DNA from: Deltaproteobacteria bacterium
GTDB taxonomy: Bacteria > Desulfobacterota > Binatia > Binatales > Binataceae
NCBI GenBank assembly: GCA_021831785.1
Contig: JAKBMB010000031.1
Coordinates: 1 to 49,664 of the forward strand
Direction: 5' to 3'
DNA: 49,664 nt
Part shown: piece after piece, positions 1 through 49,664 of the stretch
Layout: each line of letters opens with the position of its first letter
Position numbering within the stretch: the stretch's first letter is position 1
Program-made: the position numbers and the translations under genes
Notes under the pieces: model-generated
What the model saw: the letters and a program-made list of their open reading frames with translations, nothing else
Database searches by the model: none
What the model was told of the DNA's origin: nothing

Positions 1-37
1 CCTTCGATACATCGACGCCAACGTAAACCGCTTCCAT
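1..37 (-). CDS. IS110-family transposase, N-terminal end only (cut by window edge)
   Basis: Read leftwards from an ATG at 37, the only visible codons give MEAVYVGVDVSK. The VGVDVSK motif is the usual opening of the RuvC-like DEDD domain of IS110-family transposases, where the first Asp is catalytic. A strong purine-rich ribosome binding site (GGAGGAGG) lies just upstream at about 41-48. The rest of the gene lies outside the window, so whether the element is intact cannot be said. The non-coding stretch to its right would be the upstream end of the element. Only 12 residues are visible, so the family call rests on motif recognition. Confidence 0.6.
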   Translation of the reverse strand, partial: MEAVYVGVDVSK

Positions 38-363
38 CTTCCTCCTCCGCGGGGCTTCACCCATTCTTGCCCACGATGCGGGCTCTGCTCGCCCTGGCGA
101 CTGTTCGGGTTATTTCGCCCCTTCTCTAGCGAAGCGGGGAGCCTTGCTGAGCGCCGGTCTTGTTCAACCCCGAATGACAACGGTCTCCCGCCTCGCTTTC
201 CTCTCCTTTACCTGAATCAACATACAAGGATGACATCCGCGCAAGCGGCGTGAGGATGTGCGCAGGTTATTCAATCCATTTGCGGGACGCCATAATAGGA
301 GAACCTTCATCGTCTCCATGCGTTTTCTCGCCTTGATGTATACACGCCCGACACTTCGGTCAG
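38..363. other. Non-coding stretch between IS110 gene start and CRISPR array trailer end
   Basis: No convincing gene. The stretch holds the upstream region of the IS110-type transposase, including a possible hairpin around 117-140 (CCCCTTC then GAAGCGGGG). In characterised IS110 elements the region upstream of the transposase gene encodes the structured bridge RNA, so part of this stretch could do so, but no element boundary could be fixed. The part next to the array (about 240-363) would be the trailer end of the CRISPR locus and shows no degenerate repeat. Confidence 0.35.
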
Positions 364-3300
364 GCTTCAATGGGGCCGCGCTCATTCGAGCGCGGAAATG
401 TCTGGCGTGTTGGCGGCCGCGCTATAGCGCCAAATGCTTCAATGGGGCCGCGCTCATTCGAGCGCGGAAATGCTGGTACTGGGACGAGGTGCGCGTGCTC
501 GACCGGGGCTTCAATGGGGCCGCGCTCATTCGAGCGCGGAAATTATGACGAAGTGGACGAAGTGGACGAAGACGAACTAGGCTTCAATGGGGCCGCGCTC
601 ATTCGAGCGCGGAAATCCGCCTTCGAGCTCCACTACGAGCTCCAGCGCTTCGTTGCTTCAATGGGACCGCGCTCATTCGAGCGCGGAAATTCGACTTCAA
701 GGCGCAAGCGATGATCGAGTCGTCGCTGCTTCAATGGGGCCGCGCTCATTCGAGCGCGGAAATGCACTCGGTGCTGGTCTCGAAGCGAGTGCAAGACGTG
801 CTTCAATGGGGCCGCGCTCATTCGAGCGCGGAAATAATTTACCAATGTCTGGTAAGGAAATAATGATGATGGCTTCAATGGGGCCGCGCTCATTCGAGCG
901 CGGAAATAATACCTTATGTGAGATTAATATTGATTATTTGTCGAGCTTCAATGGGGCCGCGCTCATTCGAGCGCGGAAATCGCATTTGACAGCAGTAAGG
1001 TCTCACGCGTTGATGCAGCTTCAATGGGGCCGCGCTCATTCGAGCGCGGAAATTGTACTTAAGAGGAAATGCTCCGTATTGAAAAAATTGGCTTCAATGG
1101 GGCCGCGCTCATTCGAGCGCGGAAATACGCAAAATGGCGCGCCGCGCGCGACGCGCTCGAGGAGCTTCAATGGGGCCGCGCTCATTCGAGCGCGGAAATT
1201 TGGGTGTGCATCGCGTGTTCGTTTATCAGCGCCTGAGCTTCAATGGGGCCGCGCTCATTCGAGCGCGGAAATATGGCCGAAGCAACGGCGCTCGTAAGTC
1301 TGGCGAAGCTTCAATGGGGCCGCGCTCATTCGAGCGCGGAAATTCCATCCCAGTGTCAGCACCTGGCTGGCGATGCTGCCGGGCTTCAATGGGGCCGCGC
1401 TCATTCGAGCGCGGAAATCCACCGCCGCGCCCACGCTCTCCGAGCAACATCGACGCGCTTCAATGGGGCCGCGCTCATTCGAGCGCGGAAATTGGCCAAC
1501 GTCCTATACGACCTAAAAACTGCGGGCCACGCTTCAATGGGGCCGCGCTCATTCGAGCGCGGAAATACTGCTATCCGGCGCTCCATCCACGTCTGCCCCT
1601 GCTACAGCTTCAATGGGGCCGCGCTCATTCGAGCGCGGAAATAGGACATTGATATTGACAGTCTTTTAGCGGTTGTCCATGCTTCAATGGGGCTGCGCTC
1701 ATTCGAGCGCGGAAATAGGACATTGATATTGACAGTCTTTTAGCGGTTGTCCATGCTTCAATGGGGTCGCGCTCATTCGAGCGCGGAAATGCGCTGAACG
1801 AGAGCCTCCTGATTTGCCCGGTCCAGCTTCAATGGGGCCGCGCTCATTCGAGCGCGGAAATCGACGCCGCGGCGGACGATGATCCGCACATCTCCATCGC
1901 TTCAATGGGGCCGCGCTCATTCGAGCGCGGAAATGCGGCGCGGGTCTCGGGTGCGACGCCGCGAAGCGGGCTTCAATGGGGCCGCGCTCATTCGAGCGCG
2001 GAAATGGGCGCTCCCGCCGCGGTCCGAGTCAATGTTCAAACGCTTCAATGGGGCCGCGCTCATTCGAGCGCGGAAATGAGAGTCATGCGCACAATTAGTC
2101 TTGTTGGCTTCAGGGCTTCAATGGGGCCGCGCTCATTCGAGCGCGGAAATACTGTACACTGCCCTTGCGCGCCCTTGCTCTCTATGCTTCAATGGGGCCG
2201 CGCTCATTCGAGCGCGGAAATTCCCGGTGGTGCGCTGGGCGCTCGGCGACCAGTTCCTGCTTCAATGGGGCCGCGCTCATTCGAGCGCGGAAATGCCGCC
2301 GCCGCCCCCCGGACAACTCACATAACTGCCGCTTCAATGGGGCCGCGCTCATTCGAGCGCGGAAATGCCCACGATGTCGGCCGCCGAGACGACGCCTGTC
2401 TTGCTTCAATGGGGCCGCGCTCATTCGAGCGCGGAAATGCGCCTCGGGATCTAGGAGCTGCTGTCTGGACGACGGTGGCTTCAATGGGGCCGCGCTCATT
2501 CGAGCGCGGAAATCCTGCAGCGCGGCGATGTTCGAGACGTCCGTCTGCTGCTGCTTCAATGGGGCCGCGCTCATTCGAGCGCGGAAATGCGACAGGGTCC
2601 GCATATAGAGGAGTGTGGTAAGGGCTTCAATGGGGCCGCGCTCATTCGAGCGCGGAAATTTTCGTCGTTACCGTTTCAGCGGAAGTTAATGAGGAGCTTC
2701 AATGGGGCCGCGCTCATTCGAGCGCGGAAATTTTCTCTTCGACCACGCGGGTCAACACGTCGAGCAAGCTTCAATGGGGCCGCGCTCATTCGAGCGCGGA
2801 AATAGATCCAATCGCCGTCCGGCCTCCCCATTTAAAGCCGCCTGCTTCAATGGGGCCGCGCTCATTCGAGCGCGGAAATGCGCTTCCTGGGACGAGGAGT
2901 GGCGTGTAGACGCTGCTTCAATGGGGCCGCGCTCATTCGAGCGCGGAAATTGGCTCGCGGGTATTGGCGACCCGAGACAAGCGCCGCTTCAATGGGGCCG
3001 CGCTCATTCGAGCGCGGAAATGCGCTGGTCTACGCGCCTGCCGGCTCGGTCGCAGCCGCTTCAATGGGGCCGCGCTCATTCGAGCGCGGAAATGCTGCTT
3101 GATGCCGCTGATCTCGACGAAGTACGTTACGCTTCAATGGGGCCGCGCTCATTCGAGCGCGGAAATGGCTCGCGCATAGCGACGCCGTCGCAGCCGCCCG
3201 CGGCTTCAATGGGGCCGCGCTCATTCGAGCGCGGAAATCGGGTGTGGTCAGTGGGTCTGCAACAGTTCGTGGTGGCTTCAATGGGGCCGCGCTCATTCGA

Positions 3301-4551
3301 GCGCGGAAATCCTTCCTCGAGCAAGCGTCATCCCGGCCAGCAAGTGTTCGCTTCAATGGGGCCGCGCTCATTCGAGCGCGGAAATAAGGCGTTGTCCACG
3401 AGGGCAACGTAACCATACTGGCTTCAATGGGGCCGCGCTCATTCGAGCGCGGAAATGTCAAAGTAGTGAGGATGCGATCCTCTTTCTGAATGGGGCTTCA
3501 ATGGGGCCGCGCTCATTCGAGCGCGGAAATCCGCCAAAGGCGCGCTGTTTTATGTAACTAAGTACATGGGGCTTCAATGGGGCCGCGCTCATTCGAGCGC
3601 GGAAATGGGATATCAGCGGGGTTCACTGCCGGCTGCCGGCGCAGCTTCAATGGGGCCGCGCTCATTCGAGCGCGGAAATGTGTTCTGTTATTCCTGGGTC
3701 TGCACAACTAGCTCCCTGCTTCAATGGGGCCGCGCTCATTCGAGCGCGGAAATCTGTCCATTGAGCGGGGGCAGCTTTGATCGTTGGGCTGCTTCAATGG
3801 GGCCGCGCTCATTCGAGCGCGGAAATTTATGACTGGCCGGGTGGGCCCAACTTTGGGTGCGAGCTTCAATGGGGCCGCGCTCATTCGAGCGCGGAAATAA
3901 GTTCGCCGCACGGCAATAAAAGACTGCCTAACGTGCTTCAATGGGGCCGCGCTCATTCGAGCGCGGAAATGCGCCACCGCGAGGACGGACCCGCCCTCGA
4001 ATACTCGCTTCAATGGGGCCGCGCTCATTCGAGCGCGGAAATCCTCCTCGCTCACCGCCTCGCCGCTGCGCGACAGATAGCTTCAATGGGGCCGCGCTCA
4101 TTCGAGCGCGGAAATGCGGAATTAGCGCGGGCACCTACGCGACTTACCTGAGCTTCAATGGGGCCGCGCTCATTCGAGCGCGGAAATGACCGGTTCCTCG
4201 GCACTGCGGGTGCGCGGCTGATCGCTTCAATGGGGCCGCGCTCATTCGAGCGCGGAAATATGGATCACATCTCCGGTTGCCAAGGCAGTGGCGGGAGTGC
4301 TTCAATGGGGCCGCGCTCATTCGAGCGCGGAAATCGCTACGATAGCCGTGGACCGCGCCACAGAGAGGAGCTTCAATGGGGCCGCGCTCATTCGAGCGCG
4401 GAAATCGCTTAAGCAGCCCTTCGAGCAGGCATTTGGAACTGCCGCTTCAATGGGGCCGCGCTCATTCGAGCGCGGAAATCGTCAGATCAAAGCGGCAGCC
4501 CTGGCCGCCGGGAAAGCTTCAATGGGGCCGCGCTCATTCGAGCGCGGAAAT
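364..4551 (-). CRISPR. Type I-G CRISPR array, 58 repeats and 57 spacers
   Basis: A 36-bp repeat recurs 58 times with starts 71-76 bp apart, giving spacers of about 35-40 bp. On the plus strand it begins GCTTCAATGGGG and ends GAGCGCGGAAAT. The core CCGCGCTC-ATTC-GAGCGCGG is a perfect 8-bp stem with a 4-nt loop. Read on the minus strand the repeat ends in ATTGAAGC, which resembles the usual ATTGAAAC 3' end, so transcription is probably leftwards with ATTGAAGC as the 8-nt crRNA 5' handle. The cas genes run in the same direction and the leader lies at the right end. Only three repeats differ from consensus, by one base each (starts 655, 1681, 1755), all in the half away from the leader. The spacer at 1643-1680 is duplicated exactly at 1717-1754. 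The newest spacer should be 4480-4515. Confidence 0.98.
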
Positions 4552-4652
4552 CAGTCGCCTGCAAGTCCTTGATTTTCAAAGAGCAATGGGACGCTTTTCG
4601 AGCGACTCCCGCTGCCGGCCGCAAAAAACGGCCTGTTCTTCTTCTCATAGCG
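4552..4652 (-). promoter_or_regulatory. CRISPR leader
   Basis: This non-coding stretch joins the last plus-strand repeat to the terminator after cas4-cas1. It is called the leader because the repeat orientation, the direction of the cas genes and the position of variant repeats all put the leader at this end. A core next to the array (about 4553-4590, minus strand CTCTTTGAAAATCAAGGACT) is conserved almost unchanged next to a solitary repeat near 40.5 kb, which supports a functional role such as an integrase-recognition site. A GGCCG-CAAAAAA-CGGCC hairpin lies at about 4618-4634. No clear -35/-10 pair was identified. Confidence 0.75.
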
Positions 4653-4705
4653 AAAAACCCCCGCAAAGACAAGGCTTTTCGCGCCGCGAGCGGGGGCTGG
4701 CTTTT
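4653..4705. terminator. Bidirectional intrinsic terminator between cas4-cas1 and the leader
   Basis: CCCCCGC at 4658-4664 pairs with GCGGGGG at 4690-4696. On the minus strand the stem is followed directly by TTTTT (4653-4657), the correct layout to end the cas operon transcript. On the plus strand a T run follows at 4702-4706. This separates cas operon transcription from array transcription, so the array should have its own promoter in the leader. Confidence 0.6.
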
Positions 4706-4731
4706 TGCCGTCACCGCGCCGCTCGCGCCGC

Positions 4732-6564
4732 TCAGCGCGTCTCGAATCCCACATACCGGTTAAGCTCGCCGCTCAACACCCGCGCCAACAGACGGGCCTG
4801 AATTTCGAGCACGCGCCGGTAGTTGACGCGGTAACCGAACAACGGATGAGTCACCAAGGTATCCATCCGCTGCTCGTAGGCGCGCAGAAACCCTTTTCTG
4901 CCGGCGGGCGTCAGCGCGACGGCCGGACCGACGCTGATGAAATCTTCAAGCTTGACCATACCGGTATTGATCGCGCCGATCACCGCGGAATCGGCGATCA
5001 GCGGCCGGAAGCCTTCGATTAGGTCGAGCGCCAGTGCCGGCCGGCCAAAGCGGGGCTGGTGAAAGAAGCCGATGAAGGGGTCGAAGCCGACGACGTGACA
5101 GGTGATCGTCAAGTCTTTAGTCAAGAGGCTGTAAGCGAACGACAGCAAGGCGTTGACGGGATCGACCGGCGGGCGTCGATTGCGATAGGTGAAGTCGAAC
5201 TCGAAGGGCCCCGCGCGACCGGGATCATCGACGATCTTCAGCATCCCGGCAAAGTTAGCGAAATAGATGCGCGCGGCGTTGCCTTCGATCCCCAAAAGCT
5301 CTTCGAGCGCTTCGGCCTCCAGCGCCGCCTGCGCGTAGCGCTTGAGCTGGATGAGCGCGGCGGGCGGCGGCTCGATATGGTTGCGGCGCAGCATCGTGCG
5401 CTGATTGCGGATCTTCGAAGCGACGAATTCGCGGGCAACGCCGAGGCAAAACAGGGGCCGCTCCGCCAGCGCAAATTGCTGCTTGCGCAGGAACACGTTC
5501 TTCAACCCCAGCCCTTGGGTCAGGCCGTAAAACCAACCCCCGTAGGAGAAATGCGCGATCGGCTTTTCCGACCAGCAAAGGCCCTGCAGCGCGGCGGCGG
5601 TGAACTGCACATTGCCGAACACGTTGACTTGGGAGAGTTCGCCAACGCGCACGTCCTGGACCGGCTTGTCGCGCGCCCTGATCTGCAATACCTCGCCGCG
5701 CTTGCCGACGACCAGGCCGTGGCCGGTGACGTAAAGCGGGCGCAGGTCGTCGCGCGCGGGAAGCAAGCGGCGTAAAGGCTCGTCGGCGCCGCGCGGGGCG
5801 CGCAGCGGGCCGTCCTGGTACTCTTCAAACAGCGAAAGCTGGATGCTGGGAATGGCCGGCTCCAACGAGTCGCAGAGCGCGGTTTCGTCCGGCAGGCAGA
5901 TGCCGACCAGCGAGCATCGCGGGCATTTGGGGCTGTCCACCAACGGCGGCGGAATCTCGCCGCGTTGGGCCAGCGCTCTTGCCTGCTCCAATGCGGCGAG
6001 CGTTTCGCCGGCCAGGGCGTCGTCGATCGCCACGCGCACGCGCTGGCGTGTGGCATGGTAATAGGCGACCGCCTCCTCGCAGCGGTAGCCGTTGTCGCGC
6101 AGGATGAGCGCTTGCGCGCAGAGCTGCGCGCGGTCGGCCGGCCACGCCTGGGGGCCGTCCTCGCTCTCGCGCGGACCGCCCTTCTTGTAGTCCACCGGCG
6201 CTACGGCGCCGCCCTCGCCTTCAACCAGGTCCATCTTGGCGATCAGCCGATGGGTCTCGCTGCTGAGCGTGACCGAGCGGGAATGGATCTGCGCCTCCTC
6301 GTCGGGCGGCGGCAACGGGTCGGACTTGGTTTCGAGCTTCTCGTGGCGCAACGCGCCTTCGACCGTGTCCGCGCTATGGGCGAAGATTGCTTCGACCCAT
6401 TCATAGAAGAAAAGGCGCGGGCAATAGACGAATTCGTTGAGCATCCGCGCGGGCAGGTAGTCCGGAAGATTGACTTGTACTCGGGTGTGCGGCCCAGGGC
6501 CGATCCTCTCCGCTGCCCCGCCTAGCTCGGTCGCGATAGGTTGGAAAGTGGTCGGATCCGACAT
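4732..6564 (-). CDS. cas4-cas1: Cas4-Cas1 fusion, spacer-acquisition nuclease/integrase
   Basis: The protein has 610 residues and two domains, a fusion typical of type I-G and related systems. The N-terminal Cas4 part (about 1-235) shows an Fe-S cluster cysteine in the YCPR motif (Cys48) and a second set CPRCSLVGIC (Cys214, 217, 223), with the RecB-type nuclease motif DYKK at 125-128. The Cas1 part begins near 275 and carries candidate metal ligands Glu427 (GIEGNAARIYF), His502 and Asp514 (ALDLIEGFRP). Cas4 trims and selects prespacers by their PAM. Cas1 with Cas2 inserts them at the leader-repeat junction. It is the last gene of the operon, 20 bp after cas2, and faces its own leader. The start at 6564 is the only Met well ahead of the Cas4 domain, though its ribosome binding site is weak. 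All key residues appear present. Confidence 0.95.
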   Translation of the reverse strand: MSDPTTFQPIATELGGAAERIGPGPHTRVQVNLPDYLPARMLNEFVYCPRLFFYEWVEAIFAHSADTVEGALRHEKLETKSDPLPPPDEEAQIHSRSVTLSSETHRLIAKMDLVEGEGGAVAPVDYKKGGPRESEDGPQAWPADRAQLCAQALILRDNGYRCEEAVAYYHATRQRVRVAIDDALAGETLAALEQARALAQRGEIPPPLVDSPKCPRCSLVGICLPDETALCDSLEPAIPSIQLSLFEEYQDGPLRAPRGADEPLRRLLPARDDLRPLYVTGHGLVVGKRGEVLQIRARDKPVQDVRVGELSQVNVFGNVQFTAAALQGLCWSEKPIAHFSYGGWFYGLTQGLGLKNVFLRKQQFALAERPLFCLGVAREFVASKIRNQRTMLRRNHIEPPPAALIQLKRYAQAALEAEALEELLGIEGNAARIYFANFAGMLKIVDDPGRAGPFEFDFTYRNRRPPVDPVNALLSFAYSLLTKDLTITCHVVGFDPFIGFFHQPRFGRPALALDLIEGFRPLIADSAVIGAINTGMVKLEDFISVGPAVALTPAGRKGFLRAYEQRMDTLVTHPLFGYRVNYRRVLEIQARLLARVLSGELNRYVGFETR

Positions 6565-6584
6565 CGCAATGAGCGCTCTCGGAG

Positions 6585-6914
6585 CTACACGCGGTCCTGC
6601 TTGGACGGCGAATCAGGCTCGCCGTCAACGACGATACAGGGGCTGTCGATGGGCGAGTACGCCTGGCCCAGCGCGGTGATCACCCGCTCGCCGCGTCCCT
6701 CGACCGGGCCGAGATCGACGAACAGCACCTGGTCGTCGCGATGGTCGATGATCTCGCTCAGCGCGTGGCGGCAGCGCACGAGGTCGGTCCGCGTGAACTG
6801 GCACTCGAAGATCGAGTACTGGAGATGGTCGCCGAAGTCGCGCATGGTCTTGTAGACGGCGCGCAGCCGCTTGTCCTCGCGAATGTCGTAGCACACGAGA
6901 TACGTATTCCGCAT
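6585..6914 (-). CDS. cas2: Cas2, integrase-complex subunit
   Basis: At 109 residues it has the usual length. The N-terminus YLVCYDIREDKR is the Cas2 ferredoxin-like first strand with the conserved Asp, followed by Cas2-like QYSIFECQFTR. Cas2 dimers bridge two Cas1 dimers during spacer integration. The ATG at 6914 is preceded by AGGAG inside the end of the upstream toxin gene, whose stop is 5 bp away, so the two are translationally close. The first 95 bp of this region (6823-6917) are repeated at 7542-7636 as a truncated copy upstream. The C-terminal tail, rich in Asp and Ser, extends past the typical fold. Confidence 0.93.
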   Translation of the reverse strand: MRNTYLVCYDIREDKRLRAVYKTMRDFGDHLQYSIFECQFTRTDLVRCRHALSEIIDHRDDQVLFVDLGPVEGRGERVITALGQAYSPIDSPCIVVDGEPDSPSKQDRV

Positions 6915-6917
6915 CGC
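6823..6917. repeat. 95-bp direct repeat copy A (5' end of intact cas2)
   Basis: This segment, the start of cas2 with a few upstream bases, matches 7542-7636 at 89 of 95 positions without gaps, counted by eye. The two copies are in the same orientation and bracket the DUF433/DUF5615 toxin-antitoxin cassette (6918-7541). Confidence 0.9.
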
Positions 6918-6919
6918 GC

Positions 6920-7276
6920 TTATCTCCTGACGCGGACTCCGGAATCGCTAGCGACCAGCAGCAGCCCCCTTAACGGTTGCCGCCTCTCAACTTCCGAAAG
7001 CAATTCCAGCACGCCGCGGCGCACGGCGATTCTCCCAACTCGTCTGAACCGAAACAACACGATGCCGTGGTAGGCTTTGGGAGGGTATCGCCGGAGATCA
7101 CCGAGCCCCTTATCCAGAGAGAACAGGCATCGCCGGGCACGGCGCGCGGCGTCGGCCACGAGCGGATCGGGCTGTCCCTCCAGTCCTTCGTCCGCAACCG
7201 TGTCCACGAGGTGCCCGAGACGGCGAAGATCGTCAGCCAGTTCGGCGGGCAGGTTCTCGTCGAGTTTTATGCGCAT
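6920..7276 (-). CDS. DUF5615 PIN-like toxin of a type II toxin-antitoxin pair
   Basis: A 118-residue protein opening with IKLDENLP, then GHLVDTV, GLEGQPD, SLDKGLGDLR and YPP, the signature order of DUF5615 (Mut7-C/PIN-like) proteins. Asp6, Asp25 and the LD of SLDKG are the likely acidic active-site residues, so an RNase role is inferred from the family. Its start lies 44 bp inside the end of the upstream DUF433 gene, the usual antitoxin-first overlap. It ends 5 bp before cas2 and carries the cas2 ribosome binding site in its last codons. The pair is embedded in the cas operon and flanked by cas2 direct repeats, which suggests a later insertion. It would be co-transcribed with cas2 and cas4-cas1. 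Confidence 0.85.
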   Translation of the reverse strand: MRIKLDENLPAELADDLRRLGHLVDTVADEGLEGQPDPLVADAARRARRCLFSLDKGLGDLRRYPPKAYHGIVLFRFRRVGRIAVRRGVLELLSEVERRQPLRGLLLVASDSGVRVRR

Positions 7277-7529
7277 CCGCCGATAAGGGTGTCAGTTCCT
7301 CTTCGCGGGCCAGAGCGGCCGCATAGGCAATCGCGGCACGGATGTGAGCGGTCTTGAGCGAGGGATAGGACGTAATTATCTCGTCGCTCGCCGCGCCTTC
7401 GGCCAGCGAATCCAGAATTACAGCCACGGGCACACGCGTCCCCTTCGCGCACAACCGGCCGCCCACAACATCACGCCGCGAGATCAGGTATTTCCTCCAA
7501 TCGATCACGGGCTGCACCAACACTCGCAT
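7233..7529 (-). CDS. DUF433 antitoxin
   Basis: The 98-residue product has the DUF433 layout: a short N-terminal segment, VVGGRLCAKGTRVPVAVIL, LAEGAASDEII, then YPSLKTAHIRAAIAYAAAL. DUF433 proteins hold a winged-helix-like fold and are the standard partners of DUF5615 PIN-like toxins; most bind DNA and neutralise the toxin. The ATG at 7529 falls inside the residual reading frame of the truncated cas2 copy, so the gene starts a few bases after the end of the 95-bp repeat. If it autoregulates, it could influence downstream cas2 and cas4-cas1, but no operator was identified. Confidence 0.85.
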   Translation of the reverse strand: MRVLVQPVIDWRKYLISRRDVVGGRLCAKGTRVPVAVILDSLAEGAASDEIITSYPSLKTAHIRAAIAYAAALAREEELTPLSADAHKTRREPARRTG

Positions 7530-7633
7530 TTAGCATATCGCAGATGGCCGCCGAAGCCGCGCATGGTCTTGTAGACGGCGCGCAGCCGCTTGTCCTCACG
7601 AATGTCGTAGCACACCAGGTACGTGTTCCGCAT
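7505..7633 (-). pseudogene. Truncated cas2 copy
   Basis: From the ATG at 7633 the frame reads MRNTYLVCYDIREDKRLRAV and follows intact cas2 for about 31 residues with few changes, then diverges and stops at 7505 after 42 codons. Only the first third of Cas2 remains, so it cannot form the dimer fold. It sits where cas2 would be expected directly after csb2 (10 bp after the csb2 stop). This is a duplicated 5' end left by, or used for, insertion of the toxin-antitoxin cassette. Confidence 0.88.
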
Positions 7634-7636
7634 CGC
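7542..7636. repeat. 95-bp direct repeat copy B (truncated cas2)
   Basis: Second copy of the cas2 5' segment, 89 of 95 bases identical to 6823-6917 and in the same orientation. Recombination between the copies would remove the toxin-antitoxin cassette and leave intact cas2 directly behind csb2. Confidence 0.9.
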
Positions 7637-7643
7637 ACGTTTC

Positions 7644-9251
7644 TCACAGAGCCGCGAACAGCCCTAAACCATAAAAGCGTCCGCCACCGAGGCAAATGGG
7701 ACCGGGAATCTGTACCAACCGCTTGCTAGCATCTCGCCAGTGAACCCTGACATGGAGGCGAGGAAAGCGTTTCAGATGCTCCGGCGCTCCGTAGCGACTG
7801 GCCAAATCAGTGCCGGGCCAGAAGCCGACGGAGCGCCATTCGAGTTCTGCATAATCCGCCAAGGTTTGTGAGAAACCAGCCTGCATGATCGCCTTGCGGA
7901 GCAGACTGTCGATCCGATCGGCGAGACGGCTCAGCAGCGTTTTTTGTTCAGCGGCGCTGACATCCGTTTTTAAGCGCCGACGATAATGCTCGGGGTCGTC
8001 GTAACCCGGAAGAACTACTGGCGTAACGGTGGCCCATGAAGCCGCGGGCTGAACATAGCGCCGGATCATGGAGTCGGACGCCGGCAACAATGAGAGGAGA
8101 GCGACAGGCTGCGTCTGCTCCTCGTCGATGAGCTCCTGGCCGGGCAGACTCCGCCGCGCCCATGCGACTTGAGCTTCAAGGTCTTGTGCGAAGGACGTAA
8201 GCAGAATGCGACGAATGCTGCCGACGACGCGGGCGTCGGGGGTGGCCCTTGCCTCGATGCTGGGCAGGGGCAGATAGGCGAAGCGTCGCGGACCGACTGG
8301 AATGTGGCCGGCACCGTTCCGCGATTCACCATGGCCCAGGATGAAGACGTTGATGTCCGGTTCGGACCACCCGGCGCGGGTGGCCGCGGCTTTGGCCGCG
8401 TGCCGCATCATGCCCGCGACGGTTAGGCTGGAGCGGGCGGTGTCGAACGCGCGGAACCCGCTCGCGTCGAGCCTGAGCAGGCTAAAGGCCGCTACGGGTC
8501 GGCGTGGGGGATCGATTGCGCGGCGGTAGCGAACGATGCGGTATACGGAAACCGGCGGAGGAGCATTCATAGAGCCGCCGCCGAGGCGGGCAAGGAACTG
8601 CTTGTGGCGACGAATCAGATCGTCGAGCGTGCCGCACGCCGGGACGCGCAGGCCGTCGCCCACTAACGTCTCGTAAGGCAGCCACCGCTCGCCGGGCAAT
8701 TCGTGGGTATGATCAGCGGAAAGAACTGCTCCGTGTCCTATTGCCATGTCGATACCCCAGCCGAGCGCAACCACGCTGCGAGCGATCTCTTTCAGCGTTT
8801 CAACATGGGCGCTGACCTCCGCGCTGTTTGGATCAGGCAAGGGCCACAGATAGTTCACAACCTCATCGTCGAGCAGCAACGTCGGGTGAACCGTCTTCAT
8901 CGTGCGGTGCGTAGCGGGATTGGCATCGCCGGAGTTTGAATAATTTCCTCGGCTCCACGCCCTGGCGACAATGTCCATGGCATTGTTTGGGACCGAGAGG
9001 CGGTAGCTCGTCGCGCTAGCCCAAGCAGGAGTGATCAGAACCGGCGCTGCTTGCCTCTCCAGCCACTCCAAGGCAGATCGAACGCGTGAAGCGAGTGACC
9101 CCGGGCGCGAACGCGCCGCCGCGGCTGCTACCAACGATTGAAATACACGCATCGGTGAGGGAGGCCACTCGGGCCTGTCCCCATCCCCACGACCGTGGAA
9201 CGCGGGGGCGAGAAGGCGGAATGAAAAGCACAGGTAAAAGTCCATGGTCAT
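7644..9251 (-). CDS. csb2: Csb2 (GSU0054 family), Cas5-Cas6-type subunit of type I-G Cascade
   Basis: A 535-residue RAMP protein. The N-terminus (FYLCFSFRLLAPAFHGRG, then WPPSPMRVFQSLVAAA) is characteristic of the GSU0054/Csb2 family. The C-terminus LGGGRFYGLGLF is the glycine-rich RAMP loop that contacts the crRNA repeat. In type I-G the protein is regarded as a Cas5-Cas6 fusion: it caps the crRNA 5' handle and processes the hairpin repeat, matching the 8-bp stem in this array. It begins 6 bp after the csb1 stop, which implies translational coupling. A second Met two codons later (9245) is an alternative start. The truncated cas2 copy follows 10 bp downstream. Confidence 0.92.
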   Translation of the reverse strand: MTMDFYLCFSFRLLAPAFHGRGDGDRPEWPPSPMRVFQSLVAAAAARSRPGSLASRVRSALEWLERQAAPVLITPAWASATSYRLSVPNNAMDIVARAWSRGNYSNSGDANPATHRTMKTVHPTLLLDDEVVNYLWPLPDPNSAEVSAHVETLKEIARSVVALGWGIDMAIGHGAVLSADHTHELPGERWLPYETLVGDGLRVPACGTLDDLIRRHKQFLARLGGGSMNAPPPVSVYRIVRYRRAIDPPRRPVAAFSLLRLDASGFRAFDTARSSLTVAGMMRHAAKAAATRAGWSEPDINVFILGHGESRNGAGHIPVGPRRFAYLPLPSIEARATPDARVVGSIRRILLTSFAQDLEAQVAWARRSLPGQELIDEEQTQPVALLSLLPASDSMIRRYVQPAASWATVTPVVLPGYDDPEHYRRRLKTDVSAAEQKTLLSRLADRIDSLLRKAIMQAGFSQTLADYAELEWRSVGFWPGTDLASRYGAPEHLKRFPRLHVRVHWRDASKRLVQIPGPICLGGGRFYGLGLFAAL

Positions 9252-9257
9252 GTCGCG

Positions 9258-10346
9258 CTACTCGGCGGGTTTGCTTCGGGACTTTCTTGCCTTCCTCTCG
9301 CCATTGCCGGTCTCGCCCGCGACATCTCTCTTAGCTCGCTCCTTGTCGAACTCGACGGTGCGATTTTCACCGACGCCGAAGTGATTCGCGGCGGCACGAG
9401 CATATTTGAGAGCTTCGTCGTGCGTTGTCTTAGCAGGAGCGCGGCGCCCGTCGCCGTACACTTCGACGAACTCATGTGGCTTGTCCGGATCCAGCACGAG
9501 GTTGCATCCCTGCCGGAGATAGCCAGACGGTAAGTGAGTGAACGCGGTCAGGGCGAGACCCAGAATGTAGCGACGAAGGGCCAGCGTCTTACTCTCGTCC
9601 TCGCCTGCCGTAAGCAGATGCAGTGCAGCGAGGTGGAGCGACGCATCCCGCCGGATTCCACCGGTGACGATGACGCCGCCGGGAGTGCCGGAAGCCGGGA
9701 CGTGCACAAAGCCTCGTTCGGCGTAAGCATCCTTCGTCTTCTTGTCAGGCGGTTCGTCCAGCAGTTGAAGGTTCATGTACTCTGCCGCCGGCACATATTG
9801 AGCCGAGCGTGTCAGCTTGCGAACATTGAACGCTCGGATCGCCGAAGCGATCAGCCGTGGCAACTTGGCTTGGGTGTCGCGGGAATCCCACGCCCCAAAA
9901 ACGAGCGAAGTAGGCGCAATCTTTGCCAGTGGTCCAGCGTCGCCATTTAGCACCGCCTTGAACGCCTTCTGCAGATCCTCCTGCAACGCCGAGCAGCGGA
10001 CAATGGCGTCGCCGGCGCGATGACCCGCCTCAAGCAGGTTCACGCTTTTTTCTCCGGCTTTTACGACGATCTGCGGTACAAGCGCTGCATATTCTGCCTT
10101 TGCAAACGACGGTTCGATCCGGTTCGCCTGAGAGCCGACGCTATCGATCAGACAGACGTTGCTGCCGTCCGGCAAGTCATCAACGTTGTAGCCACCCTCG
10201 AAGGTGCCGTCTTGGCTGGCGGCGAACGTTGGCGGAAAGATCACCCCATCCGGTCCTTCGACAGAGATCAGGTGCTCACGCACGACCAAGGCGGCTGGTC
10301 CTGTGTCCTCTAACCAGGGGTCAAATTTGTTCAACAGATCATTCAT
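9258..10346 (-). CDS. csb1: Csb1 (GSU0053 family), Cas7 backbone of type I-G Cascade
   Basis: The 362-residue product begins MNDLLNKFDPWLED. The segment GGYNVDDLPDGSNVCLIDSVG followed by SQANRIEP matches the Csb1/Cas7 family signature. Several Csb1 copies are expected to line the crRNA spacer. The open frame extends 76 codons further upstream, but that part overlaps csb3 in another frame. The ATG at 10346 overlaps the csb3 stop codon by 4 bp (ATGA), which fixes the start. The C-terminus is a basic, low-complexity tail (KARKSRSK). It belongs to a continuous operon cas3-csb3-csb1-csb2. Confidence 0.93.
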   Translation of the reverse strand: MNDLLNKFDPWLEDTGPAALVVREHLISVEGPDGVIFPPTFAASQDGTFEGGYNVDDLPDGSNVCLIDSVGSQANRIEPSFAKAEYAALVPQIVVKAGEKSVNLLEAGHRAGDAIVRCSALQEDLQKAFKAVLNGDAGPLAKIAPTSLVFGAWDSRDTQAKLPRLIASAIRAFNVRKLTRSAQYVPAAEYMNLQLLDEPPDKKTKDAYAERGFVHVPASGTPGGVIVTGGIRRDASLHLAALHLLTAGEDESKTLALRRYILGLALTAFTHLPSGYLRQGCNLVLDPDKPHEFVEVYGDGRRAPAKTTHDEALKYARAAANHFGVGENRTVEFDKERAKRDVAGETGNGERKARKSRSKPAE

Positions 10347-11161
10347 CGTGGGCTCCTCGCAAATGCTGTGGCTGTGGTGAATGCCTTGTGCTTCCTCTGG
10401 TCTGTACGAAAGGCGCTCCGGAAACGGAAGCCGCGGGCTCCGGCATGTGCCAGTAATCCGCAGGCAGCAAGCGATGCGATACTCGTCGCCAGCGGAATTG
10501 TCCAGGTATAGTAATCGAAGACGCGTGGGGTCTCGGTTGGCATGGGGCGGAAGCGCTGGAGCCCCACCAGACACAAGAACTCAACCGCCGGATAGGCCAA
10601 GTTGGTCATGTGAAGGCTATCAGGCGAAAAGCCGATATCAATCGGCTGAGCGCTCGACCCTCGGCGAGCATCGAAGTAGAAGGGTTCGACCTTGTTATCC
10701 GGCTCGGCCGGGTCGTATACAACCGTCGCGTAATCAAACAGCGCGCCGGTCTGCGACTCTTCCCAATGCAGCACGCTTTGCATCGCGTGCGCGATACGAA
10801 CATTGCGCATACTGCCGGCCCATACCTTTAGCTGTTTGCCTCCCCCACGATCGTCCTTCCACCAGTCGAGTCGCAAGTCAAACGGACTTGGAATTTCAAT
10901 CGGAGATGAAGCTTCGTCCTCCGGGTCAGCGGGTCGCACAAACGCTCCAGCAACTGCGCGCAAAAGGCTGCCAAGGCTTCGTTCGGTTTGATCATCGCAA
11001 TCGATTGGCCGAGCGAAAAACGCGCCCTGCTCGAACCAGCCTTCGGCGCCACCCCACAGCCGATCGGCGAGCTCCAGCAGGCCGCAGCAGGCGAAAAACT
11101 GCCCCGGATTAGTCGGGTCGACGCGGACGCTAATGGCGGGTTCTGGAGTCCTTTTCATCAA
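10343..11161 (-). CDS. csb3: Csb3, Cas8-like subunit of type I-G Cascade
   Basis: A 272-residue protein with the N-terminal pattern DPTNPGQFFACCGLLELADR, typical of Csb3 of type I-U/I-G systems. The family occupies the place of the large Cas8 subunit, probably in PAM recognition and Cas3 recruitment; that role is inferred from family position. The gene starts 11 bp after the cas3 stop and ends in a 4-bp overlap with csb1. Two adjacent Met codons (11161 and 11158) are possible starts. No catalytic motif is expected or seen. Confidence 0.88.
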   Translation of the reverse strand: MMKRTPEPAISVRVDPTNPGQFFACCGLLELADRLWGGAEGWFEQGAFFARPIDCDDQTERSLGSLLRAVAGAFVRPADPEDEASSPIEIPSPFDLRLDWWKDDRGGGKQLKVWAGSMRNVRIAHAMQSVLHWEESQTGALFDYATVVYDPAEPDNKVEPFYFDARRGSSAQPIDIGFSPDSLHMTNLAYPAVEFLCLVGLQRFRPMPTETPRVFDYYTWTIPLATSIASLAACGLLAHAGARGFRFRSAFRTDQRKHKAFTTATAFARSPR

Positions 11162-11172
11162 GTGTCGCGCTC

Positions 11173-13887
11173 TTATTGTGTACCGTCCACTGCGGCCGGT
11201 TCGGCTTCGCGCGGGTCGTTGGCTTGCGATGCGAGCGCATCGGCAGCGCGTAGCAATGATTCCAAATATGCGAGGCCCCAGCGTCCGTACTTGCGCTGTA
11301 GACGCGCAAAACGGCGAGTAACCCTGCGCGCAATCTCGGCCGCGTCCTTTTCCGTATGCTCGGGATCGAACGCTTCGTCCGCGGGAAAATGCGGACGGGC
11401 GCGCCCGTGGTGCGCCGCGATCAAGTGCAGAACCACATCCCGCACATTGCGGTCAGAATCGAGGAACTCGCGGCATCGTGATACATCGATCAGCGATCCA
11501 AACTCGTGGCGGAAGTTACCCAGGTCGATGGGCCGCATCTTGCCGCCAGATTTGGCCAGCACTCGCTGTGGGTAAGCGCTGTTGCCGATCGACCTCTGCC
11601 AGACTTTGCGGTGCTTTCCGAGATCGTGCCAGCGTGCCGCCAGGTTGAGCGCGGAGGCTTCCGGGTCGTGCAGACCAAGCTTGTCGACAAGTACTTGCGC
11701 AAATTGCTTTGCCGATTCGAGGTGTGGTTCTAGCTCTTGGGGCTGACGGGCATTTCGCGATCCGTCGTCGTCGGCAGAGCGAGGCCGAACGTGCCACTTC
11801 CAATAACGGCGGGGGCGGAGACTCTGCTCGTCCTCATCCGTTTCATCCTCGGCGTCAGGCCGAATATCTATGGTCCGCACCAGCCGCATGCCCTCGGGCG
11901 GGTTTTCATCGTCCCATAGTCGACTGCGGCGAGGATTGTTCTTTTCGTCCACCCATTGGTCCGCAACGTCGTAGGAGGCACGGTGTGATTCGTCGAAGCG
12001 GGCTTCGCCGTCGAGCGTGCCGGTCGGGCGACCGCCTTTGTCGAACTGTAGTCCCCCGGCTGTCGGGGGCAGAAGCACGGTCCGGTCGTTCAGAGCCTGG
12101 TTCCCCTCTTCGGTGAGTTTCTCCAGCGTGGTCACGGTTACCGGGGCGTTGTCCGTGACAGCCCAGACGGGAGCTGCCGGGTACGCGGATGCCAGACTCT
12201 TGAGGTGTTTGAAAACCCGGTCGGTGCGGTCTCGTAGCAACTCGTGCGGTTTGAGCGGATAGTCGTCGAGCAGATCGTCGGGCTCGTACCTTTCGCGCAG
12301 CTCTTCAGTTAACACCTCGACTTCCTCGCGCCACGCAACATAAGTCTCGGGCGGCTCTCCCTCGGTGACGCCGTGCAGCCACTCGGCGACGGGCGGGCGG
12401 CCCGGCAGCTTTTCGCGGACTGAGGTGAGCGCCCAGGTGTCGAATAGAACGTCCGTTGTAGGAAGAATGGCGGGCGGCGCAGTGAAGGCGTCCTGTCGAT
12501 CAATGAGCAGGAGGCCGTTCAGTGCTGCCGGGCTAGCATCGTAGCGCTGGTCGTCGCGTTTCGGAAGCCGCTGCAACAGCGCGAGAGTCCGCTTGCAGGC
12601 TTCATCGAACTGCAATTGCTGCTCGGTTTTCTTCTTCGACTTGGATTTGCTTCCTTCGTTGTTCGCTCTGTCCTCGTCCGCTGTTTGTCCGGCCTTCGCA
12701 GCGGTCACGTAAGCTACGTCAATCCGCGCATCGCCGTTGCCGAAACGGTTCACGCGACCGAGGCGTTGCGCCATGCTGTCGAAGGGAGTCAGATCGCAAA
12801 CGAGGTGATCGGCGGAAATATCGACGCCGACTTCGCCCGCACAGGTGCATACCAGATAGACCGGGCCCTGCTGGGGCGTCGTCGCGGGGTCGGGCATGAA
12901 GCGAGCGAAGATAGGATCTTCCCTGGCCATCGAGTCACGCTCGATTCCACGCATCGTACCGGTAAGCGTCTGCACGGGTAGCTTCGCTCTGTGGAGTTGT
13001 TCTGTAACCTTCTGCACGTGATCGAGCTTGCGAACGAAGATCAGGATCGCCTGGCCGCCGTCCTTGTATTCCAGTGCGAGTTGAACGACCTTATCCGGGA
13101 TACCTCTCTCGTCCTCGACGGGGTGGAGCGCAAGCCGTTTTTTCGCGTTGAACCGCTTACTTACTTCCGGATGCTTGCCATCCTTGTTGGTGAAAATAGG
13201 CGCCTCGCAGTTGCTACCGGAACGCGACGTGGCGGTCAGCGCCATCACTCGGAAGCGGCGGAAGTCGGAACTTCGCCGCTGCTCCGATTCGATGGCGGTC
13301 ACAAGCTCCTGAAATGCGGGTTCGAGGTGGGCCTCGTCATGAACCAGCAGCGCGTCCTGGCCGAGAAACCCCGCGTGCAGCGGGCGTGACTTGAATCCAC
13401 AACCGTAACCTGCGAAAAGCAAGCGGCTACCAATCATGTCCACGGTGCCGACAATTACGGCGGGTCGGGCGGGGTCATTGCGCCATTCAGCGTTGTCCGC
13501 AAACTGGCCGCGAAGAGTGCTGATCGCTAGCGCAGCGTCAGACTGTTGCGACGCGAGCGACCGCAAAGCTGCGGTCACCGGTTCAAGTTCAGATTTGCCG
13601 AGAGCTTGCCGCAGATGCTCCGCTTCACGCGTGGCCTGGTCAACGACGGTCCGCCGATTGACAACGTAGATGAGGCGGCGCGGAAAATCGTCCAGGGTTT
13701 CCGCGCGGATATGATGCGCCAGCGCCAGTAGCCAAATCGTGATGACCGAAGTCTTCCCCAGGCCAGTTGGAACATCGCAGGTCGCCCGGAATTGTTTCTG
13801 CTGAAACTCGGCGAACAGGGCCTCCTGCCACGGGAACGGCGGGTGGCCGGTGGCCCCCAAGAAAAGCTCAGAAAAAGAAAGCATCAT
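11173..13887 (-). CDS. cas3: Cas3 helicase-nuclease with C-terminal HD domain
   Basis: At 904 residues this is the interference effector. The superfamily 2 helicase comes first: Walker A PTGLGKTS at 40-47, DEAH at 184-187, and VNRFGNGDARID as a motif VI-like segment. The HD nuclease is at the C-terminus: WHDLGKH near residue 754, a His in GNFRHEFGSL, and AAHHGRARPHF near 825. This helicase-HD order is reversed relative to the common HD-helicase Cas3 and is typical of type I-G. It degrades target DNA after Cascade binding. It is the first gene of the cas operon. The second Met is an alternative start. The motifs look intact. Confidence 0.95.
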   Translation of the reverse strand: MMLSFSELFLGATGHPPFPWQEALFAEFQQKQFRATCDVPTGLGKTSVITIWLLALAHHIRAETLDDFPRRLIYVVNRRTVVDQATREAEHLRQALGKSELEPVTAALRSLASQQSDAALAISTLRGQFADNAEWRNDPARPAVIVGTVDMIGSRLLFAGYGCGFKSRPLHAGFLGQDALLVHDEAHLEPAFQELVTAIESEQRRSSDFRRFRVMALTATSRSGSNCEAPIFTNKDGKHPEVSKRFNAKKRLALHPVEDERGIPDKVVQLALEYKDGGQAILIFVRKLDHVQKVTEQLHRAKLPVQTLTGTMRGIERDSMAREDPIFARFMPDPATTPQQGPVYLVCTCAGEVGVDISADHLVCDLTPFDSMAQRLGRVNRFGNGDARIDVAYVTAAKAGQTADEDRANNEGSKSKSKKKTEQQLQFDEACKRTLALLQRLPKRDDQRYDASPAALNGLLLIDRQDAFTAPPAILPTTDVLFDTWALTSVREKLPGRPPVAEWLHGVTEGEPPETYVAWREEVEVLTEELRERYEPDDLLDDYPLKPHELLRDRTDRVFKHLKSLASAYPAAPVWAVTDNAPVTVTTLEKLTEEGNQALNDRTVLLPPTAGGLQFDKGGRPTGTLDGEARFDESHRASYDVADQWVDEKNNPRRSRLWDDENPPEGMRLVRTIDIRPDAEDETDEDEQSLRPRRYWKWHVRPRSADDDGSRNARQPQELEPHLESAKQFAQVLVDKLGLHDPEASALNLAARWHDLGKHRKVWQRSIGNSAYPQRVLAKSGGKMRPIDLGNFRHEFGSLIDVSRCREFLDSDRNVRDVVLHLIAAHHGRARPHFPADEAFDPEHTEKDAAEIARRVTRRFARLQRKYGRWGLAYLESLLRAADALASQANDPREAEPAAVDGTQ

Positions 13888-13952
13888 CGTCCCCCGGGTC
13901 GAGTTGGGCCGCGAAGCAGAACGAACCGGACACCGGTTTGCGGCTTGGACAA

Positions 13953-13981
13953 ATTTTCGCCTTTGCGCGAAGTAGTGTCAA
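13953..13981 (-). promoter_or_regulatory. Candidate promoter of the cas operon
   Basis: On the minus strand TTGACA (13976-13981), a 17-bp spacer and GAAAAT (13953-13958; 4 of 6 to the -10 consensus) stand about 65 bp upstream of cas3. It is the only good -35/-10 pair seen in that gap. The call is by pattern only. Confidence 0.4.
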
Positions 13982-14545
13982 ATGACGTGAATTAGCCCTG
14001 AAACGAAAATGAATCTTAGTGGGGCGGGCCGGAGCCTGTTCTGAGCGAAGCCGAAGAATGCCCGCCCGTGCCCAGCACCGGTAGGGCCGCCCGCGCCACC
14101 GAGGCCCGCGGACCGGGCAACCTCCAACGCACCAAAAACCCGCAAGCCGGTCCTCTGCCTTTCGGCTATGGCACCGGCATAGGGCGCGGACTTCCGAGTC
14201 TTCATCGATGAAGTTATTTTCGCTTCAGAATTTGGCGGTCGTTACGGAGCGCGTACCCCGGTCCATCGGTTTTTGGGCACACCGAGCGCGGCGTCCGGTT
14301 TACCAAGCGGCGCCGGGAGAAACCGCGGACTTTGCCGGTCAAGCCCGCTTGCGATAGCCTCAAGGATGCGTTTTTATAGGTAACTCTCGCCTTGCCGCGG
14401 CGGGTTTGAACTGTCCTGCATCGGCAGTCTTCGGCCGAGCGGCGCAGCCCGACTTGAGCCCACGTTCGGTTCGGCGTGACCTGTTCGGCCTAACCCGAAG
14501 ACAGCGAGAAAGTTTCACCAGAGCTCTTTCGCTTGGGAGGAGACA
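13982..14545. other. Intergenic region with a dispersed palindromic repeat
   Basis: No supported gene in about 560 bp between the cas operon and the aldehyde dehydrogenase. At 14033-14060 there is one copy of the short CTGAGC...CGAAG element that also occurs twice near 38 kb. The end of the region carries the aldehyde dehydrogenase ribosome binding site (GGGAGGAG at about 14535-14542). Confidence 0.5.
14033..14060. repeat. Short palindromic repeat, intergenic copy
   Basis: On the minus strand TTCTTCGGCTTCGCTCAGAA has the same layout as the 38-kb copies. Its ends TTCT and AGAA are again complementary although their bases differ from CCCT/AGGG. Confidence 0.5.
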
Positions 14546-16132
14546 ATGGATAAGCCCAACGGGCGCATACAGGGAGCCTCGGCTCCGACTCAGCCGCATA
14601 TCTATCCGGCGGCGGAATGGAACAATTTGGCTGCCTGGATGAGGCGGGCCGCCCCTGAAGCCTTCACCGCAGACGGCCACGTGCTGAATCTTATCGAGGG
14701 CGAATGGAAAGAACCGGGTCATGCGCGCCCGTACCATTCCGCCAACGACGGCATGCTGCTCGGCGCCTTGCCGATGCTCGACGCCGAGGCGGCGCGGCGC
14801 GCCGTGGAGTTCGCCGCGCGCGAGTCGGCGGCCTGGTCGAAGACCGGCCTTGACGAGCGCCGGCGGCGGGTGAGCGAGTGCCTAGCGGGCCTGCGCGAAA
14901 ACCGCGACCTTATCGCCTATCTTCTGATGTGGGAGATCGGCAAGCCTCGGGAGCTTGCGCAGTCGGACGTCGACCGCTGCATCTCGGGCGTGGAATGGTA
15001 CGTCGAGAATATCGAGAGCATGCTCGGGCGCCGGCAGCCGCTGGGGCTGGTGTCGAATATTTCGTCGTGGAATTATCCGCTGTCGGTGATCGTGCACGCG
15101 GTGCTGGTACAACTTTTGTGCGGGAACACGGCGATCATTAAGACACCGACCGACGGGGGACTCTACGCGCTCACCGTCACGATGGCCATCGCGCGTCGGC
15201 TCGGGCTTCCGGTTTCGCTGGTCAGCGGCTCGGGCGGCCAGTTGAGCGAACCGCTGGTGCGCCATCATGACGTCGCCTGCCTGTCGTTTGTCGGCGGCAA
15301 GACCAGCGGCGGTTCGGTGGCGTCCTACCTCTACGACCAGTCGCGCCGGTACATGCTGGAGATGGAGGGCGTCAACGCCTACGGCATCTGGGAGTTCTCG
15401 GGATGGCACGCGCTGGCCAAGCAAATCCGCAAGGGCTTCCAGTACGGCAAGCAGCGATGCACCGCGTATGTGCGCCTGGTGGTACAGCGAAGCCTGTTTC
15501 CGCGCTTCCTGGACGTCTACCTGCCGGTGCTCAAATCGATTCGCTTCGGTCATCCGGTGATGGTGACCGGCGACAAGGAAGAGCTTCCGGCTTATGATTA
15601 CGGGCCGTTGATCAATCGCGACAAGGCCGAGGAACTGCGCGTCCACGTCACGGAGGCGATCGCCAAGGGCGCGGTGAGCCTCTACGAAGGCGAGCTTGAC
15701 GGCTCCGCCTTTTTGCCTGACCAGGACACCTCGGCTTATTTCGCTCCGGTCGCGCTGATGAACGTGCCGCGCAACTCTCATCTTTATTACAATGAGCCGT
15801 TTGGTCCGGTGGACATGATCGTGCTGGTCGACCGGCTGGAGGAGCTGATCGCCGAAATGAACGTCTCCAACGGCGCGCTCGTCGGCTCGATCGCCTGTGA
15901 CGACCTGAAGCTCGCCGCGCGCGTGGCCCACGAGATTCGCGCCTACAAGGTGGGCGTCAACGAGATGCGTTCGCGGGGCGACCGCGAGGAAAGCTTCGGC
16001 GGACTCGGCCAATCGTGGAAAGGCTGCTTCGTCGGCGGGAAGTATCTGGTGGAAGCAGTGACGAACGGCGCACCCGGCGAACCTCTGCACGGAAATTTTC
16101 CGGACCACCTGTTGCTGCCGCCGCAGCGGTGA
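14546..16132 (+). CDS. Aldehyde dehydrogenase superfamily protein (atypical)
   Basis: A 528-residue NAD(P)-dependent aldehyde dehydrogenase. The nucleophile Cys lies in GKQRCTAYVR and the general-base Glu in LEMEGVNAYG, where most relatives have LELGGK. The cofactor-binding SSWNYPL replaces the common PWNFP, and INEPFGPV-like YNEPFGPVD is present near the C-terminus. These shifts mark a divergent subfamily, so the substrate is unknown. The ATG at 14546 follows a strong GGAGGAG site. It stands alone, with a YqgE-like gene convergent downstream. It is not the same subfamily as the 33.6-kb dehydrogenase. Confidence 0.88.
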   Translation: MDKPNGRIQGASAPTQPHIYPAAEWNNLAAWMRRAAPEAFTADGHVLNLIEGEWKEPGHARPYHSANDGMLLGALPMLDAEAARRAVEFAARESAAWSKTGLDERRRRVSECLAGLRENRDLIAYLLMWEIGKPRELAQSDVDRCISGVEWYVENIESMLGRRQPLGLVSNISSWNYPLSVIVHAVLVQLLCGNTAIIKTPTDGGLYALTVTMAIARRLGLPVSLVSGSGGQLSEPLVRHHDVACLSFVGGKTSGGSVASYLYDQSRRYMLEMEGVNAYGIWEFSGWHALAKQIRKGFQYGKQRCTAYVRLVVQRSLFPRFLDVYLPVLKSIRFGHPVMVTGDKEELPAYDYGPLINRDKAEELRVHVTEAIAKGAVSLYEGELDGSAFLPDQDTSAYFAPVALMNVPRNSHLYYNEPFGPVDMIVLVDRLEELIAEMNVSNGALVGSIACDDLKLAARVAHEIRAYKVGVNEMRSRGDREESFGGLGQSWKGCFVGGKYLVEAVTNGAPGEPLHGNFPDHLLLPPQR

Positions 16133-16303
16133 GGGCGCGCCGCGCCGCCTTAAGGCCGGCGGGTGGGGCAAATCGCCGGCTCGATGAGAGCGGCGGTCAA
16201 GGAAGGGACGCGGCGAAAGACCAGCTAGGGTTGGGCGCGCCCGCGGCGCCCGCGGCGCGTGCGCCCACGGCAGCCGCGCAAAAAACCTGGCCTCCGCGGC
16301 TGG

Positions 16304-17038
16304 TCAGAGGCCGTCGGCGGGCGAAAAATTGCCGGGAAATCGAGCGTGGTTCGCCTCCGCGGGCGACGCTATCGCGGGAAAAAACAGGACCGGCAAGCGA
16401 TACGGCGCCATCTCGGACGTTGAGCTTGCGGTATGCATCTGCGCGCGCTTAACCAGCGCGGGCCATACGGTCTGCGGGTCTGCGCTGAACACAAAGGCGG
16501 GCTCCGCCGGCACGATATACCACGACCCTTCGAGCATCTCGCCGTAAAGCTGGTTGAGGCTCCACTGAGCGCGCCCCAGGTAAAGACGTAGGTCCGAAGC
16601 GAGCTGCTTGCCTTTCAGCATACCGGCTACCAGCTTCGGATCGAGGCTGACGTAGACGTTGTCGAACAGCGGCGTCGCCTTGACGGGCGCGCTCGCCTCG
16701 CGGAACACCAGAGAAGGCGCGTCAACATCGACCGGGCCGCCAAAGTACGCGGTGTCGGCGCGGTTTTTGAGCACGGCGTTTTGCGGGAAAAGCTCGTGCA
16801 GGCGCACCTTGACCGGCTTGTTGACGATAAGCCCTACCACTAGCGGAAGGCGGTCCGGAGGCAGCATCAAGATAACCGCCTCCTGAAATAAGGGGTCGCG
16901 CAGCTCGGGCCTCGCCACGAGGAAAATCGTCTCCCGCGCGCCTTGCCTGCCCCAGCTCAAGGTTGCGCCCAGCGCAACCGCCGCGGCGGCAAGCACAAAA
17001 GCCGCGGCCGCCCTGCTGACGCGGATCGTGGGTGCCAT
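16304..17038 (-). CDS. YqgE/AlgH (DUF179) family protein with signal peptide
   Basis: About 244 residues. After an Ala-rich hydrophobic N-terminus (RAAAAFVLAAAAVALG), probably a signal peptide or anchor, comes the DUF179 core: IFLVARPELRDPLFQEAVIL, GLIVNKP and FGGPVDVD. Most YqgE proteins are cytoplasmic and about 190 residues, so the exported form with a C-terminal extension is less usual. The start at 17038 (MAPTIRV) is preferred over an upstream Met because AGGAAG stands 6 bp before it. Function is unknown; AlgH was linked to alginate regulation in Pseudomonas. It is monocistronic as far as visible. Confidence 0.82.
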   Translation of the reverse strand: MAPTIRVSRAAAAFVLAAAAVALGATLSWGRQGARETIFLVARPELRDPLFQEAVILMLPPDRLPLVVGLIVNKPVKVRLHELFPQNAVLKNRADTAYFGGPVDVDAPSLVFREASAPVKATPLFDNVYVSLDPKLVAGMLKGKQLASDLRLYLGRAQWSLNQLYGEMLEGSWYIVPAEPAFVFSADPQTVWPALVKRAQMHTASSTSEMAPYRLPVLFFPAIASPAEANHARFPGNFSPADGL

Positions 17039-17370
17039 AGACTTCTTCCTGAGCGATGGTCCTTCGACGCAAATGACCCAGAACGGCAAACCCGCTGCCG
17101 CTCGCCCTTAACTGTTGATTATGGACCATCGATAGCCGCGCGGAAAGCTATCGCATGCGCCGGCGCGACATCCGAAACGCAGCTGTCGGCGCATCGCCGG
17201 CGGCTCGCCGGCGCGCGTGCCGCGAGCTGCGTCAAGCACGCGTGAGCGGCGCTCATCGCCGGCGCGCGTGCCGCAGCCCACTCTACACCTAGCTTGCCCC
17301 CCAAACCTTGTGCACCTTTCCAGCGGGGAGTAGATTTCGTTCACAAGCTCGACGAGGAGGGGTTCAGGCG

Positions 17371-18612
17371 ATGGTTAAGATGGCGCCGAAACTTGCGTTT
17401 GTCGGTCGTGAGGGCATCGACGTGAAGCGGATGCGTGAGGAGCGAGCCGCCCGCGTGCGCGAGGTTATGAAAAAACGCAATATTCCCGCTCTGCTCGTGA
17501 CCAACGCGCCCAATGTCCGCTTCCTTACGGAGCTCGACTGGTGGGAATTTCAACCCCGGCTTAATTACTGTCTGTTTTTTGCCGAGCACGATACGGTGCT
17601 GTTCGCTCACGCCGGCGCGTACCAGCAGATGCCTGACTTGATGCCCTGGATCAAGCACTGGCGAATCGCGCGGGCCTGGATGGACGGCATCGCGGGCGAG
17701 GCTGCGACCAAGCAGGATGCTGCTCTGTGGGCCAAGGAGATTCGCGAAGAACTGGAGACGCGAAAAATGGCCGGTGAACCGCTCGGCGTGGTGGGTTACG
17801 ACAGCTTCGCTGAACAGGCGCTGCGCGAGCAACATATCAACGTGGCCGCCGGCGGCCCGGTCTTACTGGAAGCTGCAAAAATCAAGACCAAGGACGAGAT
17901 CAATTGCCTGCGCGTGGTAGCAGCGATTTGCACCGCCGGATGGCAAAAGGCGCTGGAGGTCGTAAGGCCCGGAGTTTTGGCTTCGGACGCAGCGCGGCAG
18001 ATTCAGCAGGCACTCTATGAGGCCGGCGCTGAGACTCCCTTCGCCTCGGTGGTTAGCGGCCCGATGGCCTTTGAGCGCAACCTTTCATGGGTCAACCGCC
18101 GCATCGAATGGGGTGACTTGGTCTATATCCCTGAGTGCGGGACTTCCTTTCTGGGCTATACTTGCTGCCTTTACCGCAGTTTCGTTGTGGGTCGTAAACC
18201 CAGCAGCCGGGAAGCGGACTGGTACAAAGAGATGCGCGATCGCATGGAGCGGGTGATCGACGAGATCCGGCCGGGCAAGACCACCGCGGATGCCGCCAGA
18301 CATTTCCCCCCTGCCAGCAAATGGGGCTACAAAGATGAGGCCGAGGTTTTGACGATTGAATGGGGCCACGGAGTCGGGATGGTGCAAATCGCGCCGGGTA
18401 CCGTGCACTACAATTGGCCGGCAATCAACCGCTTGTGGTCGCTCGATCATCCCCAGGAGTTCGAGCCCGGAATGGTGATAGCGGTGGAATCTTGTGAAGG
18501 CGAACATCAGGTAAGCGGCGTGCGATTGGAGGACATGGTGATTGTGACCGACAGGGGCGCTGAGTACGTCGATTCCTTCCCGCGTGACGAGATCACGGTA
18601 ATCGGCGGTTAA
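17371..18612 (+). CDS. M24 (pita-bread) metallopeptidase-fold protein lacking two metal ligands
   Basis: A 413-residue protein with an N-terminal creatinase-type domain (about 1-165) and a C-terminal M24 domain. The start at 17371 follows GAGGAGG at 17353-17359. In M24 aminopeptidases the metals are held by Asp, Asp, His, Glu, Glu. Here His (WGHGVGM) and both Glu (AVESCEG, VRLEDMV) remain, but the first Asp is Glu (IPECGTS) and the second is Cys (GYTCCLYRS). That pattern argues against a classical dinuclear prolidase. It may be a creatinase- or DddP-like lyase/hydrolase with altered or no metal. The neighbours do not reveal a substrate. Confidence 0.85.
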   Translation: MVKMAPKLAFVGREGIDVKRMREERAARVREVMKKRNIPALLVTNAPNVRFLTELDWWEFQPRLNYCLFFAEHDTVLFAHAGAYQQMPDLMPWIKHWRIARAWMDGIAGEAATKQDAALWAKEIREELETRKMAGEPLGVVGYDSFAEQALREQHINVAAGGPVLLEAAKIKTKDEINCLRVVAAICTAGWQKALEVVRPGVLASDAARQIQQALYEAGAETPFASVVSGPMAFERNLSWVNRRIEWGDLVYIPECGTSFLGYTCCLYRSFVVGRKPSSREADWYKEMRDRMERVIDEIRPGKTTADAARHFPPASKWGYKDEAEVLTIEWGHGVGMVQIAPGTVHYNWPAINRLWSLDHPQEFEPGMVIAVESCEGEHQVSGVRLEDMVIVTDRGAEYVDSFPRDEITVIGG

Positions 18613-18933
18613 GAGCCCCGATAGCCGCGGCTCTTTGACCATCCGCTTGAGCTGGGGGCGCGGCTAAAGAGCGGGCTCTAGTCCGGCTGGCCGAGGAAAG
18701 AGATCAGGAGGGGGTGCGTCTGACGGCAGGCCGGGTTGGCGGCTGCCACTACGTTTGTCTCCCTGTTTTTCGTGCGGGCTGCCGGCGCGCTCGGCTGCGT
18801 GCCCAGCGAGCCGCCGATTATGATCACTCGCCCTCGCGCCGGTTTTGAGGCGTCTATCATGCGCTGATTCGCGTCAGCCTTTCGAACAGCGACAGCGAAG
18901 CGCACCTGGCTTCGCCCCGGATTTCGCCATCCG
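18613..18933. other. Intergenic region, nothing recognised
   Basis: About 320 bp between convergent genes. No supported ORF, repeat or RNA gene was seen. Short GC-rich inverted segments occur just after the M24 gene stop (around 18616-18672) but none has a clear T tract. Confidence 0.4.
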
Positions 18934-19353
18934 TCAAGCTTCGGAGGCGGCGTAGTTAAGCTCGAGCATCACGCCGTTTGGGTCCTTGACGAACAGTTGG
19001 TGCAGCATTAGATTCGGCACCGTGCGTTCCTGATATGGGATACCGTGTCGTCCCAGGCAGGCACGCATCTCGGCCAGTCCGGCGGCGGCAAAAGCGACGT
19101 GGTCGATCGTCCCGGTTCCGTTTATCTGCTGGGGTCGCTTGTCGCCGAGGTACTCCACCACACTCTTCGGGTCGCTCTCGTCGAACCCGATGATATGCAC
19201 TACGGCGCGCCCGTGGTTGTAGAGCCAGAGGCCCGGAAACTTGAAAGGCGGCCTTTCACCAACTTCAAAGCCTAACACGTCGACATAAAACTTCCGGCAC
19301 TCTTCGAGCTTGGAGGTCCGGATCGAATAGTGATCGAGACGCTGAATCGGCAT
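18934..19353 (-). CDS. VOC (glyoxalase/dioxygenase) family protein
   Basis: A single-module-length VOC protein of 139 residues with two beta-alpha-beta-beta-beta units. The first opens with RLDHYSIRTSKLEECRKFY (metal ligand His), the second with GTIDHVAFAAA (second His) and ends GVMLELNY (Glu ligand). This His-His-Glu set supports a metal-dependent lyase, isomerase or extradiol-type activity; the substrate is not evident. The frame runs about 85 codons further upstream with no domain similarity. The ATG at 19353 is preferred because GGAG lies 9 bp before it; 19383 is an alternative. Confidence 0.85.
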   Translation of the reverse strand: MPIQRLDHYSIRTSKLEECRKFYVDVLGFEVGERPPFKFPGLWLYNHGRAVVHIIGFDESDPKSVVEYLGDKRPQQINGTGTIDHVAFAAAGLAEMRACLGRHGIPYQERTVPNLMLHQLFVKDPNGVMLELNYAASEA

Positions 19354-19888
19354 ATTAAAATTCTCCGGGATATATTTGCGCATCGACAATTTGCGCCCCT
19401 CGGCAACGGCAAACAGCGAGCGGTGCCTGCCATGGCGGCGCGCCCTTGGCCCGGCCGTTGCAAACGACGAGGAGGCCGCACGGCTAACGGGCCGAGTTGC
19501 GTCCTGAACCGGCAAGGCGCCGCTGGGACCGCGCACCATAGCTGGCGCTGCCGCCCAAGCAAAACCCATCCCGAGCACGCCACGCTGCATGATCATAGCG
19601 CACCTCAAGCGTTATCATCCAGACGCCGTGCTCGTTCAGTACATGGGTGGCACTCTCGGCGCTGAGCCGTTTATGGGGCACCGGGCGCGTCTGGTCAAGG
19701 GCAGCCCCGCTCGGTTCAGCGGTGGCATGCGGGTGCATCCTTCACGGGGAAGAGCCGGTTCGTTCGATTTTCCCGCACCCCTTCCAAGACAAGGACTCGC
19801 GACGAGCGCGACGCCAAGATTCTGGCAGGTATTTGCCGTAGGCCGCGGCGCTCTATGATGCAGACCTGGACTCGATAGACCCAGGAAT
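19354..19888. other. Divergent intergenic region, 535 bp
   Basis: This lies between the minus-strand VOC gene and the plus-strand liv operon. Long frames run through it on both strands but none has a recognisable domain or a good start. It is likely to hold promoters for both sides, including the liv promoter at its right end. Confidence 0.4.
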
Positions 19889-19917
19889 TTGACATCGATT
19901 ATCCGAAGATGCAGTAT
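19889..19917 (+). promoter_or_regulatory. Candidate promoter of the liv-type operon
   Basis: A perfect TTGACA at 19889-19894 is followed after 17 bp by CAGTAT at 19912-19917 (3 of 6 to TATAAT). Transcription would begin near 19925, ahead of a G-rich ribosome binding site at about 19941-19948. This reading implies that a TTG at 19889 is part of the -35 box and not a start codon. Confidence 0.4.
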
Positions 19918-19954
19918 TTTTAAAGCTACGCATATCTCATCGGGGGGGAAACCG

Positions 19955-21223
19955 TTGAGTTGCCGCATCCGTCGCGATTCGCCACCGCCGCGCAAAAACT
20001 TGAGCCGCCGTCAGGTCTTGATGGCCGCGTCGGCCGGTGTCGCCGTCGCGTTAGTGCCGTCGGGCTTCGCTGCTCTGCGCGCGCAGCAAGTGCCGATTCG
20101 GGTCGGCTTTCCGGTCCCGCTGACGGGCCCGTACGGAGCGGAGGCGAAGGACCAGGTGCGCGCCGCTCAGTTGGCTATCGCGGAGTTCAACGAGAGCGGC
20201 GGACTTAAGGGGCGCAAAGCCGAACTGCTCGTGCGCGACGACAAGTTGAACCCCGGCGAGGCGGTAACGCGCACGCTCGAACTGATCGAGAGCTACAAAG
20301 TGGACTCGATCGTCGGAGGGTTGTCGGCGTCCGTGCAGCTTTCGATCAACAACGTCACGAAGGAGCGCAAGGTCCTGTTCAATTCGATCAGCCAGTCGGA
20401 CGTTATCAACGAGGCACAGGACTTCAGCATTTACACCTTCCATGAAGCGCTCAACCCTCATATGACGACCGGAGCGGTGGGGCGCTACGTTTTCCCACGG
20501 TTTGGCAAGCGGGTGGTGTTTCTGGCGCCGGACTACGCTTATGGGCACGAGATGGTCCGCGGCTTTTTGAGCGTCGGCCGGCAGTTCAACATCCAGGTCC
20601 TCGCGCAAATCCTTCATCCTCTCGGCGCGACCGACTACTCGACGTTTTTTCCGCGCATTCAGGCGCTCAAGCCCGACCTTGTATGCATCTGCAACTTCGG
20701 CCGCGACCAACAGCTCTCCATCAAGCAAGCGACAGATTTCGGCTTGAAGCGCAACGCAAGGATCGTCGTTCCCATCCTGCTCTACACCGCGCGCGTCGCC
20801 GCCGGGCCGAAAGCCTACGAGGGCGTGATTGGCGGAACCTCGTACTATTGGCGGCTTGAAGACACCATACCGTCGGCCAAGACCTTCAATGACAGATTCA
20901 GAAAGGCGTACGGCGGCGCGGTGCCGTCCGACTACGGTTCGCTCGGCTACGCCGGCGTGCGCACGGTGCTCGAAGCCATGCGCCGCGCCGGTACGACCGA
21001 CGTGGCGCGGGTGGTCGAAGCGATGCTTGGTCTTAAGTACGACTTCTACAAGGGACCAGAGTACTACCGGGCCTGCGACCATCAGGCGGTTCAATCAGTC
21101 GTCATCATAGAGTCGAAGTCCAAGGACATGGAGTCGCCGGCCGACGTCTTCAATATCCTCCACGTAGAGCAACCCGCGCAGACGCATCTGCGCTCTTGCC
21201 AGGAGCTTGGCCACACCGCCTGA
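19955..21223 (+). CDS. ABC transporter solute-binding protein, branched-chain amino acid type, Tat-exported
   Basis: About 422 residues. A twin-arginine motif SRRQVLMAAS with a hydrophobic stretch and AALRAQQ cleavage region starts the protein. The mature part opens VPIRVGFPVPLTGPYG, the classic type 1 periplasmic-binding (LivJ/UrtA) beginning. It delivers a small amphipathic ligand, such as an amino acid, amide or aromatic acid, to the permease encoded next door. The start is set at TTG 19955, which has GGGGGGG 6 bp upstream; the open frame continues to 19889, where TTG coincides with a -35 box. It is the first gene of livKHMGF order. Confidence 0.88.
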   Translation: MSCRIRRDSPPPRKNLSRRQVLMAASAGVAVALVPSGFAALRAQQVPIRVGFPVPLTGPYGAEAKDQVRAAQLAIAEFNESGGLKGRKAELLVRDDKLNPGEAVTRTLELIESYKVDSIVGGLSASVQLSINNVTKERKVLFNSISQSDVINEAQDFSIYTFHEALNPHMTTGAVGRYVFPRFGKRVVFLAPDYAYGHEMVRGFLSVGRQFNIQVLAQILHPLGATDYSTFFPRIQALKPDLVCICNFGRDQQLSIKQATDFGLKRNARIVVPILLYTARVAAGPKAYEGVIGGTSYYWRLEDTIPSAKTFNDRFRKAYGGAVPSDYGSLGYAGVRTVLEAMRRAGTTDVARVVEAMLGLKYDFYKGPEYYRACDHQAVQSVVIIESKSKDMESPADVFNILHVEQPAQTHLRSCQELGHTA

Positions 21224-21263
21224 GCGCGCGCGACGCCTCACCGGCAGAGCAGCACCCCGCGCC

Positions 21264-22145
21264 ATGACCCTCGCGCCCGACGTTTTGGCCCTCCAGCTTC
21301 TGACCGGTTTGGCACTGGGGGCCCTGTACGCGCTACTGGCGATCGGCCTCTCGCTCATCTTCGGCATGCTGACCGTGGTGAACTTTGCGCACGGCGCCTT
21401 TTTCATGGTCGGCGCGTACGTGGGCTTCTTTCTTTACGGGCTTACCGGCAGCTTTTGGGCGAGCCTGGTTGGCGCGCCGCTGGCGGTGGGTGCAGTGGGT
21501 CTCGTCGTCGAGCGATTTTTAGTGCGGCCGCTCTATGGGCGCGGCCTCGACTATCCGCTTCTGCTCACGTTTGGCCTCGCCTACGTTTTGGTCGAGATCG
21601 TTCGCATTCTGTTCGGCAAGCAGGGACTGCCTTTCGACACGCCCGAAGCGCTCAGCGGCGCAGTCGATGTTTGGGTCGGCTACTTTCCCCTCTACCGTCT
21701 CTTCGTCATCGGGGCGGCCGCAGCGGCCACGCTGGCTGTGTGGTTGTTCATCGATAAGACCTCCTACGGTCTGATCATCCGCGCCGGCGCTCGCGACCCG
21801 GTCATCGTGCGCATCCTCGGCATCGACATCGCCAGAGTCTGGCTTGCGATTTTCGGGATCGGCGCGGCTCTGGCCGGCTTCGCCGGCGTTCTCGCCGCGC
21901 CGCTTCAGGGGGTCGCGCCGGAGATGGGCGATACGGTACTGGCCGAGGCCTTCGTCGTAACCGTGATCGGGGGCATGGGATCGCTGCTAGGGGCGGTCGT
22001 TGCCGGGCTGCTGGTCGGTGTGACCATCAGCATGACCTCGCTGTTCGCTCCGGAGATGGCGCGCGTGTGCGTCTTCGCGCTGATGGCGTTGGTGTTGCTT
22101 GTGCGTCCGCAGGGCATGTTCGGCCGCGCGGGATTGTTGAGCTGA
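21264..22145 (+). CDS. livH: Branched-chain-type ABC transporter permease, LivH
   Basis: A 293-residue integral membrane protein, usual for LivH, with about eight hydrophobic segments. The family opening is ALGALYALLAIGLSLIFGML followed by VNFAHGAFFMVGAYV. The EAA-like cytoplasmic loop includes GIDIARVWLAIFGIGAALAG, and VTVIGGMGSLLGAVVAGL is the conserved C-terminal block. The ATG at 21264 is preferred over 21207 because the earlier start would overlap the solute-binding gene and add a polar tail without similarity. It forms the inner-membrane channel with LivM. Confidence 0.92.
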   Translation: MTLAPDVLALQLLTGLALGALYALLAIGLSLIFGMLTVVNFAHGAFFMVGAYVGFFLYGLTGSFWASLVGAPLAVGAVGLVVERFLVRPLYGRGLDYPLLLTFGLAYVLVEIVRILFGKQGLPFDTPEALSGAVDVWVGYFPLYRLFVIGAAAAATLAVWLFIDKTSYGLIIRAGARDPVIVRILGIDIARVWLAIFGIGAALAGFAGVLAAPLQGVAPEMGDTVLAEAFVVTVIGGMGSLLGAVVAGLLVGVTISMTSLFAPEMARVCVFALMALVLLVRPQGMFGRAGLLS

Positions 22146-22155
22146 CGCCGCCAGC

Positions 22156-23136
22156 ATGCGCCCGCTGAGCCTCGCTTTGACCGCACAGCGCGCGAGAGAC
22201 GGAACCGACGCACTCACTCGCCGGCGTGTTTTGATCGCGGCTCTGTTCCTGGGCGTGTTTCCGTGGCTGATGCCATACAAGGCGCTGGCGATCAACGTCC
22301 TTATCTACGGACTGTACGCCGTCGGCTTCAATTTACTGTACGGCTACCTCGGCATGCTGTCATTCGGCCACGCGGCGTTCTTCGGCACGGGCGCCTACGG
22401 ATGCGGCATCGTCGTCGCGCGCTGGGGCAAGCCGTGGTTCCTCGCCATCCCGGCCGGGGTATTTAGCGCGGCGGTCGTCGCCTTGGCGATCGGCTATCTC
22501 GCAATTCGCACGCGTGGCATCTACTTCGCGATGGTAACCCTCGCGCTGGCCCAGTGCGTCTACTACGTCTTCTTCCAGGCGGAATCGCTGACCGGCGGCG
22601 AGAACGGACTGCGTGGAGTTAACGTACGGTCGATCAGTCTGCCGGGTGTCTCGCTGAACCTGCTTCGTCCCACGACAAAGTACTATTTTATCCTATTTTT
22701 CGTCGTCGTTGCGCTTTGGATTGTATCACGGATTCTCGCCTCGCCGTTCGGGGCCGTGATTGAGGCAATCCGAGAACGCGAGGCGCGGGCGCGAGCCTGC
22801 GGCTACAACGTTGCTGCGTTCAAGCTCATCACCTTTGTCGTCTCGGGCGCGTTGTGCGGGCTCGCCGGCGCGCTTAACGCGATACATCTTTCGACGGTGC
22901 CTATCGAGTCCCTGGTTTACGAAACGTCGGGACTGGCGGTGATCATGAGCCTTCTGGGCGGGACAGGCACCTTCTTCGGGCCGTTCGTCGGCGCCGCGGC
23001 CTTTCTGCTCATTCAGGACCTTACCGCGCTCTGGACCGAGCACTGGCAGCTAATCGCCGGCGCGGTGTACATGATTTTCGTCCTCTTTTTTCCCAGGGGC
23101 ATCTGGGGTTCGGTGCTCGAATGGCTCTACCGATGA
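22156..23136 (+). CDS. livM: Branched-chain-type ABC transporter permease, LivM
   Basis: A 326-residue permease, 10 bp after livH. Conserved blocks include NLLYGYLGMLSFGHAAFFG, AIRTRGIYFAMVTLALAQ, TGGENGLRGV and the coupling-helix motif IREREARARACGYNV, which docks to the ATPase. About ten membrane segments are expected. Heterodimer with LivH. The start at 22156 has a poor ribosome binding site, so translational coupling to livH is likely. Confidence 0.92.
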   Translation: MRPLSLALTAQRARDGTDALTRRRVLIAALFLGVFPWLMPYKALAINVLIYGLYAVGFNLLYGYLGMLSFGHAAFFGTGAYGCGIVVARWGKPWFLAIPAGVFSAAVVALAIGYLAIRTRGIYFAMVTLALAQCVYYVFFQAESLTGGENGLRGVNVRSISLPGVSLNLLRPTTKYYFILFFVVVALWIVSRILASPFGAVIEAIREREARARACGYNVAAFKLITFVVSGALCGLAGALNAIHLSTVPIESLVYETSGLAVIMSLLGGTGTFFGPFVGAAAFLLIQDLTALWTEHWQLIAGAVYMIFVLFFPRGIWGSVLEWLYR

Positions 23137-23172
23137 CCGCCGAGAGCGACTCGTAAAAGGCAACGCCGTCCG

Positions 23173-23925
23173 ATGAGCGGCGACGTGATCTTGAGCACGA
23201 TCGGCGTCACCAAGAGGTTCGGGCGCTTTTTCGCCCTCCGGGACGTTACCGTTGCGTTTAATCGCGGCTCGCTGACCTCAATCATCGGACCAAACGGAGC
23301 GGGAAAGAGCACCTACTTCAACCTACTTTCGGGAGCACTTTCCCCCACCACGGGCAAAATCTTCTTCGAAGGGCGGGACATCGCCGCTTTGCCCCAGCAT
23401 ACTTTCGCTCACCTCGGCATCGCCAAATCTTCCCAGATAACGAGCGTCTTTCCGGAACTCTCCACGGTTGAAAACGTGCGGATCGCGGCGCAAGCGCGGC
23501 GCGTGCGCTATAATTTTTGGACCCCGCGCGCCCGTTACATCGAGTTGATCGACAAAGCGCAGGCCCTGCTTGAAGTCGTGGGTATCGCCCACCGCGGCGA
23601 TCTGCCGGCCCGCGCGCTGGCGCACGGGGAGCAGCGCGCGCTGGAGATCGCCATGGCGCTGGCGAGCGAGCCGCGCCTGCTCTTGCTTGACGAGCCGACT
23701 GCCGGCATGAGCCCGGTGGAGACGCGGACTATGATGGACCTAATCGCGGGTCTGGCGGCAAAACGCACGGTTATTCTTGTCGAACACAAGATGAAGCTAG
23801 TGATGGGGATCAGCCAGCGGCTGGTCGTGCTGCATCACGGCGAGATCGTCGCTGAGGGAACGCCCGACGAGATTCGCGGCAATGACACGGTGCGGCGGAT
23901 CTACTTGGGCGGTCGAAAATTCTAA
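23173..23925 (+). CDS. livG: ABC transporter ATPase, LivG
   Basis: A 250-residue ATPase with Walker A GPNGAGKST, signature region LAHGEQRALEIAMAL in place of the canonical LSGGQ, Walker B LLLLDEPTAGMSP and a switch His (VILVEHKM). The LivG-specific helical insertion is present. With LivF it powers import through LivHM. Its stop codon is immediately followed by the livF start. Confidence 0.93.
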   Translation: MSGDVILSTIGVTKRFGRFFALRDVTVAFNRGSLTSIIGPNGAGKSTYFNLLSGALSPTTGKIFFEGRDIAALPQHTFAHLGIAKSSQITSVFPELSTVENVRIAAQARRVRYNFWTPRARYIELIDKAQALLEVVGIAHRGDLPARALAHGEQRALEIAMALASEPRLLLLDEPTAGMSPVETRTMMDLIAGLAAKRTVILVEHKMKLVMGISQRLVVLHHGEIVAEGTPDEIRGNDTVRRIYLGGRKF

Positions 23926-24630
23926 GTGCTAACGGTCGCGGACCTTAACGCCTGGTATGGGTTGAGCCACGTGCTCCAGGGCGTCACCCTCGAGATCGGA
24001 CAGGGTGAGATCGTCGCGATTATGGGCCGCAATGGCGCCGGTAAGACAACGACGTTGAAATCCGTCATGGGATTGGTCGATTGCCGCGCCGGCAGCGTCG
24101 TGTTCCAGGGGCGCGAAATTCTCGCCGAACCGACCCACCTGCGCTTTGCGCTCGGGTTGGGGTACGTTCCCGAGGAGCGTCGCATTGTTCCAGGCCTCAC
24201 GGTGCGCGAGAACCTGCGTCTGGGCTTGCTCGCCTCGCCCAACCGCGCGCGGGAAACCTTGGTTATCGACCACATCGCGGCCACCTTTCCCCGGCTCAAG
24301 GAACGCCTCGATCAGTTCGGCGACACGATGTCCGGAGGCGAGCAACAGATGCTCGCGATCGCGCGAGCGATGGTCTCGGACCCCAAGATGATCATGCTCG
24401 ACGAGCCAACCGAGGGCGTCATGCCGGTGTTGGTCGACGAGATGCTCAGTCTGTTCGTCGAACTGAAGCGGCAGGGCACAGCGCTCCTGCTCGTCGAGCA
24501 GAACGTCGACCTCGCGCTCGACATCGCGGACCGCGCGTACATCATGGACCACGGAACCATCGTGCATCACGCGAGCGCCCAAAGCCTGCGCGCGAACAAA
24601 GAGGTCCAGGAACGCTACTGCTCAGTATAG
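23926..24630 (+). CDS. livF: ABC transporter ATPase, LivF
   Basis: A 234-residue ATPase with Walker A GRNGAGKTT, signature MSGGEQQMLAIARAM, Walker B MIMLDEPTEGVMP and LLLVEQNV. The start is GTG at 23926, directly abutting the livG TAA with no spacer, which indicates translational coupling. It completes a full livKHMGF cassette. Confidence 0.92.
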   Translation: MLTVADLNAWYGLSHVLQGVTLEIGQGEIVAIMGRNGAGKTTTLKSVMGLVDCRAGSVVFQGREILAEPTHLRFALGLGYVPEERRIVPGLTVRENLRLGLLASPNRARETLVIDHIAATFPRLKERLDQFGDTMSGGEQQMLAIARAMVSDPKMIMLDEPTEGVMPVLVDEMLSLFVELKRQGTALLLVEQNVDLALDIADRAYIMDHGTIVHHASAQSLRANKEVQERYCSV

Positions 24631-24918
24631 AGCAGAGCGCCGGACACGCTGCCCCCTAAGCATCCGGCCGGCCTTCGACCACCCCCGACCCTCGTGACGA
24701 AGCTCTCAGCCGCCTCCGGCCTGCGGTAATCGAACGTGCAGTGAGGCGCCAGCAGAATCAACCAGACCCACCACTAGGCGGTATTCCCCATCGGGCGATC
24801 GTCAATGAAAGGGTTTACCGCCGCGCTCGCCGGGGCTCTCTTACTCAGATTCGGCTGAGAGCGTTTGCCTGGCGCTAGTCCTACACACGCCAAGAATAAA
24901 CCCTAAGGGGCGCCAAAA

Positions 24919-24943
24919 GATCCGCGGCCTTGATGGGCCGCGG
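24919..24943 (-). terminator. Intrinsic terminator of the lipoprotein gene
   Basis: Just past the stop of the minus-strand lipoprotein gene the sequence CCGCGGCC-TTGAT-GGGCCGCGG (plus strand) forms a strong hairpin. On the minus strand it is followed by ATCTTTT, an adequate U tract. The rest of the 24631-24945 gap shows no gene. Confidence 0.6.
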
Positions 24944-24945
24944 CA

Positions 24946-25362
24946 CTACTTACCGTTTGCCGGGGAAGCATTCAAATTTTGGGAGGGCACCGCGGCATTA
25001 GAGGCGGAGCTTGCCGCGGTCGGCGTTCCGGCCTTCGCGGTAAGATCGGCCGTTATCGTCGGGATCTCAACCTTGTTTGCGTTTCCGGTAACGAAATCGA
25101 CCACAAAGCCTATTGGGAACAAAATGTCCCACCAAGTCGAGCCCTGGATTCCGGTTACAACCGGCACCGTAGTGGTCTCGTAACCTTGGAGCGAGAAAGT
25201 AGCGAAGCTCGCCAGCGCCTTTCTAGGCACCTCGATGGTTGCCGGAGTCTTCCCTGAAAACGGGCCGTACCGATACGTTGCTCCCGCAGGGTTGGAGTTC
25301 AAAGTGACTTCTTGTGGACCACTGGCAAAAAGTGTCGCGCATCCCGCCGCGAAAGCGGCCAT
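24946..25362 (-). CDS. Small PEGA-like lipoprotein
   Basis: The visible frame gives 138 residues. MAAFAAGCATLF is a lipobox (FAAGC), and the following QEVTLNSNPAGATYRYGPFSG with TPATIEVPRK resembles a PEGA-type surface domain. A hydrophobic stretch (GSTWWDILFPIGFVVDFVTG) follows, then a Ser/Ala-rich tail. The frame stays open upstream and would add VKWAVHVGVALW, a typical lipoprotein signal, but no ATG, GTG or TTG start was found there, so the true start is unresolved. It probably sits in the outer or inner membrane; function unknown. Confidence 0.7.
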   Translation of the reverse strand: MAAFAAGCATLFASGPQEVTLNSNPAGATYRYGPFSGKTPATIEVPRKALASFATFSLQGYETTTVPVVTGIQGSTWWDILFPIGFVVDFVTGNANKVEIPTITADLTAKAGTPTAASSASNAAVPSQNLNASPANGK

Positions 25363-26376
25363 CCATAAAGCTACCCCGACGTGAACCGCCCACTTAACTC
25401 GCGTCGTGCTTTCCCTATTACGCTCAGTTAGAATATCGTTGGATTGTTTTCGCTACTCAATGAACCTGCCAGTTCGAAGGCAGCGGCGACACGCATCTGC
25501 TTGGCCGGCCATTTTATTCTCTTGACAACCTCGAGGTTTACAGCTCGAATCAACTTCGTCGCCACTCCGGTGAGCAAGCGTCATGCCAGTATACTTAGGT
25601 TGGAAAAATCATTAGCCCAATCGGCCCCAAGCAATTCGTACTGGCTTGATACGCATTAATATTCAACTCATTGCTCGAGTGCGGATTGCAGGAATGCGAC
25701 ATCACTGTCTCGTATGAACACAACAAAGGGCCGATCCAACACCCAGCTTTTAGAGGTCGTCGCGAAAAAAGCGCCGGTTGTGTCATGTTCGAGTGAGCGC
25801 GAAGCCGCCGATTCTCTTCGACGAGATCGACAAATCTTTCATGCCGAGACATCAGCGGGCTCCTGAGTGATGGCGACGAACGCGAACCTCCCCGCGCCGT
25901 CGGGGCGCGACTCGCCGGGCGGCAGACCGCCTGAACGCAGCAGGGCTGGCGGAAGCGGCTCGCGGCTAACTGCAAGAAGTGCGAGACCTTCTTTTCCGCT
26001 GCGCTGGAGTCCGTCGGCGGAGCCCCGTCAGTGGATCTCGTCAGCAATGCTCACGCGATTAAGGAACCATTGACGGCCCGGCGACCGGCGATTAGCATAC
26101 GGTAACCGGCAAGCGCGGGCAGAGAATCCGATCGACCTCACGCTTAGTCGCAGCCGCTCAAGGCGCGCGCTGAGTGCAGGCGCGCGAGCGACCATCGCCC
26201 GGAGTTTTCGTCGCCGGCGCTCTAGGTGGCCGAGGCAACACGTGTGCCGGTTCGGAAGACCGCTCGGGCGAGCCGGACAACTGCTGCCGCGCCTTTTCTT
26301 AAACGCATGCGGGGCGCCCGAAGGGACGGGCAGGCGATACCAGGATCGGTCTACGCGCGAGCGGGAAGGGGGAGAT
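25363..26376. other. Intergenic region of about 1 kb, no supported gene
   Basis: It has lower G+C in the left half (about 25430-25700) than its neighbours. Open frames on both strands lack domains, good starts and normal codon use. It may be a decayed gene or foreign DNA, but nothing specific was recognised. The right end carries the AAGGGGGAG ribosome binding site of the next gene. Confidence 0.4.
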
Positions 26377-26883
26377 ATGGCAATAGAGATCTGCTCAATC
26401 ATATTACCGGGCAATGAGAAGGCCTTTACGGTCGGAGAGAGGAAAGGGGCGCAGACGCTTGACGAACTGGCCGCCGACTATCGAATGCTGTTGACCGAGC
26501 CGGTCACGGCAACGCTGGCGACGGTCGGCGACAACAAGGTTCCTCAGCTCACGCCCGTTTGGGTCAATCATGACGCCAACTTCATAAATCTGAATTCCGT
26601 AAAGGGGCGAGTCAAGGACAGAAATCTGCGCGCTCGGCCTCAGGTCGCGCTCATGCTGCTCAACCCGAAGAATCCGTATCACTGGATGACCATCTACGGT
26701 ACGGTGAGCGAATGCGTATATGAGGACGATAAAAGCCGTGGTCACCTCGCGACCGAAAACATCGACGACCTTGCGCAGAAGTATCTTGGCAAAAGGCCCT
26801 ATCCTTTTCGCGATCCGAAGGGCGAAGTACGCGCCCTCTACCGCGTGAGACCGACAAGGATTCTGACCTTCGGGGCGCCGTAG
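26377..26883 (+). CDS. PPOX/split-barrel flavin- or F420-binding protein
   Basis: A 168-residue split beta-barrel protein. The segment VTATLATVGDNKVPQLTPVWVNHD, then INLNSVKGRVKDRNLRARP and VALMLLNPKNPYHWM, matches the pyridoxamine 5'-phosphate-oxidase-like family, including the TIGR03618-type F420-dependent group. The basic KGRVKDRNLR segment is where the cofactor phosphate binds in relatives. It probably reduces a small substrate using FMN or F420. The ATG at 26377 has a strong GGGGGAG site, while the longer frame upstream has none. Confidence 0.85.
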   Translation: MAIEICSIILPGNEKAFTVGERKGAQTLDELAADYRMLLTEPVTATLATVGDNKVPQLTPVWVNHDANFINLNSVKGRVKDRNLRARPQVALMLLNPKNPYHWMTIYGTVSECVYEDDKSRGHLATENIDDLAQKYLGKRPYPFRDPKGEVRALYRVRPTRILTFGAP

Positions 26884-26933
26884 CAGCGCTTCCGGCCGCC
26901 GATGCGTCCTCTGGGGCGCGAGAGAAGCCGGCA

Positions 26934-27052
26934 TGAACAGCAAAACCCGGCCAACCGGCGTCACGCGCCGCGCCGTGCTGCGGACCGCGTGCGCGGGCGG
27001 TATGGGTTTAGTCGGCGCAGCGCTGCTCTCGGTGCGTGACGCAGGCGCATAG
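26934..27052 (+). pseudogene. Tat signal-peptide stub of a lost exported protein
   Basis: A 39-codon frame reads MNSKTRPTGVTRRAVLRTAC, then a glycine/alanine-rich hydrophobic region (GGMGLVGAALLSV) ending at AGA and a stop. This is a complete twin-arginine signal with nothing after it. GAGAAGCC upstream could serve as a weak ribosome binding site. It looks like the remaining front of a decayed gene; no mature domain was recognised downstream. Confidence 0.45.
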
Positions 27053-27415
27053 CCCAGCTTGTACACCGCCACGACGCGTAAGGAACGAACTTGCTTCGCG
27101 TGCTGACCCAGACCATCCCACAGCTCAGCATCAACGTGATGGCCATCGGTCCGGCGGCGGCGATCTGCCCGTTGCGCTTGCCGCGAACCAAATCAGCGTA
27201 CCGCTCGTCCCGTTCCCGCCGCGCTGGTAGATAGATGCTGCCTTCCGTGCCCACGCCTCGCTGTCGAGCGACCGAGCACGCGGTGTGAAATTCGTGTTCG
27301 CCCAGTTCTGAGCGTGAGCAATTCCTGCGCCACAGGACAGGCTCGCAAGCTACTGCGACTGAAGAGCACGGTGAGCAGATGAGGCTGACTGGTCTGCCTC
27401 CCAATGCCCGTCAGA

Positions 27416-27583
27416 TCATAGGTAGAGTCTCTGGTTGTTTTCCCCCGCAGGGAGCGGTATCACCTTCTCCGTTCTTAGCTGTGCGAATTCGACTGGCGTG
27501 AGCGCTCCCAACTCGCTGCCGTCCATCCCTTCAAGCCATATCCGGCCGGCGATCGTCTTGGTGATCACTTCTCGCCACGTCAT
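27416..27583 (-). pseudogene. Transposase fragment, ISNCY/IS481-like
   Basis: The frame from 27583 starts MTWREVITKTIAGRI, close to the first helix of helix-turn-helix transposases of this sort, then loses similarity within about 20 residues and ends at 27416. The rest of the transposase is missing. Two direct repeats (27662-27676 and 27686-27700) upstream look like transposase-binding sites at an element end. The family call is tentative. Confidence 0.35.
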
Positions 27584-27661
27584 CGCCCGCGCCTCTCGCC
27601 ACACGCGCCGCTCGATGTTCTGCATCGCTCGGCTCAACCCCCCCAAGGCGGACATCCTTAA

Positions 27662-27700
27662 ATGTTTATGCCCCGGACATCTCCTATGTTTATGACACGG
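27662..27700. repeat. Insertion-sequence end with two direct 15-bp repeats
   Basis: ATGTTTATGCCCCGG (27662-27676) and ATGTTTATGACACGG (27686-27700) are spaced 24 bp apart. Similar tandem GTTTATG-CCGG sites occur at the ends of some insertion sequences. Their position upstream of the transposase fragment supports an IS remnant. Confidence 0.45.
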
Positions 27701-27817
27701 CTTCGGCGCACTCCTTCTCTTGCCGGAAGATGTATGTTACGCAAGGTCTTCTGAGCCGCAGCACCGGCGCCGACATGCGCACCGAGCTTTCGCACACCGG
27801 CTCGTCCGTCGAGAAAA

Positions 27818-28984
27818 ATGGAATTTGCGCTCAGCGAAGAGCATCAAATGCTCAAAGACCTGGTTCATCGCTTCGTGCAGAACGAGCTGATGCCGCTGGA
27901 GAAAGCCGTGCTCGAACGCGAGGCGTCCGGGCAGGGCGCGGTGCTGGCGGCGCAAGAGCGCGCCGCGCTCGACAAGAAGTCCCGCGAGTTGGGCCTGTGG
28001 GGGCTCGACGCCCCTAAGGAGGTCGGCGGCGCGGATCTCCCCACCGTCGCCTTGATCGGGGTCTACGAAGAAATGGGCGCCACGATCACGCCCTACACGC
28101 TCGCGCCCGACTCGCCGAACCTCCGCATGCTCTTGGCAACCGTCACCGAGGAGCAGAGAGAACAATACCTCAAGCCGTACGTGCGCGGAGAGCTCACTTC
28201 AGCGATCGGAATTTCCGAACCCGGCGCCGGCGCCGATCCGGCCGCGATGAAGACCCGGGCGGTGCGGGAAGGAGATCAGTGGGTAATCAACGGCCGCAAA
28301 ATCTGGGTGAGCCGGGCCGCGGAGGCCGACTTCACCATCTTGATGGCGGTCACCGACAAGCCGGCCGGAGCGCGGGGAGGGATCTCCGCGTTTCTCGTCG
28401 ACAAGGGAACGCCGGGCTTTAACGTCGTCCGCCAAATCCCGATGATCGGCGGCGCCTGTACCTATGAAATAGCGCTCGAGGACTGTCGATTGCCGGCCTC
28501 CAAGCTGCTCGGCAAGGAAGGCCGGGGCTTCGCGCCGATGCAGCTCAGACTCACCACGCGGCGGGTTCAAATGGGAGCTTGGTGCGTCGGTCTCGCGCGC
28601 CGCGCCCTGGACATGATCTGCGATTACGCGCCGCAGCGCACGACCTTCGGCGCTCCCCTCTCGGAGCGCCAGGCGATTCAGTGGTGGGTCGCCGACGCCG
28701 CGACCCGGATTCACGCTTGCCGTCTGATGACCTATGAAGCGGCGTGGAAGATCGATCGGGAGCGCGACGTGCGAACCGAGGCATCCATGATCAAGGTCTT
28801 CGGAACGGAGATGGCCTGGGAAATCATCGACCAGGCGATGCAGACTTTCGGCGCTATGGGGATGACCAAGGAGATGCCGCTGCAACTGATGGCTGCAAAA
28901 GTCCGCACCATGCGCATATACGAAGGGCCGTCTGAGATTCACCGCTGGGTAATCGCGCGAAACCTGCTCCGGCTGCGACGATAA
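27818..28984 (+). CDS. Acyl-CoA dehydrogenase
   Basis: A 388-residue flavoprotein of normal length. The FAD/substrate loop AIGISEPGAGADPAAMKTRA, the QTFGAMGMTKEMPL block and the catalytic Glu region IYEGPSEIHRWVIARNLL are all present. It introduces a double bond into an acyl-CoA thioester and passes electrons to ETF. The start at 27818 lies shortly after GTCCGTCGAGAAAA, a weak purine-rich site. It is convergent with the aromatic operon, with stops 33 bp apart, so a functional link is possible but unproven. Confidence 0.92.
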   Translation: MEFALSEEHQMLKDLVHRFVQNELMPLEKAVLEREASGQGAVLAAQERAALDKKSRELGLWGLDAPKEVGGADLPTVALIGVYEEMGATITPYTLAPDSPNLRMLLATVTEEQREQYLKPYVRGELTSAIGISEPGAGADPAAMKTRAVREGDQWVINGRKIWVSRAAEADFTILMAVTDKPAGARGGISAFLVDKGTPGFNVVRQIPMIGGACTYEIALEDCRLPASKLLGKEGRGFAPMQLRLTTRRVQMGAWCVGLARRALDMICDYAPQRTTFGAPLSERQAIQWWVADAATRIHACRLMTYEAAWKIDRERDVRTEASMIKVFGTEMAWEIIDQAMQTFGAMGMTKEMPLQLMAAKVRTMRIYEGPSEIHRWVIARNLLRLRR

Positions 28985-29017
28985 AGACGCGCCATCAAAC
29001 CGCCCGCCGCGGACAGA

Positions 29018-30352
29018 CTACCGATTCGGCTTCAGCGCGCCCCGAGGTCCCGCGGTGTCGTACAGCTCGCCGAATAAGACCCAGCGCGCGCCATCGAAGC
29101 GCGCCAGATGAAGCCGGCGTATGGGCTGGAAGTCTTGAGCACTGGTGTCGACCACGATTCCCGGCAACAGCATCGGGACCCTGACGTTGTGCAGGCTCGC
29201 CGCCTTGCGCATCAGACTCCCGCGCGAGACGTCGGCGCCGCACCGTCGCAGCGCGTCGGTAAAGGCGGCCGCGGCCGAATAGCCCCACAGAACGAAGGGG
29301 TCGTACGGGTTGTGGCGCGGGGCGTAGCGTCTCATCGCCGCAAGGTACTCACCCTCGTCGGCATCGTTCTCGTAGCGGGGGTCGGCCGGATCCTTGAGAA
29401 ACTGGACCGTCACGATATCCTTGGACACATCGAGCCCCGCCGGCTTGAGCACCGACCCGATCGAGGCCGAAATGAAACTCAGAAAATGGAGCGGACGCCA
29501 GCCCAGCGCGTAGGCCTTCTTTATCGCCTGAGCGGCGAACTTGGGCACCGTCACGTCAAGAAAGACGTCGGCTCCGCTGTTCTTCAGATTGACGACCTGG
29601 GAATCGACGGTGGGATCGGTGGTTTCGTAGCTCTGCTCTAGTACCACCAGCTTGCGCCCGCTGGGACCCAGCCCCTTGTAGAAACCCCGCAGATATTCCT
29701 TGCCGAAGTCGTCGTTCTGGTAGAGAATGCCGATCCTTGCCTTCGGCAAGCGCTCAACTATATAGCGCGCATAGACCGCGGCCTCCGCCTCGTAACTCGG
29801 CAACCAGGGCATCGTCCACGGATGGCCCTTGGGATCGTTAAACTTGCTGGCGCCGCTCATGATGAAGAGCTGCGGCACTCGCTTCTCGTTCATGTAGCGC
29901 CAGATGGCGGTGTTGGTCGGAGTGCCGGCAGTCCCGACCAGCGCGAGGACATGGTCTTGTTCGATCAGGCGACGGGCAAGTTCGTAGGTCCTGGGCGGAC
30001 TGTAGCCGTCGTCGTAGCTCATGAAGTCGATGGTGCGGCCGTTGACGCCGCCGGCGTCGTTTATCTTCTTGAAATACACGGCGAAGCCTGTGGCGATGGC
30101 ACCCGTGGCCGAAGCTGGGCCGCTGAGGGGGACGGTATTGCCAATCTTAATCTCGGTTGCCGTCACACCGGGGTCGGCCTGCGACAAGGTGGCGACGGAC
30201 AGCAGCAAAACCGCCCAACACGCGGCGGCTCGCAAGAGGCCGGCCGGCGCCAAGACCCTGCGCGCGGCGCGCCGCGCCGGCGCGGACCGATCCGACCTAT
30301 CAGGCGAAGCGCCGTTACCGGCGGATGCGCGAGTTTTGGCAGCAGTTAGCAT
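29018..30352 (-). CDS. ABC transporter solute-binding protein (aromatic/branched-chain type)
   Basis: A 444-residue type 1 periplasmic-binding protein. A basic N-terminus and hydrophobic LLRAAACWAVLLLSVATLS form a signal peptide. The mature part begins VTATEIKIGNTVPLSGPASA, with DDGYSPPRTYELARRLIEQD and VLALVGTAGTPTN as conserved blocks. It lies 35 bp after the hpaB-like gene on the same strand, so it is probably co-transcribed and binds an aromatic acid or related substrate for that pathway. No permease or ATPase is beside it; it may borrow another transporter such as the livHMGF set 6 kb away. Confidence 0.88.
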   Translation of the reverse strand: MLTAAKTRASAGNGASPDRSDRSAPARRAARRVLAPAGLLRAAACWAVLLLSVATLSQADPGVTATEIKIGNTVPLSGPASATGAIATGFAVYFKKINDAGGVNGRTIDFMSYDDGYSPPRTYELARRLIEQDHVLALVGTAGTPTNTAIWRYMNEKRVPQLFIMSGASKFNDPKGHPWTMPWLPSYEAEAAVYARYIVERLPKARIGILYQNDDFGKEYLRGFYKGLGPSGRKLVVLEQSYETTDPTVDSQVVNLKNSGADVFLDVTVPKFAAQAIKKAYALGWRPLHFLSFISASIGSVLKPAGLDVSKDIVTVQFLKDPADPRYENDADEGEYLAAMRRYAPRHNPYDPFVLWGYSAAAAFTDALRRCGADVSRGSLMRKAASLHNVRVPMLLPGIVVDTSAQDFQPIRRLHLARFDGARWVLFGELYDTAGPRGALKPNR

Positions 30353-30387
30353 CGTGCTCTAAGCCTCGGATCGCCGCTCGGCAGAAC

Positions 30388-31830
30388 TCAGTCGGAGCGG
30401 GCCAAGAAGTCGTCAACCATACGCACGCACTGTTCAAGACCGGTGTTGTCAACCAGCGCGCTCGCCATTCGCACCGGGTCGCCGAAGAAAAAGCGCTCGT
30501 AGAGCAATTGACGGCCGGCGAACGAGCTGCCGGCAACGTCCCAGGCCAGCCGATATAGCGCGACGCGGGCGCGGGCGTTAACATCGGCGCCGGCCAGGTA
30601 GCGCTCGATATCCGGCGCGATTGCGCTGTGAAAATCGCGCTCGGCGGGCGTAGCCATCAGGCTGCTCGAGCTATTGAGCTGGATTATCTCGACCAGGCGC
30701 GGATAAAGGCGCGGGAAAAGATTGCGCCCGACGTCGATCGGCGGGCGCGCAGGCACAAAGATGCCCCATTTGTTGAGAGCGGCATCGGCCTCCGCGGCGC
30801 GCAGACAGGCGCGCATTACTTCGGTGGTCATTATCATTTCGGCCAACCGCTCGCGCACGTGCGGCAAGCTCATGGCGTCGCTGGCCCGCGCGATGCGGAC
30901 GCCCAGGCCGAGCAGAAATTCGCTCTTGACCACGTTTTTAACCGCGACCTGATGCATCATGTGAATCACGGCTTCGGTTTCGCCATAGAGGCCATTGCAC
31001 CGCTCCACGTCGCCGCACACGAAAACCCGCTCCCAAGGCACCAGCACGTCGTCGAACACCACCACGCAGTCCATCTCTTCGAAGCGCGCGGCAAACGGAT
31101 GGTCGAAGCGCGAGTGCAGCGAGTCGAACGGCTCGCGACACAGAAAACGCAAACCCGGCGCGGCGCAGGAAGTTGCGAAAGCCAGCGCGAAAGGCTTGGC
31201 CGCGGGCTCGTTCTTGAGCACCGTCGAGGGAAAGACTTGCAGCTCTTCGGCCAACGGCGCCAGCGTTGCCAATACGCGGCATCCCTTGACCACGATTCCT
31301 TCGCGCGTGCGGTCGACCAAGCGCAGGGCGATTTCGCTGTCGGCATGCCCCACCCAGCCGGCGGCGCGGCTTTTGCGCGGATTCACCAGCGTGTGTGTGG
31401 CGCACCAATCGCTGCGGCGCGCCTGGCGGTAGTAATTGACGATATTGTCGCCAAAGCGCGGCTCGCTCGCGGCGAAAAACTTGTACGCCGCCGCCATCGC
31501 CGCCAGCGTGCTGTTGAGATAGTCGGGCGCGCGTCCCATCATCCCGCAGCTATACTCGGCCCAGCGCCGCATCATGCGGCCCCGCTTGACCACATCTTCG
31601 GCGCTGGCCGGCTGGATGAACGAAAGCCCGGCCTGCTCGCCGTCTTCGGCGCGATAAGTCATCTCGTCGGCGTGCGCCAGTTGCATGTCGTAGAGCGCGG
31701 CGACCGAGCGCGCGCACGCCGCAAAGGCGGGATGCGCGGCAACGTCCTCGATCCGCTCGCCACCGAGCCACACTTCGGCGCCGAGGCCCCTAATCGCCTT
31801 GAGGTAGTCGCCGCCCGACCGCGCGCCCAT
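30388..31830 (-). CDS. 4-hydroxyphenylacetate 3-monooxygenase-type oxygenase (HpaB family)
   Basis: A 480-residue FADH2-dependent aromatic hydroxylase. The start MGARSGGDYLKAIRG is typical of HpaB, as are the WCATHTLVNPRK region, the DCVVVFDDVLVPWERVF motif and SSSSLMATPAERDF near the C-terminus. It inserts one oxygen ortho to a phenolic OH, giving a catechol such as homoprotocatechuate. A reductase (HpaC) is needed for FADH2 and is not in the window. ATG 31830 overlaps the upstream DapA-like stop by one base (TGATG), which fixes the start although the frame is open further upstream. Exact substrate unproven. Confidence 0.9.
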   Translation of the reverse strand: MGARSGGDYLKAIRGLGAEVWLGGERIEDVAAHPAFAACARSVAALYDMQLAHADEMTYRAEDGEQAGLSFIQPASAEDVVKRGRMMRRWAEYSCGMMGRAPDYLNSTLAAMAAAYKFFAASEPRFGDNIVNYYRQARRSDWCATHTLVNPRKSRAAGWVGHADSEIALRLVDRTREGIVVKGCRVLATLAPLAEELQVFPSTVLKNEPAAKPFALAFATSCAAPGLRFLCREPFDSLHSRFDHPFAARFEEMDCVVVFDDVLVPWERVFVCGDVERCNGLYGETEAVIHMMHQVAVKNVVKSEFLLGLGVRIARASDAMSLPHVRERLAEMIMTTEVMRACLRAAEADAALNKWGIFVPARPPIDVGRNLFPRLYPRLVEIIQLNSSSSLMATPAERDFHSAIAPDIERYLAGADVNARARVALYRLAWDVAGSSFAGRQLLYERFFFGDPVRMASALVDNTGLEQCVRMVDDFLARSD

Positions 31831-32717
31831 CAGAGTACCTCCTTGAGCATGGGGAGTCGCCGCCGGATTAGCTCCGCCGCGCCCTCGGGCGCCATGTAGG
31901 GCGGCCGCGCCGGCCCCATGTCGATTCCGGTCGCGACGCTGGCGGTGACTTTGGTGGTGCCGAGATGGCCCAGCGTTTCCTCGCCGCCGCGCGGGAAGCA
32001 GCGGTTGAGCCGGCGCTGAATCTCTTCGGCGCGAGCTACGTCGCCGGCGCGGTAAGCCTTCATCAGCGCAACGCAAGCAGGCACGGCAAATATGTTGATA
32101 AAGCCGCCTGCGGCGCCCAACATCAGGCCGGTCAGCAGCGCGCGGAAGGTGTTGTAAACGGCGAGGCGATCGTCGATCTCGTCGTAAAGGGCCTCCAGAT
32201 GCTGCAGGTCGGTCAGCACCTCCTTCATCGCGATCACGTTCGGAATCGAAGCAAGCTTGCCCGCGAACTTGGGCGTGATCATGAACTTGCTAAGCGCCGG
32301 GTTATGATAGATAACCACCGGCGCGTCGCCGGCCTCGGCCACCATACGAAAATGGCGCTCGACCTCGGCCTCGCCGCAGCGCCAGTAATACGGCGGGATA
32401 ACCTGCTGCGCGTCGTAACCCAAGCGGCCCGCGATCCGCGCGTAGTGCAAGGTCTCGAGCGTGGTCGCGCCCGAGGTCATAGCCACCGCCGATATCTCGG
32501 CGCGGGCGCGCGTCTCCTCCAGAGTTATTTCCATCGCGCGCACACGCTCGGCTTCGCTCAGGTGCAGGAATTCACCGATGCTGGGCGTCGCGACGATTCC
32601 CTGCGCGCCGTTCTCAAGCGCCCAGCGCACTTCCTGGCGCAGCGCCGCTTCGTTGAGTTGGTAGTCGGCGGTGAACGGCGTCACCAGCATCGCGATGATA
32701 CCGTTGGCCAGCTTCAT
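31830..32717 (-). CDS. DapA-family (class I) aldolase/lyase
   Basis: A 295-residue TIM-barrel protein of the dihydrodipicolinate-synthase superfamily. The Schiff-base Lys is in VIAMKEV, the conserved Tyr in VVIYHNPA, and the TPF of LVTPFTADYQLN opens the barrel. Its place in a meta-cleavage operon suggests pyruvate-lyase or hydratase-aldolase activity in a ring-fission product rather than lysine synthesis. Its ATG overlaps the upstream dioxygenase stop by 4 bp (ATGA), and its stop overlaps hpaB. Confidence 0.88.
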   Translation of the reverse strand: MKLANGIIAMLVTPFTADYQLNEAALRQEVRWALENGAQGIVATPSIGEFLHLSEAERVRAMEITLEETRARAEISAVAMTSGATTLETLHYARIAGRLGYDAQQVIPPYYWRCGEAEVERHFRMVAEAGDAPVVIYHNPALSKFMITPKFAGKLASIPNVIAMKEVLTDLQHLEALYDEIDDRLAVYNTFRALLTGLMLGAAGGFINIFAVPACVALMKAYRAGDVARAEEIQRRLNRCFPRGGEETLGHLGTTKVTASVATGIDMGPARPPYMAPEGAAELIRRRLPMLKEVL

Positions 32718-33625
32718 GACGCGCCTACCGACGCCGCAGCCGAGTCCGCGCTCTGCCGCTGCGGCCCGAAGAAAAAAATCGCCTGTCCCGTGCCGATTGC
32801 CGCTTCGTAGCGGCCGAACTGTTCGCCGCGCCAGCGCCATTGCCGCCCGCCCATCGCGCCGGCCATGACAAGATAATGCGAGAAACGTCCCTCCGGAGAG
32901 CATTTTGCGCGATAGTCCGCAGCCGCGTCCAGCACCTGATTGTGCTCGCCGGCGCAAAACCACTCCATGATCTTTTCGTCGTAAATGCGGTTGCCGAGCG
33001 CGCTGATGTCTTCGGGCGACGCCGAGGCGCGCTGCAACACCCGGTCATAGTCCCAGAAGCGATGCGACAGGCCGCCGGCTGCGACCAGCACAACGCGCCG
33101 CTCGCCGGCGCGGATCGCCTCGCCCAGCAGCTCGCCGAAGGCGAGATCGTTCTGAACCGAAGCGGTCTGGCAGACGCTGAGCGAGAGCACCCGCCGGCGC
33201 GCGCCAGGGTTAAAATAATGCATCACGTTGAGTGTCGGGTAGTGAACCGGCAGATGAGGATAGGCCGCGGCGCTTACCCTCACCCCTCGCTCATGGGCGA
33301 GCGTCTCAACCGCCGCGGCCAACTCGGCGTCGCCCGGATAATCGTAGGGAAGCTCGTGAATCATCTGGGGAATCTCATCGGATGTGTAGACGCCTTTGAG
33401 CCGCTCGTTCGCGTTCAAGACGTATTCGAGGGTCGTAAACCAATGGGTGTCGATCAGCGCGTAGGTCTCGAAGTCGAGCCGGCTGAGACGCTCGCGCTCG
33501 ACCTGCTCCATGGCATCGTAAAAGGTCGTGACATTCTTGCCCATGTAGGCGCGCCGCGCCTGCGGATCGGTGATCATCAGGCGCGGCACGTGGGTGGTGA
33601 ATACGGCAGCGACGATCTCCCCCAT
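32714..33625 (-). CDS. Class III extradiol ring-cleavage dioxygenase (LigB superfamily)
   Basis: A 303-residue protein. Candidate iron ligands are His in FTTHVPRL and His in ALIDTHWF, with a catalytic His in AAGGLSHRFWDYD. The fold and layout match homoprotocatechuate/catechol-type LigB dioxygenases that open the ring next to the diol with Fe(II) and O2. It lies between an aldehyde dehydrogenase and a DapA-like aldolase, the expected neighbours for processing a semialdehyde product. It starts about 20 bp after the dehydrogenase stop, with AGGAG in the gap. Confidence 0.9.
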   Translation of the reverse strand: MGEIVAAVFTTHVPRLMITDPQARRAYMGKNVTTFYDAMEQVERERLSRLDFETYALIDTHWFTTLEYVLNANERLKGVYTSDEIPQMIHELPYDYPGDAELAAAVETLAHERGVRVSAAAYPHLPVHYPTLNVMHYFNPGARRRVLSLSVCQTASVQNDLAFGELLGEAIRAGERRVVLVAAGGLSHRFWDYDRVLQRASASPEDISALGNRIYDEKIMEWFCAGEHNQVLDAAADYRAKCSPEGRFSHYLVMAGAMGGRQWRWRGEQFGRYEAAIGTGQAIFFFGPQRQSADSAAASVGAS

Positions 33626-33644
33626 CTTGGAACTCCTCCGCGGC

Positions 33645-35117
33645 TTAGCCCCCGGCCTGCTCCTCGTACGTCATGCAAACCAGCTTCGGCTCGGTCCAGA
33701 ATTCCAGGCTGTAACGCCCGCCCTGGCGGCCGAGACCGCTTTCGCGCGCCCCGCCGAACGGCGTGCGCAGATCACGCAGGAAAAAACTGTTGATCCATAC
33801 CATCCCGCTCTTGAGCTTGGCAGCGACCCGCAGCGCCCGATCAAGCTTAGAGGTCCAGAGATAAGCCGCCAGCCCGTAACGCCCGATGTTGGCTGCCGCA
33901 ACCGCCTGATCCTCGTCTTCGAAGCGCTCGACGGTCAACACCGGACCAAAGATTTCCTCGCAACGGACCCTCGAGGAATTTTTGACCCGGTCCAGCACGG
34001 TAGGCAGGTAATAGAAGCCATGTGCCGGATGTTGCGGAGCGCGGCCGCCGGTCAGAACCTCGGCGCCCTCGGCGACCGCTTCTTTGACAAAAGCGTCGAC
34101 GCGCTCGCGATGGGCCGCGGAGATGAGCGGACCGAAGTCGGTTTCGTCTTTGAGCGGGTCGCCGATTTTTAGCTTACGCGTCTCGGCCAGCAGCAGATCA
34201 AGGAACTCGCCCGCGACCCGGCGCTCTAGCAACAGGCGCGAGCCGGCCACGCATGACTGCCCCTGACTGCGAAAAATCGAACGCGCCACGCCGGCCGCCG
34301 CGCGCCGAAGATCCGCGTCGGTGAAAACCAGATTGGGCGACTTGCCGCCCAACTCGAGCGAGACGCGCTTGACGGTGGCCGAAGCGCCGGTCATAACTTT
34401 GCGCCCGGTCGCAACGCCGCCGGTGAAGGCGACCGCGTCGACCCCCGGATCGGCGACCAGCGCTGCGGCGGCGGCGGGCAATCCCGGCACGATGTTGAGC
34501 ACGCCGTCGGGCAGGCCCGCCTCACCGGCGATCTCGCCCAGCGCGATGCAGGTGAGCGGCGCAAGCTCGGACGGCTTGAGCACGCAAGCGTTTCCCGTTG
34601 CCAGGCACGGCCCAAGGTTCCACGTGGCGAGCATCAGGGGCGAGTTCCAGGGTATGATAATCGCGCCGACGCCGAGCGGGGAGCGCGCGGTCAGGTTCAC
34701 CAGCCGCAGTTCGGCGCCGAGAAACTTCGCGTCGCCGAAACAGGCCTCTTGCGTCCAGGTTTCAGCGGCGGCGGCGAAAAAACTCAGGTTCTTTGCCGCC
34801 CGCGCGACGTCATGGTTGACGCACTCGGAGAGCGGCTTGCCGACATCGCGCGCCTCGAGCATTCCCAGCTCTCGCGCGCGGCGCTGGATTCCGTCCGCCA
34901 TTCGCGCCAGCACGCGCGAGCGTTCCGCGGCGCTCATCCGCGGCCACGGTCCGTAGTCAGCCGCCTGGCGCGCCGCCACTACGGCCCTTGCCATATCCTC
35001 TTCGCCCGCGCTGGCTATTTGCGCAAGCTCGCCGCCGGTGGCGGGTTCGACATCAGCGAAGCGCTCGCCGCGCGCGCAATCCATGTAACGTCCGGAAATG
35101 AATAAGCCGGTCTGCAT
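33645..35117 (-). CDS. Aldehyde dehydrogenase, ring-fission semialdehyde type (HpaE-like)
   Basis: A 490-residue canonical aldehyde dehydrogenase. PWNSPLMLATW, LELGGKSPNLVF (catalytic Glu) and GQSCVAGSRLLLE (catalytic Cys) are intact, and EEIFGPVLTVERF follows. Next to an extradiol dioxygenase it most likely oxidises the 2-hydroxymuconate-type semialdehyde to the acid, as HpaE does in homoprotocatechuate breakdown. It is the first gene of the minus-strand operon and has a TATAAT box about 80 bp upstream. Substrate assignment rests on context. Confidence 0.9.
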   Translation of the reverse strand: MQTGLFISGRYMDCARGERFADVEPATGGELAQIASAGEEDMARAVVAARQAADYGPWPRMSAAERSRVLARMADGIQRRARELGMLEARDVGKPLSECVNHDVARAAKNLSFFAAAAETWTQEACFGDAKFLGAELRLVNLTARSPLGVGAIIIPWNSPLMLATWNLGPCLATGNACVLKPSELAPLTCIALGEIAGEAGLPDGVLNIVPGLPAAAAALVADPGVDAVAFTGGVATGRKVMTGASATVKRVSLELGGKSPNLVFTDADLRRAAAGVARSIFRSQGQSCVAGSRLLLERRVAGEFLDLLLAETRKLKIGDPLKDETDFGPLISAAHRERVDAFVKEAVAEGAEVLTGGRAPQHPAHGFYYLPTVLDRVKNSSRVRCEEIFGPVLTVERFEDEDQAVAAANIGRYGLAAYLWTSKLDRALRVAAKLKSGMVWINSFFLRDLRTPFGGARESGLGRQGGRYSLEFWTEPKLVCMTYEEQAGG

Positions 35118-35193
35118 GACGTGCGTTATCGGCGAATTGGCTCGAGAGGCATCACCTTTGGCTAGACCCTCCCCCGCTCAAGTGACCGTCTAT

Positions 35194-35199
35194 ATTATA
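35194..35199 (-). promoter_or_regulatory. Candidate -10 box of the aromatic operon
   Basis: A perfect TATAAT on the minus strand stands about 77 bp upstream of the first operon gene in an otherwise GC-rich stretch. The -35 at 17 bp spacing (ATGTGC) is weak, so an activator may be needed. Confidence 0.35.
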
Positions 35200-35623
35200 G
35201 TCTCTCACGCGCTCAAGCACATAACGCGGCGCGCAAGCGAATGCGAAACGGTGCGGTCAAAAGCAGTGCGAGGCGCCCGCAAGCAGCTCAAATCTAAATT
35301 TTCATGTTGAGTTCCTTTCCGTTGAGCGAGGCCGCTACAGGGGAGCCTCGATGGCGGCAAGGACAGACGGGCACGACGCGGATCAAGGGGCTTCGCAGGG
35401 ACCCGGAACGCAACAGAATCGGCTGCAGGCAATTTTGTTTGCGTTATGGACGGAAGCCCTTGAGCCAACAGGCGGCGCGAACGGCTGTAAGACTGCCACG
35501 AATCGAGACCCCGGGGGCGGCAGAGGGGAGGCTGAGTAAAAAAGAGCCGCGCGAGAGTTGCTAGCTAATGGCGCGCCAGCGGAACGATAGCTTTTCCCGG
35601 CAGACCGCTACTGGCTTTCGCCC
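35200..35623. other. Intergenic region, no supported gene
   Basis: Between the aromatic operon promoter and the end of the sedolisin gene. Only short frames without domains occur on either strand. No RNA gene or clear terminator was recognised. Confidence 0.4.
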
Positions 35624-37381
35624 CTAGGGTGTCCGCTTCGGCGTAGGTGTCCGCTTCGGCGTAGGTGTCCGCTTCGGCGTAGGTGTCCGCTTCGGCGTAG
35701 GTGTCCGCTTCGGCGTAGGTGTAGTCGCAGGAATAGTGGCAAGTTCGTTGATCAGGCCGGTCCCGTTCGGGCTGCCCCAGCCGGTCGCCAAATCGTAACC
35801 GGTTACTGCCGGATAGCCGTTACTGCCGCTAGTGATGTCGTGGAAACCGGTGTCATAGCCTGACCCCAGACCAAGCGGATAAATGGTCGGATTAATGAAG
35901 CCAAGCGTCGAATTACCGTTGGCAACCGCCTGTTGATTGACCAGAGCCAGGTAGCCGGCCCACATAGGCGCCGCAAAACTGGTCCCGCCGTATTCGTTTG
36001 CGGTGCAGGTGGTTTGGTCGGCACAGACGTAAAAGTCAAAATTGGCTTCTGCGGCGACGTCCGGGGAGTTCCGCAAAGTCGTGGATCCCTTGTTGGTCGG
36101 AGTGATCACGCCCGTGAACTGCTGCCAGGAGGGAATCGGAATGGCGCCCGGCGTATAATAACCGCCACCACCCTCGGCCCAAGCGGTTTCCGAACCCCAA
36201 GAGCCGCCCGCGCTACTTGTCTGTAAGTCCGTGCCGCCGACCACCGTGACATACGCATCATCCGCCGGGTAAACATACTCGGAAGACGACGTATACTTGC
36301 CACTGTCGCCGGCCGCTTGAAAAAAACTTTGACCCTGCGCCGCAAACTTTTCGAAGTAGGGGTCGTCAGTGCTAGGGTCCGGCGGCCTCCAGGTCCACGA
36401 AGAGCTCAATTGCGCATCCGGTGGAGAATGCGTGGACATGGAACTTAAAATGGCGGTATCGGTGGACCCCACGTACACATGCAGCGCTGTCATGCCCGGG
36501 GCCATGGAGACCGCCTGAGTGATGTCAATGGTCTGTTCAGTATCATCACAGCCATCCGCATAGAGGCAGGTCAAGCTGGTTCCATCCGTGGAAATGCCAT
36601 CGATAGGGACCCTGTTCGTTTGCCTAGCGTTTGTGAAGTAAGTGTTCACGTCGGCTACGTCGTATCCGTAGAACTCCAGCAACCCGAGCGTCTGGCCGGA
36701 GCCGGTGAGAGCCGTTCCTCCGTAGTAGGCCGCCCTCATGTCGCTGCCGCAATAAGAGCTCGAAGGACAGGAGCCCTTAACGGCATTGGACTTCACACTT
36801 AGATTTCTATGCAGGATGGCAGGATGCGGGATCGAATAGTTGTCTAACCCCGAGATGTGCCACAGCTGGAACGGCAGGTCCACCGTGGGCTCCCGGTCCG
36901 GAGCATAGAATGTGCGGTTTTCCGTGGGGTCCTGGTAGACGCCCATGGTCACATGAAAGGCTGTCTCGATGGTCGCCACCGAGCCCTCGAGCCGCACGTC
37001 CATACCATCGCGGGAGCCGCCCACCACCGTGAAGCCGTTCGCTTTCGCAAAACCAACCACGGCGTCATAATCCTCCTGGCTGGGACCAAACCTGGCGGTA
37101 AACTCTTGCACCGTAAGGAAGCGCCGGTAGGAAGGGCTTGAAGGATCGTAGAGCTCTTGCAAGAAAGTTTCCAACTCTGCCTGATTGCGCAGCGTTAGAA
37201 CAATGTCGAGGCTCATGGACTGTGCTGCGGGGAGCTGTCCGACGTACTGCGCCTGCCCATTGAGAGTCACTTCACGCACATGACGCGTCAACAGGGACTG
37301 TTCCTGCGCCTGACAAACGATATTCACGCCCGACACCATCGCGACGATTGTAAGCAAAGATACACTCAATCTTCGAATCAT
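35624..37381 (-). CDS. Secreted sedolisin-family (S53) serine-carboxyl protease with propeptide
   Basis: About 585 residues. A signal peptide (RRLSVSLLTIVAMVSG) precedes a pro-kumamolisin propeptide (FLQELYDPSSPSYRRFLTVQ). The catalytic domain shows the Glu/Asp pair in DTEQTIDITQA, the oxyanion Asp in FFQAAGDSG and the Ser in GGTSFAAP. The calcium-site region FHDITSGSNG and GYDLATGWGSPNG closes the fold. These enzymes cut proteins at acid pH outside the cell. The start at 37381 has AAGG 5-6 bp upstream. The last 35 residues or so are PKRTPT repeats, encoded by a tandem 18-bp DNA repeat. It is monocistronic. Confidence 0.92.
   Translation of the reverse strand: MIRRLSVSLLTIVAMVSGVNIVCQAQEQSLLTRHVREVTLNGQAQYVGQLPAAQSMSLDIVLTLRNQAELETFLQELYDPSSPSYRRFLTVQEFTARFGPSQEDYDAVVGFAKANGFTVVGGSRDGMDVRLEGSVATIETAFHVTMGVYQDPTENRTFYAPDREPTVDLPFQLWHISGLDNYSIPHPAILHRNLSVKSNAVKGSCPSSSYCGSDMRAAYYGGTALTGSGQTLGLLEFYGYDVADVNTYFTNARQTNRVPIDGISTDGTSLTCLYADGCDDTEQTIDITQAVSMAPGMTALHVYVGSTDTAILSSMSTHSPPDAQLSSSWTWRPPDPSTDDPYFEKFAAQGQSFFQAAGDSGKYTSSSEYVYPADDAYVTVVGGTDLQTSSAGGSWGSETAWAEGGGGYYTPGAIPIPSWQQFTGVITPTNKGSTTLRNSPDVAAEANFDFYVCADQTTCTANEYGGTSFAAPMWAGYLALVNQQAVANGNSTLGFINPTIYPLGLGSGYDTGFHDITSGSNGYPAVTGYDLATGWGSPNGTGLINELATIPATTPTPKRTPTPKRTPTPKRTPTPKRTPTPKRTP
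35629..35718. repeat. Five perfect tandem copies of an 18-bp unit in the protease tail
   Basis: GTGTCCGCTTCGGCGTAG (plus strand) recurs five times without change and is followed by a partial copy. Each unit encodes six residues of the Pro-Thr-Lys-Arg tail. Identical copies imply recent slippage and probable length variation between strains. Confidence 0.95.
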
Positions 37382-38055
37382 GATTACCTTTCGGCCGGAA
37401 TTTCCGTACATGGCCCCCCCTCCAATAGCGCACGTGTACAACAAAGCCGTGCCGTAGGGCAAGTTTTGGAAACTTTTGTCGTCGCCGAGGCTCCGGTCGG
37501 CCGGTGAAGCGGCCTGTTCCATCATTTCGGCGGGCCGAAACCCAGATGCGAGCCAATCTGAGCCGATTGGTGAAGGCACCTCTCCATCCCCTCTCTGCTC
37601 GCGCTCGGTCTGGGAGCTGTCACCGCGAGTGGCTATCCCGCCGGCACCGGTAGCAGCGCGATCTTCCGCAGCATGCCGCCAAACAGCCCCGCCGCGTCAG
37701 ATGCTCCTCGGCCAACAGCAACCAGTAGTAACGCGCATATTTGATGAGCCGTCTGCCGGCCTTCACCAAGCGCTGTGGCAGACTGGCCGGCGACCAGTTG
37801 CCGACCCATGCCGGCAGCGCCAGCCGCCGCCACAGGTTGCCGAAGTTATAGGCGAGCACGCTCAGCCACAGCCGCACCCGGTTGGCCTGGAAGCGGTGGC
37901 CGCTAAGCCGCGCCAGCGCGACCGCCTGCTTGCCCTCTTTGATCCACTGCTCGGCTGTGCCGCGCTTGTTGTAGAACCGCACCACTGCCCGGCTTTCAGC
38001 CGCCAGGTTGGTCACGATGAAGCCCACGCGCGAGAACAGCTCCCCGAAGTGGAAC

Positions 38056-38085
38056 CCAACCCTTCGACTGCGCTCAGGGCAGGCT
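38056..38085. repeat. Short palindromic repeat inserted in the IS1380 transposase gene (copy 1)
   Basis: CCCTTCGACTGCGCTCAGGG with flanking GCAGGCT separates two conserved transposase blocks: RRVVAK upstream and FHFGELFSRVGFIVTNL downstream. The ends CCCT and AGGG are complementary. Confidence 0.7.
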
Positions 38086-38854
38086 CTTCGCCACCACTCG
38101 CCGCGCCCGCTTCAGCAACTCCGCAATCTTGCGCTCCAAGTTACGATTGTCTGGAAGGCGGGTGGCGTACCGCATCTCCCGCTCTTCGAGCGACCCATAG
38201 ATCTCCGGCCGCGCGAAGGCCGCGTCGCCGCGAAAGGCCACTTCCTTGCCTTGTGCCGGTTGCCGGTCGATCTCCGGCAACAGCAGTTGCGCCCAACCCT
38301 CGGCGCTGTGGACGTTGCCGGGCCGCAGCTTCACCGCCAGGCAGTCGCCCGCGCCATTAAACAGCAGCAGCGGATAGTAGCAGGTGGACTCGAAGTGGCC
38401 CTTGTAGGCACTCTGCTCCTGCTGGCCATAGACCGGGACTTCAGTACTGTCCATATCCAGCACGATGCGCCGAGGCGAATCGATAGCTTCGGCCCGGGCG
38501 ACTAACTCTCGATTGAGCGCGGCCAGACCGGCGAGGTTTCCCTCTCGCGTCGGCGGCTCCGTCTCGCGTCAGCGGCTCCGTCTCGAACGACTGCAAGCGC
38601 GAGATCAAAGCCGCGCCGCGCTCCCAAATCTTACGCGCGCCGATGAGCCGGAAAGTCGGATCCTGAGAGAGGCGTTCGGCGTCGTTAACGTCTTCGTAAC
38701 CTCCCAAGCGGCTATAGATCGACTGCCCAGCAGGTCGGCCAGCGGCAATTGGATATTCTTGCCCCGGCGGGAATCGTTCAAGTGCCGGTCCACGAGTTCG
38801 CTCAAGCCGAGACGTTCGTCCAGCTCGCGCACCAGAATCAGACCACCGTCGGAA

Positions 38855-38879
38855 GCTTGCCCTGAGGGCTTCTCGAAGG
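38855..38879. repeat. Short palindromic repeat inserted in the IS1380 transposase gene (copy 2)
   Basis: On the minus strand CCTTCGAGAAGCCCTCAGGG plus CAAGC interrupts VQGARVT and SDGGLILVREL, a block normally continuous in this family. The insert is 25 bp and shifts the frame. Confidence 0.7.
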
Positions 38880-39250
38880 GTCACTCGTGCGCCCTGGACT
38901 TCGACTCGCAGGGAACTGTTGAACGAGAACCGAAAGAGCCCTTGTTGCCTCTCACCCACCGCCGCTTCCCTCCGCACCACCCCGATCGCATCCAAACCCA
39001 ATTCTGTCAGGCCTTTTCGCGCGTTTTACCAGATTGGTGCTTCACTGAGAAAATGGAAATCCGGGTTAAATAGTCGAGAGCCAAGTCGAACGGCCGGACC
39101 TAAGCCAAGCAGTTGAGCACGGTCCGGATAGCTCGAAGCGGCCTGCGGCGCGCGCGGGGTAGAGCTTGACCAGCGGCGAGTTGAGCGCATAAAAAATTCG
39201 TAAGCCGCTTCTTCGGCGGCCTACACAGCGCGATCGCGCGGGGAGACAAC

Positions 39251-40219
39251 ATGACACAAGAATTCACGGCGGAAATGGTGCGCGAACTGGCCCGCGAATG
39301 CTGCAACTGGGGCAGATGGGGCGCCGAGGACGAGCTCGGAACCGTCAACTACATCACGCCCGAGAAGATCCGCGAGGCCGCTACGCTGGTTCGCCAAGGC
39401 AAAGTAATTTCGCTCGCCATTCCGTTTGACGGCGACGGCCCACAGGGCAGAACGAGCCTGCCGTTTAGCGCGCATCAACGTTTCAACCCGATTCATTTGA
39501 TGAGCCGCAGCGGGGCGGACTCGCACGTCGGCGCCCAAGCCCATCGGCGGCTTCATACCGCCGATGACGTCATCATAATGCCTACCCAAGCGGCGACGCA
39601 GTGGGACTCGCTGGCTCACGTGTTCTTCGAAGGCAAGATGTACAACGGCTACGACGAGCGCTTGGTCAGCGGCTTCGGCGCCAAGAAGAACAGCATCACC
39701 AATCTAAAGGACAAGGTCGTGACGCGCGGCGTGCTGCTGGATATAGCGCGCTACAAAGGGAAAAAGTGGCTCGCGCCCGGCGAGGCGATTTATCCTGAGG
39801 ATCTCGACGGATGCGCCGCCCAAGAGAACGTCACGATCGGCGCCGGCGACGCCGTGCTGGTACGCACGGGCCAAATGACGCAGGTCAAGGAGCGCCAAAG
39901 CTGGGATGACTATGCCGGTGGAAGCGCCCCCGGGCTAAGCGTGACCGCCGCGCGCTGGATTTTCGCGAAGCAGGTGGCCGCGATGGCGACCGATACCTGG
40001 AGCACCGAGGTGCTGCCGAGCGAAGGCGCGCAGATTTTTCTGCCGCTCCACATCATCGGTCTGGTTCACATGGGCTTGCTGATCGGTGAGATTTTCGACC
40101 TGGATGAGCTGGCGCGCGACTGCGCGCGCGACGGATGCTACGAGTTCATGTTCGTCGCGCCGCCGCTGCCGATAACCGGCGGGGTCGCCTCGCCGATCAA
40201 TCCCCAGGCAATCAAATAA
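39251..40219 (+). CDS. Cyclase-family (kynurenine-formamidase-like) metal hydrolase
   Basis: A 322-residue protein of the putative cyclase family (PF04199). The beginning CCNWGRWGAEDELGTVNYIT and the block TQWDSLAHVFFEGKMYNG correspond to the metal-binding region, where many relatives have HxGTHxDxP; here the histidine set is partly replaced by TQWDSLAH. The family hydrolyses cyclic or linear amides and esters such as N-formylkynurenine. GGGGAGA stands before the ATG at 39251. It is monocistronic; its neighbour upstream is the IS1380 relic. The substrate is unknown. Confidence 0.85.
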   Translation: MTQEFTAEMVRELARECCNWGRWGAEDELGTVNYITPEKIREAATLVRQGKVISLAIPFDGDGPQGRTSLPFSAHQRFNPIHLMSRSGADSHVGAQAHRRLHTADDVIIMPTQAATQWDSLAHVFFEGKMYNGYDERLVSGFGAKKNSITNLKDKVVTRGVLLDIARYKGKKWLAPGEAIYPEDLDGCAAQENVTIGAGDAVLVRTGQMTQVKERQSWDDYAGGSAPGLSVTAARWIFAKQVAAMATDTWSTEVLPSEGAQIFLPLHIIGLVHMGLLIGEIFDLDELARDCARDGCYEFMFVAPPLPITGGVASPINPQAIK

Positions 40220-40486
40220 GGGTCGTTCCCAGCTCGTCCGCCAATGACGCTCGGGGGTCGTGTCCGCCAAGTATCAGCAGCGCGTTCATTGCCGGCAAAC
40301 GCGCCCGAGCGAGAACTCCCGGATACGGCTCATAAGTTGGCCCGCCGCAACAGCCGTTATGCCGGGACTCCTCGCTACGCTCGGAATGACAAGGAGTTCA
40401 CGCAATCACGGGCCATCCCCAGTACCATTCCGCGTCGGCCCAAGCGTAGCGAGGGTGCCGCGCGAGCCGTTCGGTTATCAGATTTT
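40220..40486. other. Intergenic region with a dispersed genomic repeat
   Basis: No gene. Around 40360-40395 the text CTCGCTACGCTCGGAATGAC resembles a short interspersed repeat common in GC-rich environmental genomes, and GCGTAGCGAGGG at about 40443-40454 is a partial inverted copy. The region runs into the relic CRISPR leader. Confidence 0.35.
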
Positions 40487-40592
40487 CGACCAGCGGCGGA
40501 TCCCGCTCGCAAAGCGGCTCATTGCTCTTTGAAAATCAGGGACTTGCAGGCGACCTATTTCCGCGCTCGTCAGAACGCGGTCCCATTGAAGC
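40487..40592 (+). CRISPR. Relic CRISPR leader plus one diverged repeat
   Basis: Positions 40487-40556 align without gaps to the leader next to the main array in minus orientation: 57 of 70 bases match, and 37 of the 38 bases of the core (about 40517-40554) agree. The leader is followed by a single 36-bp repeat, 40557-40592, with five mismatches to consensus. The stem is kept (CCGCGTTC pairs GAGCGCGG with one G-T wobble) while the loop changed from ATTC to TGAC. No second repeat follows; 11 bp further on the guanine-deaminase-like gene ends. Its polarity, leader to repeat, is rightwards, opposite to the main array. It is a solitary leader-repeat unit. Confidence 0.88.
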
Positions 40593-40603
40593 AGTCATAC
40601 GCC

Positions 40604-41983
40604 TCATCGCTTAGCAGAGTTGCGTTGCTGCCGCTCGTAACAGAGCCGGCCTCGAACATACGTCTGCTCGACATTCCTGTCATCTGACAGAAACACGAGC
40701 CGCGAAAGGAGTTTATCTACCTCTCCTTCTCCTCGGTTCGCCAACGATTGATCGAACGACGAAAGATCTAAAACAACAAAATCGGCGTCCTTGCCGGGTT
40801 CCAGACTCCCGGTAGTCCTCCCAAGCCCCAGCGCTCTCGCTCCTCCCAAGGTAGCCAAGTAGAGGACCAGCCCAGGCGTAACGTCGAAACCACTATTAGC
40901 CAGCGGCAGACACCGCGCGTTGTGAACATAAATCGCTGCTTGCATTAGTGAGAAAGGGCTTAGCGTCGGACCGCCGGCGACGTCCGAGCCGAGACCGACC
41001 CTATGACGCATTTGTAGCAGCTCCGCCAGATGCATCAGGCCGCTCTTCAGAAAGAGATTCGAGGTCGGGCAGTGCACGAGGCACGCTTCAGCGGCCAAGA
41101 GCGCCCTCTGCTCGTCCTGGTCAATATGTATAGCATGCGCGAGCAACGTCTTCGGGCCTAACAGCCCCGCTCTCGCGTAAACGTCCGTATAGTTGCGGGA
41201 CTCCGGGAAAAGCTGCTTCACCCACTTTATCTCGCCCGAGTTCTCGCTTAGATGAGTCTGTACGTACGCTCCTCGCTCGCGTGCGAGAGCACCCACTTTA
41301 TCCAAGAGCTCCTGGCTGCATGACGGTGCAAAGCGGGGCGTGAAAGCGTACAGCAACCTGTCGTCGTCCTGGCCGTGCCACGCCTTACACAACTGGTCGC
41401 TTTCAGCGATCGAAGTGCGCGTATCTTCGCGCAAGTAGTCGGGCACGTTGCGGTCCATCATGACCTTGCCAATGATCGCCCGTATGCCCTTCCTCTCTGC
41501 CCATTCAAAGACCTTCCACGTGCTGTCCGCTCGCACTGATGTGTAGATCGCCGCCGTAGTAACGCCGTAAGCAAGCAGGCGATCGAAGAAGATTGGAGAG
41601 AGGGAGTCCGCAACCTTAGGCGTAAACTCCTTTTCGGCAGGAAAGATATATGCATTCAGCCAGTCTAGAAGTTCCCTACCGTATAAGCCGATTGCCGGGT
41701 ACTGGGGCAAATGAACGTGCGCATCTATAAAGCCTGGTACGATAAATTTATCGGATAGATCGATTTTCTCTGCTTCTGAATGCTCGCGAGCTAGATCAGC
41801 ATAGTCGCCGACGCTGACAATTCTGCCGTTCGTATCGATTACTAAGGCACCGTCGTCGTACAACCGCCAGAAACCACTCCCCGGAGCCGGCCGCCCGGTG
41901 CCTTCAGGCGTAAGGAGTTTCGCTCGAAACAGTTTTTGGCTCATTTCCGCTGAGGCTTGTCGGTTCATCGCTACGATCTCCAT
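40604..41983 (-). CDS. Amidohydrolase, guanine-deaminase-like
   Basis: A 459-residue zinc amidohydrolase. The metal motif HVHLPQY follows PGFIDA, as in guanine deaminase, and other ligands lie in VQTHLSEN, LAHAIHI and GLGSDVAGG. The C-terminal GSLEPGKDADFVVLDL is typical. It probably converts guanine to xanthine and ammonia; related deaminases cannot be excluded. The start at 41983 overlaps the preceding small membrane-protein gene by 13 bp, and a second Met at 41968 is an alternative. It is the last gene of a minus-strand group and faces the relic CRISPR repeat. Confidence 0.88.
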   Translation of the reverse strand: MEIVAMNRQASAEMSQKLFRAKLLTPEGTGRPAPGSGFWRLYDDGALVIDTNGRIVSVGDYADLAREHSEAEKIDLSDKFIVPGFIDAHVHLPQYPAIGLYGRELLDWLNAYIFPAEKEFTPKVADSLSPIFFDRLLAYGVTTAAIYTSVRADSTWKVFEWAERKGIRAIIGKVMMDRNVPDYLREDTRTSIAESDQLCKAWHGQDDDRLLYAFTPRFAPSCSQELLDKVGALARERGAYVQTHLSENSGEIKWVKQLFPESRNYTDVYARAGLLGPKTLLAHAIHIDQDEQRALLAAEACLVHCPTSNLFLKSGLMHLAELLQMRHRVGLGSDVAGGPTLSPFSLMQAAIYVHNARCLPLANSGFDVTPGLVLYLATLGGARALGLGRTTGSLEPGKDADFVVLDLSSFDQSLANRGEGEVDKLLSRLVFLSDDRNVEQTYVRGRLCYERQQRNSAKR

Positions 41984-42183
41984 GACAATGTGACGAATGA
42001 CACGACGACGATGAGGATCAGCAAATAGATGGTGCTAGCGATCACGCGGGAGTATGTTGTACCTCCGGCCAGCCACAGGTAAACGACTGACGTAACAGCC
42101 GCAGCGATATACAGCGCAACGGCAAAGCCAACGTATAGGAGGCGTCCCAACCGGCCTGCTGCAGCAAGCGGGTTTCTATCCAA
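41971..42183 (-). CDS. Small membrane protein with two predicted membrane helices
   Basis: A 70-residue frame with hydrophobic stretches LLYVGFAVALYIAAAVTSVVYLW and VIASTIYLLILIVVVSFVTL. No family was recognised. It overlaps guaD-like 41968/41983 by a few bases and follows the 42.2-kb gene closely, so the three are probably co-transcribed. Base composition is lower in G+C than the flanks. Confidence 0.6.
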   Translation of the reverse strand: MDRNPLAAAGRLGRLLYVGFAVALYIAAAVTSVVYLWLAGGTTYSRVIASTIYLLILIVVVSFVTLSWRS

Positions 42184-42204
42184 AGCGGTTGTGAGCCCCC
42201 GTCC

Positions 42205-42906
42205 CTACGGCTTTTCGAAAAGGTCTCGGTCCAATTGAGTCCCAAGATGCACCGCGCGCTTCAAAAGATCGGAATACAGAGAGACAGCGAAAATGACATA
42301 AGCCGTTGCGGGTATTGCAGCCAAGCTTACCCAAAAGACTCTCATCGGGATCGGTGAGCCGCTGGCGCCACCGGTTAAATGAACTAGCGAAAAAGGGGTT
42401 ACCAAGATCGCAATTACGAGAGTTGCGCCCTTTGCAAGGATCTCTACGACCAGACTGTCGAGGTTACCGATCGTCTGACGGACTCCGTCGTAATACTGAA
42501 GGTCCATGTCCACAACACCCTGCTTCAGAAGCATGAGCTTTCCTCTTTCAGCGGCGAGGAGCCGCCGCTGCTCGCCGAATGTCTCCTCACGGTTACCCGG
42601 CTCTTTTCCGATCCAGTTCGAGGAGCTGGCGTGATTCCATGGCCTTTTTTTAAGCTTTGCCATTTCGCCGTCGAGCTTCACCCGTTCATTGCTGTTGAGC
42701 ACCACTTTTGCTGCCGCGATTTCAATTGCTTTGCACCAATCTTTTTCCGCGTGGCTCAAAAGTATGTCCTTTGCCTCCATCCTGAGAGTCTTGTTCATCT
42801 CGAAAGCATTCCACTCGCCGCTGTGACTGGTCAGCCGCGAACCGGAGTCGTAGGCTGTGACGAGCTGGATGAGCTTTCCCCCCTCTCCGGAAAAAAGGTC
42901 CGCCAC
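42205..42906 (-). CDS. Membrane protein part with C-terminal two-helix anchor (downstream part of a split gene)
   Basis: The frame from GTG 42906 gives 233 residues: a long charged, helix-rich region (KTLRMEAKDILLSHAEKDW, then LAAERGKLMLLKQGV), then two hydrophobic segments (ILAKGATLVIAILVTPFSLV and VFWVSLAAIPATAYVIFAVSL) and a short tail. The layout resembles two-helix membrane effectors such as SLATT-type proteins, but no motif proves this. The reading frame is continuous with the upstream 75-codon ORF except for one TAA at 42916-42918. The GTG has no good ribosome binding site, so independent translation is doubtful. Confidence 0.6.
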   Translation of the reverse strand: MADLFSGEGGKLIQLVTAYDSGSRLTSHSGEWNAFEMNKTLRMEAKDILLSHAEKDWCKAIEIAAAKVVLNSNERVKLDGEMAKLKKRPWNHASSSNWIGKEPGNREETFGEQRRLLAAERGKLMLLKQGVVDMDLQYYDGVRQTIGNLDSLVVEILAKGATLVIAILVTPFSLVHLTGGASGSPIPMRVFWVSLAAIPATAYVIFAVSLYSDLLKRAVHLGTQLDRDLFEKP

Positions 42907-42915
42907 CCAAGCGAG

Positions 42916-43143
42916 TTACTCACGCCACACCGAATCGGCGACCTCGTATCGCAAAGTGGTAGATACCGCGCTAAGGGTGCGGCTAGTGATGCGAATCATC
43001 TCGGCAAGAGCGGCGCGGCTCGCATTCTTGCTGCGTGCTTCATCCTCGATCTTCTGCGCCCGAAGGATGAAGCGATAGCCGAAATAGCTGCCAACCACGG
43101 CGCTCAAGGGCGCAATTACTACGCTTGTTAGAATCTCGGGCAC
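42916..43143 (-). CDS. Membrane protein part with N-terminal helix (upstream part of a split gene)
   Basis: A 75-residue frame opens MPEILTSVVIAPLSAVVGSY, one membrane segment, then a charged helix (KIEDEARSKNASRAALAEM). It ends ADSVWRE at TAA, and the same frame continues LAWVADLFSGEGGK after the stop. Joined, the two parts would form one protein of about 310 residues with one N-terminal and two C-terminal membrane helices. A single CAA-to-TAA change would explain it. Family unknown. Confidence 0.6.
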   Translation of the reverse strand: MPEILTSVVIAPLSAVVGSYFGYRFILRAQKIEDEARSKNASRAALAEMIRITSRTLSAVSTTLRYEVADSVWRE

Positions 43144-43315
43144 TTGGCCTCGCTCTCGTTAGGAAACCACCTTGAACATATCCGCTTGGCGGTGTTCTGC
43201 CGAGGCGGAGCGGGAAGAGGCGTGATTGCTGATGCTCTCCAGCAGTGAACGCTCCTCGCTAATCCGCTCCAGCGCATCGCTGGTGCGCAGTGCCTGATGG
43301 CCAGGCGGCGGAGAG

Positions 43316-44098
43316 CTATTGCTTCAGGAAGGCGAGCACGCGGCGGCAGAATTCCTCGGGCTTCTCGTACATCACCATGTGTGCCGCGCCTTCAATAGCC
43401 TCATAGCGGCAGTCGCGGATGTGTCTTTGAAATTCGCCGGCGTAAGCTTTCGGAATCAGCCGGTCGGACTCGCCCCACAGCAGCAGAGTCGGCGCGGCAA
43501 TCCGGTAAGCGCGCTTTTTGAGCCCCCGCTCCGGGATCGGCCATAAAAGCTTGGTCGCCATGGCCAGGCGCTTGGCGCGCTCGACGTACATCGTGGTCAG
43601 CGCCTGCGGGTCATCCGGCGTCATCATCAGCAGCTTGGCCACCGCGGATCCCGGGTCGTGGAAAAGCAGCGCCGGCAACTCCTTGAAATCGGCGGCAAAA
43701 AAGTCCGGAATCGGATGCCGGTCGAGCCAGAAGCCGGCCGGCGAGACCAGCACCAGGCGCTTGACTCGATGAATGTCGAACGCGGCTAGTTCGGCCGCGA
43801 GCATCCCGCCCATCGAGTGCCCCACCACGTGGGCCGCAGGGATCCCGAGCTCGTCCATCAGCTCGTGATAAAAAAGCACGGCGTCGAAAACGTCCTCGAT
43901 GAGCTCGCCTCCGGTTGATTCGCCGTAGCCGGGCAGATGGGGCGCGACCACCTTGAACTCACGTCCCAGTTGTTCGAGGAATGATTCAACGCCTAGCAGC
44001 CCCCCGGCGCCGTGGAGAAACAAAAGCGGCTCGCCGCGGCCGAACTCGTGCACTTCGACCTCATGTCTTGCGGAATTCAACCGGCGCAGGGATTTCAT
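43316..44098 (-). CDS. Alpha/beta-hydrolase
   Basis: A 260-residue hydrolase. The nucleophile elbow GHSMGG, the acid in LLWGESDRLIPK and the His in IEGAAHMVMYEKPEEF make a complete Ser-Asp-His triad, and LHGAGG supplies the oxyanion hole. It belongs to the group containing meta-cleavage-product hydrolases and haloperoxidase-like esterases. ATG 44098 overlaps the stop of the LLM oxidoreductase by 4 bp (ATGA), so the pair works as one unit, possibly oxidation followed by hydrolysis of the same compound. Confidence 0.9.
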   Translation of the reverse strand: MKSLRRLNSARHEVEVHEFGRGEPLLFLHGAGGLLGVESFLEQLGREFKVVAPHLPGYGESTGGELIEDVFDAVLFYHELMDELGIPAAHVVGHSMGGMLAAELAAFDIHRVKRLVLVSPAGFWLDRHPIPDFFAADFKELPALLFHDPGSAVAKLLMMTPDDPQALTTMYVERAKRLAMATKLLWPIPERGLKKRAYRIAAPTLLLWGESDRLIPKAYAGEFQRHIRDCRYEAIEGAAHMVMYEKPEEFCRRVLAFLKQ

Positions 44099-45396
44099 TT
44101 TACCACCTCGCCGATTCGGCCGGCCGACGAGCGCGGCCCAGACTTATTGCCGGCGCGCGTTACTTGAAGGTCGAGCGGAGCGGCAACGGCGGTCTCCTCG
44201 AGGGGCAGGCGCTTAGGCGACCAGCGGTCTCGATGCCCGGGCCATAGATCGCGCAGGTGCGGCATTACCTCGCGCGCGAACAGCTCGGTGCTCTTGCGCA
44301 CCAGTTCAGGCGGCATCGAGCCGATCTGGAAGAGCATCATCAGATGGCCGCAGCGCAAGCTCTTTATCGCGTCGCGCAGTCCTTCAACCACGGTGCGCGG
44401 CGAACCGGCGACGATATAGCCTTGCTCAACGAAGTCGCGCCAAGCAAGCCCCTCGCGCTTCCAGCTCCCGGACTTGGTAACCTGGCCGGCCAGGCCCGCG
44501 CGGATTGAATTTGCGCTGCGATAGCCGGGCGCGTCAACGAAGCCGATGTAGACGTGCAGGCAGCGGTTGTAAAAATAGTCCATGTGCGGCGCATAGTCGC
44601 GCTCGGCTTCCTGGTCGGTGTTAGCGACTGCGACTACCTGCGCAAAGCCCAGGCTGTAGGGGTTGAGCTCCTTGCCCTTGCGCGCCATCACCTCCCAGTA
44701 TCCGTCGGCGACCTTCTTGGCTTGTTTGTACCCGAAGTAGGAAAGGAACGAGTACTGGTAGTCATGATCCGCGCAGAAGTCCCAGGTCTCGACCGAGCCG
44801 CCGCCCGGAACCCAGACCGGGGGATGCGGCTGCTGCAAGGGACGGGGCCAGAGGTTTACGTAACGCAGCTTGGCGTACTTGCCGTTGAAGGCGAAGCACT
44901 CGGGCTCGGTCCAGGCGCGAATAATGAGGTCGTGAGCCTCGAGGTATTTTTCGCGCAAGGTGGCCGGAACTTCGCCGTAGCAAAAGGTCGTGTCCATCGA
45001 AGTGCCGACCGGAAAGCCGGCCACCAGCCGCCCGCCGCTCAGCACGTCGAGCATCGCGAATTCTTCGGCCACACGAATAGGCGGGTTGTAGAGCGCTATC
45101 GAATTACCCAGCACGACCAGGTTGGCGTTCTGCGTGCGCCGCGCGAGCACGCCCGCCATGATATTCGGCGACGGCATCAGCCCGTAAGCGTTCTGATGAT
45201 GCTCGTTGACGCAAATCCCGTCGAAGCCCATCCGGTCGGCGAACTCAAGCTGGTCAAGGTATTCGTTGTAGAGCCGATGGCCGATCTTCGGGTCATAGAG
45301 GCTGCGCGGAATATCGACCCAGACGCTGCGATACTTCTGTTTGAAGTCGTCAGGTAAGAACCGGTAAGGCATCAGGTGAAACCAATGAAATTTCAT
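44095..45396 (-). CDS. LLM-class (luciferase-like) flavin-dependent oxidoreductase
   Basis: A 433-residue TIM-barrel flavoprotein. The conserved region CVNEHHQNAYGLMPSPNIMA is diagnostic of the bacterial-luciferase-like group, with DVLSGGRLVAGFPVGT, WTEPECFAFNGKYAKL and GSPRTVVEGLRDAI following. It uses FMNH2 or F420H2; the substrate is unknown. The last 40 residues form a basic extension. It is the first gene of a two-gene operon with the alpha/beta-hydrolase. AGGAGCGATGG-like purine sequence precedes the start. Confidence 0.9.
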   Translation of the reverse strand: MKFHWFHLMPYRFLPDDFKQKYRSVWVDIPRSLYDPKIGHRLYNEYLDQLEFADRMGFDGICVNEHHQNAYGLMPSPNIMAGVLARRTQNANLVVLGNSIALYNPPIRVAEEFAMLDVLSGGRLVAGFPVGTSMDTTFCYGEVPATLREKYLEAHDLIIRAWTEPECFAFNGKYAKLRYVNLWPRPLQQPHPPVWVPGGGSVETWDFCADHDYQYSFLSYFGYKQAKKVADGYWEVMARKGKELNPYSLGFAQVVAVANTDQEAERDYAPHMDYFYNRCLHVYIGFVDAPGYRSANSIRAGLAGQVTKSGSWKREGLAWRDFVEQGYIVAGSPRTVVEGLRDAIKSLRCGHLMMLFQIGSMPPELVRKSTELFAREVMPHLRDLWPGHRDRWSPKRLPLEETAVAAPLDLQVTRAGNKSGPRSSAGRIGEVVK

Positions 45397-46026
45397 CGGC
45401 CATCGCTCCTTAGCTAAGTGCGCGCATCCGATGTCGAATGCGCGCGCCGGAATTTGGGTTTCCCGCGGTTACGACACGGCCCCCCAGACCAGCATCGCTT
45501 GGCAGCTCTTCGAAGCGGCGCCCAGATCGCCGGCGCGCCGCCATTGCAGAAGCTGCGTTGCTCCGGAACCGACGCCCCAAGACCGACCCGCGCCCAAGCG
45601 CTGCTTCGGGTCGGTTCGTCCGTTGCTGCATCGCCGCGTATCTCTTTGCCCGGTCAACGCCGATTATGGCAAAGCCAGGCAAGCCGGCAAAGCCGGGAAA
45701 GCGCGGCGGACCAACACAGCGGCAGGGGCACCCCACCGTCGACAAAATTCGCTCCCATCGGCAACTCAGCGGCAGAACACAGCCGCCCGGGTCGGGACTC
45801 GGCTTAAGAATTAAGGAATTGTTATGGCGTCTCGCCTCCTCCGAAACGATCGACTTCAGGCTTTCCTGAACCGGCCGCGCCTCGGCGAACAGAAATAGTG
45901 CCGCCGCTTTGGCTACGGGACGAATTTGCGGGATGTGCGCTTCGGATGGAAACGTCATAATGGCAATGTTGGACAAGCAAACAGGAAAGCCACATTTTCC
46001 TCGGCTCTGAAAGCGGATGAATAATA
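45397..46026. other. Intergenic region of 630 bp between divergent genes
   Basis: Open frames on both strands are long but have no domains and arginine/serine-rich shadow-like composition. The region should contain promoters for the LLM operon (minus) and the molybdenum hydroxylase (plus). No clear promoter or RNA gene was identified. Confidence 0.4.
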
Positions 46027-46491
46027 ATGGTACGTCTTGAACTCAACGTAAACGGGAGAAAGCGCGCCGTTACCGCCGAGCCTCGAAGCATGCTCCTTTA
46101 TGTGCTGCGCAACGACTTGGCCCTGCATGGCCCGCGTTTCGGATGCGGACTCGGACAATGTGGGGCGTGCACGGTCCTGATGGACGGGGCGGCCGCGCGC
46201 TCGTGCGTCATACCGGTTTCGGCCGGCGTCGGCCGTTCTATCGTCACGCTCGAGGGTCTCGGCACCCTCGAGCATCCGCATGCGATTCAGAAGGGCTTCA
46301 TCGATGAACAGGCCGCTCAATGCGGGTACTGCACCAACGGTATGATTATGACAGCGAAGGCTTTTCTGGATGAGAATCCACACCCGACGGACGAGGAGAT
46401 AAGACAAGCCTTGGCCAAGAACCTATGCGGCTGTGGAACCCACCTACGCATCCTTCGGGCAGTGAAACGCGCAGCAAAGGAAATGGCATGA
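46027..46491 (+). CDS. [2Fe-2S] subunit of a molybdenum hydroxylase (IorA/CoxS-like)
   Basis: A 154-residue protein with both iron-sulfur sites. The plant-ferredoxin motif is GCGLGQCGACTVLMDG and the all-helical second site is AAQCGYCTNGMIM with NLCGCGTHLRI. It carries electrons from the molybdenum site. It overlaps the large-subunit start by 4 bp (ATGA at 46488). No FAD subunit is present, as in IorAB-type enzymes, so electrons probably go to a cytochrome. Confidence 0.95.
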   Translation: MVRLELNVNGRKRAVTAEPRSMLLYVLRNDLALHGPRFGCGLGQCGACTVLMDGAAARSCVIPVSAGVGRSIVTLEGLGTLEHPHAIQKGFIDEQAAQCGYCTNGMIMTAKAFLDENPHPTDEEIRQALAKNLCGCGTHLRILRAVKRAAKEMA

Positions 46492-48776
46492 ACGCGAGCG
46501 CCCCGTCGTTACCTTCGCGCCGGCAATTTCTAACGCGCGCCGGCGTGCTCGTCGTCGGCTTCTCGCTCGCCGCGCCGGTTGGTGATTTGCTTGCCGCATC
46601 CGAAACGCTCGTCGATCTCGGACAGCCGTCTGCCGGTGAGCTCGATTCGTGGCTGGCCATTACTCGGGATAATCGAGCGAGGGTTTATTCCGGCAAGGTC
46701 GAACTGGGAACCGGGGTGAAAACCGCGCTTTCCCAGATCGTGGCAGACGAGCTTAACCTTCCCATGGCAAACGTCGAGATAATCCAGGGCGATACCGAGC
46801 GTACGCCAAACCAGGGTTATACCGCGGGCAGCAAAACGATTCAGTTCGGTGGCGCGCAGCTACGCAAGGCCGCGGCAACGGCTCATCAGGCCCTGATCGA
46901 AATCGCCGCAAAGCAGTTCTCGGTCTCTCCCGCGCAACTCGTTTCGGACCGCGGCGTTATCCGCGTTAAAGGGCGCCGCTCCAAGCAAGCGACGTTCGGA
47001 GAGTTGATCGGCGGCCGACACTTTTCCCGCAAAGTTGACGCGCATGCCGCGCTTAAAAATCCTGACGACTACCAGATCGTCGGCAAACCGCTGCCCCGGG
47101 TTGAGATGCCCCAAATTGCAGTCGGAAAGTTTACATACGTGCAGGACGTCCGCGTACCCGGAATGCTTCACGGCCGCGTGGTGCGTCCTCCGGACACCGG
47201 AGCGGTCAAGATCGACGCGACGGTTGAAAGTATCGACGAGAGTTCGGTCAACGGTATCCCGGGTTTCGTCAGGGTGGTACGCGAAGGAAGCTTTGTCGGT
47301 GTTGTAGCCGAGACCGAATGGGCAGCGATCGAAGCATCGCGCAAGCTTACGGTCAGATGGAACAGCAAACCGAGTCTTCCCGATCAGGACGAGCTTTACG
47401 AGGCGCTGGCAAAGTCGCCCTCGGACGAGAAGGTTGTGACTAACGAGGGCAACTTTGCGACGGCCCTTCCTCAGGCTGCCAAGTCTTTGGCCGCCGAGTA
47501 CAGATGGCCGTTTCAGATTCATACCTCGATTGGACCTTCGTGCGCCGTTGCGGACGTGCGCGACGGCCGCGCGACGTTATGGACGGCCTCCCAAGGGGTG
47601 TATCAATTGCGCGGAGCGCTGGCCGATCTCCTCGGGTTGAGGCCCGAGCGGGTCCATGTGATTTTTGTCGAGGGCTCCGGCTGTTACGGCCATAACGGCG
47701 CGGACGACGTCGCCGGTGACGCGGCCTTGCTCTCGCAGGCGGTCAGAAGCCCGGTACGCGTGCAATGGACGCGCGCGGACGAACACGGATGGAACCCCAA
47801 GGGGCCGGCAATGCTGATGCGGGTCAAGGGCGGGCTCGACGAGAAAGGAAAAGTGGTCGCATGGGAGTATCAAGTATGGACCGCGACCCATGTGACGCGT
47901 CCGGGCGCGATCGGTCAGGCTCGCAACCTTCTCGCGAGCCAACTCGCAAGTCGCATGACGCCAACCGGCCCGATGCTCGGCGGCGATCGGAATGCGGCGA
48001 CACCATATTCCTTCCCGAACAAACGATGCGTGACCCATTGGATTCATACCGATGACGCGATTCTGCGCCCCTCGGCGCTGCGCGGCCTGGGCTCGTTCGC
48101 TAATATCTTTGCCAACGAATCGTTCGTTGACGAACTGGCGGCAGCAGCGGGTCAGGATCCGGTACAGTTCCGGCTTGCCTATTTGTCCGATCCGCGCGCA
48201 ATCAATGTGATTAACGCGGCCGCGAAACAGGCACGATGGAAGCGCCGGAGCTGGTCGGCGCCAAAGTTGACTGCCGACGGCGTCCACACCGGGCGCGGCA
48301 TCTCTTATCTGCGTTACGAAAACCAGAACACTTATGTGGCAACGGTCGCGGAAGTGGAAGTCGAACCCAAAACCGGCACCGTGCGCGTCAAGCGGGTGGT
48401 GGTTGCTCACGACTGCGGTTTAGTCATAAATCCCAACGGGCTCAAGAATCAGATCGAAGGCGCAGTGCTTCAGGGTATCAGCAGGACGCTCAAGGAAGAG
48501 CTCAAGTTCAACAGTATGGGGATAACGTCGCTCGACTGGATGAGCTACCCGATCATTACCTTTCCCGAGGTCCCTGAGGTCGAGATAGTTCTGCTCAACC
48601 ACCCGCACGAGCCGGCCGTCGGGGCGGGCGAACCCGCGATCGCCGGAGTATCAGCGGCGCTCTCCAATGCGGTTTTTAACGCGACCGGCGCGAGAATACG
48701 AACCGGACCTCTGACCCAAGAGCGCGTGAAATCAGCGTTGGCTGCGAAAGTAGCTAGCGTCCGGAGAACCACTTGA
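46488..48776 (+). CDS. Molybdopterin-binding large subunit, IorB-like, Tat-exported
   Basis: A 762-residue molybdenum hydroxylase of the xanthine-oxidase family. A Tat signal SRRQFLTRAGVLVVGFSLAA places it in the periplasm with its small subunit. The molybdopterin/molybdenum region includes GSGCYGHNGADDVAGDAALLS, RPSALRGLGSF and the C-terminal block VGAGEPAIAGVSAALSNAVF, where the conserved Glu is catalytic in the family. IorB-like enzymes hydroxylate N-heterocycles or oxidise aldehydes. The start at 46488 is fixed by the ATGA overlap; the longer frame to 46425 lies inside the small-subunit gene. The exact substrate is unknown. Confidence 0.92.
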   Translation: MNASAPSLPSRRQFLTRAGVLVVGFSLAAPVGDLLAASETLVDLGQPSAGELDSWLAITRDNRARVYSGKVELGTGVKTALSQIVADELNLPMANVEIIQGDTERTPNQGYTAGSKTIQFGGAQLRKAAATAHQALIEIAAKQFSVSPAQLVSDRGVIRVKGRRSKQATFGELIGGRHFSRKVDAHAALKNPDDYQIVGKPLPRVEMPQIAVGKFTYVQDVRVPGMLHGRVVRPPDTGAVKIDATVESIDESSVNGIPGFVRVVREGSFVGVVAETEWAAIEASRKLTVRWNSKPSLPDQDELYEALAKSPSDEKVVTNEGNFATALPQAAKSLAAEYRWPFQIHTSIGPSCAVADVRDGRATLWTASQGVYQLRGALADLLGLRPERVHVIFVEGSGCYGHNGADDVAGDAALLSQAVRSPVRVQWTRADEHGWNPKGPAMLMRVKGGLDEKGKVVAWEYQVWTATHVTRPGAIGQARNLLASQLASRMTPTGPMLGGDRNAATPYSFPNKRCVTHWIHTDDAILRPSALRGLGSFANIFANESFVDELAAAAGQDPVQFRLAYLSDPRAINVINAAAKQARWKRRSWSAPKLTADGVHTGRGISYLRYENQNTYVATVAEVEVEPKTGTVRVKRVVVAHDCGLVINPNGLKNQIEGAVLQGISRTLKEELKFNSMGITSLDWMSYPIITFPEVPEVEIVLLNHPHEPAVGAGEPAIAGVSAALSNAVFNATGARIRTGPLTQERVKSALAAKVASVRRTT

Positions 48777-48981
48777 TTGAGGTAGTTCGGCGCTAAAACT
48801 GACGCGCTGGCCGGACGTCGCAGTCGCTCCCGGCGCAAGCTTTTCAGCGCTTTCATCCCCGCTGCGCTGCCAGAAAAAGGCCTGGGGTTTCTCAAATCCC
48901 AAGGAAGCGTCCGTCGGCTTGGCAAATGAGCCGGCAAGAGAATTCCCGAGCCTTCTTGATTTCGACGCGACGAGAACCGAA

Positions 48982-49386
48982 CTACCAAACGATCTTGCTA
49001 GGGTCGCCCCGGTAGATGGACCTGATGTATGCGACGATTTTCCAGATCTGCTCAGGGCTCAGCTTATCCTTCCAGGGAGGCATCAGGGTTCCCCGACGGC
49101 CGTTGCTGATGGTGTCGAAAAGCGTTTGATCCGTTGGTACGTAGCGCCACTGGTCATCGTTAAGACTTGGCCCCACGGCTCCCTCGCCGTTCTCACCATG
49201 ACATGCTGGACATGCCAATTGACGAAATAGCCCCTTGCCCTCCTCGATTGCGGCCGGAGAGCCCGCGTACGGATTTTTCTTTGTGGCGGACTCGCTGTGA
49301 GCGGTGTCTGGGACAGCCAAGAAGAGTAAACAGAGACATGTTGCTGCGCATCGCGGCCACCAGGCCGGCAAATCAGATCGTCTCAT
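48982..49386 (-). CDS. Class I cytochrome c, single heme, exported
   Basis: About 134 residues with a signal peptide (CAATCLCLLFLAVPDTAHS) and a single CPACH heme site; the axial Met is probably in TLMPPW. It carries electrons in the periplasm. It is convergent with the IorAB-like genes, and an electron-acceptor role for that enzyme is possible. The start at 49386 follows GAGG by about 5 bp and is better than the longer frame, which lacks a signal. Confidence 0.9.
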   Translation of the reverse strand: MRRSDLPAWWPRCAATCLCLLFLAVPDTAHSESATKKNPYAGSPAAIEEGKGLFRQLACPACHGENGEGAVGPSLNDDQWRYVPTDQTLFDTISNGRRGTLMPPWKDKLSPEQIWKIVAYIRSIYRGDPSKIVW

Positions 49387-49664
49387 GAGATCCTCGAGCC
49401 TTTCAAAGAATAAAACCGACAGCGGAAGCGCGTTGCTAGGGACCAGTGTACCATCGTCTTCTAGTGTGATGTCCCGCAAATAACTTGACGAACGACCCAC
49501 AGAGACCGGGATTTTTCGCTGCGCTTAGAGCTTGTGAATTTTTGGCAAGCTGCCGCATGCCGCCGCAGACTGCGCCCGATATGTCTCTAGTAGGGCGGGC
49601 CGCCGTGCCCGCCATGATGCGCGGGCGCCACGCCCGCGCGGCCAATGACCGCCCACCGACCGGG
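49387..49664. other. Terminal intergenic region, no supported gene
   Basis: It ends in GC-rich palindromic text (GGGCGGGCCGCCGTGCCCGCC near 49594-49614) similar in style to the intergenic repeat at 14020-14030. No gene is visible before the window edge. Confidence 0.35.

Follow-up and report, generated by a model that had tools for sequence, protein, structure and literature searches.

The closest described counterparts of the locus analysed here are type I-G CRISPR arrays, isolated or solitary repeat units, and the ectopic repeats of CreTA and CreR. The type I-G array of M. barkeri took up prespacers, according to PMC10504553. In CreA and CreR units, a partial match of the pseudo-spacer guides the complex to a promoter, as described in PMC9458426 and PMC12737573. 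Our literature search for a described array made of a leader and one repeat gave no usable result, with subscription journals mostly outside its scope.

The window analysed, 49,664 bp long, is the whole contig G000:C3; the genome comprises 34 contigs and 3.68 Mb in total. The features of the window are collected in Table 1. Local alignment of positions 40400-40700 gave one gapless 110-bp match (40483-40592, + strand) to the resident leader and first repeat, whose counterpart in the main array is 4625-4516 on the − strand. The polarity is therefore opposite to that of the main array, as the sequence-only reading had stated. It had placed the unit at 40487-40592; the end was confirmed, and the start moved to 40483. 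Identity of the solitary and resident leaders was 60/74, and 57/70 over the 70 bp adjoining the repeat, which reproduced the earlier count exactly. The repeats were identical at 31/36 positions, so the five changes reported before were found again. No second repeat was found near the unit, the next best 36-mer in 38-44 kb reaching 21/36, in agreement with the claim of exactly one repeat.

Table 1. Coordinates of the solitary unit, its surroundings and the resident type I-G locus in the window.
Feature	Coordinates	Strand	Basis
Resident type I-G array, 58 repeats, 55 identical	364..4551	-	
Resident leader; box A reads TCGCTCGAAAA	4552..4625	-	
cas4-cas1 fusion (Cas4/1)	4732..6564	-	
cas2	6585..6914	-	
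Type I-G effector genes, whole block	7644..13887	-	
csb2	7644-9251	-	
csb1	9258-10574	-	
csb3	10343-11161	-	
cas3	11173-13887	-	
Lineage-specific segment holding the solitary unit	40219..43316	.	missing between the same two genes in G001, G015
Solitary leader, 74 bp aligned	40483..40556	+	alignment to resident leader
Solitary box A, CCGCTCGCAAA	40503-40513	+	alignment of leaders
Solitary box B, GCTCTTTGAAAA	40524-40535	+	alignment of leaders
Single repeat, 36 bp, loop GTCA, one C.A stem mismatch	40557..40592	+	repeat comparison, fold
Pseudo-spacer position after repeat; enters 3' end of guanine deaminase gene	40593..40629	+	
Guanine deaminase gene; stop 11 bp from repeat	40604..41983	-	NF006679, TIGR02967 above cut-off
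233-aa ORF, without family in Pfam, NCBIfam, PHROGs	42205..42906	-	

The leader alone gave an alignment score of 84, compared with a maximum of 29 in 500 shuffles and 30 for the second-best location in the window. Across the 3.68-Mb genome the unit matched with E 1.5e-23. At E<=10 there were two full leader-repeat places, the solitary unit and the main array, and the other matches were repeats of the main array and five short chance matches. The unit is thus solitary as claimed. No further leader copy was found in the genome, which rules out a dispersed repeat. Shuffles and genome search together exclude the outcomes the sequence-only reading had named against itself, a leader dispersed without repeats or a background-level match. 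Rfam had no match anywhere in the window. The unit lies 36 kb from the resident array and 34 kb from the Cas4/1 and Cas2 genes. The second Cas1 of the genome belongs to an I-A-like system on contig C17, whose repeat differs. Inside the resident array one repeat-spacer unit was duplicated, giving two adjacent 74-bp units with 99% identity (1607-1754).

Leader quality was judged against other leaders of the family. An exact pattern of box B, gap and repeat, run on the GTDB genome collection, gave 11 stretches. Six were labelled Acidobacteria or Acidobacteriota, four Bryobacterales, Solibacteraceae or Terriglobia, which are acidobacterial groups, and one Deltaproteobacteria, the last being the array contig of G017. 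Together with the arrays of relatives, 17 leaders were available, 10 of which came from the pattern demanding box B. Thirteen were aligned (alignment A1); L097, L101 and L102, in which box A departs after CTCGC, and L103, a near-copy of L096, were left out, so box A appears more uniform in A1 than across all 17. Two boxes stood out, CCGCTCGCAAA (A) and GCTCTTTGAAAA (B). The CTCGC of box A was present in 16/17 leaders, the exception being the resident one (CTCGA). The TTTGAAAA of box B was also present in 16/17, except in G018, in a set where 10/17 were selected by box B itself. Both boxes are intact in the solitary leader, so it has the family leader of a type I-G array.

When the profile was built without the solitary and resident rows, these two leaders scored 48.6 and 39.7 bits, respectively. 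The 11 other leaders ranged from 33.1 to 56.7 bits with a profile that still included the two rows; on this mixed footing the solitary leader ranks 4th and the resident 9th of 13. At the seven differences between the two leaders in the comparable part, the others agree with the solitary leader at five and with the resident at two. When seven random changes were made to the resident leader, none of 10,000 versions reached 48.6 bits (mean 24.8). The starting point of this simulation is an already changed leader, so it establishes only that the solitary leader did not arise by decay from the resident leader in its present form; it does not prove selection. A recent copy of today's resident leader was rejected, since the boxes are intact in the solitary unit and box A is changed in the resident. 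The suggestion of a recent copy in the sequence-only reading failed on the five of seven differences and on the loop of the repeat, which is that of a different I-G array. Its other point, that the leader is better preserved than the repeat, held: the leader score exceeds that of the resident, and the repeat stem is down one pair. The unusual trait of the unit is that its leader lies nearer to the consensus of the family than the active leader does.

The solitary repeat belongs to the repeat family of the type I-G array with one stem pair lost. It is identical to the repeat of the G052 I-G array at 34/36 positions, more than to that of its own resident array. The loop is GTCA in the solitary repeat and in the G052 array, and GAAT in the resident array. 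Two changes look derived in this comparison, a stem G to A, which gives the C.A mismatch, and a C to T. The fold of the solitary repeat had an energy of −10.1 kcal/mol, versus −15.8 and −16.6 kcal/mol. The C to T change is shared with the resident repeat at 655 and with G017's first repeat. Losing a stem pair is what a decaying repeat, or a terminal one, would be expected to do.

The unit lies in a segment of about 3.1 kb flanked by a cyclase gene (39166-40218) and an alpha/beta hydrolase gene (from 43316). In G001 and G015 these two genes are adjacent, with about 120 and 190 bp between the aligned parts, and the 3.1 kb of G000 stayed unaligned in both. G001 is of the same genus, with 82% DNA identity in the cyclase region. 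Both flanks are syntenic, which makes a chance mis-assembly of the contig unlikely. GC content was 0.565 in the segment versus 0.615 in the window, and the best match of the guanine deaminase among 33 genomes searched, its own excluded, was 52% identical. The six resident Cas proteins gave no match with E below 0.15 in 40219-43316; a leftover cas operon in the segment was rejected on this best value of 0.15. A type I-G array has adaptation genes beside its leader and two or more repeats with spacers; here no such genes adjoin the leader and one repeat is present.

The solitary unit had no match in plasmid or phage collections, its repeat form none in IMG/VR, and the two ORFs of the segment no phage family. 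Carriage of this particular unit by a phage or plasmid is improbable within these collections, though the segment around it is lineage-specific. The repeat does resemble that of the host, as in solitary repeats of mobile elements. In G001, a match to the leader-repeat model described below was absent among the matches listed, and csb2 was absent at E 1e-10 in a search that overlooked the csb2 of G003. At about positions 40360-40396 the window holds a short intergenic repeat that is dispersed, the genome having similar copies of it at eight further places; it lies upstream of the leader and does not extend over it. A second stretch of the window (35119-39165), containing a pro-kumamolisin-type peptidase gene, is missing in G001 between the same neighbours.

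BLAST with the leader alone lacked sensitivity across the class, most of its matches outside the known arrays being short and due to chance; a sequence model of leader and repeat was therefore built. It was trained on the solitary unit and 12 others and run with strict filters on 148 genomes of the class, at least 19 of which were matched at E 0.001. Strong full-length matches (44 bits or more) occurred, among the matches listed, at 10 places in nine genomes (G000 twice, G052, G003, G017, G018, G041, G042, G112 and G083), six of which had supplied training rows. Nine of these ten listed places open an array (five or more repeats counted); the solitary unit alone has a single repeat. Weaker full-length matches were listed for G069, G085 and G118. 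At least 11/148 genomes have csb2, in a count that overlooked the one in G003.

Lone repeats were also observed without a leader. L030 (G017:C175) differs from the array repeat of its own genome, and L117 (G147:C14) is of the G052 type and was the sole G147 place among the matches listed. In L119:1454-1533 (G046:C57), the first 16-19 codons of cas2 are joined directly to one repeat, and an alignment of 19 aa with the resident Cas2 shows 84% identity; this fusion reads as the scar of a collapsed I-G locus. In L118 (G069:C5), box B and one repeat stand 254 bp before the first repeat of an array whose own leader apparently lacks box B, and this is possibly an ectopic regulatory unit.

Outside the class, L103 (5690-5757) has a leader with one perfect repeat, so the arrangement is not unique to the window, and L096 (1478-1618) has a leader, two repeats and one spacer. 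The two come from related Acidobacteria, and the 1.2 kb upstream of L096 is 90% identical to L103. Both units stand at the end of type III-C genes (cas10, cmr4 and cmr3 in L103; cmr3 in L096). The resident Cas proteins had no match within the 8 kb examined at these loci, and no further repeat of the family was found in the two genomes. A pattern search of 396 genomes of the phylum of L103, drawn evenly from a larger group, returned only L103's own genome, a result with little bearing on how frequent the arrangement is. Viral contigs carry repeats of the solitary unit's family without a leader, single in L175, L181 and L182 and two in L176. On another viral contig, L174:8732-9580 (IMGVR_UViG_3300037225_000673), leader boxes of I-G type precede a 12-repeat array with a quite different 36-nt repeat, which adjoins a Cas12u/Cas12f-like gene; cas1 was absent among the seven ORFs scanned.

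The solitary unit is best read as a spacerless type I-G array consisting of a leader and one repeat; its anatomy, its motif quality and the empty site in relatives are directly visible. We infer spacer loss, and the history that we hold to be probable is that the segment brought in a second I-G array, whose spacers were then lost by repeat recombination, leaving the leader with one repeat. This second array, not copied from the resident array in its present form, would have arrived in a horizontally acquired segment of about 3 kb. Recombination between its first and last repeats would then have removed the spacers, and the product would be a leader and one slightly decayed repeat. With a leader of consensus quality, and with Cas4/1 and Cas2 of matching kind encoded in the genome, the site might still accept a spacer in trans. 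Collapse of this kind is suggested by the repeat lying nearer to the G052 array, by the absence of the segment in two relatives together with its lower GC content, and by a leader that scores above the resident with both rows left out beside a repeat that lost one stem pair. I-G collapse in relatives points the same way (the cas2-repeat fusion of G046, the lone repeats of G147 and G017), as does the leader with one repeat in L103 beside the one-spacer state in its near relative L096. Against it, no leftover spacer, no second repeat (38-44 kb) and no cas fragment (40219-43316) were found that would prove the former presence of an array, and a freely decaying remnant is not expected to keep its leader better than the active array unless it is young. 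We regard the unit as real and ordinary in kind, an empty I-G array and probably a remnant. A collapsed second array or duplicated acquisition platform was among the options of the sequence-only reading and is the one that fits; its interpretation as a whole is partly supported. If the unit is only a remnant, it documents the shrinkage of I-G loci, either to one repeat (G046, G147, G017) or to a leader and one repeat.

A live but empty landing pad, maintained or recently delivered in working order, into which the resident Cas4/1-Cas2 would at low frequency insert spacers in trans, is unlikely in our judgement. Both leader boxes are intact, the leader scores above the resident one, and matching Cas4/1 and Cas2 are encoded in the genome. 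According to PMC10504553, a plasmid with the full leader and one repeat works as an I-G substrate in vitro in the M. barkeri system, and L103 and L096 look like the zero- and one-spacer states of one locus. However, the unit has no spacer, its repeat stem is weakened, and the array that filled is the resident one, 36 kb away with 58 repeats. There is likewise a small chance of a portable, ready-to-fill pad, in which a consensus-quality leader moves without cas genes, with the resident Cas4/1-Cas2 loading it in trans. This idea draws on leaders bearing these boxes that precede minimal arrays next to III-C genes, and on the one that precedes an array with a different repeat beside the Cas12-like gene on the viral contig. 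Should the site still serve as a substrate, it would be a natural zero-spacer array, in which the first acquisition could be compared with a full array of the same cell. It would also show that leader-repeat pads move between genomes without cas genes.

A duplication within the lineage, which would have copied the resident leader and first repeat while the resident leader was still of consensus quality and never formed an array, we consider quite unlikely. When only the leader is considered, the closest sequence found is the resident leader, gapless over the 74 bp, and other leaders match only with gaps; the GGACTTGCAGGCGAC adjoining the repeat is common to both. An old duplication is possible on these grounds, and so is import from a relative, as far as the alignments go. 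The loop of the solitary repeat is that of G052 and differs from the resident array, and the unit sits in a low-GC segment whose deaminase has so distant a best match, which speaks against a local origin.

A regulatory crRNA-like unit (CreR/CreA) or a decoy repeat, the remaining suggestion of the sequence-only reading, is highly improbable, since the sequence after the repeat matches the cas3 upstream region and the main leader at chance level. One diverged repeat outside an array does recall the known ectopic repeats, as described in PMC9458426. In the pseudo-spacer test, the first 15 nt after the repeat were compared with five regions of the window. The best match was 11/15 just upstream of the guanine deaminase start (20/500 shuffles as good), which is not significant for one of five regions tested. 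The cas3 upstream region gave 9/15 (493/500), the main leader stretch 9/15 (290/500), and the unit's own flanks 10/15 (187/500) and 9/15 (468/500). The unit is neither in nor beside a cas operon, and a sigma-70-like promoter was not found on the + strand in 40200-40750. As the pseudo-spacer matches no cas promoter in the window regions tested, a CreR or CreTA role is unsupported and this identity was rejected.

The same kind of test gave a strong candidate on contig C17 of this genome, unlike at the solitary unit. C17 carries the I-A-like system with cas3, cas8a, cas7, cas5 and cas1. Immediately before cas3, two degenerate repeats surround one pseudo-spacer (L143:2805-3140, G000:C17). The first 15 nt of this pseudo-spacer match a site 247 bp upstream at 13/15, positions 6 and 12 being the only mismatches, and the site lies just after a TTGACA element seen by eye. 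G017, from another genus of the family, shows the same arrangement at about 4840-5145 of L172 (G017:C246), and its pseudo-spacer again reaches 13/15, mismatched at the same two positions. Type I guides leave positions 6 and 12 unpaired. At position 11 a change is present in guide and target alike, so the two covary between the genera. CCT stands beside the target in G000 and CCC in G017. For these 13/15 matches, 1/1000 and 0/1000 shuffles were as good, respectively; stretches of 20 and 34 nt were not significant, so only the seed matches. Between the target and the mini-array there is a tRNA-Leu(TAA). Among ten other stretches carrying the C17-type repeat, the cas3-linked repeat pair occurred only in the one from G017. 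By its repeats and seed match, the C17 mini-array looks like a CreTA or CreR unit.

Compared with known systems, the solitary unit is like a type I-G (formerly I-U) array with a Cas4/1 fusion in its leader boxes, repeat family and leader-repeat spacing, and unlike it in having a single repeat, no spacer and no adjoining cas genes. As reviewed in PMC8616872, isolated or orphan arrays and solitary repeat units likewise have a repeat remote from cas genes that resembles one belonging to a complete system of that genome; the solitary unit differs from them by its complete leader and by showing no sign of a virus or plasmid in the collections searched. With the CreTA/CreR ectopic repeats, as presented in PMC9458426 and PMC12737573, it shares a diverged repeat outside an array, whereas its pseudo-spacer has no promoter match, it is not adjacent to cas genes and it carries a full acquisition leader. 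A further likeness is with L103 (leader and one repeat) and L096 (leader and two), whose leader boxes and repeat family are those of the solitary unit; the single repeat is shared with L103. These two differ from the solitary unit in following cas10-cmr4-cmr3 and in having perfect repeat stems.
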